A DNA stretch of 64,000 nucleotides from Methanolinea sp. (GTDB lineage Archaea; Halobacteriota; Methanomicrobia; Methanomicrobiales; Methanospirillaceae), in contig JADFDO010000004.1 in NCBI GenBank assembly GCA_018262855.1, positions 62,001 through 126,000 of the forward strand. The letters are read 5' to 3'. Positions 1 through 64,000 of the stretch are shown here, in pieces (position 1 is the stretch's first letter; every line of letters starts with the position of its first letter). The position numbers and the translations under genes are program-made. Under the pieces are notes generated by a model. The model searched no databases. It saw nothing but the letters and a program-made list of their open reading frames with translations, and had not been told where the DNA came from.

Positions 1-6
1 GATCTG

Positions 7-660
7 TTGCAGGATACTGAATTGACAGGGAGGACCATCCTCCTCCTTCGTCATTCGAAGAGGGACTCCTTCCAGGGCGTCCCGGAGCACATACGCCCAA
101 CGGTCGAGATCACCCCCGAGGGTGTCCGGATGGCAAGGGAATTCGGGGAGGCCCTCTCCGCCGTTGCTCCAGGCAGGCAGATCTTCCTCGGTCACACCGT
201 CGCCCGCCGCTGCCAGATGACGGCTGAATGCATTGCCGAAGGCTATTCTGCCCCCGGAAATATCCACATGGTGGACTATCACCAGGAGATCGAAGAGCCT
301 GTCGTAAATCTCTCCGACTTTGTCGCAATGAGGGAGGAACTCGGATGGCAGGCTCTCATGAAACAATGGCTCCTTGGGATGGTCCCCCTGACGGTCATGC
401 AGGACCCACGAAGGTATTCCGATACACATCTTGCCAGGCTGCTTTCATTTCCCGGTATGGATGAAGGGGATGTATTTGCAGTAATCGCACACGACATTAC
501 CCTCTTCCCGATCGTATACAGCGTGTTTGGAATGCCGGTCACCACGATCGACTTTTTAAACGGCGTTCTGATCTCTGCCAGGGAAAATATCGCTGAGATA
601 CGGTTTGCGGATGCCGGATGTTCACTCAGGAAGGTACTCCCAAATCACGGTTCTGTGTGA
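7..660 (+). CDS. Histidine phosphatase (phosphoglycerate-mutase-like) family protein
   Basis: This is a branch-1 histidine phosphatase-type protein of 217 residues, likely acting on a phosphorylated small molecule or protein in the cytoplasm. The N-terminal LLRHSKR carries the RH dyad whose histidine becomes phosphorylated in this superfamily. A second conserved region, VIAHDITLF, sits near residue 160 and supplies the other active-site histidine. An arginine-containing stretch near residue 65 (TVARRC) fits the phosphate pocket. The first available start is a TTG only six bases into the window, so the true start may lie upstream and the protein may be slightly truncated. The substrate cannot be predicted, and nothing adjacent suggests a pathway. 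Confidence 0.75.
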   Translation: MQDTELTGRTILLLRHSKRDSFQGVPEHIRPTVEITPEGVRMAREFGEALSAVAPGRQIFLGHTVARRCQMTAECIAEGYSAPGNIHMVDYHQEIEEPVVNLSDFVAMREELGWQALMKQWLLGMVPLTVMQDPRRYSDTHLARLLSFPGMDEGDVFAVIAHDITLFPIVYSVFGMPVTTIDFLNGVLISARENIAEIRFADAGCSLRKVLPNHGSV

Positions 661-737
661 GAGTCCTGATGATGAGTCCCGGAAGGCTGTAGACCAGGGT
701 TCCATACCCCTACTGCAATTGAGAGGAGCCGAGCCGT

Positions 738-1691
738 TTATCGTTCGACTTCAAGGATACCCGGGACGGCCCGTGAGATATCCTCAACGATCGAATTCTT
801 GATCTCCGCCCTCCTGGATGACGCGGTATAATATTTGACCACCATAAGAATCTGGTGCTTGTCGATATGGACAAAGACTGAAGGCTCTGTACCGATCTCA
901 GGCATGAATTTTCTGTCGCCGAGCTGCTCAATCTCACGGGCCGCTTTTCCCTGGATCTCGACGGTATGCCTGTGCACGATATCAACAAGGAGTGCCCGGA
1001 TCCTCTGGATATCGGCAGAGAACGGCAGCGTGATCCGGATCTCATCGCCCATGAAGGAGAGTTCCCTGCTCGTATTGGTGATCGTTTCCCGAAAAAGGAT
1101 GCCGTTTGGGACGGTGACGATCTGCCCGGTGGCATGGTCCCCGGATTCCTCATCAAGTTTCATCAGGGTAGTCCGGAAGAACCCGACATCCATGACAGTC
1201 CCGTATACTCCCTTGACATGGATCCGATCCCCGATCCGGTACAACCGGGTGACGAGCAGCACAAGGCTCCCGACCATGTTCTGGATAAGATCACGGAGGG
1301 CAACGACAATGGCTCCCCAGATGATGCCGATGACAAGCACGATCTCCTTGGGGTCCTCAACCCATACCATAAGCCCGAGAAGGAGGCCCAGCCCGACGAG
1401 AATTGCGGAAAAGATCCTGACCGCAGTGAACCGGGATGCCTCATCCGGGAGTTTTCTGACAATCGCGTATACCCCGATCGAATAGAGAATGAGGATTAGG
1501 ACTGCAACCAGGAGCGTCGCAAAGATCTGTTCAAAGATGGAATTTGCAAAAGGGCTCTTGATGATGATCTTCACATCGGGGGCGATATTCTCAGACTCAA
1601 GGATCTCTGCAACGACCACCATCCCTATCATCACGCCGATAATAGAGAGAAGGAGCAGGAAATACCTCATCGGGAGGGTATATGATCGCAT
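738..1691 (-). CDS. MscS-family mechanosensitive ion channel
   Basis: This is a 317-residue membrane protein of the small-conductance mechanosensitive channel family, which releases solutes on hypo-osmotic shock. Four hydrophobic segments occupy roughly residues 8-28, 45-75, 90-110 and 118-145. They are followed by the pore-lining/beta domain region (ALRDLIQNMVGSLVLLVTRLY, then a GDRIHVKGVYGTVMDVGF stretch) typical of MscS. The soluble C-terminal alpha/beta domain ends near residue 317. No Shine-Dalgarno sequence precedes the ATG at 1691, and an ATG at 1670 is an alternative. An AT-rich TATA-like element near 1740 would fit a short or absent leader. It is transcribed convergently with the upstream phosphatase gene. 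Confidence 0.85.
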   Translation of the reverse strand: MRSYTLPMRYFLLLLSIIGVMIGMVVVAEILESENIAPDVKIIIKSPFANSIFEQIFATLLVAVLILILYSIGVYAIVRKLPDEASRFTAVRIFSAILVGLGLLLGLMVWVEDPKEIVLVIGIIWGAIVVALRDLIQNMVGSLVLLVTRLYRIGDRIHVKGVYGTVMDVGFFRTTLMKLDEESGDHATGQIVTVPNGILFRETITNTSRELSFMGDEIRITLPFSADIQRIRALLVDIVHRHTVEIQGKAAREIEQLGDRKFMPEIGTEPSVFVHIDKHQILMVVKYYTASSRRAEIKNSIVEDISRAVPGILEVER

Positions 1692-1911
1692 GGTGCGTGG
1701 GATTTATCACACCTTCCCCCATGAATCTGTCTGTTTTTATCTGCACACCTCATGTCCTGAGAGGAAATGGGCGCCACAGTCACGAGAAGTCCATCAGGAA
1801 AAATGGTGATGATGGAGTTTCCGGGAAAGATACCTCTGGCTGTCCAGTAATGTGATCATGTGCCTTTTAAAATAAGGGATTTTCCCTGACACAGAGGGAT
1901 GAGAAAATGCT

Positions 1912-2685
1912 TCAATCAGGGAATTTCTTTCCTTTTGTCGAGTACCTTATGACTCCTTCAGGGCAGACGTCGGCACAGGTTGCACAGAGGATGCAGTCGG
2001 GACACTCCATCTTCCCGCTCCGGACCATGCTGTGCACATCAAGGCCCATGGGGCATTTCTCTGAACATGTCATGCAGTCTATACAACGGTCTGCCGCGGC
2101 GCTCAGGTGCAGAGTCGATAGGCCCAGGAAATTTCCGATCTTGCGGCCGGCAACCATGATGCCCGCGATCGGGCATAGGATGTGGCAGAACCCTCTCCTT
2201 CCGGTCAGAAATGCCACAATGAAGATTCCCGCGAAGATCATCACCACAATCATGAGAACCTGCACGGATGAGATCGAAACACCATATACCGTTCCGTACA
2301 GAGGATCAATCCCCTTCATTCCACCTGCAGCAAGAAACGCCCGTGCGATCGCTGCAATCCAGAGCACTGTGATACCGTACTTGATCCAGTTGGGCCATCC
2401 CTCTTTTACCGTCTTTTTGATAAGAGGAGAACCGATCTCCTGGCATGCACCCATCGGGCAGAGCCACCCGCACCAGATACGACCTGCAAAAAGGGAGAGG
2501 ACGAAGAGGATGATATAGAGCAGAAACGAGCCTGTCACGATTCCCTCGGATGCACCCATCATGATAACGATCGGGGAGATGTAGAAGATCGTGACCGGGA
2601 TGAGGAGGAATGTGATGATGAGGATCCATCTACGTATTCTCAAGCGTGAGGATTCAGGGGTTTGGGACTGATCTGGTTCTGCCAT
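1912..2685 (-). CDS. NapH/NosR-like membrane 4Fe-4S ferredoxin
   Basis: A 257-residue integral membrane iron-sulfur protein. It has about four to five membrane helices and two membrane-facing Cys motifs, WCGWLCPMGACQE near residue 70 and FCHILCPIAG near residue 167. The C-terminal soluble domain carries two ferredoxin motifs (CIDCMTCSEKCP and CPDCILCATCADVCP). This architecture belongs to the NapH/NosR/RdxA group, which moves electrons between membrane quinone-like or heterodisulfide systems and soluble redox partners. The partner here is unknown because no reductase subunit is adjacent. A clear ribosome site (gaaggg) precedes the ATG at 2685. The gene appears to stand alone. Confidence 0.85.
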   Translation of the reverse strand: MAEPDQSQTPESSRLRIRRWILIITFLLIPVTIFYISPIVIMMGASEGIVTGSFLLYIILFVLSLFAGRIWCGWLCPMGACQEIGSPLIKKTVKEGWPNWIKYGITVLWIAAIARAFLAAGGMKGIDPLYGTVYGVSISSVQVLMIVVMIFAGIFIVAFLTGRRGFCHILCPIAGIMVAGRKIGNFLGLSTLHLSAAADRCIDCMTCSEKCPMGLDVHSMVRSGKMECPDCILCATCADVCPEGVIRYSTKGKKFPD

Positions 2686-2896
2686 GATTTTTCCCTTCAG
2701 GAATGTGGAACGTCCTGGGGCTTATACTACCCGATACATTATCATGTCATGCCCATGTTCGTACTCCTGGTGTGCCGCTAACCGGATCGATTTTTTTTTC
2801 GTCCACGCATTTCGAAAATTTCCCTGATCGCCCGACTGTCCTTGGAGGACTGGACAGGAGAGTATGGGTAATTCCGGGTAATGGAAAAATGGTATA

Positions 2897-3145
2897 TTAT
2901 TCCTTCTTCCAGCGTTTCAGGGCTGGAAGGATCTTCCTGCACATATCTTGTGCCATCTCTTCCGTCATTCCCATCTGGACACCAAATTTCACGTTCTTCT
3001 CGATCTTCCCTGCAAGCGTGATGCCCTCATCAAGGAACTTCCCTTCCTGGTAACAGTGGAAACAGTAGTCCTGACTTTTACTCCCATCTTTTTCAGTCCC
3101 ATAATCCTCAGGTTCTGAAAAGGGCATCCCGCAACTCTGGCACAT
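2897..3145 (-). CDS. Small zinc-ribbon domain protein
   Basis: An 82-residue protein beginning CQSCGMPF and continuing to YCFHCYQEGKF, a four-cysteine putative zinc ribbon. A helical tail ends in LKRWKKE. This is the hallmark of a widespread small 'putative zinc ribbon' family found in bacteria and methanogens (function unknown). The open frame extends up to 3370, but that extension overlaps the neighbouring secreted-protein gene. The ATG at 3145 has an AGGGG ribosome site five to nine bases upstream, and family members begin just before the first CxxC, so I chose 3145. An ATG at 3166 is a second possibility. Confidence 0.75.
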   Translation of the reverse strand: MCQSCGMPFSEPEDYGTEKDGSKSQDYCFHCYQEGKFLDEGITLAGKIEKNVKFGVQMGMTEEMAQDMCRKILPALKRWKKE

Positions 3146-3303
3146 GAGCCCCTGTCGTATCTCCATAGTTGTCTGATGCATGCTGTGAAACGAAAAAAGT
3201 TCCCTGTGCACAGTGATACTCCGGAGCCTGCCCTGAAGCGGGAAATGCTGGATCCAACTTTTCAGAAAAGACGGAGTTATTCCAGTCAAAACCTGATGGA
3301 CTG

Positions 3304-3609
3304 CTACTTCCACGGAATCCTGAAAGCCGTATCCCAGTCCCGGACACTGAGGGGTTTCCAGCTCTTCCACGAAGGCACCTTTAAAAACTCAGTGTAATTG
3401 GTGGTCGTTGGAGAATACCAGCTCGTTGGTACATTGAGTGAATCAGGATCACTGTTCCCGGATGGTGAATACCACGTTCCCCGGGCAGGGACCCTGAAGG
3501 CTGTTTCCAGGTCAGGGAAATACATGGGCCTGTAACTGCTTGCGGCAATCACACCCGCAGGAAGGGCAAACAGCATAAGCCCGAGAATTAGGAGGGTTGA
3601 ATTTTTCAT
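3304..3609 (-). CDS. Small secreted protein with short internal repeats
   Basis: A 101-residue protein with a clear N-terminal signal peptide (hydrophobic core LLILGLMLFALPAGVIA), so it is probably exported. The mature part is rich in W, Y, S and P. It repeats short motifs: WYSP occurs twice, and TAFRVP and TAFRIP occur near its two ends. I do not recognise the family. The ATG at 3609 is preceded by a strong ribosome site (gaggtg), which supports it over the upstream in-frame GTG at 3618. It lies upstream of the zinc-ribbon gene on the same strand with a gap of about 160 bases, and a functional link is not evident. Confidence 0.6.
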   Translation of the reverse strand: MKNSTLLILGLMLFALPAGVIAASSYRPMYFPDLETAFRVPARGTWYSPSGNSDPDSLNVPTSWYSPTTTNYTEFLKVPSWKSWKPLSVRDWDTAFRIPWK

Positions 3610-3618
3610 TGGTGGCAC

Positions 3619-3918
3619 CTCGCATCCTTTACCTCACTCTGGTAATATAATTTTAAGTATATAAAATAATCCCTGGATGCGGCCGGTTCATTCCCAGTCC
3701 CCAGCGGTTATTGTAAGAGAATGATATTGGTCAGGTCGGGACGGTGCGTGTATGGTTGATGCCGGGAGAACCCGCGATATCCACTCCTCCGCTCAAGCCC
3801 GTTCCCTGTCTCAATGGCGGACTTCACTGATTCCCTGTTTTTTTTTGGGGGGGATTTTCCAGGTAGCAACTTCACTATCACGTCGTGAAGAGATCCTGAT
3901 ACATTCATCCAGCAGGGA
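3619..3918. other. Intergenic region with a T9/G7 homopolymer
   Basis: About 300 bases separate the two small secreted-protein genes. It holds an AT-rich promoter-like stretch near 3640-3670 for the gene starting at 3609 on the minus strand. It also has a striking T9 followed by G7 tract at 3838-3853. A 66-codon minus-strand frame covers part of it but has no recognisable product, and I do not call it a gene. Confidence 0.4.
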
Positions 3919-4290
3919 TCATGTCGTCCGGAGCAGTCCGAAGGTCCTGCTCATGAGATCCCTATTGTATCGCATGACATGGCCGGCACGGTGTGTCATT
4001 GTCGAAACGATACCCGATCCCCCCAACTGGAAAGGCGATATCCACTGGCTGGAACCCTCAGAAACCCACGTTGATGAGGCAATAGCCATTGCTTCCTGCA
4101 TAAGGACATCCAGCCTCGATTCCCCGCCCGACTTTTCTGTCAGGGACCGTCCGGTTTCATCCACAGCCCCATGGAATATACCTGAATCATCATAAAGGAC
4201 GGCCCCTGCGCCGGCACAGGGGTTGATCAGCAGTCCAAAGCCCAACACGAGAAGAAGTATACCAGGTAATGCAGAATTGAGGTGATTCAT
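3919..4290 (-). CDS. Secreted hypothetical protein
   Basis: A 123-residue protein with a signal peptide (ILLLVLGFGLLINPCAGA near residues 11-28) and a polar mature domain that I do not recognise. A cysteine lies in the signal region (NPCAGAG), but it does not form a clear lipobox. The gene starts at an ATG at 4290 and is transcribed toward the other small secreted-protein gene on the same strand. Its 3' end is followed within 80 bases by the T9/G7 homopolymer tract, so a length change there would not alter this protein. It is probably an extracytoplasmic protein of unknown role. Confidence 0.5.
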   Translation of the reverse strand: MNHLNSALPGILLLVLGFGLLINPCAGAGAVLYDDSGIFHGAVDETGRSLTEKSGGESRLDVLMQEAMAIASSTWVSEGSSQWISPFQLGGSGIVSTMTHRAGHVMRYNRDLMSRTFGLLRTT

Positions 4291-4648
4291 AGTCTCGGTT
4301 GCCTGTTCAATTCATCCATATTTAAATACCCTTGATGGAGCATGTTCAATCCATCATGCCCCTGACCTGTCATCCGGGAGGGGAGCATGACCGCCAGACT
4401 GGATCCAATCAAGCGAAGAAAAACGGAGAGAGTACATGATGATATTGTATTCCAGCGCCGTGCGTAAGATCATCTCCGGGATCTTCGGTAACATTTCATA
4501 TCTCGGGATTTATAAGGGTCCATATTTTTATATACTGATATGAATAAAGGCTCACTTTATCTCATGACCTTTACCCAGTAAAGGTTCAAGAGAATGCAAC
4601 GGTGTGGAACATTCAGCCCTCTGAATTTACAGCAAGAGGTAAGGCACG
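4291..4648. other. Divergent intergenic promoter region
   Basis: This 358-base gap lies between two divergent secreted-protein genes. It carries an AT-rich element (tttttatata, about 4526-4535) suitable as a TATA box for the rightward gene. A perfect inverted repeat downstream of it is listed separately. No coding sequence was recognised. Confidence 0.5.
4567..4585 (+). promoter_or_regulatory. Perfect 8-bp inverted repeat in the leader of a secreted-protein gene
   Basis: ACCTTTAC, then CCA, then GTAAAGGT form a perfect inverted repeat about 30 bases downstream of a TATA-like element and 63 bases upstream of the start codon at 4649. It could be an operator near the transcription start or a short RNA hairpin. 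The regulator is unknown. Confidence 0.4.
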
Positions 4649-5035
4649 ATGATGAAGAAAATATTTACATCAGGCCTGGTGATCGTGATGCTCGGTATCA
4701 TGGGAGTCCTCTCACCGGGGTTTGCAATGCCCCAGGAAGAAGAGGATTTTCCTTTGCATGACGGGATCTCCGATCTCAGGGTAGGTACCATCACCATCAA
4801 TCCGGCACGGGCCCACTATGCAACCCTCGCACACATCGGTTCACAGAATGGAGCATACTATTACGAATTGATGGGCTATAACCCGGCAGGTGTGCCCCCG
4901 ACTATCACGTGGGGGATGAGGAGAACAGATATCTCAGGAGACCTGAATTTCGACGATACATTTGACCCATTGACGCTGGCCTGGATCCGGAGCTATGGCC
5001 TCTCCGGTGCGATATACAGTGTCAGAAGGCTGTAA
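4649..5035 (+). CDS. Small secreted hypothetical protein
   Basis: A 128-residue protein with a typical signal peptide (VIVMLGIMGVLSPGFA, cleavage near residue 27). The mature domain of about 100 residues is rich in G, Y and D. No known family is recognised. The two consecutive ATG codons at 4649 and 4652 are preceded by an AGAGGTAAGG ribosome site. The gene has its own promoter with a TATA-like element and an inverted repeat in the leader, and a T6 tract follows the stop codon. It is likely a regulated, exported protein of unknown role. Confidence 0.6.
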   Translation: MMKKIFTSGLVIVMLGIMGVLSPGFAMPQEEEDFPLHDGISDLRVGTITINPARAHYATLAHIGSQNGAYYYELMGYNPAGVPPTITWGMRRTDISGDLNFDDTFDPLTLAWIRSYGLSGAIYSVRRL

Positions 5036-5441
5036 TCCCTTTTTTCCCTCTTCTCCTCAAGAGTCCCCGAACTTTTCAGGAATTTCACCCTTCCGCGAGA
5101 AGGGAGAATCCTGTCCTGGCAGGCCAGGAGTGCACAGATGATTTTTTTTAACGCACTCAGGCAGCGATTGGTCTTCCAAAAGCCTGTCTCTTAAAAACTA
5201 ACCCTATAACTTTAAACGCTGCTTTTGTTCCGGATTGCTGTCAGAGCTGGTCCATTCATTGTTCGTCGTGGTATATCCGCATGATTGGCAGTATAGTAAA
5301 TACAGGATCCCTTGTCTGTAAATGTATCAAAATTCGAATTCCGATGGGAACACATTTGTTTTGATTTTACGGATTGATTTGAGGAAATGAATAAATAGAG
5401 TATGCCAGAGTCTTTATTACTACAATCAGGGGAGGGCTCGT
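5036..5441. other. Intergenic region upstream of the giant propeller protein
   Basis: A T6 tract at 5040-5045 is a likely archaeal terminator for the preceding gene. An AT-rich element (gaataaatagag, about 5388-5399) is the best TATA candidate for the gene starting at 5442. Between them I see no coding sequence. Confidence 0.45.
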
Positions 5442-8400
5442 ATGAAATTAAGTGTTACAATCCTAGGACTACTCATTCTTATTATCTTTGTATCCGGATA
5501 CGCGGCCGCTGACGGGCAGGCATGGAAGTTCCGGTCGGATCTTTCGAATTCCGGCATCTACGATGACGGGGGAACTACTCCGGACGGGACAATGCTCTGG
5601 AATTTCACAACAGGCCACAATGTGCGTTCCAATCCAGCGATAGTGGACAACGTCGTCTATTTCGGGAGCAATGACGGTCACCTCTACGCACTGGAGGCTG
5701 CAACAGGCGGTCTTATCTGGAACTCCACCACAGGGGGAGGGATACAGTCAAGCCCTGCGGTCGTGAACGGGGTTGTCTACGCAGGGAGCTGGGACAGCAA
5801 TGTCTATGCGTTCAATGCGTCAGACGGATCACTTCTCTGGAACTACAAAACAGGAGATGCAGTGATCTCAAGTCCGACGGTGTCTGACGGTATTGTGTAC
5901 ATCGGAAGCTTTGATGGGAACCTCTATGCACTGGCTGCGACGACGGGTAATCCCGTCTGGGTATTTCCGACAGCCGGACCTCGCGTTACCGCAAGCCCTG
6001 CGATCGCAGGCGGAGTCGTGTATGCAGGAAGCGAGGACGGCAACCTCTATGCACTTAATCCGGAGACTGGAGCCCTTATATGGAACTACACGGCATCGGG
6101 CCCAATTCACTCAAGCGCCGCGGTCGCAGATGGTATCGTGTATGTCGGGAGCGACGACCACAACGTCTATGCACTCAACGCCTCGACCGGAGCACTTCTC
6201 TGGACCTATACCACAAGGGATACTGTGCGATCAAGTCCTGCGGTGGTGGATGGAGTCGTGTACATGGGCAGCTATGACGATCATGTGTACGCTCTCAATG
6301 CATTGACCGGAACCCTCCTCTGGTCCTGCCTTACAGGGGATGACGTATACTCCAGCCCCGCGGTTGCGAACGGTGTCGTCTATATCGGGAGCCTCGGGTA
6401 CGAAAAGGACTTCTATGCGCTGGATGCGGCCACGGGTGCGATCCTCTGGGATTATTCCATGGGAGAATGGTTCGTATATTCCAGCCCTGCTGTTGCGGAT
6501 GGTGTTGTCTACGTGGGATGCGATGACGGCAGCCTCTACGCCTTTGGCGTAACTCCCGAGAATGTATCCGCATATGATGATTTCAATGACGATGCATACG
6601 ACGAGACCCTCTGGAACATCATCGAATCAGGCGGCCCCTACGTCAATGAGACAGGCCAGCGACTGGAAATCACCCTCCCCGCTGATTCAGCCGGCGACAA
6701 CTTCTATGCAGGGTATTCGAGCACTCACGTCCTCCGGGGCGATTTTGATGTCCAGGTCGACTACCACCTTCTCAGCTGGCCAGAGAACAACGGCGTGAGG
6801 ATGGGACTCTGGATTGAAAGGCCTTCCTCAACCTATACCGTCGAACGTGCAAGTTACGGGACCTCGGATGGTTTTGCCCCGGGGGACCACTACACGACGA
6901 ATTTTGATGACTCGATCCTCATATCCATGACCAGCGATGCCGAGGGGAAATTACGGCTGGTGCGGACAGGATCCTCCTTTGAGGGGTACTACTTCAACGA
7001 GACAGCCGGAGACTGGATCCTTTCACAACGCTTCCAGGGCAGCTCCAGTTCTGCAGGTGAAGCCACCTTCGTACTGAGGGCATGGAGCCATGACTATGCC
7101 TTCGCGGATGAGCTGGTGGTCGTTGCGTTCGACAATTTTGTGATCAACAAGGGAATTGTCGTAACCCCGGGTATCACTCCCCCTGAAGCAGTCACCGGTC
7201 TTATGAACGCGACCTTCCAGCCAAACCTCATCCGCTGGACCTGGAATGACCCGGGCGATGCAGACTTTGACCACATCATGGTCTACCTCGACGGGGTGTT
7301 CAAGGAGAACGTGACGAAGGGTGTGCGGGCCTGGACCGCGAAAGGGCTTCTCCCCTCGACTGCATATAATCTCGGGACAAGGACCGTCGGCGAGACAGGA
7401 GTGATTAACGGGACCTGGGTGAACCATACCGCCACCACAGGCAGTCTCCTGATCACCCACCTTGACCCAACTGACGTGCTGATGGGAAGCCCCGGCTTTA
7501 CCCTCGATATACTTGGATCAGGGTTTGGAGCAAGCTCCCATGTCCTCTGGAACAGCGAAGAGCAAATAACGCAGTTCCATGATGTGAGCCGCCTGTCGAT
7601 CGATGTGTCGGCAGGGATGATCTCTCACCCGGCTCTCGTGAATATTACGGTCTATGACAGTGCTACAGGGGAATTCTCAAACCCTGTCATGTTCTCTGTC
7701 AGGGACCCGATCAGCGGTGCACATGCCTGGAAGTTCCGGTCCGACTCCTCAAACTCCGGCATCTATGATGACGGCGGTACGAGGCCCGGGAATGAACTGC
7801 TCTGGAAGTACATGACGGAGAGCTATTACGGTTCCAGCCCTGCGGCGGTGAATGGCGTTGTCTATATCAACGGGATATATGATATCCTCGCCATACACGC
7901 ATTTACCGGGAAACTCCTTTGGGACTCCCTGGATGGAGGTGGATGGTCAAGTCCCGCTGTCACAGACAATATTGTCTATGTGGGAAGTGCGGACAGGAAT
8001 ATCTCCGCCATGAACGCCTCCACCGGTGCCCTCCTCTGGAAATATAGGATCGAGGGAACAATATCTTCCAGCCCGGTAGTGTACAACGGCGTCGTGTATG
8101 CCGGAAGCTGGGACAATAACCTCTACGCACTCGACGCAGCCACTGGCACCCTTCTCTGGAACTATTTGACCGGTGGCGAGGTGAGATCGAGCCCGGCCGT
8201 TGCACATGGCATCGTCTACTTCGGAAGCCAGGACAACAATCTCTATGCCCTCGACGCGACCACGGGTGCACTCCTGTGGAACTACACCACTGGCGGTTAT
8301 TTCTCCGATTCAAGCCCTGCGGTGGTGAATGGGATCGTCTACTTCCAGAGCAATGATGGCAACCTCTATGCTCTCGATGCCACGACCGGGGTTCACCTCT

Positions 8401-11192
8401 GGGACTATCCTGTCACAGGATATGGTGACTCCTGCCCTGCAGTAGCAGACGGGGTGGTGTATATCGGGAGCGATGATGGCAACCTTTATGCACTCAATGC
8501 TGAGACAGGCGATCTCGTCTGGGAGTTTGCGATCGGTGAAGTGGTTCGATCGAGCCCCTCAGTGTCAAATGGTGTCGTGTATGTTGGAAGTAATACTGGT
8601 ATCGTCTATGCCCTGGAAGCGGAAAGTGGGGAGATTCTCTGGTCCTACACCACGGATGATGGAGGATTCTCGAGTCCTGCCATTACGAACGGTGTCGTCT
8701 ATATCCAGAGTGATAATGGCTACCTCTATGCGCTCACCACGCTCCCTGAAGATCCCCCTGAGAGCGTGAATGACCTGCATACAACTACTATGAATGGGGC
8801 AGAGATCACGTGGGCCTGGAACGATCCCGGGACGCTCGGGTTCTCCCATGTCATGATCTATCTGGACGGCGTGTTCCAGGAGAATGTCACAGCCGGGGAA
8901 GAGACCTGGACCGCGACCGGACTTTCTCCCTCAACGAGCTACACTATCGGGACCAGAACGATAGGCGTGAACGGGCTGGTCAACTCGACACTCTTGACCA
9001 GTACGGCGACCACCGGATCACTCTCGATATCGCATCTTGATCCCGGGAGTGTGGTGGAGGATGACCCTGCATTCACGCTCAATATTCATGGGACGGGATT
9101 TGCACCAACCTGCACAATCCTCTGGAATGGAGTGGAACAGGTGACGCAGTACCTGCAGGCAGACCACATCAGTATGGAAGTCCCCACGGAGTTCGTTGCG
9201 CACTCGAGACGTGTTAGTATTGCCGTCCATGACCAGGCATCCGGGGAAGTGTCCAATTTGGTAATCCTGCCTGTTACCGATAACCCGGCGACGGCAAAGG
9301 CCCGGAAGTTCCGGGCCGACCTCAACAATACGGGGGTCTATAACGATGGCGCGAGGAGACCGGTGCCTTCGCTCCTCTGGACATTCAAGACCGGAGCCCG
9401 GGTGACATCAAGCCCATCGATAGTGGACGGTGTCGTATACGTGGGAAGCCAGGACAGGAACCTCTACGCGTTGAACGCAACGACTGGAGAATTACTCTGG
9501 AACTATAACACCTTGGAACGCAATGACTACGTCAGTTCAAGCCCTGCCGTGTCGAACGGGGTCGCATACATCGGTGGCCTGAAGACCAAGATTCACGCGG
9601 TCGATGCCTCTTCCGGCGAACTCCTCTGGAAGTATAAATTGCCGATCCGCAGCACCGTGAGGAGCGCAATCAGTTCCAGTGCAGCGATCGCGGACGGGAT
9701 CATTTACATAGGGAACATGGATGGTGTCGTCTACGCGTTCAACGAAGAAACGGGCGATCTCGTCTGGAGTTATGCGATCCCCCACACGGAGTATGACGAA
9801 TATATCATCTTTTCCAGCCCGGCGGTCGTCGATGGTGTCGTGTATATCCATACCAATGGGGGGTATCTATATGCCCTTGATGCCTCTTCCGGCGCCCTCC
9901 TGTGGGACTATATCTCCGAAGGTGATTACTCGGCATACTCCAGTCCTGCGGTAGCAGACGGGACCGTCTATGTCGGAAGCGGCACGAGCCATGCATTCCA
10001 TGCATTCGATGCACAGACGGGGAGTCATCTCTGGGAGTTCCCCACCGGTGGGAGTATCATGTCCAGCCCCGCAATAGCAAACGGCATCGTGTATTTCGGG
10101 TGCAATGACAATTCCACCTATGCTCTCAATGCGGGGACCGGAGCCCTTCTCTGGAACTACACCACTGGGGGCAGGGTGCAGTCCAGCCCTGCGGTCGCAA
10201 ACGGGGCCGTGTATTTCGGAAGCTATGACAACAACACCTATGCGCTTGATGCCTCTACCGGATCTCTCCTCTGGGTGTTCGACGTGGGGGGCCAGGTGAC
10301 GTCCAGCCCCGCGGTAGCCAATGGGGTGGTCTATATAGGCAGTGGCGATGGCAACGTATACGCCATCGGGTCACTCCCGCTCGACCCTCCTGTCACTGAC
10401 TTTTCAGCCAATGTAACTTCCGGAGATGCTCCCCTTGGCGTGCTCTTCAACGACGCTTCGACCGGTGTCGTAACTTCACGATACTGGGACTTCGGTGACG
10501 GGACGACAGCATGGGCAAACGACACCCTCACTGTCTCACATACATATTCGGTCCCCGGAACCTACACGGTCTCCCTGACGGCCGCAAACGCCGATGCCGG
10601 GAACACCGAGACGAAAACAGGGTATATCCAGGTCAACCCGACCGGAGCACCACCCCGGGCACGGTTCTCGGTCTCTCCCATGATGGGATACGGGCCTCTC
10701 ATGGTCAGATTCACCGACCGGTCGACCGGTGCACCCACTGCATGGCACTGGGACTTTAACGACGGGAACACCTCCTCTCTCCAGAACCCTGTTCACACCT
10801 ATTCCGCTCCGGGGAAATACAGGCCTACCCTGACGGTCTCGAACACAGGCGGGACCAGTACCTACTCCTTCTTCGTGCAGGTGAGGGAGAGATCAGTGCA
10901 TCCGACCCCGACAGTCACCGGATCTCCCACGATCCCCCCGCAGCCCGGCCGCAGTCCCATATCCTTCTTTGCGATGAACCGGAGCTTTGGAAATGCCCCC
11001 CTCAGTATCCAGTTCACAGACAGGTCATTCAACACCCCGGGCTCCTGGGAGTGGAACTTCGGTGACGGCCAGGCATCGACACTCCAGAACCCGGTGTATA
11101 CCTACATGGATCCCGGGACCTACCAGGTATCGCTCAAAGTGACCAATGCACACGGCGAGAGCATGACGTCAAGGCGTGTCATCGTGCGGTGA
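5442..11192 (+). CDS. Giant secreted protein: three PQQ-type beta-propellers and three PKD domains
   Basis: This 1916-residue exported protein starts with a signal peptide (residues 1-23). Three copies of a large PQQ-like beta-propeller follow, at about 25-370, 760-1100 and 1285-1645. Each opens with a W/R-KFR-sDl-NsGiYdDG motif and is built from repeats such as SSPAVVNGVVYIGS and LYALDATTGALLWNY. Between propellers 1 and 2 lie a jelly-roll/laminin-G-like segment (about 373-560), an Fn3-like domain (about 580-665) and an IPT/TIG-like domain (about 670-750). A similar Fn3/IPT pair (about 1103-1280) joins propellers 2 and 3. Three PKD domains (WDFGDG, WDFNDG and WNFGDG) occupy 1647-1916. Such proteins are typical cell-surface or adhesion proteins of Methanomicrobiales and Methanosarcinales; cofactor binding is not implied. 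The ribosome site GGAGGG precedes the ATG. Confidence 0.85.
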   Translation: MKLSVTILGLLILIIFVSGYAAADGQAWKFRSDLSNSGIYDDGGTTPDGTMLWNFTTGHNVRSNPAIVDNVVYFGSNDGHLYALEAATGGLIWNSTTGGGIQSSPAVVNGVVYAGSWDSNVYAFNASDGSLLWNYKTGDAVISSPTVSDGIVYIGSFDGNLYALAATTGNPVWVFPTAGPRVTASPAIAGGVVYAGSEDGNLYALNPETGALIWNYTASGPIHSSAAVADGIVYVGSDDHNVYALNASTGALLWTYTTRDTVRSSPAVVDGVVYMGSYDDHVYALNALTGTLLWSCLTGDDVYSSPAVANGVVYIGSLGYEKDFYALDAATGAILWDYSMGEWFVYSSPAVADGVVYVGCDDGSLYAFGVTPENVSAYDDFNDDAYDETLWNIIESGGPYVNETGQRLEITLPADSAGDNFYAGYSSTHVLRGDFDVQVDYHLLSWPENNGVRMGLWIERPSSTYTVERASYGTSDGFAPGDHYTTNFDDSILISMTSDAEGKLRLVRTGSSFEGYYFNETAGDWILSQRFQGSSSSAGEATFVLRAWSHDYAFADELVVVAFDNFVINKGIVVTPGITPPEAVTGLMNATFQPNLIRWTWNDPGDADFDHIMVYLDGVFKENVTKGVRAWTAKGLLPSTAYNLGTRTVGETGVINGTWVNHTATTGSLLITHLDPTDVLMGSPGFTLDILGSGFGASSHVLWNSEEQITQFHDVSRLSIDVSAGMISHPALVNITVYDSATGEFSNPVMFSVRDPISGAHAWKFRSDSSNSGIYDDGGTRPGNELLWKYMTESYYGSSPAAVNGVVYINGIYDILAIHAFTGKLLWDSLDGGGWSSPAVTDNIVYVGSADRNISAMNASTGALLWKYRIEGTISSSPVVYNGVVYAGSWDNNLYALDAATGTLLWNYLTGGEVRSSPAVAHGIVYFGSQDNNLYALDATTGALLWNYTTGGYFSDSSPAVVNGIVYFQSNDGNLYALDATTGVHLWDYPVTGYGDSCPAVADGVVYIGSDDGNLYALNAETGDLVWEFAIGEVVRSSPSVSNGVVYVGSNTGIVYALEAESGEILWSYTTDDGGFSSPAITNGVVYIQSDNGYLYALTTLPEDPPESVNDLHTTTMNGAEITWAWNDPGTLGFSHVMIYLDGVFQENVTAGEETWTATGLSPSTSYTIGTRTIGVNGLVNSTLLTSTATTGSLSISHLDPGSVVEDDPAFTLNIHGTGFAPTCTILWNGVEQVTQYLQADHISMEVPTEFVAHSRRVSIAVHDQASGEVSNLVILPVTDNPATAKARKFRADLNNTGVYNDGARRPVPSLLWTFKTGARVTSSPSIVDGVVYVGSQDRNLYALNATTGELLWNYNTLERNDYVSSSPAVSNGVAYIGGLKTKIHAVDASSGELLWKYKLPIRSTVRSAISSSAAIADGIIYIGNMDGVVYAFNEETGDLVWSYAIPHTEYDEYIIFSSPAVVDGVVYIHTNGGYLYALDASSGALLWDYISEGDYSAYSSPAVADGTVYVGSGTSHAFHAFDAQTGSHLWEFPTGGSIMSSPAIANGIVYFGCNDNSTYALNAGTGALLWNYTTGGRVQSSPAVANGAVYFGSYDNNTYALDASTGSLLWVFDVGGQVTSSPAVANGVVYIGSGDGNVYAIGSLPLDPPVTDFSANVTSGDAPLGVLFNDASTGVVTSRYWDFGDGTTAWANDTLTVSHTYSVPGTYTVSLTAANADAGNTETKTGYIQVNPTGAPPRARFSVSPMMGYGPLMVRFTDRSTGAPTAWHWDFNDGNTSSLQNPVHTYSAPGKYRPTLTVSNTGGTSTYSFFVQVRERSVHPTPTVTGSPTIPPQPGRSPISFFAMNRSFGNAPLSIQFTDRSFNTPGSWEWNFGDGQASTLQNPVYTYMDPGTYQVSLKVTNAHGESMTSRRVIVR

Positions 11193-11209
11193 GGGGGATT
11201 CGGACCTCC

Positions 11210-11220
11210 TTTTTTATTTT
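11210..11220 (+). terminator. Oligo-T terminator after the giant propeller gene
   Basis: T6, A, T4 about 18 bases past the stop codon fits the simple oligo-T transcription stops of archaea. Confidence 0.45.
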
Positions 11221-11250
11221 AGGTAAGAATGAGGGAGCTGGAGGGATTCC

Positions 11251-11685
11251 ATGCCGACTCTCATCGCTGTTCAGTTCCAAACTCTCCCTGCAGCAAAGGA
11301 ACCGGATCCTCCTGTCCGGAAAACAATCTTTTTTGCCATCACGATTGAACCAATCTTCCGGATATTGGAAATGGTCACTCTCAGAATTCCCCCTGAAAAG
11401 GCGATAGCCCTCCTACTCGAGCGGATCGACGACATGAAGACACTTTACAATACCCCATCCAGCCCGGGATATTACGATGTCGTTGGATGGATGTCAAAGA
11501 CCTATTCCGCCGTAGACCAGATTTATGAAGGGGGCGATATCCACCCCGAAGAGATCCGGACAATTGCCCTTCCGGCATGTTCCTGCAATGCGGAAGGGAA
11601 TATCCAGATGGTCCTCGAGGCCTTTCATTCCAGGCTGCTGCAGTATATCGGTGAGATCAGGATGTCGGTGGAGCCACATGAATAA
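11251..11685 (+). CDS. Hypothetical protein
   Basis: A 144-residue protein with no recognised domain. The part after residue 40 (VTLRIPPEKAIALLLERIDD) is predicted mainly helical, with a short Cys pair (PACSCNAEG) near residue 109. The ATG at 11251 has a strong ribosome site (GGAGGG, spacing six), which favours the full frame over the internal ATG at 11371. The residues before 40 look less conserved in style. The gene is convergent with MoeA and follows the giant propeller gene after an oligo-T stop, so it may be separately expressed. Confidence 0.5.
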   Translation: MPTLIAVQFQTLPAAKEPDPPVRKTIFFAITIEPIFRILEMVTLRIPPEKAIALLLERIDDMKTLYNTPSSPGYYDVVGWMSKTYSAVDQIYEGGDIHPEEIRTIALPACSCNAEGNIQMVLEAFHSRLLQYIGEIRMSVEPHE

Positions 11686-11781
11686 AAAAAGCCTGCATGG
11701 AACTGTGCTGATCCGGTCATCCCGTAAGTACCAGGAGATAATCTGTCCACACCGTTATTCTCGGCGAATCCCCCTGATCCC

Positions 11782-12993
11782 CTAGTCCAGCATCTGCACC
11801 CTGATGATCGCCCCTTCAGGGAGATGGTCATGTCCTTCAGGGATCCAGGCAATGGCGGTGGCTGAGGCGATGGTCGCGAGGCGGCTGAGTTTTTTCTGGG
11901 GGCGGAATTCCGGCAGCCCGTCGCCGAAGATGAGAGTGCCAAAGAAGAAATCTGTCCATTCGGGATCGCCCTTCGTGAGAGGAGAGCCAAGCCTCGCTTT
12001 GATGGTGGGAAGGCGGGGCTCCGGGTGACCGGAGAGGGCGAGGAGACCGGGCAGTGCAACCTGAAGGAAGGCCATGGCATTGGATGGCGGCCCTCCGGGA
12101 AGGATGAAGATGGGTTTTCTGTCGAGCATGCCGAACCCGACCGTCTTTCCCGGCCCGATACGAACCCGGTGGAATACCTCCATCCACCCGAGCTGCCCCA
12201 GCGCATGGGCCACCAGGTCATAGTCTCCCATCCCTGCCCCTCCGCTTGTGAGGATTGCATCACTTCGTGCGGCCAGTTGCCGGAGGGTATCGTGGATCGC
12301 AGACGGATCGTCTCTCACTATCGCAAGGGAAGGAATCATCCCGTATTTCATGCACCAGCCGGCGAGCGAAATGATGTTGCTTGCGTAGAGCTTGCCTTCA
12401 GGGAGTGGCTGGCCGGGAGCGAAGATCTCGTCCCCTGTTCCCAGGATCCCCACCAGGGGATTCCGGAAGACCGGGACCCTGCTGTGCCCGGCCACGGCAA
12501 GGAGCCCCGCCATGATTGGCGAGATCTGCTGGCCTTTCCTGAGAACACCTGTTCCTGCCCTGACATCGCTTCCCCTTGGAAGGATGTTCTGCGGCTCTGC
12601 ACAGTTCTCAATCAGGATGTCGCCTTTTCCCTTCCTTACAAACTCATCGGAGACGACAGCACTTGCACCGGGCGGGATACGGGCTCCCGTCAGCACCCTC
12701 ACCGCGGTACCCGGTTCAAGTGAGATGTCGTGCTCGCATCCTGCAGCCATGACTCCCAGCACCTGCAGTCTGACGGGATGGATTGCCGTTGCTCCGGCCA
12801 CATCGCCTGATACGACCGCGTAGCCGTCTTTCCGTGAGGTATCCGTGGAGGGCGAATCGATCATTGCATCGAGGTCAGAGGCTGCAATGCGGCCGACACA
12901 TTCAACGAGCGATACATCCTCATATGGAAGCGGGGTAACGTGTTCCAGGGTCAGGCGCAATGCCTCTTCAAGGCCGATATATGTGCCTTTCAT
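11782..12993 (-). CDS. moeA: Molybdopterin molybdenumtransferase MoeA
   Basis: MoeA inserts molybdate (or tungstate) into adenylylated molybdopterin, the last step of molybdenum/tungsten cofactor synthesis, needed for example by formylmethanofuran dehydrogenase. The 403-residue protein shows the N-terminal MoeA region with the substrate motif SRKDGYAV, then PPGASAVVSDEFV and LPRGSDVRAG. The MoCF-binding domain follows, with GILGTGDE, LTSGGAGMGDYD and FILPGGPPSNAM, and then the C-terminal beta domain. The frame stays open to 13116, but the ATG at 12993 is preceded by a gtgaggg ribosome site and matches the family start. It has no Mo-cofactor neighbours. The molbindin at 36.4 kb is the only other Mo/W-related gene in the window. 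Confidence 0.93.
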   Translation of the reverse strand: MKGTYIGLEEALRLTLEHVTPLPYEDVSLVECVGRIAASDLDAMIDSPSTDTSRKDGYAVVSGDVAGATAIHPVRLQVLGVMAAGCEHDISLEPGTAVRVLTGARIPPGASAVVSDEFVRKGKGDILIENCAEPQNILPRGSDVRAGTGVLRKGQQISPIMAGLLAVAGHSRVPVFRNPLVGILGTGDEIFAPGQPLPEGKLYASNIISLAGWCMKYGMIPSLAIVRDDPSAIHDTLRQLAARSDAILTSGGAGMGDYDLVAHALGQLGWMEVFHRVRIGPGKTVGFGMLDRKPIFILPGGPPSNAMAFLQVALPGLLALSGHPEPRLPTIKARLGSPLTKGDPEWTDFFFGTLIFGDGLPEFRPQKKLSRLATIASATAIAWIPEGHDHLPEGAIIRVQMLD

Positions 12994-13278
12994 GGAACCC
13001 TCACCGTCACCTCTCCCATGAATATGCATATGCAGGATAGACCTTCCGTCTATAACAGGTTGCCTGTTCCCGGTGACGTGAAGAAGGGGGCCATACCGCC
13101 TGACCAACCGCAACACCTGGAACAGTATGACGACCTTTTCCGACGATCCTTCCCGGATCTCTTTCCTGTGGAACCATTCCGGTTAATAGTATCCGCCCCA
13201 TTGAAGGGGAATTGACACTCCCCTGTACCATCCCTGACTCCGGGACAGGGTCCAGGGGGTATCCTCCGGGATCACTCC

Positions 13279-14394
13279 TCATTCGATTGTCCTGCGGTAG
13301 GTCATGATGCCGAGGATGATGGCACATACCGTGAAGATCCCGATTGCTGCAATATCGATGGCGATAATTTCGAGCCCTTGCCCCCTCAGGATGATGCTCC
13401 GGAGAGCGTCGATGGCATAATATTCGGGGTTAACCGCCGTCAGCCAGGCCAGCCAATAGGGCATACCGAGAACAGGGTAGAAGGCACCGCTCGTCATGAA
13501 GAGGAGGAGGTTAAGGAATGCGACCGACGAGGCATATTCCTGCTGGCTGGAGAAGCGGGATGAGAGTGCGACCACAAGACTGGTGATACCCACACAGATG
13601 AGGAGAAGGACACCCACGACAAGAACGAAGCTCCAGATGCTCCGCATGACTACCCCCGCAATCAGGATATCCGTGAGGAAGATGATAAAGCCGGCAAGGA
13701 ATGCCCGCACGGTGCCGCTTCCTATCGTCCCGAGAATGATGCTTGACCGCTTCACCGGGGTGACCAGGTAACCCTCGATGATCCCCATCTCGCGGTCCCG
13801 GATAAGCGCAATCCCGCCTCCCATCATGGTGGTCATGAAGATAGCCATGACAATAACCCCGACACCAAAGAACTGGATATAGTTGATGGTCCCGTAGATG
13901 TTGTAGACCTGGAGCGGGTTCCTTGATCCCATCGAGGCAAGGGATGCCTGGACCCCCGACTGGACCAGGGTGGGTATCATGTATTCCGAACTGTCGATAT
14001 AGAGCCGAACCTCTCGATTTGGTGTGATATCCGAGGGGAATACCACGTAGGCGCTGATACGCCTGGTATCGAGCGCTTCCCTGGCCGAGCCTTCGTCATC
14101 GAATGCAGTGACCTGGAAGAGCGAGGGCTTGTCCTCTTGGTGATAGGTCGAGAGAATCTCTGTTCCTGCCAGGTAGAACGATGTTTCACCGACAAAGGGA
14201 TCTTCCTGGACAACCCCGAGAGGGATGCCCGTGATGGTACCCCCCATGGCATTGCCGAAGACGATGAGGTACATGATGGGCATAAACAGGGTCATGATGA
14301 TGACGAAGGGGTTTGAGAGAAACTTCCTGAAATCCCGCGTGAAGATCGCGAGAGCTCCCCTGAGCATGCCATTGGTATCATGGTCTTTCGTCAT
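13279..14394 (-). CDS. ABC-2 type transporter permease
   Basis: A 371-residue membrane protein with one N-terminal helix (about 25-50), a large extracytoplasmic loop of about 130 residues, then five C-terminal helices (about 175-365). This is the classic ABC-2/DrrB-like permease layout. Its start overlaps the end of the ATPase gene by four bases (ATGA-type coupling), so the two are translated together. Family members export lipids, drugs or polymers; here the substrate is unknown. The unit also contains a COG1361-type surface protein, an arrangement I recall as recurrent in methanogens. That suggests a role in envelope assembly or export (inference). Confidence 0.9.
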   Translation of the reverse strand: MTKDHDTNGMLRGALAIFTRDFRKFLSNPFVIIMTLFMPIMYLIVFGNAMGGTITGIPLGVVQEDPFVGETSFYLAGTEILSTYHQEDKPSLFQVTAFDDEGSAREALDTRRISAYVVFPSDITPNREVRLYIDSSEYMIPTLVQSGVQASLASMGSRNPLQVYNIYGTINYIQFFGVGVIVMAIFMTTMMGGGIALIRDREMGIIEGYLVTPVKRSSIILGTIGSGTVRAFLAGFIIFLTDILIAGVVMRSIWSFVLVVGVLLLICVGITSLVVALSSRFSSQQEYASSVAFLNLLLFMTSGAFYPVLGMPYWLAWLTAVNPEYYAIDALRSIILRGQGLEIIAIDIAAIGIFTVCAIILGIMTYRRTIE

Positions 14395-15449
14395 TCCGTC
14401 CTGCCCCCCGCAAGCCCTGTCCCGGTAAGATAGATGAATACATCCTCAAGGGAGGGGGCGCGTATCGTGATGGACCGGGCCGTTATCCCGAACTGTTCGA
14501 GATCGTCAAGGATTCCCGGCAAAGCCTGGGATCCATTTTTGGCCGAGATTCTGAGCAGTTGCTCATGAACTTCAACCCCGAGAACCGCCTCTCTCGCCTG
14601 GATGAGGGGGATTACTCCGGGATCGTAATGACCATTACCGTATCCAATCTCGACCAGTTCGCCTGTTGGTATGATTTTTTTAAGATTCGCAGGCGTATCA
14701 AGTGCCACGAGGCGGCCCTGGTTCATGAATGCGATCCGGTGGCAGAGCTTCTCGGCCTCGTCCATGTAGTGTGTGGTCAGGATGATGGTAGTATTCATCG
14801 TGTTGAGCCGGGCAACCTGCTGCCAGACCTCGCGGCGGAATTCGGGATCGAGTCCAATGGTGGGTTCATCCAGGAAAAGAATCAGGGGATAATGCAAGAA
14901 CGCCCGCACGATCTCGAGTTTCCGCCGCATTCCTCCGGAGAATGTCCTGACGGGCATATGGGCCCGGTCTGAGAGGTTCACCATCTTTAAGAGTTCCCAG
15001 ATCCTTGCCGGCAGCTGGTCCCTGTCGACATTGAGCAGATTGCCATAAAACTCCAGGTTCTCGTACGCCGTCAGTTCGACGTCGAGCGTACTGTTCTGGG
15101 GGCAGACTCCGATGATGGCCCGGACGCGTTCATCATCCCGGCCCACATCGAACCTGTCGACACACGCGGTCCCTGATGTGGGCATCATCAGTGTGGTAAG
15201 GATCCGTATCAGGGTGCTCTTCCCGGCGCCGTTTGGGCCAAGCAGACCGAAGATCTCACCTCTCCTGACGGAGAAGGAGACATGATCGACCGCCGTGAGC
15301 GGAGGAGCGTTCCCGAATACCTTGGTGATTCTGTTGATCCGGATAATATCCTGGGAATCGTCTCCCGGGGCACATGATTCATTGCTATCAGCCGGGATGA
15401 AGGATCCTGTGCCGGATTCAAGTGCAGGTTCCTCTTTGCGTGAATCCAT
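14391..15449 (-). CDS. ABC transporter ATP-binding protein (DrrA/CcmA type)
   Basis: A 352-residue ATPase that energises the ABC-2 permease encoded directly downstream. Visible motifs are Walker A GPNGAGKST (about residue 76), the signature FSGGMRRKLEI (about 170), Walker B LILFLDEPTIGLD and the H-loop TTHYMDEAE. A C-terminal accessory domain of about 90 residues, typical of DrrA-like exporters, follows. An unusual acidic, low-complexity N-terminal extension of about 35 residues precedes the ABC domain. The gene begins directly after the stop codon of the COG1361-type gene and overlaps the permease by four bases, so the three form one operon. Confidence 0.93.
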   Translation of the reverse strand: MDSRKEEPALESGTGSFIPADSNESCAPGDDSQDIIRINRITKVFGNAPPLTAVDHVSFSVRRGEIFGLLGPNGAGKSTLIRILTTLMMPTSGTACVDRFDVGRDDERVRAIIGVCPQNSTLDVELTAYENLEFYGNLLNVDRDQLPARIWELLKMVNLSDRAHMPVRTFSGGMRRKLEIVRAFLHYPLILFLDEPTIGLDPEFRREVWQQVARLNTMNTTIILTTHYMDEAEKLCHRIAFMNQGRLVALDTPANLKKIIPTGELVEIGYGNGHYDPGVIPLIQAREAVLGVEVHEQLLRISAKNGSQALPGILDDLEQFGITARSITIRAPSLEDVFIYLTGTGLAGGRTE

Positions 15450-16811
15450 TTACTGCCCTTTCTTTCCCGGTGTCCGCCCGAAAAATCCCGGGAGGCCTTT
15501 CTTTCTCCACGAAACAAGGAGTAAAATCACGACGATGAGCGCAATCACGATAAGAACCATGACCACAGGATTCGAGAGAACCGCCTGGATTCCTGTTGGC
15601 TGGATCACATCGACCGGAATTCTCATGCGGTCAGAGACCTGGTCGTTTCCAAGGAGATCACGGTACCGGATCTCGGTATCCAGCCCGTATTCCTTGATAG
15701 GAGCCTCCCTGTCAACGGTCACGTCGAACCGGGCGGTCCTGGTCTCCCCGGGAGCCATATCCCCGAGATACGACAGGTCATCACCGCTCGTGAATGGGTC
15801 AAGGGGATAGAGGCGTGCCTGGGCTCCGGAGATCGCGGAGTGCCCTGTGTTTTTATACTGCACTTCCAGGGACTGTTTGGCCCCGGAAAAGACCGGGGAG
15901 GGGGTTGAGATGATATCAAATGTGATCTCCCCTCCGACCGGCACCCCGGTGGTCACTACATCTGACCTGACCGTATTTCCATCGATGTTGGTATATTCAA
16001 CAACAAGATCAACCGGATAATTCCCGGCCCCGGTATTTCGGAGCACCCCCACCTTGTACTGCAGCACCGTCTCATTCCCGGGGGGAAAATCGCCTATATA
16101 ATTCTCCCCGGAAACCGGGCTCACAGGGCTTGTCCCGCTCCGAAGGAGGGATATCACCGTGTTCTTCCCATCCTCGTTCCCCGCATTCCGCACTTTGATG
16201 GTGAGAAATCCCTCGCTGCCGGCAAAGACCGATTCGGGCTCGACAGAGATTACCTCGGGGATAACCTTTGGTTTTACAAGGAGTAGGAGATCGAGCGTCT
16301 CTCCCTTCTCCCGGTAGAGGTAGTGCAGGGCATCCTGCCCGAACTGTTCTGATGCATAAAGGTATGTATAGTTAACGGAGAGTGGCAGGCTGTAGGTGCC
16401 TGCCGGAGCGTCGCGGGAGATGCGGACCTGGAAATTGACTGCCAGGCTTGATCCCCCCTTGAGGTCCCCGGCCATCTGGGGATCGGACAATACGGTGACG
16501 GGGGCATCACCGGGGGAGAGCGTGACGACCATAAGCTTGGCGGTGCTTGGCAGATCCACGGGGGTCAGGGTGGTCGGGTACGTAAAGGTATACTCAAGGA
16601 GCCCGCTGTTCTGGATGATGACCGGGACGGTCACCTCGTCACCAGGGTAAAACTGGTTCGGTCCCCTGATTGTGGCAGAGAGCTCGGGATTTCCGGTAAG
16701 GTACTTCTCACCAGCACAGGCCGGATTTGTCGTCAGGGAGATGATGAGAATGATGAGGACAAGGCCGACTACATGTATCAGAGGAACCTGTATACCTTTC
16801 TTTTCGTTCAT
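15450..16811 (-). CDS. COG1361-type secreted surface protein with CARDB/NEW3-like domains
   Basis: A 453-residue protein with an N-terminal signal or anchor (VVGLVLIILIISLTT). Three or four immunoglobulin-like repeats follow (about 40-150, 195-300 and 305-405), with motifs such as VKNAGNEDG, QYKNTGHSAISGA and LGDMAPGET seen in CARDB/NEW3 domains. A C-terminal membrane helix (VVMVLIVIALIVVILLLVS) and a short basic tail end the protein. It is thus an envelope protein anchored at its C-terminus. It is the first gene of the operon with the ABC ATPase and permease and may be the extracytoplasmic partner of that exporter (inference). A T-rich, AT-rich promoter region lies upstream. Confidence 0.8.
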   Translation of the reverse strand: MNEKKGIQVPLIHVVGLVLIILIISLTTNPACAGEKYLTGNPELSATIRGPNQFYPGDEVTVPVIIQNSGLLEYTFTYPTTLTPVDLPSTAKLMVVTLSPGDAPVTVLSDPQMAGDLKGGSSLAVNFQVRISRDAPAGTYSLPLSVNYTYLYASEQFGQDALHYLYREKGETLDLLLLVKPKVIPEVISVEPESVFAGSEGFLTIKVRNAGNEDGKNTVISLLRSGTSPVSPVSGENYIGDFPPGNETVLQYKVGVLRNTGAGNYPVDLVVEYTNIDGNTVRSDVVTTGVPVGGEITFDIISTPSPVFSGAKQSLEVQYKNTGHSAISGAQARLYPLDPFTSGDDLSYLGDMAPGETRTARFDVTVDREAPIKEYGLDTEIRYRDLLGNDQVSDRMRIPVDVIQPTGIQAVLSNPVVMVLIVIALIVVILLLVSWRKKGLPGFFGRTPGKKGQ

Positions 16812-17168
16812 TCCCTTCCTCCTGATTGACCCTGGTTCGAAGTGTGTGCCATCACTCTCACCGTGTGCCGGGAGGTTCCTCTCCCGGCGGTGATCCTTGT
16901 TCCGGCTCGCATAAGGAAAATTAACATAGTATCGAGAGAATCCCCCTTTTTTCTGGTTTGTCTGATTATTATCCTATATGGGATAATTGTCCGGTGATTC
17001 GTTATAAGGATTTTACCGTATTTTGCAGCACCGTGACCCATTTGATATCGATGCGGACCGGTACAGGTCTTTGGAGATCCTGAGCATTATCACTTCGTAA
17101 AGAGGAATGAATATCCTCGTATTATCCACCAAATAGTATTTATTTCCGTACATATACTATCCCCCCAT
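16812..17168. other. Divergent intergenic promoter region
   Basis: This region of about 357 bases separates divergent envelope-protein genes. It includes AT-rich stretches near 16915-16985 (for the leftward operon) and 17125-17160 (for the rightward gene). No gene was recognised. Confidence 0.4.
17133..17160 (+). promoter_or_regulatory. TATA element inside a 7-bp inverted repeat
   Basis: ATAGTAT at 17133-17139 and ATACTAT at 17154-17160 are perfect reverse complements separated by 14 bases. The left arm runs into tagtatttattt, a TATA-like box about 26-30 bases from the ATG at 17169. The gene is therefore probably leaderless and the repeat could be an operator. Confidence 0.4.
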
Positions 17169-17768
17169 ATGAACCCGCTTCGGATCATCCAAGCCCTTTT
17201 CCTTCTCACGATATTATTCCTCCCGGTCCTGGCAGGACACCCGATAGAGAACATCACCCTGATCCCCGGCGCCGATTCCCTCCCGGAGGGATTGCCAGTG
17301 AATCTCTCGGCGACGATCAGGATCATCCCTCCCGGCCCGACTACCACCTTTGTAGAATGGGACGAACTTGTTCTTTCGACTGAACTTGACAACTCGCACT
17401 GGGATATCGCTGCGATCGCGGATCAGCGCAGGGTCGCGGTCACCCCCGCTGAAGGTCAGGTTGTCAAAGTCCCCGGGTATCTCCTCTCCTACAGTCCCGA
17501 CAGGCAGGTATCCGTGAGCGTCAGTCTTGGGGGGACAGTGCCATCTGTGAAGGAGCCACGATCATTCGTCGTTCTCTCGGTCGACGAGCAGAATGACAGG
17601 GGTGTATCGGTCTATGGCTCTGCCGACAATGTTTCCCGGACCGCCATTCCATTCACATGGTCACAGCCATCCACCACGCCATCACCGACTCAGGCTGCCA
17701 TTTCGTCTGTCGCAGTTCTTGCTGCGCTATTGGGATTCTTTGTTCTTCTGTGGGGGAAAACGCACTGA
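17169..17768 (+). CDS. Secreted, C-terminally anchored hypothetical protein
   Basis: A 199-residue protein with a signal peptide (residues 1-22, ending VLAGHP). A beta-rich extracytoplasmic domain is followed by a Ser/Thr/Pro-rich stretch (STTPSPTQ near residue 170) and a C-terminal membrane helix (VAVLAALLGFFVLLW). This layout is that of a surface protein anchored by its C-terminus with a glycosylatable linker. The family is not recognised. No ribosome site precedes the ATG, and the TATA-like element about 30 bases upstream suggests a leaderless transcript. It diverges from the COG1361/ABC operon. Confidence 0.6.
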   Translation: MNPLRIIQALFLLTILFLPVLAGHPIENITLIPGADSLPEGLPVNLSATIRIIPPGPTTTFVEWDELVLSTELDNSHWDIAAIADQRRVAVTPAEGQVVKVPGYLLSYSPDRQVSVSVSLGGTVPSVKEPRSFVVLSVDEQNDRGVSVYGSADNVSRTAIPFTWSQPSTTPSPTQAAISSVAVLAALLGFFVLLWGKTH

Positions 17769-17825
17769 AGACGTGGAACCAGGTCAACAAGGACCTTTAT
17801 TATGAGGTTGCCGGCCAGTTCCGGA

Positions 17826-18089
17826 TCACTCCCACGAATATTCGAGAGAACTCCTCAGTGCAGAATAGACCAGGTACATCCAGACGATCAGGCTCAACCC
17901 GAGGGCGAAGGCGAGGATGTACGCCCCTGGCCCGAGGCCGCACCTGAATGCACCGCCTGACCATGCTTCAATCTGTGAACAGGTCGCAGGATAGGTGATA
18001 AAAAGGAACAACAGCGTAAAAAGGGATATTCCCATACCAAGAAAAACGATCGGCAGGTATCGCAGCGGTAGGAATGTCCCCATTTTCAT
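17826..18089 (-). CDS. Small two-helix membrane protein
   Basis: An 87-residue protein with two strongly hydrophobic segments (about 10-33 and 54-78) separated by a loop carrying two cysteines (TCSQIEAWSGGAFRC). The family is unknown. It sits alone on the minus strand, convergent with the anchored protein gene at 17169. Coding potential is supported by the clean two-helix pattern and an ATG with an AT-rich upstream region. Confidence 0.5.
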   Translation of the reverse strand: MKMGTFLPLRYLPIVFLGMGISLFTLLFLFITYPATCSQIEAWSGGAFRCGLGPGAYILAFALGLSLIVWMYLVYSALRSSLEYSWE

Positions 18090-18182
18090 GATTTTACTGT
18101 GAGAATTTGTCTTTTCCCAAAATAAAGTGATATCCTGCAGAATAAATAGTTATGGAGAGAGAATGGGAAAAATCCCAGGGCC

Positions 18183-18371
18183 TCACGCAGTTGCGGAGCC
18201 TCTTCCTCGTCCTTTGACGAGCCCGTACTCGATCTCGTAGAAACAGCCGGGCACCGAGATGAAATACCGCATCTTTCTCTCTTCCTCTGCCTCTGTAATC
18301 TGCCGGAGAAGAGATGCCTGCTCATCCGGCGTGTGGTTGAATGTCACCCAACGCCTCGTCTCATCACTCAT
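18183..18371 (-). CDS. Small hypothetical protein
   Basis: A 62-residue protein beginning MSDETRRWVTFNHTPDE, with a helical middle (EEERKMRY) and an ending rich in glycine and arginine. The open frame continues up to 18725, but the upstream part looks non-coding in composition. The region after the ATG at 18371 reads like a compact conserved archaeal protein. The purine stretch upstream (ggaag) is very close to the start, so the start is uncertain. Function unknown. Confidence 0.45.
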   Translation of the reverse strand: MSDETRRWVTFNHTPDEQASLLRQITEAEEERKMRYFISVPGCFYEIEYGLVKGRGRGSATA

Positions 18372-18774
18372 CTTCCAGGCTCTTGCAGAGACCGACCCTG
18401 CCGTAAACGTTTCCGGATTGCTTCTGGCCTCCTGGACCGAAAATCTGCTGGCAGTCTCCCCGGATTCGGTGTTGGCGCATGAATCAGGATGGGGGCTGCC
18501 ACTTATTCTCTCTGCCTCGTTCCACCTCGTGGGAGTTTGCCATTCCTGCCGTTCCTTGCGGGATCCGATGCCTTTGAACGGGCGAATCTCCCGGGTTGTT
18601 GGAATTTTTTTTGGACATGATATGATTCCTGTGCCGGGACGTCTCCCGGCATGGGGTTGTATCTGGAACAATGATTGAAATGGGAGAACCGCGGTTCGTG
18701 AAAGGGAAATTGGATCCCTGGACACATCTCAAGCTTATTATTAGGGAAAACCTAACTAACTACAGGAAGAGGAC
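18372..18774. other. Intergenic region upstream of the MarR/Lon operon
   Basis: Several overlapping minus-strand frames exist here, but none has a recognisable product or ribosome site. The right end holds the promoter and likely operator of the marR-lon operon, listed separately. Confidence 0.4.
18741..18755 (+). promoter_or_regulatory. Likely MarR operator (TTAGG-N5-CCTAA)
   Basis: TTAGG and CCTAA are perfect inverted 5-bp arms around gaaaa, placed 20 bases before the MarR start codon. The AT-rich sequence just upstream (cttattatta) is the only TATA candidate. A dimeric winged-helix regulator bound here would block transcription start, so autoregulation of marR and lon is likely (inference). 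Confidence 0.5.
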
Positions 18775-19194
18775 ATGGCAGAAAAGTTGGATCGACTCCT
18801 GATCAGCCTGGACCAGCTGATCCGGATTAGAAACGAGACATCCCACGCCATCCTCTCTGAATGCGGGGTCCCGGATATCACGGTGAAACAGATCACGTAC
18901 TTAAAGACAATCGACGAACAGGGCGAGGTCACATTCACCCGCCTTGCAGAGATAACCAGGAACTCGAAACCCACGATCACCGAGCTGATCAACAGGTTCG
19001 AGAACATGGAATGCGTGTACCGGGAACGCTGCCCCCATGACGGAAGAGTCCTGTATATCCGCCTCACTGACAAGGGCAGGAGGATAGCCCGGGCTGATAA
19101 TTACGCCCTCTCCAGGCTGATCGAACGAATGATGGAGACCCTTGACGAGGACGATATTGACGTTCTTGTCACGCTGCTCAGGAAGGTCTGGTGA
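18775..19194 (+). CDS. MarR-family transcriptional regulator
   Basis: A 139-residue winged-helix regulator. N-terminal helices (about 5-40) are followed by the helix-turn-helix VTFTRLAEITRNSKPTITEL (about 52-72). The wing is ERCPHDGRVLYIRLTDKG (about 83-100), and C-terminal dimer helices follow. MarR proteins usually repress their own operon and release DNA on binding a ligand or on oxidation. Here two cysteines (Cys in SECG and in RERCP) could act in sensing, but this is unproven. A GAAGAGG ribosome site precedes the ATG. Its stop lies 59 bases before the Lon start, so the two are likely co-transcribed and regulation of the protease is implied. Confidence 0.9.
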   Translation: MAEKLDRLLISLDQLIRIRNETSHAILSECGVPDITVKQITYLKTIDEQGEVTFTRLAEITRNSKPTITELINRFENMECVYRERCPHDGRVLYIRLTDKGRRIARADNYALSRLIERMMETLDEDDIDVLVTLLRKVW

Positions 19195-19253
19195 TCCCGG
19201 GAATTCCCGGGACGCCCCAATACCACCAACTCAAGAATACCAGGATTACAACA

Positions 19254-21635
19254 ATGTCCGAAACCGACACTGAAGGGAACCGACAGTTCCTCGTACTCCC
19301 ACTGAACGAGACCGTGGTCTTTCCAGGGATACGGACGAAGCTGAACGTCGACACACACTGCGGCGAATTGCTCGCGGCCGGGCTCGAACGAGGCGAACAT
19401 GCCCATGCACTCACACTGGCATCGCGAAGTGAAACAGAGACCACCAGGGAATCGCTGTATACCGTAGGATGCCTCGTAGAGGTGACCGCGGCAGAGCCTT
19501 GCGATCAGGGGTACATCGTCGACGCCGTAGCATACCAGCGGGCAGCGATCACGGCACTTGACGAGAGAGACGGGAAATTCTTTGCCACCTGTACGCACCT
19601 CCGGGATGAACGAAATCTTGACGATGCGACACGGCAGGAACTCCTCGCCGCGATCAAACAGTCCATCCATGAGATCAGCAGCCACTTCCAGGGATCCGGC
19701 CGCTTCACCCAGCCGATCGACGCAATGGACTCGATCGACCATGTCATAGGCTATGTCATGATGTTTGCCCCGGTTCCTGTTGCAGAGAAACAGGCTGTGC
19801 TCGAGACGGTTTCAGAAGAGCAGCGAGGGGAGCGCTTCCTCGAGATCCTTGATCATGTTCGGGAGAATATCAGGTTCAGGATCGAGATGGCCCAGAAAGT
19901 CTCCGAGAAGGTGCACAGGTCAAACAGGGAGGCTATGCTCCGCCAGCAGTTGAAGATCATCCAGGAAGAACTCGACGAAGAGGATGAACAGGGTCAAGGG
20001 GACCGGGGATACCGGGAACGGATCGAGCAGTCCGGTATGCCCGAAGAGGTCCGGAAGAAGGCCCTGGCAGACGCTCGGAAGCTCGAGACAGGCGGCAGCC
20101 AGAACCACGAGAGCCCCATGATCCGGAATTACCTGGACACCCTGCTCGAACTGCCCTGGGTGACCACCGAAAAGTCTGGTATTGATATTGCCGCAGCCCG
20201 TAAAATCCTTGACGCCAACCATACGGGCCTTGAAAAAGTCAAGGAGCGGATCATCCAGCACCTCGCGGTCATGAAGCTGAAACAGGAGAAGCAGGGCTCG
20301 ATCCTTCTCTTCGCCGGCCCGCCCGGGACCGGCAAGACGAGCCTTGGGAAGAGCATTGCCGATGCCCTTGGCCGGAAATACGTGAGGATAAGCCTCGGGG
20401 GAATCCGTGACGAGGCGGAGATACGGGGTCACCGGAGGACGTATATCGGGGCTCTCCCGGGGAGGATCATACAAGGCATCCGGAGGGCAGGGGCCAAGAA
20501 CCCGGTCTTCATCCTTGACGAGATCGACAAGCTCTCGTATTCACATATGGGCGATCCGGCGAGCGCTCTCCTTGAAGTCCTGGATCCCGAACAGAATGCC
20601 ACGTTCTCGGATCACTACCTGGAGGTCCCCTACGACCTCTCTGAAGTGCTGTTCATTGCGACTGCCAACACGCTCTCCACCATCCCTGCTCCCCTCCTCG
20701 ACCGGATGGAACTGATCGAGATCTCTGGATACACTGATAAGGAAAAGTTCTCGATTGCCCGGAATCATCTCCTTCCTGCAACACTCGAGGAGCATGGGCT
20801 GGATGCGGGCACCCTTATCCTCGATGACGATGCCCTCCGGGCAGTTATCGAGCGGTACACCCGCGAGGCCGGCGTCCGGTGGCTGAAGAAACAGCTTGCA
20901 CGGATTGCCCGTCACGTCTCCGAGAAGATTGTATCGGGCGATATCGACCTGCCATTCGTCGTCAGGCCAGAAATGCTTCCTACGATACTCGGAAAAGAGG
21001 TTGTCAGGCAGGAAGAGGCGAGAAAGGAGGCTGTGCCCGGCGTGGCGACAGGCCTTGCATGGACACCGGCCGGAGGCGATATTCTTTTCATTGAGGGCAC
21101 GTTCATGCCCGGGAAAGGAAAACTCACCCTGACCGGCCAGCTCGGGGAAGTCATGAAGGAGTCCGCGACCATCTCCATGAGCCTGGTCCGGTCGCGGCTG
21201 ATGCATACCATCACGAGCTTCGACTTCGTCACGACAGATGTGCATATCCACGTACCAACAGGCGCGACCCCCAAGGACGGCCCTTCTGCAGGGGTAACGC
21301 TGTGCGTGGCGCTGGCATCGCTGGTCACGGGAAGGGTAGTCGACCCAAAGACCGCCATGACCGGTGAGATCACGCTCTCCGGAGCCGTGTTTCCGGTTGG
21401 AGGGATCAAGGAAAAAGTACTTGCGGCTCATCGTGCGGGTATACGGAAGGTCATCCTCCCGAAGGAGAACGAACGCGATCTCGAGGATGTGCCGCGGGAT
21501 GTCCGGAGCGATCTGTCCTTTGTCATGGTTGAATCCATAGAGGAGGTGTTCAGGGAGACCCTCGGGATCGAGCTGCCGCCGGCAGCAGTCGCCCTCCAGA
21601 AAGGAGCCGGGGCACTTCCCCTGAGTCATGTCTGA
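19254..21635 (+). CDS. lon: ATP-dependent protease Lon, LonA type
   Basis: A 793-residue soluble Lon protease that degrades damaged and regulatory proteins. An N-terminal substrate-recognition domain (about 8-195, opening [13 protein letters not shown]) is followed by a coiled middle (about 200-290). The AAA+ domain has Walker A GPPGTGKT near residue 355, Walker [10 protein letters not shown] and a [19 protein letters not shown] sensor region. The proteolytic domain carries catalytic Ser in PKDGPSAG (about 678) and Lys in GGIKEKV (about 720). There are no membrane segments, so this is the bacterial LonA form rather than the membrane LonB usual in archaea, which suggests acquisition from bacteria. 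An in-frame GTG at 19191 overlaps marR, but the ATG at 19254 matches the family start. A T6 stop follows at 21654. Confidence 0.95.
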
Positions 21636-21653
21636 AAGGCCTTCCCCTGCCAC

Positions 21654-21659
21654 TTTTTT
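21654..21659 (+). terminator. Oligo-T terminator after lon
   Basis: A T6 tract 18 bases past the lon stop codon is a likely transcription end for the marR-lon operon. Confidence 0.4.
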
Positions 21660-21716
21660 CCTGCGTACAATGACAGGATACTGAAATTTTCTGCAAAAAT
21701 TAAAGAAAAGAAGGTT

Positions 21717-21947
21717 TTAATAGCCGTTCCACAGGTTCATTGCAAGTGTGTAGCACTTCTGTGCTTCCATGAGGCGCCCCATCTTTTCAAGGGTCTCCCC
21801 CTTGTCATACAATGCATCTGCATCCTCGGGATCGATCCGGAGCGCACTGTCATATGCAGTAATAGCCTTGTCATACTGTCCCTGGAGATCCCGAAGGTTT
21901 CCGGCTTCAACAAACTCGTGTTCCCTTTGCAAATCTGTCATCAACAT
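21717..21947 (-). CDS. Small TPR-repeat protein
   Basis: A 76-residue protein made almost entirely of two tetratricopeptide repeats (GNLRDLQGQYDKAITAYDSA and the following ALYDKGETLEKMGRLMEAQK). Such small TPR proteins act as interaction scaffolds, and no partner can be named. The gene is convergent with lon. A second small TPR protein with a related repeat pattern is encoded at 62.4 kb. Confidence 0.75.
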   Translation of the reverse strand: MLMTDLQREHEFVEAGNLRDLQGQYDKAITAYDSALRIDPEDADALYDKGETLEKMGRLMEAQKCYTLAMNLWNGY

Positions 21948-22201
21948 TCTGTTTTCCCCCCAGTCACGTTCTGTGACTGAATCAGACTGTTGCTCACGCT
22001 ATAATAGTGATTTGCCCGGAAGGATGTGGGTCATCAATGCCTTGCATATGTGCATGGTGATGCTTCATGCAAAGCAAGAGAATGAATATTTTCAGTCCTC
22101 CTGGTAATCGGAAGCACAGGTGGAGAGATCACGAATCAAAGGTCACATCAAAAAAGTGCATAAACCCGGGCATCCCGGATGGAAGGACCAGCCCGCTGAT
22201 T

Positions 22202-22942
22202 CTAACCCTCCTGACCCTGTTTCCGTGCAACGAGAACCTTGAACCATTCATATTCGTTGACGGGGATAATATCGACATGCGCAAATCCTGCATCCTTACA
22301 GAGTGCTGCCCACCGGTCAAACCCGATGCAGTATTCTCCATCATTGAGGATATGCTTCTTCCCGTTGTCGTACATCCGCTCAAATGCCTGGACACCTCCC
22401 TCCCTCATAGCGAGCTCAAGTTCGCTGGTGAGATACTTCAGGATCCTCGCGAGGCGTACCGGGTCATCGTGCGATCCTGTGGTATCCATGTCGATCTCGC
22501 CGAGCACGAACCGCCCGCCCTCTTTCAGGAGATCGAATATCCTCCGTATCACCGGCTCTTTTTCTTTCACATGGTGCAGCGAGACCGTCGCGGCGATGAT
22601 ATCGAACTCGCGGGGCGGGAACCCCATCTCCTCTGCCGGCATCTGATAGGATTGGACGTGCAAAGAGAGATGGTACTTCTCAATCTTTTCCCGGAAGAGA
22701 GCAAGCATCTGCGCCGAGCTGTCGATTGCCGTGACTGTGCATTCCGAGGCATTAAGAAATCTGAGGGAGAGGAGTCCTGTTCCGCACCCGATATCGAGGA
22801 CCCTGTCATTGTTCCTTACTCCCGACGCTCTCACGACAAGGTCGAGCATTGCATGATGTCTCCCGAGTTTTCCGAGCGTGCTGTCGTATTCGTTTGCCCA
22901 GTCCTGAAACCATTCACGGGTATTCCTTGTAAGCGGGTCCAT
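22202..22942 (-). CDS. Class I SAM-dependent methyltransferase
   Basis: A 246-residue methyltransferase with motif I VLDIGCGTGLLSLRF near residue 48 and an acidic residue in motif II (VTAIDSS). Motif III/IV is EFDIIAATVSLHHV, and a post-motif stretch reads LKEGGRFVLGEID. The organisation is that of UbiE/MenG-like small-molecule methyltransferases; the substrate is unknown. The ATG at 22942 has an AT-rich upstream region and no ribosome site, so the transcript may be leaderless. It lies on the same strand as the geranylgeranyl-reductase-like gene, 125 bases downstream of it, so the two might act on related lipids or cofactors (inference). Confidence 0.88.
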   Translation of the reverse strand: MDPLTRNTREWFQDWANEYDSTLGKLGRHHAMLDLVVRASGVRNNDRVLDIGCGTGLLSLRFLNASECTVTAIDSSAQMLALFREKIEKYHLSLHVQSYQMPAEEMGFPPREFDIIAATVSLHHVKEKEPVIRRIFDLLKEGGRFVLGEIDMDTTGSHDDPVRLARILKYLTSELELAMREGGVQAFERMYDNGKKHILNDGEYCIGFDRWAALCKDAGFAHVDIIPVNEYEWFKVLVARKQGQEG

Positions 22943-23067
22943 CGTTATTCGCTATTATATTGGAACCCGTGGTAATTATGATAGGAGATACTACCGATCC
23001 CTTTCAATGCCACGCGGTGCTGAATCACAGGTATTGCCCGAATCCCGGAGATCTGGACTCCCCCTCT

Positions 23068-24126
23068 TCAGGTGTCTTCTCCCTCAATCCACCGTGTCAG
23101 GCTTCCAATCCGCCTGAATGCTTCCTGGATCGGGAGCCTGACCCCCGATCTCCGGGCATTCCTGTAGAACCGCCAGCGATCTCGGAGCCGGGGTCCGGCT
23201 TTTTGGCCTCCTGCAATGAGATAGTCCAGGGTCTCCCGTTCTTTTTTCATCCATGCAAACCGCGAGAGGACGCGTGAGGTATAGAGGGCAACATCCGGCC
23301 ATGAATCGGCAAGCATCTCTGCACATTCCAGGGAGTAGATGATCCCTTCGCCTGTAAACGGTGAGACGGTCCCGATCGATTCCCCTACACCAACGATCTG
23401 TTGCGATCTCCCATCACCCCTTCTCATGACTTTTGTAAAGGGCTGGGAATGGAACGGAGATGACACCCGGATTTCACCGGAACATCTGCAGGCATGGGTG
23501 AGAGCATTGTTCACGGAAAGATCACTGAAGAACTTTTCAAGCACTTCTTCGTACCGGTCAAAGACCAGCCCCCCAGCGCCGATGTGGTACTGGTTCTGGC
23601 CGAGGGGGAAGACCCAGATGTAGCCCAGACCTGGGATCTGGTTTCCGAAGACTCCCGCTCCCGGTCTGTTCTCTTTGACAGGCTCGATTGTCACACGGTG
23701 CTGGAGTGTCGGCAGCAAAAGATCCGAAGTGCACGGGGGGAGCAGGCTCCGTGCTATCCCGGTCGCATCCACGACAATATCGTACGCTTCGGTATCTTCT
23801 TTTGTGAATCTCTGTGGCACGACGGTAAGACTGGCCCGGAGGTCGCTTATGAGTGATGGCTTGTCGATCGTGCAGAGGCCGGTGGCCGCAACCATCCCGT
23901 CGAACTGCATGGTCTCCATGGACGAGAGGAGATAATCGTTGAGGTCAAGCCCTGCACGGGCAAGATATCCCCCTATTCCCGACTGGGCACCCCACCCGCA
24001 GGAGCGGAACTTACACGCGGTATCATGGTCCCCTTCCTCGTAGACCTCTGGATGGATTCCCTTCCCTTCGAGAAGACGTCCCAGGTAACTCCCGGCAATC
24101 CCGGCACCAACTATTGCAATTTTCAA
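23068..24126 (-). CDS. Geranylgeranyl-reductase-family FAD-dependent oxidoreductase
   Basis: A 352-residue flavoprotein whose N-terminus is the FAD-binding motif IVGAGIAGSYLGRLLEGKG. A second FAD contact appears as VVDATGIARS near residue 115, and the family motif GESIGTVSPFTGEGI near residue 250. These mark the digeranylgeranylglycerophospholipid reductase/FixC-like family, which saturates isoprenoid chains of archaeal lipids or reduces related prenyl groups. It is shorter than the typical DGGGPL reductase (about 390-400 residues) and is probably a paralogue. A conserved-looking CKFRSCGWG stretch near residue 38 contains two cysteines. It lies upstream of a methyltransferase on the same strand. 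Confidence 0.85.
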   Translation of the reverse strand: MKIAIVGAGIAGSYLGRLLEGKGIHPEVYEEGDHDTACKFRSCGWGAQSGIGGYLARAGLDLNDYLLSSMETMQFDGMVAATGLCTIDKPSLISDLRASLTVVPQRFTKEDTEAYDIVVDATGIARSLLPPCTSDLLLPTLQHRVTIEPVKENRPGAGVFGNQIPGLGYIWVFPLGQNQYHIGAGGLVFDRYEEVLEKFFSDLSVNNALTHACRCSGEIRVSSPFHSQPFTKVMRRGDGRSQQIVGVGESIGTVSPFTGEGIIYSLECAEMLADSWPDVALYTSRVLSRFAWMKKERETLDYLIAGGQKAGPRLRDRWRFYRNARRSGVRLPIQEAFRRIGSLTRWIEGEDT

Positions 24127-24315
24127 CGTGATTCCCCCGGCGACCGGGAACTCATTTCAGAGGAGGATGGCATCAATGAAGGATCTTCCTGGTTCAAAGA
24201 GCATCAACCTGTTGAAGTGTTTTTCGGGAATGAAAAGAGCAGACCACAAGGAAATGATTCCCGCCTCGTTTCATTCTCCTGAACGGGGTTCATATACCAC
24301 TTCAGTTCATAATTC

Positions 24316-24714
24316 ATGTTGATGACATCCTCCGATCCCCTTCAGGTGTCCCCGCAGACCCAACTGATCCCGGGAATTGTCGCATGCCTTGCAGTGCTTG
24401 CGGTATGCCTTGTTACTTCAGGGTGCGTAGCAGGCATCGGAGGGGGAGGTGTGTCAAAAGGATGTGCGGTCACGGTCGTGAAGAGTTCTGAAGACGAACT
24501 ATTCCTCACCTGGCAGGGGGGTGTGGAGTTGCCGGACGTCGAGCAGTATACCATTCTCATAAATGACCAGAAGGTACTGGCAAGAACCCATACGCCCCGC
24601 ATCGGGGAGACCGAGACGATTCCCGTCACCTCAACGGATTCCCGGGTTACAGTGGTCGTCACCTACCTTGATGGCAGGATAGAGACGATCTACAACGGTA
24701 TCCCCAAATCCTGA
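24316..24714 (+). CDS. Predicted lipoprotein
   Basis: A 132-residue exported protein. The hydrophobic signal region (IVACLAVLAVCLV) ends in a lipobox-like TSGC, followed by a glycine-rich linker (GIGGGG). That suggests lipid anchoring at the cysteine near residue 37. The remaining 90 residues are a beta-rich domain resembling an Ig/Fn3 fold (DVEQYTILINDQKV, then VTVVVTYLDGR), with no recognised family. ATG codons at 24316 and 24322 are both possible starts. It is divergent from the flavoprotein gene. Confidence 0.6.
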   Translation: MLMTSSDPLQVSPQTQLIPGIVACLAVLAVCLVTSGCVAGIGGGGVSKGCAVTVVKSSEDELFLTWQGGVELPDVEQYTILINDQKVLARTHTPRIGETETIPVTSTDSRVTVVVTYLDGRIETIYNGIPKS

Positions 24715-24951
24715 ATTCCCAGGGTTTATCGTGGATCCGGTTCGAACCCGGGTCATTTTTGTGAACCTGCCAGGATCTTCTCCCTCTGGATCTTTCCTGG
24801 AACGAAAGACTGTTTCGGTACGTCTAAAAAATGAAAAATCGCCCTTATTCCATAGAAAAAATGGATTCGTTGGTTTCTTACAATGCCCCCTTCGAGAGGA
24901 GAACCGTATCCTATCCCATGCGAAAAATGGGAGCAAATCCCCTGGCCGCAA

Positions 24952-26787
24952 TCATCCGACCTGGATGATATCCTCTTTGACCGTGGTGTTACTCACCATT
25001 CTCCTGTCCTGGATCTTCCACACCGTGAGCGTGACTGAATAGACTCCGGCTTTTTTGTAGGTGTGGGTGGGATTGGCGGTCCGTGAAATTCCTCCGTCAC
25101 CGAACCTGTAGAGGTACCTGATGGGGCCTCCTGAGGACGCATCCGTGAACCTCACGGAGAGCGGTGCGGCACCAATCGTCGGCGACGCGGTAAAGTCAGC
25201 GACGAGGGGGACGCCGGTTCCCTTCGTGACCATGATTGTCTTTGCCACGCTGTCTTTCTCCATCCTCTTTGTGATGGGATTGACCTTCCCCACCGTCAGG
25301 GTGACGGTAAACTCTCCTGCCTTCCGGTAGGTGTGCGAGGGGTTTGCACCCACTCCCCTGGATCCGTCACCAAAGTCGTACAGGAAAAGGACCGGGTTCC
25401 CTTTCGACTGGTCTGTGAATTTTACTGTCAGCGGTGCAGATCCCGTCATTGGTTCCGCCCTGAAGTTCGCAGAAAGCCCTTCCGTTCCACTGAGTTTCAA
25501 CACCCAGTAATCCAGTCCGCCGTGGTTCCCGGTGACATCTCCATCAGTGGACGAGGAGTCGCCGACCAGGAAAAACTGACCTTCTCCGGAAGGGTCTGGC
25601 TTGATGGTCTGCCCCCGGTCAAGTCCAGACCCTCCAAAGCACTTCTCCCAGAGGATCGAACCTGTCTTATCGAACTCGACTGCCCAGAAGTCACCGTTCC
25701 CCGCATTTTCACTGACATCTCCATCGGTCGAATAGGAGACGCCGAGAGCCACATAGTTACCATTTTCGGTCATTTCGAGGTCATAGGCATGATCGTAGTC
25801 CGACCCTCCAAAGCACTTCTGTGCAAGAAGGTTCCCGTCAGGGGCAACCAATGCCCACCAGTAATCGAATGAACCGTGGTTCCCGGAAACATCCCCGTCA
25901 TTGGAGTTGGTAAATCCCATCACCGCAAAATTTCCGTCAGGAGTGACAAAGATCTCCCGGCCTTCGTCGTGGAGACTTCCCCCGAGGCACTTCTGCCAGA
26001 GGAGGTTTCCTGAAGCATCAAGCCGGAATAACCACGCATCGTAGAACCCGTGGTTTCCGCTGACATCGCCGTTGTTTGAGTTTGTATACCCTACAGCAAG
26101 GTAGCCTCCACCAGGAAGAGCGAGGATATTATCGCCGAAATCATCCCCCGATCCGCCGAGCAACCTCTCCCATGTGATGTTTGTCTGCGAATCTGTCTTC
26201 ACCACCAGGACATCGTAGCCGCCATGATACGCTGGATCTCCCGGGATGGAGTACGACTGTCCAATCATTATCATGCCTCCATCAGGGGTCTCTTTGCCAT
26301 CCATGGCAAAACTGCCGCTTCTACCCGGATAACACCCTTTCCAGAGGATGGTTCCCTGCTCGTTGATCTGCATGTTCCATATCGCGATGCCATCATGGTT
26401 GTCAGAGAAATCACCGTCATGTGACCAGGTGTAGCCCGAGAGCAGCAGGGTGCCATCACTCAGCCGCTCGATACAGGTCACATGATCGTCATTCGATCCC
26501 CCGATGGTCTTGACCCAATCCTTCTCCCCGGAAGCATCGAGTTTTGCGATCCAGACATCGATCATCCCATACGAGATTGTGATATCCCCGTCTATCGAAG
26601 TCGTGTCCCCCACGGCAACGTAACCCCCGTCATTCGTGGGCTGAAGAGATTTTGCATAATCCTCACCAGAGCCGCCGAAAGATCTCTCCCATCCGATCCC
26701 GGGACTTGCTGCAAGTGCCGGGACTGCTGCCAGGCAGAACACAATGAGAAGTGCAGCAATCCCCGCACCCATGGAATTCCTCATCAT
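24952..26787 (-). CDS. Secreted beta-propeller-like repeat protein with two PKD domains
   Basis: A 611-residue exported protein with a signal peptide (residues 1-26, ending ALAASPG). About seven repeats of roughly 58 residues follow up to residue 435. Each contains variants of GGSGDD, a GGYLAVGYTNSNDGDVSGNHG motif and DYWVLKLDASGNLLWQK, consistent with a beta-propeller. Two PKD domains follow (YDFGDG near residue 465 and YRFGDG near residue 560). The repeats resemble those of large secreted proteins of bacteria and methanogens. The start overlaps the stop of the GH81-like gene by four bases, so the two are co-translated and may act together at the cell surface. Confidence 0.82.
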   Translation of the reverse strand: MMRNSMGAGIAALLIVFCLAAVPALAASPGIGWERSFGGSGEDYAKSLQPTNDGGYVAVGDTTSIDGDITISYGMIDVWIAKLDASGEKDWVKTIGGSNDDHVTCIERLSDGTLLLSGYTWSHDGDFSDNHDGIAIWNMQINEQGTILWKGCYPGRSGSFAMDGKETPDGGMIMIGQSYSIPGDPAYHGGYDVLVVKTDSQTNITWERLLGGSGDDFGDNILALPGGGYLAVGYTNSNNGDVSGNHGFYDAWLFRLDASGNLLWQKCLGGSLHDEGREIFVTPDGNFAVMGFTNSNDGDVSGNHGSFDYWWALVAPDGNLLAQKCFGGSDYDHAYDLEMTENGNYVALGVSYSTDGDVSENAGNGDFWAVEFDKTGSILWEKCFGGSGLDRGQTIKPDPSGEGQFFLVGDSSSTDGDVTGNHGGLDYWVLKLSGTEGLSANFRAEPMTGSAPLTVKFTDQSKGNPVLFLYDFGDGSRGVGANPSHTYRKAGEFTVTLTVGKVNPITKRMEKDSVAKTIMVTKGTGVPLVADFTASPTIGAAPLSVRFTDASSGGPIRYLYRFGDGGISRTANPTHTYKKAGVYSVTLTVWKIQDRRMVSNTTVKEDIIQVG

Positions 26788-29700
26788 GCCGTCACCCCCG
26801 TGGTGAGAGTCGCAGTATGATTCGCTTGTCCGCCGGCATAATTCGCCTGACCGTATGCTGTGGTGGTTAAAGGATCCTTGGCACTGGATGTTACCTTATA
26901 GGTCGTCGTGATCGTGATGTTTGTCCCGAGGCGGAGTGCGCCGGTGTCCGGGAGATGCGGCGGGTCCCATATCGCGGTATCCGGGGCGGTGTACTGGGGT
27001 GCATAATTCGCGGTTATGAAGGAGAGACCACCGACCGGCTGGAAATTGAGTTTCGCATACACTCCCTCGAGATCCTGCGTGCCATCGTTCTTGAGGATGA
27101 AGGTGAACGTGATATCCTCCCCGCGCCTGACAGTTGCCTTATTCGCAGAGATGGAGACATCAAGTGAAGGGCCTCCCTGGACGGAGATAGGGAGGATTCG
27201 GTTGCCTTTCACCGCAATGTTTCCGGCAGCCTGCCCGGATGCTTCGGCGACTGCGGTATACTGCCCGTTGGCGGTGTCCGGGAACTTACCGGTCACCAGG
27301 TAGGACCTAATCTCCCCGGGAGAGAGTGTGCCTGCATCCCACCTAACGGAATTCCCGGAGACCGTCCCGGTCGGGTTGCTCGAAACATACGCCATGGAGT
27401 ATGGGAGATAGCCGGAGACCGCAACACCGGAGACCTGTCCGGGACTGGTCGCCCTGACGGTCACGTTAAAGGTGACCGTGCTCCCGGGACGGATACCGGC
27501 CGGAGCATCAATGGTTACGACGAGCGATGCGTTCGCGGGAGGGGTCGTGCCTGCCATCGCATACCATCCCGGCGGCACAACGAGATCGTGGCCAAGGACA
27601 CCTGCAGCGGATCCGGCATTCTGTCCAACCTTCCACCAGTTGACGTTGAGTGCTTCCTTGTGCGGGTTCCACGCGACAAACGTTGTCTGGCCCTGACTTG
27701 AAGTGAAGGCGGCGCAGAGCGGCTGGGAGAGACCTTTTTTGGCTGCATCTCCCGAATACGCGAAGTATGAGAAATCAGGAGTCCCGTAGGTATCGATCGC
27801 CCAGAACCAGTTCAGGACCTCCGACGGGCTCGTGGCATCGTCGATATGATCCTTCATGGCGTTCCACCAGGTCCCGAGATCATACGGGTAATGGCCCGAT
27901 GTGGTGTTCCGTGAGGACTGGACCAGGTTCCAGTACCAGCGGGACGGGGAGGCGGCGATCCCCGTTGCAGACTTGTCCGTGATTCCAACGAGGGCACGCT
28001 GCTGGTTCACGACTGCGAGATAAGGCACTCCTGACGGATCCGTCTTGTCGCAGAAGCCGCCGTTCGGGGCATGATCGAGGGCACGTTCCATCAGCTCGAC
28101 ATACTTCGCATCCCTCCCGAAAGAGAGGGTGTAGCCCGCCATCGGGAGCCACATGTTGTACATCGATGACGTGGGGGAGATCCCAAACTGTGAGGCGGTC
28201 TGGACCACGGACTGGGGCATCTTCGGGGCGAAAGAGGTCGCCTTCGGATACCCGTCCGGCATCACAGGCCAGGTGGACGAGACCTTCGGATTGCCCCAGT
28301 TGTACCAGCGGTCCCACATCGTCTCGTTCTGGCTGTACTTTTTCGTATCGTCGGGAATGCTTACCGAGGCGATATAATCGCCGTGCTTCGACCACTTCGC
28401 AGCGTTTGGCTGGGCGATCCCGGTCGAGTCGGGGAGATACGCGAGAGTTTTATCAAACCAGTAGGCATCTGCGTTATAGAGGTTCGTGGTATACAGGTAT
28501 ATCCCGGTGTCTGCGATGTCCTGGCGGTTCGTCACCGTCCCCCACATCGCGATCCCTGCCCAGGCCTGCATCGATTCCCCAAGGGAGTTGTCGTCTTTCC
28601 CATCCTCGAGGAGAGAGCCGACGCCAATCCCGCCGCCCGGCCCGGTCTGGGGCAACCCCTGTGTCCACGCCTGCCCGGCCCACTGGTCGAAGAAGTTCAT
28701 CTTGGAGTACTTCAATTGCGGGTGTGAGTAGTATGCAGCGGCACGATCCGGATCGTATGCAATCGACATCACAAGCTGGTCGACAAACGAGCCGTAGTTA
28801 TTCCGGTCTGCCCAGGACGGGTCGAACCATGCGGCCTGTGCAGCGGCGGTGATCAGGTACCCGTTCTGGTAGTGGATGTCATTCCATTCCGTGACCGTGC
28901 CGAAGCCGTCCTCTCCCCATTCCCTCGGATAGGAGACGTCGTCAGGCATCGGCCAGTATCCGTAGGCAGGGTGGGCATTGTCGGTATCCGGTCCCTGGGC
29001 AGGATACATGTGCAGCGTCCCGATTCTCGGGTCGGAGAGGAAGTAGTAGGGCGAGTACTGGTTTGCCGAGCCTGAGGTATTCTTTGCTGTCCGGAACGGT
29101 GTCTGCTGCGTATAGAGTGCGAAGAAGTCCTCGATACCTTTCAGGTTCCTCGACAGGGCCAGGGTCGGGTCGTACGGATTTTTGTATGACGTGTTGTACC
29201 ACTCGGTCCCCTTCCATTTATCCGACGGGTTCCAGGGGGTAACATTAAACTCAGTGATCCCGGTGATCTCGGGATTGGTGGCCGCAACCGACCCGAGCCC
29301 CTTCTCGATTGCGAGTTTCGCCGACATGTAACGGATCTTCTTTGCGAGGTTGTAGGCCGCGTCCTGGTCGCCGCCGTCGATCATCGTGAAGAGCGGCGGA
29401 TCGGACCCGAGACTCTTCTTGGTGTAACCCTCCTCGTCGTTGTTGACGATATGCCAGAGCGGGACCCCGTCCATCGTCTCGTTCCTGTCCATCACGGGCA
29501 TGAAGGGGATCAGGTTATTGTATACGTACGTGGTAGAGAAGGAGGAGACCGCGACCGGGTGGAGTTTTCCCTTTGCGATCCAGTACTGGTAGTGGCCGTT
29601 GTTTACAGCAGGCATGGAGGAGACCCACTGGCCGGGGGTGGATGGGCCAATCGTGTCGGCCGGAAGGTTTCCGTCGTAGACCGGCTGGTTCCTGCCGTCA

Positions 29701-31058
29701 TTGAAGGTCTCGTACTGGTGCCGCTGGAGGAGCATCACGGTCTTTCCGGACGCCCCGCTCCCGGCCGGCCCGAAGTTCTCGGTCGATGCCTTATAGGTGG
29801 TATGGAGCAGCCCGGTCTTCCGGTCCACGCTGTACGTGACCTCCGTATCGGTCACGTAGTTGTAGGCGTAAGGGGCGATCGACTTCGCCCAGGCAGAAGA
29901 CTCTGAGACTGCCTGTTCACGGGTCGGCATATACGCGTCGGGATTCGCCGACCCCCTGGGATATGCGACTACGGGGAGGCCTGCTATTACGAAGTGGCGG
30001 GATCCCCCTGCAGAAACCGGGGTGATCCAGATCCCGTGATCCGGGAATTCCGACACCTGGAACGATGCGGTATCGTAATAGACTGCAAAGTAGTTCCAGT
30101 TCGTGGTCGTCTTGTCCTTCACCCCGCCAAGAAATGCCATGTCCTGGTTTGTCCCGATGAGGTAGCATCCAAGGCCGGGGACTCCGGTGTCCACTGGAGA
30201 GACATTCACGTGGCCCCGCTCGAGATTAAGGGTGTTGAAAGGGTTCCCGGTATAGAACTGGAACGCCATCGACTCGCCGGTCGGAACATTCTTCCATGTG
30301 AACCACGAGAATGGCGACCCTTTCGCCATCGTCAGCTTCATCTGCTCGGTCGAACCCTTTCTGTCGAGAATGAAGTCGATGTCCCAGTCACCCATCCGGT
30401 CGGTGACAAGGTTGTCGGGGAACGCTTCCCCCCAGCCTGGCTCGGTCGCATTCAGGTCTACGGCAGGAAACACCCGGAGACCGGAGACCCACTGCCCCTT
30501 CTGGCTGATCTCCCGGGTCTTCCCATCCGGCGAGAACGTCGTAGATCCCTCAGTACAGGAATTCGGCCCGTACTCTGCACCATCTGCAGCTGCGGGTATC
30601 GGCATCGAGAAGACGAGGCCCTTCACCCTGCCCTGCCCGTCGACGTTCGTATACCTGTTCCGGAATGTCAGCGAGAGAGGGTCCGCATAGAGCGTCGACT
30701 GGACAAACGGCGTTGCAACCTTCACGAACTTCTCTGTTGAAGACTTGTAATATGCCCCGGTGTAGTTCAGGGTATTGTTCGGCCAGATCGTATACCCGGC
30801 CCACGAATGCAGGCCGTATACGAGCTGCCCGTCCCTCATGTTATCCGTCACCGGTGCATATTCGGCATAGACGGGTGTCGGGTTTAAGCACCAGTTGCAT
30901 GCAAACAACTCGCTCCCCCGCCACCTGCAGTTGTCCGCCCGCTCGGTCTGGACAAACGCCTTCCCGAGCTGGATGGAATCCGCGGTGACCAGCCCCGAGA
31001 AGGAGAAACTGAAGATGAAGAGGAGGGAGATTACTTTCAGAAAGGGTCCTCTCCACAT
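26784..31058 (-). CDS. Secreted GH81-like glycoside-hydrolase-fold protein with C-terminal Ig-like domains
   Basis: A 1424-residue exported protein with a signal peptide (residues 1-26). Residues about 30-1120 resemble family GH81 endo-beta-1,3-glucanases. The N-terminal beta region includes YGLHSWAGYTIWPNN, and the catalytic-core region carries FFDQWAGQAW (Asp at about 791) and EDGKDDNSLGESMQAW (about 818-832). Family members usually have GHSWA and an N-Q-E-S-x-S-E pattern. Here the first expected Glu is Asn 824 while the second is kept (Glu 828), and His of GHSW is Gln. Activity is therefore uncertain. Two or three DUF11/CARDB-like domains occupy about 1165-1424. A strong TATA box close to the start suggests a leaderless, well-expressed mRNA. 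An extracellular glucanase-like protein is unexpected in a methanogen. Confidence 0.7.
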   Translation of the reverse strand: MWRGPFLKVISLLFIFSFSFSGLVTADSIQLGKAFVQTERADNCRWRGSELFACNWCLNPTPVYAEYAPVTDNMRDGQLVYGLHSWAGYTIWPNNTLNYTGAYYKSSTEKFVKVATPFVQSTLYADPLSLTFRNRYTNVDGQGRVKGLVFSMPIPAAADGAEYGPNSCTEGSTTFSPDGKTREISQKGQWVSGLRVFPAVDLNATEPGWGEAFPDNLVTDRMGDWDIDFILDRKGSTEQMKLTMAKGSPFSWFTWKNVPTGESMAFQFYTGNPFNTLNLERGHVNVSPVDTGVPGLGCYLIGTNQDMAFLGGVKDKTTTNWNYFAVYYDTASFQVSEFPDHGIWITPVSAGGSRHFVIAGLPVVAYPRGSANPDAYMPTREQAVSESSAWAKSIAPYAYNYVTDTEVTYSVDRKTGLLHTTYKASTENFGPAGSGASGKTVMLLQRHQYETFNDGRNQPVYDGNLPADTIGPSTPGQWVSSMPAVNNGHYQYWIAKGKLHPVAVSSFSTTYVYNNLIPFMPVMDRNETMDGVPLWHIVNNDEEGYTKKSLGSDPPLFTMIDGGDQDAAYNLAKKIRYMSAKLAIEKGLGSVAATNPEITGITEFNVTPWNPSDKWKGTEWYNTSYKNPYDPTLALSRNLKGIEDFFALYTQQTPFRTAKNTSGSANQYSPYYFLSDPRIGTLHMYPAQGPDTDNAHPAYGYWPMPDDVSYPREWGEDGFGTVTEWNDIHYQNGYLITAAAQAAWFDPSWADRNNYGSFVDQLVMSIAYDPDRAAAYYSHPQLKYSKMNFFDQWAGQAWTQGLPQTGPGGGIGVGSLLEDGKDDNSLGESMQAWAGIAMWGTVTNRQDIADTGIYLYTTNLYNADAYWFDKTLAYLPDSTGIAQPNAAKWSKHGDYIASVSIPDDTKKYSQNETMWDRWYNWGNPKVSSTWPVMPDGYPKATSFAPKMPQSVVQTASQFGISPTSSMYNMWLPMAGYTLSFGRDAKYVELMERALDHAPNGGFCDKTDPSGVPYLAVVNQQRALVGITDKSATGIAASPSRWYWNLVQSSRNTTSGHYPYDLGTWWNAMKDHIDDATSPSEVLNWFWAIDTYGTPDFSYFAYSGDAAKKGLSQPLCAAFTSSQGQTTFVAWNPHKEALNVNWWKVGQNAGSAAGVLGHDLVVPPGWYAMAGTTPPANASLVVTIDAPAGIRPGSTVTFNVTVRATSPGQVSGVAVSGYLPYSMAYVSSNPTGTVSGNSVRWDAGTLSPGEIRSYLVTGKFPDTANGQYTAVAEASGQAAGNIAVKGNRILPISVQGGPSLDVSISANKATVRRGEDITFTFILKNDGTQDLEGVYAKLNFQPVGGLSFITANYAPQYTAPDTAIWDPPHLPDTGALRLGTNITITTTYKVTSSAKDPLTTTAYGQANYAGGQANHTATLTTGVTA

Positions 31059-31084
31059 GGTATCTGATGGATCAGGGTGGATTG

Positions 31085-31093
31085 TATTTATAG
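31085..31093 (-). promoter_or_regulatory. TATA box of the GH81-like operon
   Basis: On the minus strand the sequence reads CTATAAATA, a near-ideal archaeal TATA box. It is centred about 30 bases upstream of the ATG at 31058, placing the transcription start within a few bases of the start codon. Confidence 0.6.
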
Positions 31094-31199
31094 GTGGTGG
31101 GGAGGGGAAAACGTTTGAGGAATGGCCACGTTTTTTTTATCAGAATAAAGAAGGTAAAGAAGGAATGGAGACCGGATGAACGGAATAAAAAACCGGTGA

Positions 31200-31808
31200 T
31201 TATCCCTTCCCATTCTCCCCGATCAGGTACCCACCAAGTCCGATCATCCAGATGATGAGAGGATAGGCGACAAAGCGCTCCGTTCCCCCGTCACCAAGGA
31301 TGGGAATGAACACTGTTGAGAGGAACAGGAATGAGAGCGTAATGACCCCAAGGAGGGCGAGCAGGTAACAGAACGGTGCCTGCGTCATTCTGGATGAGAC
31401 GATAGCCGCAAGACCCCCGGAAATAAAAGTCAGGAGTGCGAAGACCGGGTGGAAGAAGGCATTATTGCCAGGGAATACTCCCACCCCGAGGATGCCGATC
31501 CCGAGCAGTGCGGGGAAGAGGACGAAGAACCATTTCTTTCCGGTCCGGAAGAGAATGAGGGATGCGGCGAGGATGAGCAGTCCACCGATGACCATTGTTG
31601 CATTGAAGATAGATGCCGAGGGCTGGTAGCTGACACTGTTCGGGAGAGGCCTGGTTGCACCAAGGTCACTAATCTCGCTCTGTGCAGTCGTGTACCCGGC
31701 AGGGTAGAAAATTTCCGCCGTGATGATGCCCATCAGAATGATCGCTCCTGCAATAAAAAGGAGAAGCCCGGAAATCGCCCCTTTCTTGAAAACAGAGTTA
31801 TTGTTCAT
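31200..31808 (-). CDS. DUF998 family membrane protein
   Basis: A 202-residue protein with six predicted membrane helices, including GLLLFIAGAIILMGIITAEIF, a conserved-looking SEISDLGAT stretch near residue 47 and GVGVFPGN near residue 118. These features match the DUF998 family, whose function is unknown. The frame is open to 31928, but the ATG at 31808 is followed directly by the family-type N-terminus, and the upstream residues look non-coding. It is separated from the GH81 operon by a T-rich gap and is divergent from the flavodoxin-family gene. Confidence 0.8.
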   Translation of the reverse strand: MNNNSVFKKGAISGLLLFIAGAIILMGIITAEIFYPAGYTTAQSEISDLGATRPLPNSVSYQPSASIFNATMVIGGLLILAASLILFRTGKKWFFVLFPALLGIGILGVGVFPGNNAFFHPVFALLTFISGGLAAIVSSRMTQAPFCYLLALLGVITLSFLFLSTVFIPILGDGGTERFVAYPLIIWMIGLGGYLIGENGKG

Positions 31809-32000
31809 TTTTATCAGATCATAATGGTGTTGAAACCTCTGTGATATAAAATTACATGATAGATTTACTGCATTAGACCTTCCACATCGTAGATTGGAAT
31901 GAGAGGCTGTATGAAAACTGCCAGGCAATCATTTTCCTGAAATTCCCGTGCGGCACTCACATTTAATGCATTTGCTGTTCCCATCTGGTGCAGGGGTATC

Positions 32001-32768
32001 ATGAAAGTCCTCGTCATCATGGGCAGTCCCCGGAAGGGAAACACATACCGGGCGGCAGAACGCATCAGGGAGATAATGCAGGAGAAGGTCCCGGTGGAAT
32101 GGGAATATATCGTGCTCCGTGACCTGCACCTCGAGCAGTGCCGGGGGTGTGCATCCTGTATAGTGAAAGGCGAGGAATTCTGCCCGATAAAGGATGATGT
32201 ATCAGCTGTCACCCGGAAGATGCATGATGCCGACGGGGTAATCTTTGCATCGCCAGTCTACGCCCTGCAGGTCACGGGACTGATGAAGGTGTTCATCGAC
32301 CGCCACTCCTACATCCTGCACCGCCCCCGGTTCTTCGGGAAAAAGGCATTGATCCTCGCCACTGCCGGTGCGGTGGGGATCCACGACGTGCTGAAGTATT
32401 TGGACTCTGTGGTCCACATGTGGGGGTTTGAAGTGGCCGGAAAGGTGGGGACACTCGAGGAATTCATCCCGGGGTCCCGGAACCTGGAGAACGACCAGAA
32501 ACTCCGGGTGGCTGCAGAGGCATTCTCTGCAGCGCTCATGAGAGAATCCCCTCCAAGGCCCGGGTTCATGGATGTCCTCATCTTTCACGGCCTGCGGGCA
32601 ACGTTCGACGAGCTGGTAGAGACATTTCCCGCCGATTACGCCTACTGGACAGAAAAAGGATGGATGGGAGAAAAGGCACGCTACTTTGTGGATGTCCCTG
32701 TCAACCCGGTGTACCATGCCGTCGGGAGTATCGTGGAATGGTATAATCGCCGCCAAACATGGAAGTAA
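32001..32768 (+). CDS. NADPH-dependent FMN reductase / iron-sulfur flavoprotein-like protein
   Basis: A 255-residue flavodoxin-fold redox protein. The FMN phosphate-binding motif GSPRKGNT is at residues 8-15. A cysteine cluster CRGCASC...FC follows near residues 48-60, as in Isf-type iron-sulfur flavoproteins of methanogens. SPVYALQVTGLMK near residue 86 and a C-terminal helical extension (WTEKGWMGEKARYF) complete the family pattern. It probably transfers electrons between ferredoxin and an acceptor, which is not identified. An AGGGGT ribosome site precedes the ATG. A degraded copy of its C-terminal part occurs at 45.7 kb. Confidence 0.85.
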   Translation: MKVLVIMGSPRKGNTYRAAERIREIMQEKVPVEWEYIVLRDLHLEQCRGCASCIVKGEEFCPIKDDVSAVTRKMHDADGVIFASPVYALQVTGLMKVFIDRHSYILHRPRFFGKKALILATAGAVGIHDVLKYLDSVVHMWGFEVAGKVGTLEEFIPGSRNLENDQKLRVAAEAFSAALMRESPPRPGFMDVLIFHGLRATFDELVETFPADYAYWTEKGWMGEKARYFVDVPVNPVYHAVGSIVEWYNRRQTWK

Positions 32769-32804
32769 ACCCTGGAAACGGCATGAAGAACTGGTCGCCT
32801 TGGG

Positions 32805-33341
32805 TTAGTCCTCTGGTTTGGAGAAGATCGGAAAGACTGGCACTGGTTCTTCCTGACCAGAAGGAAAGTCCTTCACGTCATGCCAGAGCCAGACCATCCG
32901 GTCGAGGAACCAGACCTTTCCCGAATATACGATGACCATCCCCAGCAGTGTCTGCCATATGTCGAATATAAGCACGCCCCAGGCAACACCCAGCATACCG
33001 AGAGCCGATATCACGGACAGGAGATTCGGGACTTTCCGGTGCCAGGCCGGGACCGGCACGATATCCCTGTTCATCCATGCCCGTTCCCCCAGGACGGCCT
33101 TTGATGTCCAGTGATCGAATGATCGCGGCGGGGGGAAGATTCGGGGATTTACCCAGTTCCAGAGGAGGGCGATGAGAACAGGGATGACGACCCACCATCC
33201 GATCCAGATCCGACTCCAGAATGCGAGGACAAGTATGGGGAGGACGGTAAAACGCAGGACAACGCTCCAGGGGTTGGCATGACGCATCCACCTTGCGTCA
33301 TCCATCACAAAGGCCCGGGCTATGGTTCGCTCCAGTGTCAT
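32805..33341 (-). CDS. Predicted membrane protein (DUF6653-like)
   Basis: A 178-residue protein with about four hydrophobic helices and tryptophan-rich surroundings (RHANPWSVVLRFTVLP near residue 20, NPRIFPPPRSFDHW near residue 65). The pattern resembles an uncharacterised membrane protein family annotated DUF6653, which I recall only from general similarity. It is convergent with the flavodoxin-family gene. Function unknown. Confidence 0.65.
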   Translation of the reverse strand: MTLERTIARAFVMDDARWMRHANPWSVVLRFTVLPILVLAFWSRIWIGWWVVIPVLIALLWNWVNPRIFPPPRSFDHWTSKAVLGERAWMNRDIVPVPAWHRKVPNLLSVISALGMLGVAWGVLIFDIWQTLLGMVIVYSGKVWFLDRMVWLWHDVKDFPSGQEEPVPVFPIFSKPED

Positions 33342-33548
33342 CAGGAACCTGTCGCCACAGGTATCCTTAACATGATCATGATGAAGCCGAAATAAAATCC
33401 TAAAAGGGTCCTATACTCATAGTGCATCATCGGCCAGCGAACAGTTCGGGGACCGCCGTGCAGATCTCTGCTGTACACCCCGGTTTCCCGAAAGGCGGGA
33501 GAAGGAGAACCCTCTTATTTTTCCAGTTCAAGGCTATACCTTCTTGGT

Positions 33549-34928
33549 ATGGCTGATGATGGGCCGGATGCCTGTTTTGAGGAGATCCTGGCCCTGCCCG
33601 GGGACGATCGATGGGAGATTGACCATGCCCGTGTCGTCAGGAACCAGACAGCGTACGTGGTCCGGTCATTCGATGGCAATGCGCTCATCTTCGCGATCCC
33701 GCTTCATGTATCCCGTCCGCTCCTCATGGATATTCCACTCGATAGCCGGGGAGCGCCGGGTGCGGTTGCCCTTGTTATCGAGCGAATCAAGGAGCGGGCG
33801 GCATCGGATGCGAATCTCGGACCTCTTGTCGGAAAAGGTACAAGGTTTCCCCACCAGTTCGCATCATTTACTGAACCCTATACCATTGTCTTATCCCCGG
33901 CATCCCTGGCATCCGATCTCTGGCATACGGGAGACCGTAACTTCGCGGATTCATCCGGGATCCACCTGCTCCTCAACGGGGCAGTTCCCTGTCCGCCAGC
34001 ATTCTCCCGCAACGACGTTGCACAGGTGACAGAAGCGGCCGCACGTCTCTGCGATGCGGTGACCTCAATTGCATGCTCCATTCCGGTCAGAGAACTGGAA
34101 ACCGCCTGGATCATGACCCAGGATCAGCAGCTCTTGAGGGAGTCGCTCCCTGAGAGAGGGCTCGTCTCGTTCATCGGGGAGGGATCCAGGCTTGCCCGAA
34201 ATTACACGCGATACCGGTGCTACTTCCGGACCGCCGGGCCGAAGGAAGGGATCAATATACCGTTCTGCTGCCCCCGGGAGCTTGAGCCGTACGAACTGGA
34301 ACTTCCTGCCAGCAACCGGACCATCACGGGTCTTGGGATCCGGAAGAGGGAGGTGTTTGCGGTCGCCGGTTCGAATGCCCAGGGAAAGACCACATTCCTC
34401 GAGGGGATCATTGCCGGTATGGATGACCATGCTGCCGGTGATGGGAGGGAACTCATCGTCACCGTGCCCGGGCTCTCCACTGCGGAGGCGATGAACTGCC
34501 AGCTGACCGGGGCTGACGTGAGCATGTTCTTCTCCAATCTCCCTCCCGGGATAAGCGGGACGGTATATGCCGCATCCGGCAAGGGGAGCGGCTCGATGAA
34601 CATGGCGTACCAGGTTCAAAACGCCGTCGAGCGGCACACCCCGATTCTTATCATAGACGAGGACCGGGCTGCACCAAACCTGCTGGTCCGGAGCTGTCTC
34701 CAGACAGGGGAGGTCACGCCGTTATCCGAGATACTGTGCCTCGACCGGTGGAAGATGGGGGATACTGCACTGATCTTTGCAGCCTGTGCAATGGACACAC
34801 TCGTAGCCCAGGCAGACCGGATCATGGTCCTGGACCGGCATGTCGCATACGCAGTCGACCGGAAGATCTTCCGGGACAGGGTGGCAGTATCGCTCGAGAA
34901 GATGGTGGGGGATCTGAGAGATAAGTGA
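33549..34928 (+). CDS. Divergent ABC-class P-loop ATPase (COG3044-like)
   Basis: A 459-residue ATPase related to the predicted ABC-class ATPases of COG3044 (PF09818). The N-terminal region (about 1-245) matches the substrate/leader half, with RNQTAYVVRS and GKGTRFPHQFA. The C-terminal half has a P-loop AGSNAQGKTTFLEGI near residue 280 and a Walker-B-like ILIIDEDRAAPNLLVRS near residue 363. The latter parallels the family's IDEDTSATNFMIRD. A DRIMVLDRHVAYAVDR stretch is near residue 423. No transporter subunits are adjacent, as usual for this family, whose role is unknown. The start codon lacks an obvious ribosome site. Confidence 0.8.
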   Translation: MADDGPDACFEEILALPGDDRWEIDHARVVRNQTAYVVRSFDGNALIFAIPLHVSRPLLMDIPLDSRGAPGAVALVIERIKERAASDANLGPLVGKGTRFPHQFASFTEPYTIVLSPASLASDLWHTGDRNFADSSGIHLLLNGAVPCPPAFSRNDVAQVTEAAARLCDAVTSIACSIPVRELETAWIMTQDQQLLRESLPERGLVSFIGEGSRLARNYTRYRCYFRTAGPKEGINIPFCCPRELEPYELELPASNRTITGLGIRKREVFAVAGSNAQGKTTFLEGIIAGMDDHAAGDGRELIVTVPGLSTAEAMNCQLTGADVSMFFSNLPPGISGTVYAASGKGSGSMNMAYQVQNAVERHTPILIIDEDRAAPNLLVRSCLQTGEVTPLSEILCLDRWKMGDTALIFAACAMDTLVAQADRIMVLDRHVAYAVDRKIFRDRVAVSLEKMVGDLRDK

Positions 34929-35152
34929 ATGAGCCGGGAGTGATTGCACTTGAACGGTTCCTGATTCCAGGAGCGGTGAAGGGGGACCATGTTTCACACT
35001 ATCTTATTAAATTGAAAACAACTCCGGTCCTGCAGTTCAGTGGCTCAATAATATACTGTAAAGGATGGGGAGGGAAGTCCTCACAGAAAGAAGAGTGAAT
35101 CTACAACGAATTTCTACGTCATGAAATAAAGGAGGCGAGGGCTGGAATGCCA

Positions 35153-35575
35153 TTATACCTTTACATTGGCTGAATCCAGCTCTTTTTCCCTCATCATCTC
35201 CCGGCGTTTTATCCAGACGAGGTCGTTCCCGTAAAACCCATAACTCCGGAGAGTTGCTACCTCGATCTCCGGGGGATTGCCGTTTACCTCCGCTCCGTGG
35301 GGAACCATGAGGATCAGCCGGGTTTTTGTTATCCAGCGGAGAGGTGCAGCGGCAGCCATCTCTTTCAGGGCGTGTCCATCCTCCGCGGTCACGTGCTTGG
35401 TGAACCTGACGAGCACGTGTGCGCTTTCCTGGTGTCCCGGCTGTGTCTGGGAGACGAGGTATCCCGCACCCGCAGTGTTCGGGATGCTCCTGATCTGCCA
35501 GCCTTCTATACTGGGAAAGAGCCGCCTGAGCTCTTTTGCGACGAAACTATGCATGATGCCTTCGATGGATACCAT
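35153..35575 (-). CDS. Conserved hypothetical protein
   Basis: A 140-residue soluble protein with an alpha/beta composition. It begins with a helical segment (HSFVAKELRRLFP) and ends with a basic helix (WIKRREMMREKELD). No domain is recognised. The ATG at 35575 or the internal ATG at 35554 could be the start. The upstream region is AT-rich and promoter-like (about 35600-35650). It stands alone, convergent with the COG3044-like ATPase gene. Confidence 0.55.
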   Translation of the reverse strand: MVSIEGIMHSFVAKELRRLFPSIEGWQIRSIPNTAGAGYLVSQTQPGHQESAHVLVRFTKHVTAEDGHALKEMAAAAPLRWITKTRLILMVPHGAEVNGNPPEIEVATLRSYGFYGNDLVWIKRREMMREKELDSANVKV

Positions 35576-35776
35576 TGTGGGTCACTTCATGTCATCAATG
35601 CAAAGGAGACCATATAAAATATATCGCTTTTGTTTTATATTAATCAGGTTAAATTGATGCGTTTTCTGTGAGCCCGGATTTCCGATCGGACGATAATTTT
35701 TGTGCCGATCTCAAATGGGTCAAGTTAAATACTCTTAATTAACTGCACACACACGCCGGATCCATCAGGAAAAAAC

Positions 35777-35995
35777 ATGAAAATGCGGAAAAGAACATCT
35801 CGGGCTCTTGCCTCCTATCTCCTGGATCTATACTTGGAGAAGAGAAACTCCTTACAGAAAAGGAGGGAAAGAAAAGGAACTGCAAGGACTTCGCCGCGAA
35901 TCATTCCCCCAACTCAAAAGGGAATGATGGGATCAGAAAACCCTTACAAAGGAAATAATCCCGTTGTGGGGGATTTCAACATGAATAATGTTTAA
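35777..35995 (+). CDS. Possible small basic protein
   Basis: A 72-codon frame encoding a very basic protein (KMRKRTSRALASYLLD at the start). An AGGA-type ribosome site and an AT-rich promoter-like stretch (about 35722-35742) lie upstream. The second half is low in structure, and no family is recognised. It could be a nucleic-acid-binding protein or a chance frame. Confidence 0.3.
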   Translation: MKMRKRTSRALASYLLDLYLEKRNSLQKRRERKGTARTSPRIIPPTQKGMMGSENPYKGNNPVVGDFNMNNV

Positions 35996-36020
35996 ACTGC
36001 ATCAATAGGAATATCAATGC

Positions 36021-36305
36021 ATGGCGGATCGTTTCCCCAATCCCGTATCCCCGTTTCCCGGCTGGAAACGCCATGTCTACCGGCTTTCACGCCCTGTCTC
36101 CAGCGAGGATATCCAGGCATTTCTGGGGAATGAGGAACTCTACACCAGGGACACAGCATCAGGTCCGGTTCATATTATTCATAAATATGGCCTCCTCGAA
36201 ATTCATGCGCTCGTCGGCGAACAATATATTGAAGTATGGTTCAATCCGGAGAAGGGATCTTACCCGTCAGAATACCTCGATGCCCTTCTTGCAAGCCGGT
36301 TTTAA
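36021..36305 (+). CDS. Small conserved hypothetical protein
   Basis: A 94-residue protein with a mixed alpha/beta pattern (SSEDIQAFLGNEELYTRD, then GLLEIHALVGEQYIEVWF), resembling small methanogen proteins of unknown role. The good alternation of hydrophobic residues makes it likely to be real. A weak purine-rich ribosome site lies upstream. Confidence 0.5.
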   Translation: MADRFPNPVSPFPGWKRHVYRLSRPVSSEDIQAFLGNEELYTRDTASGPVHIIHKYGLLEIHALVGEQYIEVWFNPEKGSYPSEYLDALLASRF

Positions 36306-36398
36306 GAGAACCTGAATGAATGAGGACCTTCTACGATTCCCCTTTCTGGTAAAATGCATACACAATATAAATCGCGGATACGCTTCTAAAAAAAAGGT

Positions 36399-36608
36399 TT
36401 AATCGATCCCGATCAGGACTTCTGTGGCCTTCATGACCGCATAGACAGGCTTGCCTTCGGCAAGTTTCAGGTTCTCTGCCGAGTGGGTCGTGATGACCGA
36501 GACTACCTCTGCTCCTCCCTGGAGGGTTATGACGACCTCGGTATTGACCGGGCCCTTCTTGATCATCTTGACTGTCCCCTTAAGCTGGTTTCGTGCGCTT
36601 ATCTTCAT
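36399..36608 (-). CDS. Molbindin-type (Mop/TOBE) molybdate/tungstate-binding protein
   Basis: A 69-residue protein formed by one Mop/TOBE domain (KISARNQLKGTVKMIKKGPV, then VVITLQGG and ITTHSAENLKLAEGK). Such molbindins bind molybdate or tungstate oxyanions and buffer them in the cytoplasm. The ATG at 36608 is preceded by a ggtga ribosome site, and the in-frame GTG at 36620 is less likely. The gene diverges from the metal-transport-like island that starts at 36923. A shared regulatory region is possible, but a functional link is only suggested by proximity. Confidence 0.88.
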   Translation of the reverse strand: MKISARNQLKGTVKMIKKGPVNTEVVITLQGGAEVVSVITTHSAENLKLAEGKPVYAVMKATEVLIGID

Positions 36609-36922
36609 GAAATTCACCACTCGTACTTCATACAGGGTCTATAAATAATCACGTATCGATCATCCGACCATCCGGGTCTTCCCGCAATGCCGAATCTCTT
36701 GAGAAGTATGATACAAGAGATCTGCTAATCTGGAAAATTGATTTAGGTCAATTATGTTAACTATATTAATTTATTTTATTTAATTTTTTAATAAAGTTAA
36801 ATATATTACCATAACTTGAAATAATCTCCATCCCAACATTCTTGTTACGACGATCTATGTGCGAAATTTGCCATTTGCCATGAGCACACTTCCACATGCT
36901 TCTTTCCCTGGGAGGAGCATGC
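36609..36922. other. AT-rich divergent promoter region of the transport/radical-SAM island
   Basis: This 314-base gap is strongly AT-rich between 36735 and 36830, in contrast to the GC-rich genes around it. It contains two near-identical 13-bp direct repeats, listed separately, one of which overlaps a TATA-like sequence. I see no coding sequence. Confidence 0.6.
36756..36808 (+). promoter_or_regulatory. Pair of 13-bp direct repeats spaced 40 bp apart
   Basis: GTTAACTATATTA at 36756-36768 and GTTAAATATATTA at 36796-36808 differ by one base. They start 40 bp apart, close to four helical turns, so proteins bound to both would sit on the same DNA face. The second copy overlaps the best TATA-like element (TTAAATATA). 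This is a plausible regulator site controlling the island. Confidence 0.45.
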
Positions 36923-38035
36923 ATGGAAGGAATACCCATTGAGGAGAGTATGACAACAATCACGCAACAGATATCGGAAGCATACCTGTTGATCCGTCCG
37001 TATCTCACCGAAAAGATCGTATCTTCCACCCTGATTTATGGAACTCTTCCGATACTGTTCATCGTATCTCTTTTTCTGGGTCGTTACGAGGTCCCTCCGT
37101 CCCATGTTCTTAAGATTCTCGCTGCACCGCTGGCCAACCTGTTTCCCGAACAGGTGATGCATATCGATCCCGTCTGGACTACAGCGGAACAGAACGTCAT
37201 TTACCTTATCCGCCTGCCCAGGGTGATCGCAGCGGTGCTTGTAGGGGCAGGACTTGCGATAGCGGGGGCGGCGTACCAGGGTCTCTTTAAAAATCCCCTG
37301 GTCTCCCCGGACATCCTCGGGGTATCTTCGGGAGCTGGTCTTGGAGCCGCACTTGCCATTCTCCTTTCGGCGAGTTCATTCATGATCCAGGTCTCTGCGT
37401 TCTTTTTCGGCATCCTCGCAGTGACTATCACCTACCTGCTCAGTCGTTTTTACCGCACGACTCCCACGCTGATCCTCGTCCTTTCCGGCATCATTGTTGG
37501 TGCTTTTTTTACCGCGTTGATCTCGCTCACCAAGTATCTCGCCGACCCATACGAGAAACTCCCGGCAATCACGTTCTGGCTGATGGGAAGCCTGGCGTCG
37601 GTCAGGTATACCGATATACTCCTGATCGCACCTCCCCTTCTTCTCGCTGCGGCGGTTCTCCTCCTGATCCGGTGGCGGATCAATCTCCTTGCCGTAGGTG
37701 ACGACGAAGCCCGGGCGCTCGGGATCGATACGAAGAGGATGTCGCAGGTAATCATCCTCTGTTCCACTCTCATCACTGCAAGTGCAGTCTGTATAGCGGG
37801 GATCATCGGGTGGGTCGGCCTCGTTGTGCCACACCTGGGCCGGATGCTTGTCGGCCCGGATTACAGGAAACTCCTACCGGTCACAATCCTTCTCGGGGCA
37901 TCATATATGCTAATCATCGATGATATCGCGAGAAACCTGACGAGTGCTGAGATCCCTCTCGGGATACTCACCGCGATTATTGGTGCACCCTTCTTTGCTT
38001 ACCTGCTCAGGAAGCGCTCGGTGGGATGGACATGA
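36923..38035 (+). CDS. FecCD/BtuC-type ABC transporter permease
   Basis: This 370-residue membrane subunit belongs to the iron-siderophore/cobalamin/heme importer class. About ten hydrophobic helices are present, and family motifs include RLPRVIAAVLVGAGLAIAGA followed by YQGLFKNPLVSPDILGVSSG. LGRMLVGPDYRKLLPV near residue 310 contacts the ATPase. The N-terminal extension of about 40 residues before the first helix is slightly long. The ATG at 36923 has a GGAGGAG ribosome site five bases upstream, so I reject the upstream frame opening at 36896. Its end overlaps the ATPase gene by ten bases. It serves two different binding proteins encoded downstream. Confidence 0.93.
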   Translation: MEGIPIEESMTTITQQISEAYLLIRPYLTEKIVSSTLIYGTLPILFIVSLFLGRYEVPPSHVLKILAAPLANLFPEQVMHIDPVWTTAEQNVIYLIRLPRVIAAVLVGAGLAIAGAAYQGLFKNPLVSPDILGVSSGAGLGAALAILLSASSFMIQVSAFFFGILAVTITYLLSRFYRTTPTLILVLSGIIVGAFFTALISLTKYLADPYEKLPAITFWLMGSLASVRYTDILLIAPPLLLAAAVLLLIRWRINLLAVGDDEARALGIDTKRMSQVIILCSTLITASAVCIAGIIGWVGLVVPHLGRMLVGPDYRKLLPVTILLGASYMLIIDDIARNLTSAEIPLGILTAIIGAPFFAYLLRKRSVGWT

Positions 38036-38880
38036 TCCTGGAAGTCAATCGTGCGGGATTCGCCTATCCGGGGAGGCAGCACGTCTTTTCGGATATCTCC
38101 TTCTCTCTTGCAGACCGGGAAGTGCTCTGTATCCTGGGCCCGAACGGGATCGGCAAATCGACCCTGATCCGGTGCCTGGCAAACCTGTATCTCCTCTGTT
38201 CGGGCTCGATCCGTCTCTTTGGGAAGGAGATGGCGGGGCTCCCGCAGGTCGAGATAGCAAAGAAGATCGGCTATGTTCCCCAGGCCCACGAGATCGTCTT
38301 CCCTTTCACCGTCAGGGATTTCATTCTGATGGGAAGAGCCCCTCACCTCACCGCATTCTCCTCGCCGGGGAAGGAGGACTGCGAGATCGCCACTGAGAAG
38401 ATGAGGCTCGTTGGTATCGAAAAAATTGCGGGAAAACCGGTGAACGAGATCTCCGGAGGGGAATATCAGCTCGCCATGATCGCACGTGCGTTGACGCAGG
38501 AACCGGCGGTCCTGCTCCTTGATGAACCAACTTCGCACCTCGATTTCGGCAACCAGATCCGGGTCCTCGAGATTATCGACCGCCTCGCGGATCGTGGCCT
38601 CTCCGTGGTCATGAGTTCGCATTTCCCGGACCACGCTTTCCTTGCTTCGAACTCGGTCGCCATCATGAAGCACGGGACTTTCATGGCCTATGGACTTGCG
38701 GAAGAGGTCGTCACCGAAGAGAACCTGAAACAGACGTACGGGGTGGACGTCTCGATTGCCTACAGCCCCCATGTCGCACGACACATCTGTGTGCCGCACA
38801 GGTCAGGTACCTGCCGGTGCAGGGGTGAGCGGCACGGGGAATGTTCCGGGACCCCGTCAAGTGGAATAGTTGGGAGGTAG
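38026..38880 (+). CDS. FecE/BtuD-type ABC transporter ATPase with a Cys/His-rich tail
   Basis: A 284-residue ATPase driving import through the FecCD-type permease. Motifs seen are Walker A GPNGIGKST (about 40-48), Q-loop VPQAHEI, signature ISGGEYQLAMIARAL (about 142), Walker B VLLLDEPTSHLD and H-loop VMSSHFPDHA. The core should end near residue 250. An added tail from about 251 to 284 contains four cysteines and three or four histidines (HICVPHRSGTCRCR and GECSG), a composition suggesting metal binding. The gene overlaps the permease by ten bases and is therefore translationally coupled. Confidence 0.93.
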   Translation: MDMILEVNRAGFAYPGRQHVFSDISFSLADREVLCILGPNGIGKSTLIRCLANLYLLCSGSIRLFGKEMAGLPQVEIAKKIGYVPQAHEIVFPFTVRDFILMGRAPHLTAFSSPGKEDCEIATEKMRLVGIEKIAGKPVNEISGGEYQLAMIARALTQEPAVLLLDEPTSHLDFGNQIRVLEIIDRLADRGLSVVMSSHFPDHAFLASNSVAIMKHGTFMAYGLAEEVVTEENLKQTYGVDVSIAYSPHVARHICVPHRSGTCRCRGERHGECSGTPSSGIVGR

Positions 38881-38973
38881 GAGTCTTTGTAAGGATAGTG
38901 CCGAAGACGAACATGAAGGAAACCATGTGCTACCTCGTAGTTGGAATCTTACGAATTTCAGGATTGAAATGAT

Positions 38974-40074
38974 ATGGAAAAAAAACAGGGACAATCCGAA
39001 GTGAACCACACTTCGATGAAGATTATTGCCGCGATTATCGCTGCCGCTCTCGTGATAGTGCTTACCGCTATCTTCATCCTGCCACTTGTGTCAAGCCCAC
39101 AGGACACCGGCGGAGCCCGCACAGTCACCGACATGATTGGAAACACGGTCGTGATTCCGACCGATATCAACAGGATTGTGATAACCTGCTGCGGAGGAGC
39201 GACCCATGAGGTGATGGTCATGGGAGGATCCGACAGGATAGTCGCCCAGCCAGCCAAGTGCATCATGCCCCAGCTCAAGGTGATGAAGCCGGGATTCTCC
39301 GCCGTGACAGATGCGGGCTCCTTTGACGAGGTCAACGTCGAACAGATCGTTGCCCTCCACCCGGATGTTGTGGTTGCGGCAGTCACCTCCGAAAAAGGGA
39401 ATACGAAGATCCGCGAGGCCGGGATTCCGGTCATAACCGTCATGGTCGGTCGTGGAAACATCAGCCAGCTGAAGAGAGAATTCACCATAATGGGCAACCT
39501 GCTCGGGAATGAGCAACAGGCAGCATCCCTCAACACGTACTGGGACACGAAACTCGCCCTGGTAAAGGAACGGGTCGCAGGGATCCCGGCAGAGCAGAAA
39601 ATAAGGGTCTATTACATGCTTGGCAAAACGACTCACACCAACGGGGGCGGCTGGTGGGGGCAGGAGTTCATCACTGCAGCCGGTGGCATCAATGTTGCCG
39701 AGGAACTCGGGACGATCCGGGACACCTCAGTTGAGCAGCTGGTCAGGTGGAACCCTGACGTCATTATCCTGAGCAGCAACGAAGGCACATTCATCCCGGT
39801 TGATGAGGTGAAGAACAACGACCAGCTGGCCAGCATTGAAGCGGTCAGGAACAACCGGATCTACGAATGCCCGATCGGCTCGTTCTGGTGGGACCGCCCG
39901 TCACCCGAGGCTCCACTCGGGATCCTGTGGCTCGCAAAAACAATCTACCCGGAAAAATTCACCGACATTGACCTTAAAGCCGAGACCCAGGCCTTTTTCC
40001 GGACCTATTACGGGTACAATCTCAGCGACCAGGAATACGAGAAGTTCCTCAATCCACAACCTGCCAAGAACTAA
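38974..40074 (+). CDS. ABC transporter substrate-binding protein 1 (periplasmic-binding, FecB/BtuF-like)
   Basis: A 366-residue extracytoplasmic binding protein with an N-terminal membrane anchor (residues 16-38). The DMIGNTVVIP motif starts the first lobe. The linker helix runs to about residue 210 (LLGNEQQAASLNTYW), and lobe two begins with IRVYYMLGK and AAGGINVAEEL. The ligand-site region contains WWDRPSPEAP near residue 308. Two adjacent cysteines (ITCCGGATHE, about 56-65) and KCIMP near 90 lie in the first lobe and could contact a metal or thiol ligand. No siderophore-synthesis gene is present, so the ligand is unknown. It is one of two binding proteins sharing one permease and ATPase. 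Confidence 0.9.
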   Translation: MEKKQGQSEVNHTSMKIIAAIIAAALVIVLTAIFILPLVSSPQDTGGARTVTDMIGNTVVIPTDINRIVITCCGGATHEVMVMGGSDRIVAQPAKCIMPQLKVMKPGFSAVTDAGSFDEVNVEQIVALHPDVVVAAVTSEKGNTKIREAGIPVITVMVGRGNISQLKREFTIMGNLLGNEQQAASLNTYWDTKLALVKERVAGIPAEQKIRVYYMLGKTTHTNGGGWWGQEFITAAGGINVAEELGTIRDTSVEQLVRWNPDVIILSSNEGTFIPVDEVKNNDQLASIEAVRNNRIYECPIGSFWWDRPSPEAPLGILWLAKTIYPEKFTDIDLKAETQAFFRTYYGYNLSDQEYEKFLNPQPAKN

Positions 40075-40088
40075 TCGCGTGAACGAAC

Positions 40089-41180
40089 ATGACACCAGTG
40101 AAAATTGATCTCGCAAATGTCAGGGTGGGGGAGGAGATCTCTTCCATCGATCGGGTTGTTGACGGATATAAGACCTACCAGGTTCTCAAAGTTGCAATTG
40201 AACTTGGTCTGTTCGAGTGGCTCGATGAGCATGGACCATCGCCCCGGGAGGAGATCGGGAACGCATTGTCCATCAACGGCATGTTTACCCGGAGTTTTTT
40301 CCAGACCCTTGATGAACTCGGGTATCTCTCAGGGGAGGGTGATTACTTTGGAAATACGGAGAGCGCTACCCGCTTACTTGTCCGGAAGAGTCCGGCATAC
40401 CAGGGAGACTGGATCCTCAATGCATCCAGGGTGAACGGACAATGGGACCGCTTACAGGACACACTGACTGAAACAGCGCCGAAAAATACCGGATTTTACG
40501 ATGGTCCGAGTCCGGAGTTCCTCCGGGCGCTCGCAGAACGGTCACTCAGGGGTGAAGTGCAGGAGGTCACGAAAATTCTCACCGGATGGGAGCGTTTCTC
40601 TTCGGCGAAAAAACTCCTGGACCTGGGTGGCGGGCACGGGCTTTATGCAATCGCTGCCTGCCAGAAGAATCCCGGCCTCCACGCGGTAATCTTTGACAAA
40701 CCTCACGTGGTCGGCCTGACCAGGGAATTTATCCAGCATTACGGTATGGAAGACCGCATTTCAGTCATGGCTGGAGACATTGTCACGGATGATCCCGGCA
40801 GTGGGTATGATATCGTGATGATATCCCATCTCCTCTACAAGTTCCGGGCAGACCTCCCCCCCATCTTCAGCAAAGTCGCATCGAGCATGAAACCAAGCGG
40901 TCTCTTTGTCTCCAACCACTGGTTCTGCGGGCCGGTCTGCGGGGAAGGATCGTCAGGGATCAGCGAACTTGATCGGTCCATCCACAGTTACGGCCACCCG
41001 CTCTGCCATCCGGAACAGTTTGCGAGCGCGATGTTCGCCAACGGACTCGTCGTGACGAAAAAGACCACCGTCCCGAGCAATTTCGGGATCTCCCATGTCC
41101 ATATTGCGGAAAAAGTGCCGGAGGGGAACAGCCTGGTGCTCCACCCTGACGAGTCCAGCGGGTGCATGTCATGTCGATGA
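40089..41180 (+). CDS. O-methyltransferase-like SAM-dependent protein with CxxC tail
   Basis: A 363-residue protein of the dimeric small-molecule O-methyltransferase group (hydroxyindole/caffeate type). A winged-helix dimerisation domain (about 20-105, VLKVAIELGLFEWLDEHG) precedes the SAM-binding Rossmann domain, with motif I KLLDLGGGHGLYAIA near residue 178 and GYDIVMISHLLYKF near residue 240. The last residues, SSGCMSCR, form an unusual Cys-x2-Cys tail. It lies 14 bases after the binding protein and overlaps the DUF364 gene by an ATGA junction, so it is a core member of the island. The substrate could be a ligand carried by the transporter (inference). Confidence 0.85.
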   Translation: MTPVKIDLANVRVGEEISSIDRVVDGYKTYQVLKVAIELGLFEWLDEHGPSPREEIGNALSINGMFTRSFFQTLDELGYLSGEGDYFGNTESATRLLVRKSPAYQGDWILNASRVNGQWDRLQDTLTETAPKNTGFYDGPSPEFLRALAERSLRGEVQEVTKILTGWERFSSAKKLLDLGGGHGLYAIAACQKNPGLHAVIFDKPHVVGLTREFIQHYGMEDRISVMAGDIVTDDPGSGYDIVMISHLLYKFRADLPPIFSKVASSMKPSGLFVSNHWFCGPVCGEGSSGISELDRSIHSYGHPLCHPEQFASAMFANGLVVTKKTTVPSNFGISHVHIAEKVPEGNSLVLHPDESSGCMSCR

Positions 41181-42106
41181 AAGCAGCATCTGAGGACAGG
41201 GCAGATTCGGCAATGCCGGTAGTATCCCCCGAACAGGGTGCTATCCTCAGGGAGACCGTCGCAGACCTCAGGTCACGGATAGGTGAGCAGTGTGCCGGGA
41301 TCACTGTAGACAGGGTCACGATCGGCATCTTCTTCACAGGTGTGAAACTCAGCAACGGTTCAGGAGGGCTCTGTTTCACCCCAATAAAAGAGATTCCCGA
41401 AGCGGTCTGCTGCCCGAGTTCGCTGCGGGCCCTGCCATGGTCGGGGACATTCCGCGGCCGGCCGGTCACGGATTTCCTCGACGCACTCTTTGACACGAGC
41501 CCGATGAAGCGGGCTGTCGGGATCGCGGTGGTGAACGCACTGTCCGCACCGTTCCTTGAGAACATTTCGACGCAGGGATTCACTATCGAGCGGGGATCGG
41601 ATGCCCTGGAGGCAATCGAGATTCCTGACGATGCACATGTGGTCGTCATCGGTGCTCTGGTGCCGATCCTCATGAGGCTCAAGAGGCGGAAAAAACCGTT
41701 CTCCATCATAGAAATGGACCCCCGGACTCTCAAACCCGACGAGATGCCTTTCTGGGTTCCGGCGGAAAAGACCTGCGAAGTTGTACCTGGTGCCGACCTG
41801 CTGGTGATCACCGGGACAACGCTCCTCTTCCACTCGCTCGAACCCATTCTTGCCTGTGCGAAGCCAGGGGCGAAAGTCGTTATCGTCGGACCGACCGCGA
41901 GCATGCTTCCCGATGCGTTTTTCCGAAGGGGAGTGAGCGTCATGGGCGGTGACCTGGTCACCCGCCCCGACGACCTCCTGGATATTCTCAGTGAAGGGGG
42001 TTCAGGGTACCACTTCTTCGGAAAATCGGCGGACCGGATGATCATTCAGAAAAGAGACCCTGCATCCCATGATGCAGGAATTGGACAGATTATTCGAGGA
42101 GATTGA
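41177..42106 (+). CDS. DUF4213/DUF364 protein (putative heavy-metal chelation)
   Basis: A 309-residue cytoplasmic protein. The N-terminal DUF4213 part contains IGIFFTGVKLSNGSGG followed by FTPIKEIPEAVCCPSS. The DUF364 Rossmann-like part reads DDAHVVVIGALVPI, IIEMDPRTLKPDE and ADLLVITGTTLLFHSLEPIL. DUF364 has been named a putative heavy-metal chelation domain on structural grounds, but its chemistry is unproven. Members occur next to iron-siderophore-type ABC importers, as here. The chosen ATG overlaps the upstream TGA (ATGA). A GTG at 41162 and an ATG at 41171 are alternatives. Context implies handling of the imported metal complex. Confidence 0.88.
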   Translation: MKAASEDRADSAMPVVSPEQGAILRETVADLRSRIGEQCAGITVDRVTIGIFFTGVKLSNGSGGLCFTPIKEIPEAVCCPSSLRALPWSGTFRGRPVTDFLDALFDTSPMKRAVGIAVVNALSAPFLENISTQGFTIERGSDALEAIEIPDDAHVVVIGALVPILMRLKRRKKPFSIIEMDPRTLKPDEMPFWVPAEKTCEVVPGADLLVITGTTLLFHSLEPILACAKPGAKVVIVGPTASMLPDAFFRRGVSVMGGDLVTRPDDLLDILSEGGSGYHFFGKSADRMIIQKRDPASHDAGIGQIIRGD

Positions 42107-42108
42107 GT

Positions 42109-43206
42109 ATGGAAAAGAAGAATGTTTACATCATGACGGGCGCAATCCTGGTGCTGCTCTGCATAGCAGTCCTCTGGTCGGGCTGCACCAGCACCTCATC
42201 ACAGCCTGCAGCGACAGAAAAGACAACGAAGACCATCACGGACATGATAGGGAGAAACCTCGAGGTCCCGATAAAGATCGACAGGGTTCTTACGACAGTC
42301 CCAATGACCACTATCGCCGTATATGCCCTGGCTCCTGAAAAGCTGATCGGGGTTAACCTCGATCCAAACAAGGTGAACGGGAGAGTGTTTATGCCGGAAC
42401 AATACCGTGCCCTGCCCAATGTTGGGGGATGGTTCGGCAAACAGACCGGGAACTATGAACTGTTCATGTCCATGAATCCCGACATCATCATTGAAGGAGA
42501 AGGCATAGGAGAATTCAAGAGCGTCCTCGATGAACACCAGACGAGGTTCGGCGCGATTCCCGTCGTTGGAGTGCTGGATGCACGGAATGCATCGGCGTAT
42601 GATGAATCGATCACTTTCGTCGGCCGGCTTCTCGGTACCGAGGCTAAGGCAGGCGAGCTGAACGAATTTTATACGAGGGTGCTCTCGACCGTGAAAAATC
42701 GTGTATCCGGCATCCCTGCAAATGAGAAAGTGAGAGTGTACTATGCCGAAGGCCCCAAGGGTCTCCAGACCGACCCCACGGGATCTGTCCATTCTGAACT
42801 GATCGATCTTGCCGGGGGAATCAACGTCGCTGACTGCCAGATCACGCCCGGTATGGGGATGACACCGGTCTCCATGGAACAGGTGACGAAATGGGACCCC
42901 GAGGTTATCATCGTGAGCGACCCGCCATTTTACGCCGGAATCTATAACGACACACTCTGGCAATCAATCCCCGCAGTGAAGAACCACCGTGTCTACCTCG
43001 TCCCGCAATCGCCGTACCCGTGGTTTGACCGGCCGCCGGGCATCAACCGGATCATCGGGATTCCATGGACGGCAAAGATCCTGTATCCGGAAAAATTCAG
43101 CGACCTGGATCTCCCGGCACTCACAAGGGAGTTCTACCAAAAGTTCTACCATTACGACCTCTCGGACAGCGAGGTGGACAGCCTGCTGGACCCCACCCTC
43201 ATGTGA
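42109..43206 (+). CDS. ABC transporter substrate-binding lipoprotein 2
   Basis: A 365-residue binding protein with a lipobox (VLWSGC, lipidated Cys near residue 25) and a Ser/Thr-rich linker. Two lobes are joined by a long helix (VGRLLGTEAKAGELNEFY). Its architecture parallels binding protein 1: TDMIGRNLEVP opens lobe one, VRVYYAEGP and LAGGINVAD open lobe two, and WFDRPPGINR sits at the ligand site. It lacks the CC pair of protein 1, so the two probably recognise different forms of the substrate. The ATG at 42109 has an aggaga ribosome site, and the TTG at 42103 is rejected. Confidence 0.9.
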   Translation: MEKKNVYIMTGAILVLLCIAVLWSGCTSTSSQPAATEKTTKTITDMIGRNLEVPIKIDRVLTTVPMTTIAVYALAPEKLIGVNLDPNKVNGRVFMPEQYRALPNVGGWFGKQTGNYELFMSMNPDIIIEGEGIGEFKSVLDEHQTRFGAIPVVGVLDARNASAYDESITFVGRLLGTEAKAGELNEFYTRVLSTVKNRVSGIPANEKVRVYYAEGPKGLQTDPTGSVHSELIDLAGGINVADCQITPGMGMTPVSMEQVTKWDPEVIIVSDPPFYAGIYNDTLWQSIPAVKNHRVYLVPQSPYPWFDRPPGINRIIGIPWTAKILYPEKFSDLDLPALTREFYQKFYHYDLSDSEVDSLLDPTLM

Positions 43207-43225
43207 CCCGGAACAGGTGTGGAGA

Positions 43226-43873
43226 ATGAACGGCACAGGAACTCAAAAATGGACCGGAAAAGAGCGATCTGCGTCCGAATTCAATGAGATGGCCCGGAAT
43301 GTCTTTGCCCCTGCATACCCTGCTATTGCACGGCAGGCAATCGGTTGTTGTGGTTTTGACCGTGGACTTTGCGTCGATGCAGGGTGCGGTCCGGGCCACC
43401 TGGCGATTGCACTTGCCGGCGAATCCGGATTCTCCATCGATGCGCTGGACATGTCGCTGGACATGCTCTCATGTGCGGAGAAGAACATCCGGGATTCAGG
43501 GATGAGCACGCGTATTCGGACAGTCCACGCCGATGTCCATGCCCTTCCCTACGGGGACTCTTCGGTCGACCTCGTCGTGAGCAGGGGATCCGTCTTCTTC
43601 TGGGATGCACCGGATCGGGCCTTTGCCGAGATCTACCGGGTCATCCGGCCTGGCGGCAGGACCTTTATCGGTGGAGGATTTGGCACCCCGTCAATCCGGG
43701 AAGAGATCACCGCAAAGATGCGGACAATCGACCCCTCTTGGGAAGAGAAGGTGAAAGGGAATATGGGCCCCGCAAAGGATGCAGAATTAAAAGCAGCTCT
43801 TAACGCTGCAAAGATCCCGGATTACGAAATGGTCAGGGATGGATCGGGATTCTGGATCGTGATGAAGAAGTGA
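43226..43873 (+). CDS. Class I SAM-dependent methyltransferase of the island
   Basis: A 215-residue UbiE/ArsM-like methyltransferase. Motif I CVDAGCGPGHLAIALAG lies near residue 50, motif II ALDMSLDML near 74, DVHALPYGDSSVDLVVSRG near 100 and VIRPGGRTFIGGGFG near 138. A vicinal Cys pair (IGCCGF) precedes motif I. Its last codons overlap the region of the radical SAM start (GTG at 43870, ATG at 43879), so it is coupled to that gene. The frame is open upstream, but the ATG at 43226 has a GTGTGGAG ribosome-site-like sequence. The substrate is unknown; the context suggests the transported ligand. Confidence 0.87.
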   Translation: MNGTGTQKWTGKERSASEFNEMARNVFAPAYPAIARQAIGCCGFDRGLCVDAGCGPGHLAIALAGESGFSIDALDMSLDMLSCAEKNIRDSGMSTRIRTVHADVHALPYGDSSVDLVVSRGSVFFWDAPDRAFAEIYRVIRPGGRTFIGGGFGTPSIREEITAKMRTIDPSWEEKVKGNMGPAKDAELKAALNAAKIPDYEMVRDGSGFWIVMKK

Positions 43874-43878
43874 GTGGT

Positions 43879-45669
43879 ATGCGTTGTGATATCTGTGCAG
43901 TGGGATGTTCCATTCCGCATGGAAAGACCGGTCGTTGCGGGATGTATACCTACGACGGTTCCGGGATAGTCGAGCGTTTCCCCGATTCGTTCCTCGCAGC
44001 CTTCCCGATCGCCATAGAGACCCAGCCGATGCTGCATTTCTACCCGGGCGGCAAGTTCCTCCAGGTCTGCACCGCGGGATGCAATTTCCGTTGTGATGGT
44101 TGTGTCTCGGAGATTCTTGTCGATCATGCGGAGTCCCTCGCCCTGTCAAAGTCGGCACTTAGTATGGAGGATGTCATCAGGTGTGCACATGCTGAAGGAT
44201 GCATCGGGATCTCCTTTGCGTTGAACGATCCCATCGCGTCGTTCCCGACTTTCTGCAGGCTGGCCCGGATTGCCCGCGAACAGGGGCTTCTTGTAGGGTG
44301 CTCGACCAACGGCTACCTGACTGTCCACTCGTTGCAAACCCTCACCCCGCTCCTCGATTATGCGAATATCGGATTAAAAGGGGCAAGCGACCACTGTTAC
44401 CGCTCTTGCGGTGCACAATCGGCCTACCCTGTCTTTTACACTATCGCACAGATGTTTCATGTAGGGGTTCACGTCGAAGTCTCGCTGGTCTACCGGAAGG
44501 GACAGGAGGATGAGGTGCTTTGCGCCGCTGAGCGGATTGCAGGCATATCAAGAGAGATTCCTCTCCAGTTGATGCGGTTTGTCCCGTTCGGTGATACGAC
44601 TCCTGGATCGGAGCCGACCATCTTCGAGAGCGAGCACCTTTGCGACAGGCTTAGGGAATACCTTTCATGGGTATATCTTTTCAATTCTCCGGGAACCGGA
44701 TATCTCACCACAAAATGCCCGGAATGTGGAAAAGACTGCATCAGGAGGGAATTTTTCGGACCGATGGGTGCACACATTTCGGGAGTCGCTCAGAAAAAGT
44801 GTGACTGCGGGTATGCCCTGCCGGTAAAGGGATCTATCGCGACCGATGTGTTCACCGAACCAGGGATGATGGGGGGATACCGGATAACCCGGGGGCTCGA
44901 GATGATCTGGGCAATACTCGCGTGTCTCGGGGTCGATGACCAGAAAACGCTCTCCCGGATCTGGGGTGAGGTCTTGAAGACAGGGATGCTGAAAAAAGAG
45001 TTGCACGACCGGATGAACAATATCGATGCTTACCTTGGGTTCGTCAGCGATCTTGCAGGTAAAACCGGGCGTGAAGAGGCCGGGAGGGATCTCTGCAAGT
45101 TCATCACGACGCGACTCGAAATGATCCGGAAAATGGTGGAGGGAACACCAAGACCCCGTGTGTACTATGCCATGGGACACCCGCTCTTTGCCCTCAATCC
45201 CGGACGGTTTGAGGGGAAACTTGTCGAGGCAGCGGGAGGGGTCTATGTCAACCGTGCGATCGGCAGGGAGGGAAAACCCGGTGTGACGATTCAACGCGAG
45301 GAGTTTGTCGCTCTCAACGCGGACTTCCTGTTCACGTCAGGGTTTCTTACTTCGACAGTCGAGGACACGCTCCGCTACTGTAAAGAGCATTCGCTTGATG
45401 TTCCGGCGGTCCGGAAAAGCCAGGTATATACTATGCATCCTTCATGGGATTTCGGGAGCCCGAGATGGATCCTTGGCCTGATGACTATTGCGAATACCAT
45501 CCATCCCGGCCTTTTTGATTTTTCAATCGATGAGGAAGCGGACCAATTTTACCGGAAGTTCTACGGTGTTCCGTATCATTCAGTTGCCACCAACAGATCA
45601 TTTGCCCATGCGGGATCTCTCCAGGCAGGAACCGGTGACAGAAAAATGGATTCCCCGGTGATGCGGTAA
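43879..45669 (+). CDS. Radical SAM protein fused to half of a periplasmic-binding domain
   Basis: A 596-residue protein. The N-terminus has four cysteines (CDICAVGC, then GRCGMY; residues 3-20), as in activase-type radical SAM proteins of COG1180 style. The cluster motif CNFRCDGC lies at 68-75 (CX3CX2C), and a radical-SAM barrel extends to about 275. A zinc-ribbon-like CPECGKDC/CDCGY segment follows (about 279-316). From about residue 385 (YLGFVSDLAG) to 565 the sequence follows the linker helix and second lobe of the two binding proteins encoded upstream. Shared marks are PRVYYAMG, AAGGVYVN, the VRKSQVYTMHPSWDFG ligand region and FYRKFYGVPY. There is no signal peptide, so the half-domain is cytoplasmic. 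The ATG is preceded by GAAGTGAG; a GTG at 43870 is the alternative. Confidence 0.85.
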   Translation: MRCDICAVGCSIPHGKTGRCGMYTYDGSGIVERFPDSFLAAFPIAIETQPMLHFYPGGKFLQVCTAGCNFRCDGCVSEILVDHAESLALSKSALSMEDVIRCAHAEGCIGISFALNDPIASFPTFCRLARIAREQGLLVGCSTNGYLTVHSLQTLTPLLDYANIGLKGASDHCYRSCGAQSAYPVFYTIAQMFHVGVHVEVSLVYRKGQEDEVLCAAERIAGISREIPLQLMRFVPFGDTTPGSEPTIFESEHLCDRLREYLSWVYLFNSPGTGYLTTKCPECGKDCIRREFFGPMGAHISGVAQKKCDCGYALPVKGSIATDVFTEPGMMGGYRITRGLEMIWAILACLGVDDQKTLSRIWGEVLKTGMLKKELHDRMNNIDAYLGFVSDLAGKTGREEAGRDLCKFITTRLEMIRKMVEGTPRPRVYYAMGHPLFALNPGRFEGKLVEAAGGVYVNRAIGREGKPGVTIQREEFVALNADFLFTSGFLTSTVEDTLRYCKEHSLDVPAVRKSQVYTMHPSWDFGSPRWILGLMTIANTIHPGLFDFSIDEEADQFYRKFYGVPYHSVATNRSFAHAGSLQAGTGDRKMDSPVMR

Positions 45670-45677
45670 TCGGGATC

Positions 45678-45685
45678 TTTTTTTT
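45678..45685 (+). terminator. Oligo-T terminator ending the island
   Basis: T8 begins nine bases after the radical SAM stop codon, a typical archaeal transcription end. Confidence 0.55.
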
Positions 45686-45719
45686 ACAACACGGGACTAC
45701 CCTTATATCTTCTAATCCT

Positions 45720-45916
45720 GCCTCCTTCACATCTGACCTCCGGGCGATTCTGATGAGCTGGCAAATACGTTTCCCGCCGACCACAATTACTGGAAAGAGA
45801 AAGGATGGATGGAGAGTTATACCCGCTATTTTTTCGATGCCCTGGCCAACCTGATTCACCAGGCTGTGGAAATGGTTCTGGAACGATACAAGCAAGACAG
45901 ATGCAAAGAGAACTGA
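45720..45916 (+). pseudogene. Decayed 3' remnant of a flavodoxin-family gene
   Basis: From 45752 to 45916 the plus strand encodes DELANTFPADHNYWKEKGWM and a continuation ending at TGA. It closely follows the C-terminal part of the intact protein at 32001-32768 (DELVETFPADYAYWTEKGWM). Just upstream, another frame (LRAI, compare LRAT) continues the match, so a one-base frameshift lies near 45750, and the N-terminal three quarters are missing. This is a truncated, frameshifted gene copy of about 65 codons with no start codon. Confidence 0.75.
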
Positions 45917-46017
45917 TCTGGCAGGCAGATTCAGACAGATCCCCTGATATTTTTGAAACAATCCGATGAAAGAATCAGGTGGGTTTTTCTGCGGTGTTAT
46001 TGAAAAAAGACATTACG

Positions 46018-46491
46018 TCAGGATTCCTCCCATGCCATGAGTCCCTTCAGGTGATGCAACTGCCATTCCCGCTCCCGGAGTGTTGCAGATTCTGCGTCAG
46101 ACGATGACGAAGCGTCGCGAACCGCAGTAGCTGCATAGAGTGCCGCGGCAAGTGCATGCCGTGGTACGTGGGCTGTTGCCATGGCCTGACCTGCAGCACG
46201 GGCGGCGGAACGGGCTGCATCATCCTCCTCAACAGTCCGGGCTGCCGCATGGGCTGCAAGGGAAGCCCTCCTGACCTCGGACATGTGAAATTCACCAGTG
46301 CGTATCCACGCACGTAATGCTGAGATCGCGTCCCGGGGGCGGGTATCGCCCGGATATTTCTCTTCAAAATGCGGCAGTACCCGCTCGGCACAGTCAGCCG
46401 CCCAGGTTGCCAGGGTTTTGTGGGGCGTATTGAGTGAAATCTCTTCGATTGCGCTATCCATACCGGTCTTTACGATTTTTCGTCTTTTCAT
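46018..46491 (-). CDS. Imm5-like putative immunity protein
   Basis: A 157-residue, alanine-rich helical protein. The pattern W-AADCAERVLPHFEEKYP, PRDAISALRAWIRTGE, AAHAAAR and AARAAGQAMATAHVPRHAL matches a family annotated as putative immunity (Imm5-like) proteins. In bacteria these can neutralise polymorphic toxins, but many members are solitary. No toxin gene is adjacent, so the role here may differ. ATGs at 46491 and 46461 are candidate starts; neither has a strong ribosome site. Confidence 0.7.
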   Translation of the reverse strand: MKRRKIVKTGMDSAIEEISLNTPHKTLATWAADCAERVLPHFEEKYPGDTRPRDAISALRAWIRTGEFHMSEVRRASLAAHAAARTVEEDDAARSAARAAGQAMATAHVPRHALAAALYAATAVRDASSSSDAESATLREREWQLHHLKGLMAWEES

Positions 46492-46879
46492 ACGAGGTCG
46501 CTTCTTTTTTGGGAACTATGCCGGTTGTATCTATAACAGGTCAGAAGGTTCTGTCGCGCTATCGCCCAATCATGCTGTTTTACTCATATTTTTGATAAGA
46601 TTCGTCATTTCAGACAGGATACCCTCGAAGAGGGATTCCGGCTATTCAATTATGATACTACCCATTCTATCTGGTATTATATTTCCTGCGGCGTCTGTCC
46701 TGAAAGAGGCATACAAAACCCCGGACAACACGCACCTCTCCAATCCACTGGGTATTACCTGAATCTCCAAATTTCCCTTTTCAAGCCTGCCCTCCTTGCA
46801 TACAGGTCCACCAAAGAGCTCCCCACTGAACCAGAGAGCGAGACATTAATGAGTGTTCCACCGCTAGGAATTATAGAGA
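46492..46879. other. Intergenic region upstream of the sensor kinase
   Basis: About 390 bases with lower GC content and several AT-rich stretches, the clearest near 46670-46685 (ggtattatatttcc). No coding sequence or structured RNA was recognised. It probably holds the promoters of the divergent genes on either side. Confidence 0.4.
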
Positions 46880-49105
46880 ATGGAATCCAGCCCGGGAAAA
46901 GAGACCCGCATCTCGGTCCTCTACGTCGATGATGAACCTGCGTTGCTCGATATCATGAAGACCGTCCTCGAACGGTCAGGACTTTTCACCGTTGCGACCA
47001 CAAAGGATGCCTCTGATGCTCTCCGGATGCTCGACCTTCACCGCTATGATGCCATCGTATCCGATTACCAGATGCCAGGGATGGACGGGATCGAACTCCT
47101 GAAGATTGTCAGGGACAGATTTGGCAGTATCCCGTTTATCCTGTTCACAGGGAAAGGCCGCGAGGAGGTCGTGATCGAGGCCATCAATAACGGTGCGGAT
47201 TTCTACCTCCAGAAAGGCGGTGACATGAAGTCACAATACACCGAGCTCTCCAACAAGATCCAGTATGCGGTCTCCCGCAGGCGTGTCGAGCTGGATTTGC
47301 GCGAGAGCGAGGAGCGGTACCGGAATGTTGTCGAGGACCAGACTGAGCTGATCTGCCGGTTTCTCCCTGATGGGACACACGTTTTTGTCAACGAGGCATA
47401 CTGCCGGTACTTCGGAATCAGCCGGGAAGAGATCATTGGCAGCAGGTTCAGGCCAAAGTTACCCCGTGAGGACCGGGATGCAGTGACCCGTCTCATAGAG
47501 ACGCTTACGCCGGATCATCCACTCGGTACCATTGACCAGCGGATCGTGATGCGGGACGGGAGCATCCGCTGGCAGCGCTGGGTAGACCGTGCGATCTTCC
47601 TTCCCGGGGGTACCATGAAGGAATTCCAGTCAGTTGGCAGAGATATCACGGAACTAAAGACTGCCGAGCAGGCGCTTCGTCAGAATGAAGAGAAATACAG
47701 GGCGGTCTTTGAGAATACCGGGACCGCAATGGTCACCATTGAGGAAGACCAGGTCATTAGCCTCGCCAACGATGAGTTTGCAAGGTTGTCCGGGTATTCC
47801 AGGGACGAGATTGAGGGGAAGAAGCGCTGGGCGGAGTTCGTGGTCCCCGAAGACATGGAGCGGATGGTTGAACAGCACCGGCTGCGAAGGCAGAACCATG
47901 ATAAGGCGTTGACTCATTACGAGTTCCGGTTCATCACGAAGTCCGGTGAAATCCGTGATATCTACCTTTCCATTGACATGATCCCGGGGACCAAAAAGAG
48001 TATTGCATCTCTCCAGGATGTATCCAGATGGAAAAACACCCAGAAGGCCCTGGTGGAGAGCGAGGAGCGGTTCCGGCAGCTCTTCTCAAGGATGCCGAGC
48101 GGGGTTGCAATTTATGAGGCAGTTGACGATGGCGGGGACTTCATCATCAAAGATTTCAACACGAACGCAGAATCCATCGAGCACGTCAGAAAAGACGAGG
48201 TCGTCGGCAGGCGTGTGACCGAAGTATTTCCAGGAGTGAAAGGTTTTGGCTTATTCTCAGTCTTCCAGAGGGTGTGGAGGACAGGGACGCCCGAATATTT
48301 TCCAAAGGCTATATATAGAGATGCTCGTGATCCCGGGAGCTGGAGGGAGAACTGGATTTACCGGTTGCCAACCGGAGAGGTCGTCGCAATCTACAACGAC
48401 ATCACCGACAGGAAACTGTCGGAAGAGGCACTTAAACAGGCCAATAAGCAGTTGAACCTGCTTTCAAGTATCACACGGCATGATATCCTCAACCAGTTGT
48501 TGTCCCTCAGGGCATATATCCAGGTCTCCCGGGGTCTGCTGGAGAACAAACCTGCCCTTGCCGAGACATTTGACAAGGAGGAGAAGATCGCCGGGATCAT
48601 CGAGGAGGAGATTATCTTTACGCGGGACTACCAGGAGATGGGGGTAAAGAAACCATCGTGGCAGAACCTAAACGCAGTGATCAACCAGGTGATTCCACAA
48701 TTGCCCCGGAATGATGTCAGCATCACGGTTGACCGGTCAGACATCGAGGTTTTTGCCGACCAACTCCTGGAGAAGGTCTTCTTCAATCTTCTTGACAATG
48801 CACTCCACTATGGGGGTTCCACATTGCACGAGATTAAGATCGCGTCGCAGGTTGGTGAAGAGAGTCTCACCATCATCTGCGAGGACGACGGGACGGGGAT
48901 AAGACCTGAGGACAGGCCCTATCTTTTTACGAGGGGGTTCGGGAGGCATACCGGTCTTGGTCTTTTCCTCTCGAAGGAGATCCTCGCAATCACGGGAATG
49001 ACGATCAGGGAGAACGGGGAACCCGGGAAAGGAGCACGGTTCGAGATCGTCGTCCCCCGGGAATGCTTCCGCATATCTGGTGGGAATGCCGGGCCCGGGA
49101 ATTGA
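46880..49105 (+). CDS. Hybrid response regulator / PAS / histidine kinase
   Basis: A 741-residue cytoplasmic signalling protein. The N-terminal receiver domain (about 8-125) has phosphoacceptor Asp 62 in VSDYQMPGMDG and a conserved Lys in ADFYLQKGG. Three PAS domains follow (about 143-262, 267-388 and 392-520). A His-phosphotransfer helix contains TRHDILNQ with His 534, and a HATPase_c domain (about 620-735) has N-box NLLDNALHY, DDGTGI and FGRHTGLGLFL. There are no membrane helices, so signals are probably sensed in the cytoplasm, possibly by a redox cofactor or ligand in a PAS domain. The output partner is not encoded nearby. This architecture is common in Methanomicrobiales. Confidence 0.92.
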   Translation: MESSPGKETRISVLYVDDEPALLDIMKTVLERSGLFTVATTKDASDALRMLDLHRYDAIVSDYQMPGMDGIELLKIVRDRFGSIPFILFTGKGREEVVIEAINNGADFYLQKGGDMKSQYTELSNKIQYAVSRRRVELDLRESEERYRNVVEDQTELICRFLPDGTHVFVNEAYCRYFGISREEIIGSRFRPKLPREDRDAVTRLIETLTPDHPLGTIDQRIVMRDGSIRWQRWVDRAIFLPGGTMKEFQSVGRDITELKTAEQALRQNEEKYRAVFENTGTAMVTIEEDQVISLANDEFARLSGYSRDEIEGKKRWAEFVVPEDMERMVEQHRLRRQNHDKALTHYEFRFITKSGEIRDIYLSIDMIPGTKKSIASLQDVSRWKNTQKALVESEERFRQLFSRMPSGVAIYEAVDDGGDFIIKDFNTNAESIEHVRKDEVVGRRVTEVFPGVKGFGLFSVFQRVWRTGTPEYFPKAIYRDARDPGSWRENWIYRLPTGEVVAIYNDITDRKLSEEALKQANKQLNLLSSITRHDILNQLLSLRAYIQVSRGLLENKPALAETFDKEEKIAGIIEEEIIFTRDYQEMGVKKPSWQNLNAVINQVIPQLPRNDVSITVDRSDIEVFADQLLEKVFFNLLDNALHYGGSTLHEIKIASQVGEESLTIICEDDGTGIRPEDRPYLFTRGFGRHTGLGLFLSKEILAITGMTIRENGEPGKGARFEIVVPRECFRISGGNAGPGN

Positions 49106-49231
49106 CCCTCTGTATAGGCTGCTCCAGATCCGGCTCCAGTGTTGATAAACGTCTGAAAGAAAAAAGGTTTGACAAGAAAAGATATGGGAACGAGAAAATC
49201 GGCAAACCTAGAATATCTTCTCTGCACAAGT

Positions 49232-49995
49232 TCACGACTGATGTGAATCGTCCTCTTTCCTGGCCACGAAAAACGAATAGCCATATTCCTGTGAATGGAT
49301 GCGGAACATATCAATCTCCTCGTCAAACGATGCAAGAAGGGTCTGCACCTCATCGTCACCCTGATACTTCTTCTTTAAATCACCAACCCTTCGGGCAAGG
49401 GGTATGTAATAGGGGTCCCACCATGCAGAGTCGGGGAGCCGGAGGGTATTAAGGAGGAGATACCCTGAATCCCGGATCATCCTCTGGCCATCCTCCTCAT
49501 GCATTATCGCAGGATGCACCCGTGCGAAATAATCCCTGCTCTCCTGTATTGGAGTATGGGTGAACCAGAAAAGGTCTGATATTACGAGGTACCCGCCTCT
49601 TTTCAGGAACTGTTTCCAGTACTTGAGTGCCTTCTGAAATCCCATCACGAACGACGAGCCTTCGGCCCATACGAGATCAAAGGATTCGGCCGGGAATACG
49701 AGATCATCCATCGATGCACGCACGGTGGTGATCCGACCATCAAGGCCTGCGTTCCTGGCCGTCTCATTCACATCATCGAGAAAGGGTTGGTGAATATCAC
49801 TCGCGATAATGGTTGCATCCGGGAAGAGCCTTGCAAGAGCGAGGGTCTGCATCCCTGACCCGCATCCGATATCAAGGATCCGGGGATGTTCCGGGAGATT
49901 GGGGATAGTATGAAATGCCCTGGCCGTATATTCATCCAGTCCCGGACCCTGCCTTGGCAGTCCTTCGAATATGTTGAAAAAAATGTCTCTTCCAT
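49232..49995 (-). pseudogene. SAM-dependent methyltransferase with an N-terminal frameshift
   Basis: The in-frame part from the ATG at 49852 gives 206 residues but lacks motif I. Reading the same frame further upstream restores it (IFFNIFEGLPRQGPGLDEYT, then PRILDIGCGSGMQT), as in full-length methanogen methyltransferases of this type. No start codon exists in that frame before a stop. A good ATG at 49995 (MEE) lies in another frame, so one base has been lost or gained between about 49976 and 49992, possibly at the A7/T7 tract. Downstream motifs are ASMDDLVFPAESFDLVWAEGS and GGYLVISDLFW. It is either a recent pseudogene or a sequencing error; the remaining protein looks intact. Confidence 0.7.
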
Positions 49996-50272
49996 AACAG
50001 GAGATTCATGCAACGGGATCTGGCTTGTGATTTTTGGTCAAATTCCATCTTTCCCTTTTCAGGGTCAGCCAACCCGGCAGTCTTCATGACACCGGTGTTT
50101 ACGACAGATTCTACGATACTGACCAGGTACACAAAGGGTTTAAAATATAAAGATAAAAGTAGGGTATCGGGTGCTGTGTCACACGCATACAATCCACCTT
50201 TATATCGGCCTTAAACGGCACCCGCCATCAGTTCCGGAAAATGAACACGGACAGCGAATACGAGGTGTATAC

Positions 50273-51418
50273 ATGAATTCAGGATTCATCCATTCCATTG
50301 ATGAACTCGACAACATTGTCGGGCTCACACCCACAGAACGCGAAGAGATGGAGAATGTGACCGAGAAATTTCCATTCAGGGCAAACGAGTACTATCTCTC
50401 CCTGATCGACTGGAAAGACCGTCAGGATCCTCTCCGAAGGATCGTGGTGCCAGATCCACGCGAACTGAAAGGCGGGGGCTGCATGGATCCCTCGAGGGAA
50501 AGGGATTATACCCGGCTTCCCGGTCTCCAGCACAAGTACGACCAGACAGGTCTTTTACTGCTCACGGATGTCTGCGGGGGAATATGCCGGTTCTGCTTCA
50601 GGAAAAGGCTATTCTTAAAGTGTGAACGCGAGACGATCAGGGATGTCTCTGCCGGACTCGAGTACATAAAGGCCCATCGCGAGATCACCAATGTCCTCCT
50701 CACCGGGGGCGATCCGTTCACCCTCGAGACTCATAGACTGGGAGCGATTCTCAAAGAATTGAGGGAGATCGAGCATGTCAACATTATCCGGATAGGGAGC
50801 AAGATGCTCGCATATAATCCCTACCGCTTCCTCACTGATCCAGGCCTGATCGACGTCCTTTCCAGATACAGCACGCCGGAAAAACGGATCTATATCATGG
50901 CCCACTTCAATCATCCGAGGGAGATGACGGAAGTCTCGATGCAGGCGGTCGAGAAGCTCCACAGGGCAGGGATAGTCGTTGTCAACCAGACCCCTGTCCT
51001 CAACGAGGTCAACAGCGACCCTCGTATCTTCACACAGCTCTTCCGTACACTCTCATTCGTAGGGGTCTCTCCCTACTACGTCTTCCAGTGCCGGCCTTCG
51101 CTCGGGAACCTCCTCTTCCAGACCCCGGTCGAACACTCCTATGATATCATCCAGCAGGCGTGGCTGGCATGTTCGGGGCTCGCAAAACGGGCACGGTTTG
51201 TCATGTCTCATGCAACAGGCAAGATTGAAGTCGTGGGAAAGACGGCACACCACGTGGTCATGCGATATCACCAGGCAGCGGATTCGGCGAATATTGGAAG
51301 AACAATGATCTTCAGGAGTAATCCCATGGCACGATGGTTCGACGATTACCGGCACCATGCAACCCCGCTCGTGAGCCACCTGCCAGTCCGGATCCCGAAA
51401 ATGAAGTGGATGTTCTGA
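50273..51418 (+). CDS. KamA-family radical SAM protein (lysine 2,3-aminomutase-like)
   Basis: A 381-residue radical SAM protein. The cluster motif is CGGICRFCFRK (CX3CX2C) near residue 108. KamA-like sequences include TNVLLTGGDPFTL, IIRIGSKMLAYNPYR, MAHFNHPREMT, VVNQTPVLNEVN and SPYYVFQCRPSLGN. Lysine 2,3-aminomutases use PLP and make beta-lysine, which with the acetyltransferase AblB gives an osmolyte in methanogens. The cluster motif differs from classical KamA (CRHCTRRR), and no ablB is adjacent, so the substrate is uncertain. The frame opens at 50171, but the ATG at 50273 with upstream gaggtg fits better. It precedes a YkgJ-type gene on the same strand. Confidence 0.83.
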   Translation: MNSGFIHSIDELDNIVGLTPTEREEMENVTEKFPFRANEYYLSLIDWKDRQDPLRRIVVPDPRELKGGGCMDPSRERDYTRLPGLQHKYDQTGLLLLTDVCGGICRFCFRKRLFLKCERETIRDVSAGLEYIKAHREITNVLLTGGDPFTLETHRLGAILKELREIEHVNIIRIGSKMLAYNPYRFLTDPGLIDVLSRYSTPEKRIYIMAHFNHPREMTEVSMQAVEKLHRAGIVVVNQTPVLNEVNSDPRIFTQLFRTLSFVGVSPYYVFQCRPSLGNLLFQTPVEHSYDIIQQAWLACSGLAKRARFVMSHATGKIEVVGKTAHHVVMRYHQAADSANIGRTMIFRSNPMARWFDDYRHHATPLVSHLPVRIPKMKWMF

Positions 51419-51482
51419 AGAATTACGGAGAATCATGCCTTGGAATCAGGATTCCGGTCAAACGATCGGATTCCCGGAGTGT

Positions 51483-52208
51483 ATGTCCGCAGTACCTCTG
51501 CCGTACCGTATCCTTGCACTCGTCCAAGAGAGGAATTATCTCTTTCAATACCCCCTTGAACGGCTTGCAGGAGAGATCAAGGATGCCGGGTTCCGGTGTG
51601 AGATGTGCGGCAGCTGCTGTACACAGGCCGTGACCCGTAATATCTTCCTCCTGGATCACGATGTAGTGGCATTAACACAGATCGATCCGGAATCCTTCGA
51701 ACCAGCCCCGGACCCCGAGTTTTGTGACCAGGATGGCACACTGTACACGTCGGGATATGCCCTCAAAATGAGAGGCGAAAATCCCCGTGCATGCTGGTTT
51801 CTTGAGAAGGACAGGTGCCGGATCTACGATCAGAGGTGTTCAATTTGCAGGATTTACCCCTACATGCTTCGCCGTATTCGTGATCCAGGAGGTAGATTCA
51901 GGTGGCGGAGAGTCTCCCGGCCGGGTGAGCACGGGCATTGTCATGGCGACATACCCGATGAGGAATGCCGGACCCTTGCCCGTGAGGTGAAGGAGTATGA
52001 GAATGCGTTCATCACTCAGCAGATATCATTTCTCGAGACAATCCAGGAATACTTCACGAGGCACTCTCTCGTGCATGACCACAGCAGGTACCTGAGAGGG
52101 ATTTCACAGGTTTCCCGTGGCAGTCCTGTGACAATAAGAGTATACAAGGCAGGAGAGTTGGTTGAGCACCGGGACTATATCAGGGGAGGTCAGAAAGTTA
52201 CCGCCTGA
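51483..52208 (+). CDS. YkgJ-type cysteine-cluster protein
   Basis: A 241-residue protein with the YkgJ/CxxCxxCC pattern: CEMCGSCCTQ near residue 40, and CRIYDQRCSICRIYPY near 117-132. A further Cys/His site (HGHCHGD) lies near 163. Such proteins are thought to bind zinc or an iron-sulfur cluster; their function is unknown. The ATG at 51483 has a CGGAG ribosome site. Its close position behind the KamA-like radical SAM gene (64 bases) suggests co-transcription and possibly assistance to that enzyme (inference). Confidence 0.8.
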   Translation: MSAVPLPYRILALVQERNYLFQYPLERLAGEIKDAGFRCEMCGSCCTQAVTRNIFLLDHDVVALTQIDPESFEPAPDPEFCDQDGTLYTSGYALKMRGENPRACWFLEKDRCRIYDQRCSICRIYPYMLRRIRDPGGRFRWRRVSRPGEHGHCHGDIPDEECRTLAREVKEYENAFITQQISFLETIQEYFTRHSLVHDHSRYLRGISQVSRGSPVTIRVYKAGELVEHRDYIRGGQKVTA

Positions 52209-52380
52209 ACACGTCCTGCTGATTCAACCAGAGCGGTGTTTCTTCAATCATGTTCATAGATGACTCCGAACGGGAGGGGAAAAGCCCCCTCGCCCCGTTA
52301 TATCCCATTTTTCCCACGTGATCCCACCAGCAGGTTTTTTGTGCTCCTGTTTGCAGATACACCATACAGGAATCTTTTCA

Positions 52381-53421
52381 ATGAAGAAAGTAGTCATCGA
52401 GGTTCCAAGAGAGAAATCTGAGAAAATCCGGGAAAAATTCAGGGATACCATCCACTCCATCATCGAAGGAGAGCATTCAGTCCGGTTTATCCTTTATGTC
52501 CCCGATGAGATGCTGGATGAACTGATCCACCAGACCAACGGATCGATCAAGGGTGAAGCTCCTACACGCCCCATCTGGACCGGAATTATTCCTGATTATG
52601 AGGATCTCAGGAAAGAGGATGACAGGATCACGCTCATCGAGGTCTCAACCCCCGATTTTGTCATTTCACCATTCGTTGAGAAGATCAAGGAACAATTTGG
52701 GTTCTCCAAGAAGAAACCGGAGAAGACACCTATCGAAAAGATCATTGCGACCACCGAATCGTATGCAGAGTTTGACCAGAAACGTTTCATCCTTGCAGCG
52801 ATTGCCGGGATAGTAGCGATGATTGGATTGTTCCTCAACAATATCGGCATCATCATCGGTGCGATGCTCCTCTCTCCCCTGCTCGGCCCTATTTATGCAC
52901 TGGCGGTCTACGTCGCGATCGGTGATATAAAAACAACTCTCCGGTGCGTCGAGATCACGGGGCTCATGGTGATCATGCTGGTCGTGATCGCCGCGCTCGC
53001 ATCCTTTGCACTCTCGTTTGTGATTACACTCCCCCTCACCAGTGAGATCATCTCGCGGATGGACCCGAATGCTGTGTTCATCCTGATGGCGGTACTCCTC
53101 GGGTTTGCCACAATTATTGCACTCTCTGAGGGTATCCCGGAAGGGATTGCGGGTGTGGCAATTGCCGCCGCGCTCCTGCCCCCGGCTGTAGTAACAGGGA
53201 TCTCAATCGCCCTCTTTCCGGCAGGAACCTTTAAAGCAATCGTGCTCACCCTTCAGAATGTTATCGGGCTCGTTGCAGGGAGTATCCTTGGGGTCATGTT
53301 TCTCCATATCGGCCCCCGTGATCTCTTTGCACAGTTCCAGTCCAGGCAGATTATCACCAGGGTAATATGGTTCCTCGCGATCCTGATCCTCTTCCTGGTT
53401 CTCGTCTCATTCCTTGTGTAA
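52381..53421 (+). CDS. DUF389 (TIGR00341-type) membrane protein
   Basis: A 346-residue protein with a soluble N-terminal domain of about 130 residues (KKVVIEVPREKSEKIREKF). Six or more membrane helices follow, including the family's GLFLNNIGIIIGAMLLSPLLGPI and LSEGIPEGIAGVAIAAALLPP. This is the archaeal DUF389 family, possibly a transporter; function unknown. The ATG at 52381 matches the family N-terminus, and the longer frame from 52318 is rejected. It is convergent with a GYD-protein gene. Confidence 0.88.
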   Translation: MKKVVIEVPREKSEKIREKFRDTIHSIIEGEHSVRFILYVPDEMLDELIHQTNGSIKGEAPTRPIWTGIIPDYEDLRKEDDRITLIEVSTPDFVISPFVEKIKEQFGFSKKKPEKTPIEKIIATTESYAEFDQKRFILAAIAGIVAMIGLFLNNIGIIIGAMLLSPLLGPIYALAVYVAIGDIKTTLRCVEITGLMVIMLVVIAALASFALSFVITLPLTSEIISRMDPNAVFILMAVLLGFATIIALSEGIPEGIAGVAIAAALLPPAVVTGISIALFPAGTFKAIVLTLQNVIGLVAGSILGVMFLHIGPRDLFAQFQSRQIITRVIWFLAILILFLVLVSFLV

Positions 53422-53429
53422 GGACGCAA

Positions 53430-53702
53430 TCAATACATGTCCACCGGATTGATCGCAGTCATCGTTTCGGTGATCATGGTCCCCCACCGGCTCATTTCAA
53501 GGAGCACCCGGGTCAGGATCTCCGCCGATGGCATCTCAAGAGTGGCAACGAAATCATACCTGCCGATGGTGTAATAGTAACTGAGAAGCGTCCCCCCTGC
53601 ATCGCGAATCGTCTTTCCGACCATCGCATCCCTCTCCTTGATACTCTTATTCGTTTCAATAGCCCTGTTGGTCAGTTTTCCAAGAACAATATAAACTGGC
53701 AT
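53430..53702 (-). CDS. GYD-domain protein
   Basis: A 90-residue protein with the GYD family pattern: IVLGKLTNRAIETNKSIKER, GGTLLSYYYTIGRYDFVATL and a C-terminal TMTAINP stretch. GYD proteins are small ferredoxin-like-fold proteins of unknown function. A closely related copy lies at 61084-61374, with the same GRYD centre and TETMTA ending, so the two are paralogues. The gene is convergent with DUF389. Confidence 0.8.
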   Translation of the reverse strand: MPVYIVLGKLTNRAIETNKSIKERDAMVGKTIRDAGGTLLSYYYTIGRYDFVATLEMPSAEILTRVLLEMSRWGTMITETMTAINPVDMY

Positions 53703-53862
53703 CAGAGATGGAATAGTGAGAAGGAAATATAAAATTTACGAGATAGATTTTACCTTGGCCGGCTCTGGGTTCCTGTACACACTGGAGCAGGATATTCAGA
53801 AATTGGTGAAATCCGGGATATACCCTGGTATGGACCACAGGGACTTCCGGCATGTTCTCTCT

Positions 53863-54570
53863 TCAGGTGATCAGGAGTCCGAAGATCACCCCTGCGATCC
53901 CCGCAGCAGTTGCGATCGCCATGGTCTCGAGCACCGTCCGGACCACAGGACGCTTTCCAAGCCTCGCCCTGGCAATCCCCAGCAGGAAGAGGAGAATGGC
54001 GGTCCCTGCAATGCAGGCTATCTTTGCCAAACCGAGGGGCAGGAACGCAAACGGGATGACAGGAGTCATTGCCGCGATGAAGTCCGCGATTCCCATCCAG
54101 CATGCATGCACGTACGCGGGGGCTTTCTGAGCTTCAGATTCCTCCTCGCAGGCAACTGCGTCCTCGAATTTCAAAATAGTCCGGGGATCATTCCGGAAAT
54201 CGGTGCGGATCGAATCAAGGCTTGCGCCCGAGAGTCCGGTACCTCCGAGAATTCCCATAACCCTCTCAACAGCAGCATCGGGGTTCCGGGAGATCTCGTC
54301 GTTCCGTTCCTCAGCCTCGACCCGGGCAGCATCCTTCTCTGACTCGAGATCAAGAAAGACGCCGGCCATCATTGAGACAGTGGCCGCAATGGCCGCGGTT
54401 GCGCCTGCAAGGAGGATGACATCTCCTGACTGGGCACCTGCAACCATTCCCGCGACCAGGCCGAAAATCGAGACGGTTCCGTCCGACATCCCGAAGACAA
54501 TCTCGCCGAATGACTCGCGAAAAGACTCTCTGATCTTTCCGAACCAATCGCCCTCTTCTACCTTACTCAT
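53863..54570 (-). CDS. VIT1/CCC1-family membrane protein
   Basis: A 235-residue protein of the CCC1/VIT1 superfamily, members of which export or store iron or manganese. An N-terminal helix (FGEIVFGMSDGTVSIFGLVAGM) includes the family's DGT motif. A second helix leads into a polar, acidic middle segment (about 75-150), which in plant VIT1 binds metal. Three more helices close the protein (IADFIAAMTPVIPFAF onward). The middle segment holds many Glu/Asp residues plus one Cys. Its neighbours give no further clue. Confidence 0.85.
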   Translation of the reverse strand: MSKVEEGDWFGKIRESFRESFGEIVFGMSDGTVSIFGLVAGMVAGAQSGDVILLAGATAAIAATVSMMAGVFLDLESEKDAARVEAEERNDEISRNPDAAVERVMGILGGTGLSGASLDSIRTDFRNDPRTILKFEDAVACEEESEAQKAPAYVHACWMGIADFIAAMTPVIPFAFLPLGLAKIACIAGTAILLFLLGIARARLGKRPVVRTVLETMAIATAAGIAGVIFGLLIT

Positions 54571-54954
54571 GCTTATTCCTGCCGCTACGATTCATCTGTC
54601 CCTATGCTGTTCGAATGATTACGATAAAAAACTGAAGGGAACATTTTTTCGGTCATATTCATTCAAGCGACGGATGATAGCGACGTGAACGTGGGGTCGA
54701 AGTGATCTCTTGCGATACTCCTACCCCCCTGCCCGAAAGGGCTTTTGATGAAGAGAATGAGTTGAGGGCTGGGTCCATGGCTAAGGGTCGTGGTCACATG
54801 GCATTCCGTGATTTCATAATTCACTGGCCTATGACCTTGGCGGGGATAGGGGCAGTGCATTCAATATGAGGGAGATCACACGAATTTCTGAGATGCCGTG
54901 CACACAGGCGTATTCGCAGACTGATATCCGGAACAACTTCGTCCGGGGAACTAC
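54571..54954. other. Intergenic region with a hairpin
   Basis: This 384-base region lies between divergent genes. It contains a GC hairpin with a GAAA loop and four trailing T residues, listed separately. No open frame with a recognisable product is present. Confidence 0.4.
54731..54746 (+). terminator. Hairpin with GAAA tetraloop and T tract
   Basis: GCCC-GAAA-GGGC followed by TTTT reads as a small intrinsic-terminator-like structure on the plus strand. No plus-strand gene ends just upstream, so it may be the end of a small unannotated RNA, or a chance hairpin. Confidence 0.3.
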
Positions 54955-55476
54955 ATGATGACATCCCGCGATTTCCGGAACCGAGAAAAAGTGACAAAGG
55001 ATAGGACCAGAGAGGAGCTGATCTATGCTGTGCTGTCATTTCCTGTTGAGTGCGACAGCCGCGTGAAACACCTTGTCGAGACCATCAATGATCTCCCTGA
55101 TGTGTATACGTGCAGTTCCTGCGGGGGACACCCTGACGGAGAGAACCGGGAGAACCCTGCGCCGGAAGGATGCTTCTACATCCAGTTCATCGCCGAGCCG
55201 ACGGAGCAGGGATTCATGTCGCTTGGAATCATCGACCTTGCCTCTCGGAACGTGGATCCCGACTCGATCATGGTCAGAGTCCTGAATACCACAGACTCAC
55301 CGCGGCTCGTCATGTTCCATGTGCTAGGGAGAGCCGGTGCTGACCCGGATGCCATGTCAGAGGAGATCCGGGATCTCTGCAAAGAGTGGGGAATCTCAAC
55401 GAAAGGGATATGGGATTCAAAGAAGAAGACCCGGAGAACAAAGGCAGGGCGAAAGCTTCAAAGGTTCCCCTCTTGA
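54955..55476 (+). CDS. Conserved hypothetical protein with a CxxC motif
   Basis: A 173-residue protein beginning with a basic helix (SRDFRNREKVTKDRTREE), followed by FPVECDSRVKHLVETINDLP. A zinc-type CSSCGGHPDG motif lies near residue 54, then a beta region (CFYIQFIAEPTEQGF) and a C-terminal alpha/beta part. It ends in a basic tail (KKKTRRTKAGRK). No known family is recalled, but the sequence has strong coding character. A gggga ribosome site precedes the first ATG. Confidence 0.65.
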   Translation: MMTSRDFRNREKVTKDRTREELIYAVLSFPVECDSRVKHLVETINDLPDVYTCSSCGGHPDGENRENPAPEGCFYIQFIAEPTEQGFMSLGIIDLASRNVDPDSIMVRVLNTTDSPRLVMFHVLGRAGADPDAMSEEIRDLCKEWGISTKGIWDSKKKTRRTKAGRKLQRFPS

Positions 55477-55658
55477 GACAGCCCGGGTATCAAATCCGGA
55501 GAAGGGCCGGGTTTGAGGAAGAACCCGGCACGTGCGCCCTGTCATCAAATCCTTCTCTTCTGGACCACCGGACATGTCATATTCTTCGAAGAGAGCCAGC
55601 TGAATATCCCCTCAAGGCACCACTTTTTAGTGTTCCCGCGTTCCAAGGGTAACTGACT

Positions 55659-56288
55659 ATGCGAGTCCGAGATCTGATCCTTCCTGAAGACAAGGTCTTT
55701 TTCAGCCTCTTCAAAGATATGGCGGAAAAGATCCGTGAAGCCTCGGATGTCTTGAACGAGATCACCCACGAACTGCCGAACGGTGTTGAGAAGGGGCAGA
55801 AGGTCCGCCAGCTTGAGCACCTGGCAGATGAGATCACCAGGCAGACCTACGAGAGGCTGAACGATTCCTTGATCACACCCCTTGAACCAGAAGAGATCGC
55901 ACGTCTTGCCCCCGCGCTTGATGACGTCATGGATCGCATTGACTGGGTGACGCATCAGCTCTGCAATTATGGGATACCCCAGTCCACCGAACACCTGAAG
56001 GAGTTCTCGTACCTCATGGTACTCTCGAGTACCGAGATAAGCCACGCACTCGATGATCTTGCGACCCTGAAGAGAGCCAACGAGATCGAACGTCACACAC
56101 GGGAGCTGAACAGGCTCTACAACATCTCCACCGAGCTTCTCTCCCGGGCGGTGATCGATCTCTTCCAGACAAGGGACGTCCTCATGATCATCAAGCTCAA
56201 GGATATTTATGAGGGGATGGCCAGGGTCATGGTTCACTATAACGATGTCGGGCATGCTCTTGCGGATATCTCCCGTAATCATGCCTGA
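55659..56288 (+). CDS. DUF47/PhoU-like protein (TIGR00153 type)
   Basis: A 209-residue all-helical protein of the DUF47 family. Its heptad-like helices include MAEKIREASDVLNEITHEL, LEHLADEITRQTYERLND and DVMDRIDWVTHQL. DUF47 proteins bind metal ions and regulate the low-affinity phosphate transporters encoded beside them. Its stop is five bases before the PiT permease start, forming a classic pit accessory-permease pair. An aaggg ribosome site lies upstream. Confidence 0.9.
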   Translation: MRVRDLILPEDKVFFSLFKDMAEKIREASDVLNEITHELPNGVEKGQKVRQLEHLADEITRQTYERLNDSLITPLEPEEIARLAPALDDVMDRIDWVTHQLCNYGIPQSTEHLKEFSYLMVLSSTEISHALDDLATLKRANEIERHTRELNRLYNISTELLSRAVIDLFQTRDVLMIIKLKDIYEGMARVMVHYNDVGHALADISRNHA

Positions 56289-56293
56289 TCATC

Positions 56294-57472
56294 ATGGATT
56301 TTGTGATTGTCTCCGGGATTCTGCTGGCCCTCCTGCTCAATTTTGTCAATGGGATTAACGATGCCTCACATTCCATCGCAACGGTCGTTGAGACGAGGGC
56401 ACTCTCCCCCTGGAGGGCGAGCATCTTATCGGCGCTTGCAAATTTCATCGGACCGTTTGTCTTTACGACCGCGGTGGCAGCAACCATTGGCACCGCCCTC
56501 GTGATCCCGAAGGCGCTGACACCACTGTCAATCATCATCGCGATGCTTACCGCCATCTTCCTTGTGGTCTTTGCGACCCATGTCGGGCTCCCGGTCTCGA
56601 GCAGCCATGCCCTCGTGGGGGGAATCCTGGGAGCCGGGGTTGCAGCATTCGGTCCCGGTGCACTGATCCTCCCCCAGGTCGTGATGATGGAGAATCTTGC
56701 CATCTCTGTCATGACAGGAGCACTTGCCGGTGGGATCCTGGTCGGCATACTGGCACACTCATTTCAGGAGGAGGTAAAATCCGGCATGCTTCTTGGGGCA
56801 ATCATAGGTATCTCTGTCACAATCCCGCTCCTGATGATCGCAGGATTCCTCGTGCTCACCGGCATTCTCTCGATCGTAGTGTTCATCTTCATCTCGCCGG
56901 TCATCGGTTTTACCACGGCGTTTCTCGTTGACATTCTGGTGTCGCACCTTTTCCGCTACTCCCGCCAGAACCGGATGAAAAGGATTTTCCAGCCGCTCCA
57001 GGTCGCTGCAAGTCTCTTCCAGGCAGCGGGACACGGGGCAAATGATGGGCAGCATGCAGTGGGAGTAATCACCGCGCTGCTCGTAGCCGGAGGCCTGCTC
57101 TCCTCATTCGTCGTCCCCCTGTGGGTAATCGTGCTCTCGGCAGCGGCAATCGCCCTCGGTACAAGTTTCGGGGGATGGAAGGTGATCAACAAGCTGGCAA
57201 AGGAGATCACAAAGATCCGTCCATACCAGGGCTTTTGTGCTGCAACATCTGGTGGAGCCGTCCTTGCCATGGTAACCTCATTTGGAATCCCCGTCTCTTC
57301 AACCCAGGTCATGAGCGGTTCAATAGTCGGGGTTGGTGCAACCAGGGGTGTGAGAGCAGTCAGGTGGGAGATACCACGCCAGATGATGGAGGCCTGGGTG
57401 ATCACGATACCGCTTGCATTCATCATCGCCTGGTGCGGGTATATGATTCTGGCAGTAGCAGGCCTCCAGTAA
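56294..57472 (+). CDS. PiT-family inorganic phosphate permease
   Basis: A 392-residue integral membrane transporter that probably takes up phosphate (or metal phosphate) driven by an ion gradient. The PiT duplicated signature is visible near both ends: NFVNGINDASHSIATVV (about 16) and AAGHGANDGQHAVGV (about 241). VSSSHALVGGILGAG (about 98) and PVSSTQVMSGSIVGVG (about 336) are the paired loop motifs. Ten or more helices are predicted. It is coupled to the DUF47 gene with a five-base gap. Confidence 0.93.
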   Translation: MDFVIVSGILLALLLNFVNGINDASHSIATVVETRALSPWRASILSALANFIGPFVFTTAVAATIGTALVIPKALTPLSIIIAMLTAIFLVVFATHVGLPVSSSHALVGGILGAGVAAFGPGALILPQVVMMENLAISVMTGALAGGILVGILAHSFQEEVKSGMLLGAIIGISVTIPLLMIAGFLVLTGILSIVVFIFISPVIGFTTAFLVDILVSHLFRYSRQNRMKRIFQPLQVAASLFQAAGHGANDGQHAVGVITALLVAGGLLSSFVVPLWVIVLSAAAIALGTSFGGWKVINKLAKEITKIRPYQGFCAATSGGAVLAMVTSFGIPVSSTQVMSGSIVGVGATRGVRAVRWEIPRQMMEAWVITIPLAFIIAWCGYMILAVAGLQ

Positions 57473-57600
57473 TCCCGGGCAGAGGTGGAGAAGGCAGTTG
57501 GAATTGCAGAAACGTGATAGGGACGGAAAGGAGGGGGTTATCCCCACGCTCTATGACCAGCGTTCCTGTCTTCTTACAAAAAGGCAGGCTGCAAACCACA

Positions 57601-58257
57601 TCATTCGGCAGGATTCCTCTGAAGGTGATGTTTCAGGACGAATGCTCCCCAGATAGCCAGCGCGGCGAAGAGGGTAAGGAAACTTACCGTCGAGAATCCA
57701 AACTTGACGATATACATACTGCTCGTATACCAGGCGACAAGGTCCAGGCGTGCAGGATAGGTAAGGAGCAGCGTGATCACCCCGGCATTCTCGCAGTAAT
57801 CCGCGATACCAGCAATAATGGGGGTGAGATTCAGCAGGAACCACTGGCTGTCCCTATTCAGCCAGTGTGCAAGAGTCCACGAGATTCCGACCGACAGGAA
57901 GAGCATGTAGGTGGCCGGGAAGACCAGGTCGAGCGGTACGATATGCGAAAGATCGAACGCACGCCCGGCATCACCGAGTGTAGAGAGGACCGCATACACG
58001 TCATCAGGATCCAGCGTGAAGGTCATATCAAGGATGGTTGCTCCTCCCGTGATGTCCTGCAGCGCTGCGATGCCAAAAGGTCTTCCCTGGATCAGAGCCA
58101 GGAATACCAGCCAGAGCATGAGCGACACAAGGAGAATCCTGCCAGTAGAGATATGACAGATGGTGCATGATAACCGCCTGAAGGGGGCGCATCCAGAACC
58201 GGACTGTGTTCTCTGCCCGGATCCTCCAGGGGTGTCAGTACCTTCGATCATATCCAT
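57601..58257 (-). CDS. Predicted membrane protein, function unknown
   Basis: A 218-residue protein with a polar N-terminus containing three cysteines (GCAPFRRLSCTIC), then four hydrophobic helices (about 40-60, 108-125, 140-160 and 175-205). The family is not recognised. A tcagga ribosome site precedes the ATG at 58257. It lies convergent with the phosphate permease gene and upstream of nothing obviously related. Confidence 0.6.
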   Translation of the reverse strand: MDMIEGTDTPGGSGQRTQSGSGCAPFRRLSCTICHISTGRILLVSLMLWLVFLALIQGRPFGIAALQDITGGATILDMTFTLDPDDVYAVLSTLGDAGRAFDLSHIVPLDLVFPATYMLFLSVGISWTLAHWLNRDSQWFLLNLTPIIAGIADYCENAGVITLLLTYPARLDLVAWYTSSMYIVKFGFSTVSFLTLFAALAIWGAFVLKHHLQRNPAE

Positions 58258-58334
58258 TCCTGATCATCTGCGATCAACCCTGCAATAGTGTTTTTTCTCA
58301 AATCCCTTTTATCCAGTATTGGACTGGACGTTCA

Positions 58335-58802
58335 CTACACCGGCACCAGAATCTCTGTCAGGATCTCCTCTGGTTTCACTTCCCGCGGATCGTTCGGGTA
58401 GATCTCCCGGATGGGGCCTGAAATCTTGAGATGGTGTTGTTCGATCCAGGAGAAGAGAGCAAGATAGGTGGGTTCGCATGTCTCGTAGGGTCCCTTGTGC
58501 ACGGTCCTGACCATCTTCCCGCCAGGAAGGGTGTATACCTTGATCTCCCCGCTGCCTGATACCTTGCCTGCAACAGGCCAGACGACCTCGACGATAGCAG
58601 TACTTTTCTCGTTTGCTTCTTTGACGCATTCCGGGCTGGTCTCGTGGCAGAGGAATGTCGGCATCCCGGCAAATGCAATCTTCTTTTCCATGATATACCC
58701 GGCAAGTTTCATGAGGAGTTCGGGGATCAGGGAATAATTGCCTGTCTTTTTGATGCCGACCACCTGCTGGGTTGGAACTTCAACAATTGTTATTTCTTCC
58801 AT
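58335..58802 (-). CDS. GyrI-like effector-binding domain protein
   Basis: A 155-residue protein consisting of one GyrI/AraC-type effector-binding fold. Patterns are VVGIKKTGNYSLIPELLMKL, EVVWPVAGKVSGSGEIKVYTLPG and VRTVHKGPYETCEPTYLALFSWIEQH, followed by ISGPIREIYPNDP and VKPEEILTEILVPV. Stand-alone members bind small hydrophobic ligands or drugs, and some hydrolyse them. The open frame extends eight codons further to 58826, but the ATG at 58802 gives the usual family start. Confidence 0.82.
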   Translation of the reverse strand: MEEITIVEVPTQQVVGIKKTGNYSLIPELLMKLAGYIMEKKIAFAGMPTFLCHETSPECVKEANEKSTAIVEVVWPVAGKVSGSGEIKVYTLPGGKMVRTVHKGPYETCEPTYLALFSWIEQHHLKISGPIREIYPNDPREVKPEEILTEILVPV

Positions 58803-59023
58803 TTCTATCCGGCAAAGACTCGACATTCAGTCTATATAAACATATGAGACATGCAGGGTGAATGTATCAGGGACTGTATTCCATAGACCGATGGGCAGAT
58901 GCGAATGCAATCGTCGATATTCCTGAATGAATCGGTGTTTTCGCCCAGGAAACCCGGGATGTATTTGAAAGATCTCCTTTTTATCAACCGTTCAGGCATA
59001 CCAACGACCGGAATTCACAGGAT

Positions 59024-59803
59024 ATGAAAAATTTCCAAGGGTATGAAATCAGGTATCTGTCCCGCTCATTTCGAAACCGATTTGAAGATTCAGAGAAACA
59101 GAATGTATCTTATCCTATGATAAACGAAGAAAAACACTACTCTGACCGGGAAATCATGAGCAGGTGGGCAATAGTGAGGATGAACCCCGCTATTCACCGC
59201 ATTTTGAGCACCAGGGGACTGGAAGATTCACGGATAAACGGAATTATCGGTTTTTTTTACGTAGATCATGATGCGGGTATAAGCCTTCGAATCCACGCGT
59301 TTTGCCATATTGAACCCGGACAACTGCCGCAGATAGTGGTGAATTTCAAGGACCATGGGGAGGATAATGTCCTTCGCTACGATGAATTCGGAGCATACAC
59401 GCTCCTGTCGAATGACGATGCCACTGAACTTTCATTCCTCTCGAAGGATGAAACAACTGAACTCTCCTTCCTCGAAGAACAGAGGTGGTGCATCTACCAC
59501 GAGCCTGAACAGTTACAGGCGATTCGAAGCCGGGTGGATCTCGATCGATTCAGGGCCCCAGGGTTTTTTGATGATGTATCCGTGATCCTGTTCATGGAAG
59601 ATCAGGAACACATCCCTGAAGTCGTATGGGTCCGCCTGGAAGGAATAGTCGAAGATGGTACCGCATTCCGCGGACAGCTCCTGAATGAACCTGATGCAGA
59701 CTTTGGTGTGCATGAAGGGGATATGCTCACGGTACGATTCGCAGAACATGAAGATGGTCGCTTCCTGGTTGCAGAAAGAGGATCGGTTGCAAAGCGTGAG
59801 TGA
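59024..59803 (+). CDS. DUF2314-like protein with a tandem repeat
   Basis: A 259-residue cytoplasmic protein. The C-terminal 60 residues (VVWVRLEGIVEDGTAFRGQLLNEP..FGVHEGDMLTVRF pattern) resemble the DUF2314 domain, a small beta fold found in bacterial immunity-like and regulatory contexts. The middle contains an imperfect tandem 11-residue repeat (NDDATELSFLS then KDETTELSFLE, about residues 129-150). The N-terminal region is unrecognised. An agga ribosome site precedes the ATG. It is convergent with the shikimate kinase-type gene. Confidence 0.6.
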   Translation: MKNFQGYEIRYLSRSFRNRFEDSEKQNVSYPMINEEKHYSDREIMSRWAIVRMNPAIHRILSTRGLEDSRINGIIGFFYVDHDAGISLRIHAFCHIEPGQLPQIVVNFKDHGEDNVLRYDEFGAYTLLSNDDATELSFLSKDETTELSFLEEQRWCIYHEPEQLQAIRSRVDLDRFRAPGFFDDVSVILFMEDQEHIPEVVWVRLEGIVEDGTAFRGQLLNEPDADFGVHEGDMLTVRFAEHEDGRFLVAERGSVAKRE

Positions 59804-59852
59804 GATGTGCACCATTCCTGGAAAACCGGGATCCCCACCCCACCCGCATTCC

Positions 59853-60404
59853 TTACAACAGGCCAATCAGATTCCCTACGACGGTCTCGAAGTCCTCTCC
59901 TGAACACTCTACGGTGATATCAGCATAGAGTTCATAGAGCGGGATCCGCTGGTTATACATCTCACGGAGGCTCTGGCCTGGAAGGAGGACGATCCCGCGG
60001 GTTGTGATGTTACTGAGTCTCATTTCCATCTCATCGTATGAGATTTTCAGGTAGACAGCAACCCCGGTTGATTTCAGGTATTCCATCGCATCCCTGCAAA
60101 ATACCGCACTTCCGCCTGTTGCAATCACCGTATTGTGGGGAGACAGGGATAGGATTGTCTCCTCCTCGATCTTCCTGAATGCATCGGGGCCCTCCCCGTC
60201 AAGGATCTCCTGCAGGAGCACGCCGGTCCTCTCCTGAATCGCGATATCGGTATCAATGAAGTGCATTCCAAGCGTTTTCGCGAGGATTACCCCCACCGTG
60301 CTCTTCCCGGCGCCGGGAACCCCGATCAGAACGATGTTGTCCAGTGGACCAGCTCCCCCCATGACTGCCCGATGTTCACGTTCGGTTTTCTCACGTCTTG
60401 ACAT
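59853..60404 (-). CDS. Shikimate kinase-type (bacterial AroK/AroL) kinase
   Basis: A 183-residue P-loop kinase with Walker A GVPGAGKST (28-36), the DTDIAIQERTG motif (51-61), FRKIEEE (76-82), ATGGSAVF (95-102) and a lid region NITTRGIVLL. A RIPLYELYAD ending matches shikimate kinases of bacteria and plants. It would phosphorylate shikimate in aromatic amino-acid synthesis. Most archaea use an unrelated GHMP-type enzyme, so this copy may be transferred or have another substrate such as gluconate-like sugars. The start is supported by a GGAGG ribosome site. It follows a response-regulator gene by 17 bases in one operon. Confidence 0.78.
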   Translation of the reverse strand: MSRREKTEREHRAVMGGAGPLDNIVLIGVPGAGKSTVGVILAKTLGMHFIDTDIAIQERTGVLLQEILDGEGPDAFRKIEEETILSLSPHNTVIATGGSAVFCRDAMEYLKSTGVAVYLKISYDEMEMRLSNITTRGIVLLPGQSLREMYNQRIPLYELYADITVECSGEDFETVVGNLIGLL

Positions 60405-60421
60405 CCGGAACCTCCAGAGTC

Positions 60422-60802
60422 CTATTTGTTCCTCAACGCTTCCCTGATGGTCTCGATAAGGTCGTTGGGATTTGACGGCTTTTCAAGGATATGGTAGATA
60501 AAAATATTCCTCTTTTCAAGATCTTCCCTGACCTCGTCAACAGGGAGACTTGAATGGATGATCACCCTGATCTGCTTCAGCTTCGAATCACGGTGAATCC
60601 TTGAGAGGAGATCGATTCCGTCCATCCCCGGAAGCTTGATATCAAGGATGATCAGGTCGGGAATGACCCCCTTCTTCAGGGTATCGTAGGCAACTTCTGC
60701 AGAGTTTGCCACAAGGGTATTGTGTCGTGCGAAGTACTTGACAAAAAAAGAAAGACTGTCTGCGATCGTTTCATTATCCTCGACGATGAGAACAAGTGCC
60801 AT
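60422..60802 (-). CDS. Single-domain response regulator
   Basis: A 126-residue receiver domain with acidic pocket VEDNE (8-12), phosphoacceptor Asp 54 in LIILDIKLPGMDG, and a Lys in EKPSNPNDL near residue 108. There is no output domain, so it acts by protein contact, for example in phosphorelays. It is transcribed just ahead of the shikimate kinase-type gene (17-base gap, shared operon), an unusual pairing. The nearest histidine kinase is at 46.9 kb, too distant to assign as partner. Confidence 0.88.
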   Translation of the reverse strand: MALVLIVEDNETIADSLSFFVKYFARHNTLVANSAEVAYDTLKKGVIPDLIILDIKLPGMDGIDLLSRIHRDSKLKQIRVIIHSSLPVDEVREDLEKRNIFIYHILEKPSNPNDLIETIREALRNK

Positions 60803-61083
60803 TCCATGTCTTCTTTTTTATTGCACGGGATAACCTTTTCGAACCAGGTGATTGAGTTTCATCGTGAATCCAGGAATCCTGGTGATTACGCGATCAAATC
60901 GTGTCGTTTTTCCGACGCTGTCCAGGGTCAAGCACACTATTCAGGTATGGCTGGAGAATTTCTTTGAGCGGAAAAAAGGGGCCTCATGCCTGCTGGATCA
61001 TCTTCATTGCTGCACACGCAGAATTACCGGAGTATCCACTCTTCAAAACCGATCTCCGGACAGAATCACCCTCTGTATCTTTT

Positions 61084-61374
61084 TCACGGTCCCGCTGCCA
61101 TGGCGTACATCTGATCCGGAAGGAGCGCAGTCATGGTCTCCGTACTCACCATCCCACACTTGCTGATCTCGATCACGACCTTTGCAAGTACTTCGGCAGA
61201 TGGCAGTTCAATGAGGGCGACGATATCGTATCGCCCGATGGTGTAGTAGTGGGCAAGAAGCGTTCCCCCGGCTGCTTCTATGATCTTCGCTGCCTTGGTA
61301 TCCCTATTCTTCGCTTCCCTCATCTTCTCGATAGCCCTGTCGCTCAATTTTCCGAGGATGATAAAGAGTGGCAT
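61084..61374 (-). CDS. GYD-domain protein, second copy
   Basis: A 96-residue GYD protein closely related to the one at 53430. Shared features are FIILGKLSDRAIE, GGTLLAHYYTIGRYDIVAL and TETMTALLPDQMY. The frame is open to 61416, but the ATG at 61374 (MPLFIILGK) aligns with the start of the paralogue. It lies divergent from the ferredoxin gene at 61456. Function unknown. Confidence 0.8.
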   Translation of the reverse strand: MPLFIILGKLSDRAIEKMREAKNRDTKAAKIIEAAGGTLLAHYYTIGRYDIVALIELPSAEVLAKVVIEISKCGMVSTETMTALLPDQMYAMAAGP

Positions 61375-61455
61375 GATGAGCGGGATAGCTATGTGAATAG
61401 ATAAAAGTATGCTCACCAGCCATCACCCTTTTTGTGATGGGCATTCGAACTATCG

Positions 61456-62280
61456 ATGAGAAAATCCATGATGACCACCATGTATTACTTTTCCGGGACG
61501 GGAAACTCCCTGGCCGTCGCAAAGGGCATCTCACGGGATATTGGAGAATGTGAACTCGTCCCTCTAGGATCCGCCGCGGCTGCCCCGGGGGTGATAGTTC
61601 CCGCGGCAGACCGGGTCGGAATAGTCAGTCCCGTGTATTTTGCAGGCCTTCCCTCGATCGTCGCTGATTTCTCCGGTCGTCTCGACCTCTCCGGGGTGAG
61701 ATATGCCTTTGGAGTCATGACCATGGGAGGATCGGGAGGTTCATCAGCCCTCCGCCAGCTGGATGCCATCCTGAAAGGGGGGCCCGGAACAAGGGGGCTT
61801 GATTCCGGCTTCTCGGTCAGAATGCCGGGAAATTACCTGCTCTTATACAATTCCCCGGGAGGAAAGAAGTGTGAAGCCATGCTCCTGGATGCCGACCGCA
61901 GTATGCATGAAATCGCAGGGGCAGTCCGGAAAGAGGCAAAAATGACCATCCCCTGGTCGCCTCTCCAATCCATAATCCACCGTATGATGTATCCCAGGTT
62001 CGTTGCTGGCGTTCACGAGGCTGACAGATCATTCTCGGTCGATGACCGGTGCACCTCCTGCGGAACCTGTGCAGAGGTCTGTCCCGTGGGGAACATCCGG
62101 ATGGAAGGCGGCCACCCCACCTGGCTCCACCACTGCGAGCAGTGCTTGGCCTGCATCCATCTCTGCCCGACAGAGGCTATCCAGGCGGGTAAGAAAACCG
62201 AAGGGCGGACACGATACCATCACCCCGGAATCGGAATTGAGGACCTCAAGGGACAATCAGGAAAACCTCCCTCAAAGTGA
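61456..62280 (+). CDS. EFR1-type flavodoxin-ferredoxin fusion protein
   Basis: A 274-residue redox protein. The N-terminal flavodoxin-like domain begins MYYFSGTGNSLAVAKGIS (FMN phosphate loop) and includes VSPVYFAGLPSIVADF. The C-terminus holds two 4Fe-4S motifs (CTSCGTCAEVCP and CEQCLACIHLCP). Such EFR1 family proteins are thought to couple flavin and iron-sulfur electron transfer; the partner is unknown. ATGs at 61456, 61468, 61471 and 61480 are all possible starts, the later ones matching the family N-terminus. Confidence 0.88.
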   Translation: MRKSMMTTMYYFSGTGNSLAVAKGISRDIGECELVPLGSAAAAPGVIVPAADRVGIVSPVYFAGLPSIVADFSGRLDLSGVRYAFGVMTMGGSGGSSALRQLDAILKGGPGTRGLDSGFSVRMPGNYLLLYNSPGGKKCEAMLLDADRSMHEIAGAVRKEAKMTIPWSPLQSIIHRMMYPRFVAGVHEADRSFSVDDRCTSCGTCAEVCPVGNIRMEGGHPTWLHHCEQCLACIHLCPTEAIQAGKKTEGRTRYHHPGIGIEDLKGQSGKPPSK

Positions 62281-62380
62281 CTGTCCGAGGGAGGTATTTT
62301 TCCATGTACTTAGGATAGTACCTGCGAGTTGGTAGAACAAGGTTTAACAGAGAACAACAAGAATACGTCACTGTGACAGA

Positions 62381-62608
62381 ATGGAGAGAAAAAAACCCGA
62401 ATACTGGAAAAATCTGGGCAACGAATTCTTCCAGAAAGGGAGGTATCCTGTCGCAATGCGGTGTTTTATGAAAGCAATACACCTGAATCCCGGGTATGTG
62501 GAGGCCTGGAATAACCTGGGTTTCACCTTGAAAAAATTGGGAAGAGATGAAGAGGCCATGCGGTGCAATGAAAAGGTGAAGGAATTAAAAAGGTCCTGGG
62601 AACATTGA
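62381..62608 (+). CDS. Small TPR-repeat protein, second
   Basis: A 75-residue protein with nearly two tetratricopeptide repeats (YWKNLGNEFFQKGRYPVAMRC and AWNNLGFTLKKLGRDEEAMRC). Probably an interaction module. It has no close neighbour in an operon and resembles the small TPR protein at 21.7 kb in size, though repeat residues differ. Confidence 0.7.
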   Translation: MERKKPEYWKNLGNEFFQKGRYPVAMRCFMKAIHLNPGYVEAWNNLGFTLKKLGRDEEAMRCNEKVKELKRSWEH

Positions 62609-62652
62609 TCGCCGGACCACCGCGTGATTTTTCTTCTCTTTTTTGCCAGTGA

Positions 62653-63363
62653 TTATCTCCTTTTTCCATGCGGGCATGCATACAGGCAAAGACCGCAGAC
62701 CGCTACACCCTTCTCCTTCTCCATATCCCTGAAGTAACGGTCGCACAGTGAGGCATCGAAGCGGGCTTCCCGGGGCTCGTCCGGATCAAACATCCTGCCG
62801 GAAAACGCTTCTTTGGGGCAGATATCGACGCATGCCATGCAGTCCCCGCAGCGTGGCTCCATCGGTACTCCGGTTGGTTCGAGCGGGGCATCGGTGAGCA
62901 CGGTCACCCACCTGGCACGCGGACCATGATCCGGTGTCACCAGGAGGCAGCTCTTCCCGATCCATCCGAGCCCTGCAAGATGTGCAGCAAGCTTATGCGA
63001 GAAGACCGAGCGGATCTCCGGGTCATTCGTTCGTCTCGAGGCAGGGATCGGAAACGCATGATAGCTTCTCCTCTGGAGTTCTTGAGCAACACGGACCGCA
63101 ATCTGGTCGAGCATCTGGTTGAGGACCTCGTAGCCGTTATGCCGGTAGATGATGGCCCCCTCGGCATCGCCATCAGGTATAAGATCAACGAGGTCGTCAA
63201 GGATTCGCATGCCTATCGAAATAGCAAGGGGATACCGGGCGATCCGCTCTCCCCCCTGGCGTAGGATGAAATCCCGGGCAGTGCCGAGATCTGCCACTCC
63301 ATAGTAATCGGCGCCAAGGGAACGAGAGAGAGAACGGATGCGGATGTCGAGTTCCGGAGACAT
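62653..63363 (-). CDS. QueG-like (COG1600) iron-sulfur protein
   Basis: A 236-residue protein resembling the epoxyqueuosine-reductase/QueG fold. The N-terminus is GADYYGVADLGTARDFI, then HKLAAHLAGLGWIGKSCLLVTPDHGPRARW near residue 125. Two 4Fe-4S motifs (CGDCMACVDICP and CGLCLYACPHG) lie in the last third. Methanogens carry several QueG-like paralogues whose electron-transfer roles differ from queuosine synthesis. It is shorter than QueG (about 370 residues) and lacks its C-terminal HEAT-like repeats. It is divergent from the hypothetical gene at 63517. Confidence 0.82.
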   Translation of the reverse strand: MSPELDIRIRSLSRSLGADYYGVADLGTARDFILRQGGERIARYPLAISIGMRILDDLVDLIPDGDAEGAIIYRHNGYEVLNQMLDQIAVRVAQELQRRSYHAFPIPASRRTNDPEIRSVFSHKLAAHLAGLGWIGKSCLLVTPDHGPRARWVTVLTDAPLEPTGVPMEPRCGDCMACVDICPKEAFSGRMFDPDEPREARFDASLCDRYFRDMEKEKGVAVCGLCLYACPHGKRR

Positions 63364-63516
63364 GATAGTGGAATGTAACCTGGCAGGGATTTGTCAGTAT
63401 CGGAGTGTCCTTCGATTCAGGGACATGAACACCACACATCACATCCATCGTGCCCCGTTGATCCCGGTTAAATATAATGGAGCCCATATTTCCGTGCACG
63501 GCATACGGAATGGCTT

Positions 63517-63780
63517 ATGATGAAAACAAGGGATATTGTGAAAAAACTCTGGGACGAAACAGGACGTGGGAACCTCGCGATCTGGGACGATGGCACCATC
63601 ACGGTGGTGCCGAAAGACTATCCTGGAGAATCCGGCGGGAAAAAACCGGTGGCTATCCTCAAGCCCATCGTCCTTGTGAACAAGTACGATTTTCTCGACT
63701 TTGCGCTCGCTGATGAAGAACTGCTCACCACAATCGAGGATGCCATCCGTGCGGGCGGTGGCCAGGTGACAAGGGACTGA
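63517..63780 (+). CDS. Small conserved hypothetical protein
   Basis: An 87-residue protein (TRDIVKKLWDETGRGNLAIW, then GTITVVPKDYPG, ending EDAIRAGGGQVTRD) with good alpha/beta character. Not recognised by name. Paired ATG codons at 63517 and 63520 are possible starts. It lies near the end of the window, and the last 220 bases beyond its stop show no clear gene. Confidence 0.5.
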   Translation: MMKTRDIVKKLWDETGRGNLAIWDDGTITVVPKDYPGESGGKKPVAILKPIVLVNKYDFLDFALADEELLTTIEDAIRAGGGQVTRD

Positions 63781-64000
63781 AGAATTAACGCTATAAGAAA
63801 TCCTTTTCTTCCATGCCTTCTTCAATACGGTTTCTCCCACCCGGTCATACCTGGCTCCTTTGAGGGGTGTGTGCAGGTACTTCTGCAGGCTCAACGGTGT
63901 GACCGAACGATCACCAGAGTCTCCCGCGGAATAATCCCCTGTGCGAATCCGCTCACCTTTTTTATATGAAATTTGCATCCGCGATTTTCATTATGAATTT

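Follow-up and report, generated by a model that had tools for sequence, protein, structure and literature searches.

A radical SAM enzyme fused to half of a class III solute-binding protein, encoded with an uptake system under molybdenum/tungsten-cofactor control in bacteria

Why should an enzyme that is predicted to work in the cytoplasm carry half of a solute-binding protein, next to two complete ones encoded by the same operon? The question arises in a stretch of 64,000 nucleotides of Methanolinea sp. DNA (assembly GCA_018262855.1, contig JADFDO010000004.1, positions 62,001 to 126,000), here called the window. Its operon, with all genes on the forward strand, encodes a FecCD-type permease (36896-38035; PF01032, 3.8e-91), an ABC transporter ATPase (38026-38880; PF00005, 6.3e-28), a full two-lobe class III binding protein, PBP1 (38974-40074; PF01497, 3.3e-33), a methyltransferase with an O-methyltransferase dimerisation domain (40089-41180; PF00891 and PF08100), a DUF4213/DUF364 protein (41162-42106; PF04016, 8.1e-40), a second full two-lobe class III binding protein, PBP2 (42103-43206; PF01497, 5.5e-23), and a class I methyltransferase, the usual partner of the fusion (43217-43873; PF08241, 2.7e-22, scored on the longer open reading frame 42989-43873). 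The fusion is the final gene and its ATG lies 5 bases past the methyltransferase stop codon. Its open reading frame, 43879-45669, is single and intact, with correct frame and coordinates, and encodes 596 amino acids. The start at 43879 is backed by the homologues, the majority of which begin with M[RK]C; an in-frame GTG at 43870 is an alternative start that would add three residues. An artefact of gene prediction or assembly was ruled out by the single frame found in most of the 64 named loci and by low dN/dS. Elsewhere in the window, a PF09818 'ABC_ATPase' gene (33549-34928) is located 2 kb upstream of the operon, and its homologues occur near unfused-type operons at three other loci (L035, L036, L048). 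A MoeA-type gene (MoeA_N, MoCF_biosynth; 11782-13116) lies about 24 kb upstream, which is too distant to count as context.

Three parts follow one another in the protein: residues 1-318 are a radical SAM enzyme, residues 319-378 form three helices, and residues 379-577 correspond to the linker helix and lobe two of a class III solute-binding protein. The enzyme domain (43879-44832) belongs to the radical SAM superfamily by both its PF04055 match (residues 64-212, 3.8e-8, 34.1 bits against a cut-off of 29.5) and its CX3CX2C [4Fe-4S] motif, formed by Cys68, Cys72 and Cys75 (44080-44103) and invariant in 21 homologues. The N-terminal Cys3, Cys6, Cys10 and Cys20 and the C-terminal Cys280, Cys283 and Cys310 are also invariant, and Cys308 almost so. 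Score and conserved columns make the domain AmmeMemoRadiSam-type; that enzyme (TIGR04337) is the nearest named family and aligns almost end to end, but a score of 95.1 bits against the curated cut-off of 220 (87-125 bits for four other fusions) leaves the fusion outside it. The fusion also differs from that family in its additional half binding protein and in the lack of any AMMECR1 or Memo domain among the proteins of the window operon. Residue 1 directly opens the conserved cysteine motif of the enzyme domain, with no N-terminal signal peptide before it, and the half-domain is internal, behind the radical SAM domain, with neither signal peptide nor lipobox. Judged from its sequence, the fusion is a cytoplasmic radical SAM enzyme. 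The AlphaFold2 model of the full-length protein reached pLDDT 87 and pTM 0.87.

The C-terminal part (45013-45609) was assessed by several searches. The Pfam profile PF01497 (Peripla_BP_2) covers residues 391-521, equivalent to profile positions 101-233 of 235. In the whole fusion protein this match scores 25.5 bits (1e-5), below the 27.5 cut-off, whereas the segment alone or a genome search gives 27.6-27.8 bits, above it; 20 of the 21 fusion members match the profile. A profile built from the half-domain detected two solved class III solute-binding proteins, PDB 4hn9 (5e-17) and 4pag (6.5e-14). In hhalign comparison with 16 full-length operon binding proteins (probability 99.87, E value 1.9e-31), fusion residues 379-579 paired with residues 153-357 of the 369 in the binding proteins, and lobe one found no counterpart in the fusion. 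Residues 318-582 were also modelled separately with AlphaFold2 (pLDDT 85, pTM 0.84), and the Foldseek matches listed for this model were all class III solute-binding proteins, the best being again 4hn9 (3.5e-9 over 193 columns). As Pfam, profile searches, AlphaFold2 and Foldseek are concordant, it can be concluded that the linker helix and lobe two are present and that lobe one is absent. An earlier sequence-only reading of this locus had proposed just this architecture without a signal peptide; the motifs that it cited are present, the profile searches found significant similarity to periplasmic-binding domains, and the predicted structure was that of a class III solute-binding protein and not an unrelated fold. 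The half-domain thus has the fold and sequence of lobe two of this class, and lacks the arrangement of two lobes joined by a linker helix. A remnant of lobe one was sought in the 60-residue connector (residues 319-378; 44833-45012) for its apparent likeness to the first binding-protein helix, but hhalign gave no match there. The helices of the connector are of a different type.

That reading had further suggested a copy of the operon's own binding proteins as the source of the half-domain, which proved to be wrong. A tree built from 85 lobe-two sequences put the half-domains of archaeal and bacterial fusions into one clade with full support, separate from the operon binding proteins (two rows within the clade that are labelled as binding proteins are fragments of broken fusions, at L080 and L130). 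A more careful tree gave the same clade (100/100). When the window's genome contributed five additional, unrelated binding proteins, the fusions still formed one clade (100), and the binding proteins of the operon intermingled with the unrelated ones of the same genome. Forcing the half-domain of the window to group with its own PBP2 cost 219 log-likelihood units and was rejected by the AU test (p-AU 1e-60). Given the single fusion clade and the rejected constraint, a recent local copy is ruled out. Tandem fusions of another sort were seen at four loci (L035:5890-8172, L036:7134-9428, L048:11280-13604 and L124:5402-7684), where two complete class III binding proteins make up one protein of 760-774 amino acids, adjoining the same kind of transporter genes.

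Purifying selection on the half-domain is strong: its dN/dS is 0.07-0.10, and the enzyme domain has an equally low value. Positions conserved specifically in fusions are Pro426, Pro435, Arg443, Glu445, Asn458, GxPG at 465-468, Cys501, the DFG loop at 524-526, Trp530 and His542. Cys501 (45379-45381) sits in an insert that is missing from all 39 binding proteins compared, and the cysteine is kept in 43 of 44 fusions. At position 542 (45502-45504) histidine is found in 40/44 fusions and tyrosine in 34/39 binding proteins. The ligand-loop segment SWDFGSPRW (residues 522-530; 45442-45468) is retained in the main fusion clade and has diverged in a second clade, which is without this motif.

The fusion is patchily distributed, with about 20 full-length copies among 61 relatives. 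In a scan of one genome per species the archaeal carriers were Methanoculleus, Methanolinea, Methanoregula, Methanospirillum, Methanogenium, Methanofollis, Methanocalculus and Methanohalophilus. In bacteria the carriers were Desulfobacula, Desulfobacter, Desulfospira, Desulfosarcina, Desulfovibrio, Geobacteraceae, Pelobacter, Desulfuromonas, Deferribacteraceae, Seleniivibrio, Acetobacterium, Pelotomaculum, Desulfosporosinus, Syntrophomonas, Moorella, Thiobaca and Chlorobiaceae; a match in Treponema leaves its contig inside the radical SAM part. Metagenome bins and broken copies make up some of these carriers. Within sampled bacterial groups the fusion is rare (4/117, 4/83 and 14/244 genomes, each count including the genome used as centre). 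The presence of full-length fusions in Methanomicrobiales, in Methanohalophilus and in several bacterial phyla leads us to conclude that the fusion is old and moves horizontally between lineages. The author of the sequence-only reading had not met such a fusion before, and our literature search likewise found no description of a radical SAM/half-binding-protein system; the family itself, however, is widespread. In one Methanoculleus locus (L058:9332-11068, the same locus as L080) an in-frame TAG at the connector divides the fusion into a 353-residue radical SAM part and a 213-residue half-lobe with a possible start of its own, which may reflect a sequencing error, a pseudogene or a true split.

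Uptake and methyltransferase genes surround the fusion. On the same strand, the 64 fusion loci carry a homologue of the class I methyltransferase in 51 cases, an ABC ATPase in 32 and a FecCD permease in 24, and Gram-negative loci additionally have TonB-dependent receptors. The bacterial operons are built from a TonB receptor, binding protein, FecCD permease, ATPase, FmdE, DUF364, methyltransferase and the fusion. A recurring order of the Desulfuromonadales type (L192, L198, L200) is methyltransferase, TonB receptor, binding protein, FecCD, ATPase, FmdE, methyltransferase, fusion, NTPase_1. Several fusions (L113, L200-L205) have nearby genes for regulators that combine a helix-turn-helix with PF12727, or for homologues of these; such regulators, FmdE and NTPase_1 are operon partners of Mo/W type. 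The transporter type beside the fusion varies between FecCD, SBP_bac_5 and NMT1 types: in the divergent archaeal clade the fusion adjoins SBP_bac_5-type transporters with NTPase_1 genes (L107, L118) and, at L122, lies near a ModA-like transporter. A link to corrinoids was considered and dropped, as a CobD/CbiB gene upstream of one fusion (L083) did not recur. FmdE-type genes can be numerous in methanogens, and for this reason their proximity to archaeal loci was judged to be weak evidence when taken alone; more weight was given to the bacterial operons and their RNA elements.

These RNA elements connect the bacterial operons with the molybdenum and tungsten cofactors. The Moco RNA class was described from bacteria, where it precedes genes for molybdate transporters, Moco synthesis and Moco enzymes (PMC2408646). 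Using Rfam at the gathering threshold for the Moco/Tuco riboswitch (RF01055) and Moco-II RNA (RF01713), we found one or the other in fusion loci L109, L111, L131, L192-L195, L206 and L130; at L131 the RNA is downstream of the fusion, ahead of the next genes of the cluster. Among 24 fusions from 21 genomes that have such RNAs (genome-wide RNA counts, genomes devoid of them being excluded), 8 had an element on the same strand within 10 kb upstream against 0.19 expected (P = 7e-12), 5 within 5 kb against 0.10, and 3 within 2 kb against 0.044 (P = 1e-5), where the P values are indicative, because relatives do not count as independent genomes and the distance limits were set by hand. All five sister operons with an unfused relative of the enzyme (L139-L143), picked up in the scan that also found the fusions, had RF01055 a short distance before the transporter or enzyme genes, and a broken copy in Moorella is also preceded by a Moco-type RNA. 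At L195 (Desulfuromonadales) the order is riboswitch, DUF364, TonB receptor, methyltransferase, fusion and binding protein, the last matching PBP1 of the window with 362 bits. At L206 a Moco riboswitch precedes a radical SAM gene and the fusion, and on its other side, upstream, lies a MoeA-PBP gene (4779-6686). Family loci with Moco-type RNAs thus occur in several bacterial lineages, including Desulfuromonadales, relatives of Desulfosporosinus and Moorella. Many bacterial fusion operons showed no Moco-type RNA inside the stretch scanned, and positions 30000-50000 of the window gave no Rfam match, so that the archaeal operon has no recognised Mo/W switch. The loci scanned contained no other metabolite riboswitch. 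We consider the molybdenum/tungsten link of the fusion operon in bacteria to be well supported. Since the fusion, methyltransferase, DUF364 protein and binding proteins are homologous, the archaeal operon of the window probably serves the same metals.

The best reading of the half-lobe is that it would hold an imported ligand for the radical SAM site, as first proposed from the sequence, and the genomic context narrows the choice of ligand to one under the control of the Mo/W cofactor. More specifically, the fusion could be the cytoplasmic enzyme of an ancient, horizontally spread Mo/W acquisition system, in which the half-lobe docks an imported metal complex or ligand and the enzyme modifies it; to this proposal as a whole we give an even chance of being right. 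The binding proteins, FecCD permease and ATPase, together with the TonB receptor in Gram-negative bacteria, would import a Mo/W complex, presumably together with an organic ligand, given the use of TonB receptors; such receptors near the Gram-negative fusions argue for a chelate over the free oxyanion. The complex, or its ligand, would then be docked by the half-lobe against the radical SAM barrel, radical chemistry and the partner methyltransferase would modify or open the ligand, and the freed metal could pass to pterin cofactor assembly. A bolder version, which we offer tentatively and regard as possible but doubtful, is a Mo/W counterpart of anaerobic heme breakdown, with half-lobe and barrel as two jaws of a substrate clamp in which the chelator of the imported metal is altered until the metal is freed.

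Precedents exist for parts of this scheme. HutW and HmuW (PMC10035031, PMC10404700) would work similarly, as they are radical SAM enzymes encoded with the uptake of a metal complex, whose imported ligand is modified in the cytoplasm with release of the metal; HmuW degrades imported heme by radical SAM chemistry, releasing iron (PMC10404700). They differ from the fusion in acting on heme and not Mo/W, and they are class C radical SAM methyltransferases; the likeness is one of proposed function and not of established family. To our knowledge, neither contains a binding-protein domain. The archaeal MoeA1 proteins known as MoeA-PBP, a family linked to tungsten, are similar to the fusion as cytoplasmic enzymes of Mo/W metabolism with a C-terminal binding-protein-like domain and no signal peptide, and their authors propose that the metal, tungsten or molybdenum, is captured and channelled into the active site (PMC11733289). 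The enzyme, however, is another one, the added domain is PF12727 and not PF01497, and a single lobe is found only in the fusion. At L206 two different cytoplasmic binding-protein fusions thus stand in one cluster. FecCD/BtuCD-type importers can carry molybdate, as exemplified by MolBC-A, which resembles the operon in joining a BtuCD-like importer with a class III binding protein (PMC4031551). Class III solute-binding proteins (PF01497; BtuF, IsdE, MolA) have linker helix and lobe two in common with the fusion in fold and sequence, whereas the fusion is without lobe one and signal peptide, joined to an enzyme and apparently cytoplasmic. Unlike the fusion operon, MolBC-A is not accompanied by a radical SAM enzyme, methyltransferase or half-lobe that we know of.

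The same genes could be read as a biosynthetic set, in which the operon makes a pterin-like or other Mo/W chelator (a metallophore), the radical SAM enzyme, methyltransferases and DUF364 protein are its enzymes, and the half-lobe holds the growing intermediate. Two methyltransferases and DUF364 in one operon would suit this, as would the additional radical SAM genes at L131 and L206 and the proposal that DUF364 takes part in the synthesis of flavin, pterin or siderophore-like chelators (PMC2954201); DUF364 genes, according to the same study, neighbour tungstate, molybdate and iron transport. Nevertheless, no exporter or assembly-line gene recurs among the fusion neighbours, and descent from a substrate-binding domain is better suited to handling an imported compound, which makes chelator synthesis rather unlikely in our view. 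At L131 (Desulfosporosinus) the two extra radical SAM genes (3020-4033 and 5411-6451), of which one encodes a BATS domain, alternate with genes for binding proteins, and the cluster is followed by a Moco riboswitch and then a second, unfused copy of the enzyme (11089-12090).

One could also suppose that the half-lobe no longer binds a ligand and serves purely as a structural or protein-protein module, perhaps as a docking site for the methyltransferase, with the enzyme having some other substrate in Mo/W metabolism. As lobe one is missing, the classical cleft cannot form within the domain, and the divergent clade has lost the ligand-loop motif. Yet the loop residues are strongly conserved in the main clade, the fusions have gained conserved residues of their own (P435, E445, N458, C501, H542), and a dN/dS of about 0.1 is kept across the half-domain; we find a purely structural role improbable. 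The cargo, finally, might be another metal complex, such as a corrinoid, heme, or a nickel or iron chelate, with the Mo/W RNA control of bacteria being a lineage-specific side regulation. Corrinoids, heme and siderophores are the usual cargo of class III binding proteins and FecCD permeases, proteins of this sort are among the PDB relatives from the profile and Foldseek searches, and the archaeal operon is without a known Mo/W switch. Against this stand the Moco-type RNAs of several bacterial lineages and of all five sister operons, and the lack of any other metabolite riboswitch in the loci scanned, so that we rate a different metal as the least probable of these explanations.

What is new, then, is a radical SAM subfamily with an enzyme-bound half binding protein, within an uptake system under Mo/W-cofactor control in bacteria, whose favoured role remains the handling of an imported Mo/W ligand, the reaction on it being presumably that of the radical SAM enzyme and the methyltransferase. 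The general view is that molybdate and tungstate are taken up as free oxyanions by Mod, Tup or Wtp transporters. The existence of a widespread operon that is under Mo/W-cofactor RNA control and combines TonB receptors, FecCD importers and a radical SAM enzyme suggests that anaerobes have a second route, based on chelates. It is also unusual for one lobe of a binding protein to be retained in an enzyme over long evolutionary time, and with the fusion it becomes possible to test how a lone lobe can still serve a ligand. A further family, X410, of about 390 amino acids and with no match in Pfam, NCBIfam or PDB, adjoins the unfused radical SAM relative in Moco-riboswitch operons (L035:9249-10412, L139:5003-7222, L097:6300-7472, L140, L141 and L143); in a Dehalococcoidales metagenome-assembled genome it is fused to a radical SAM relative of this unfused type.
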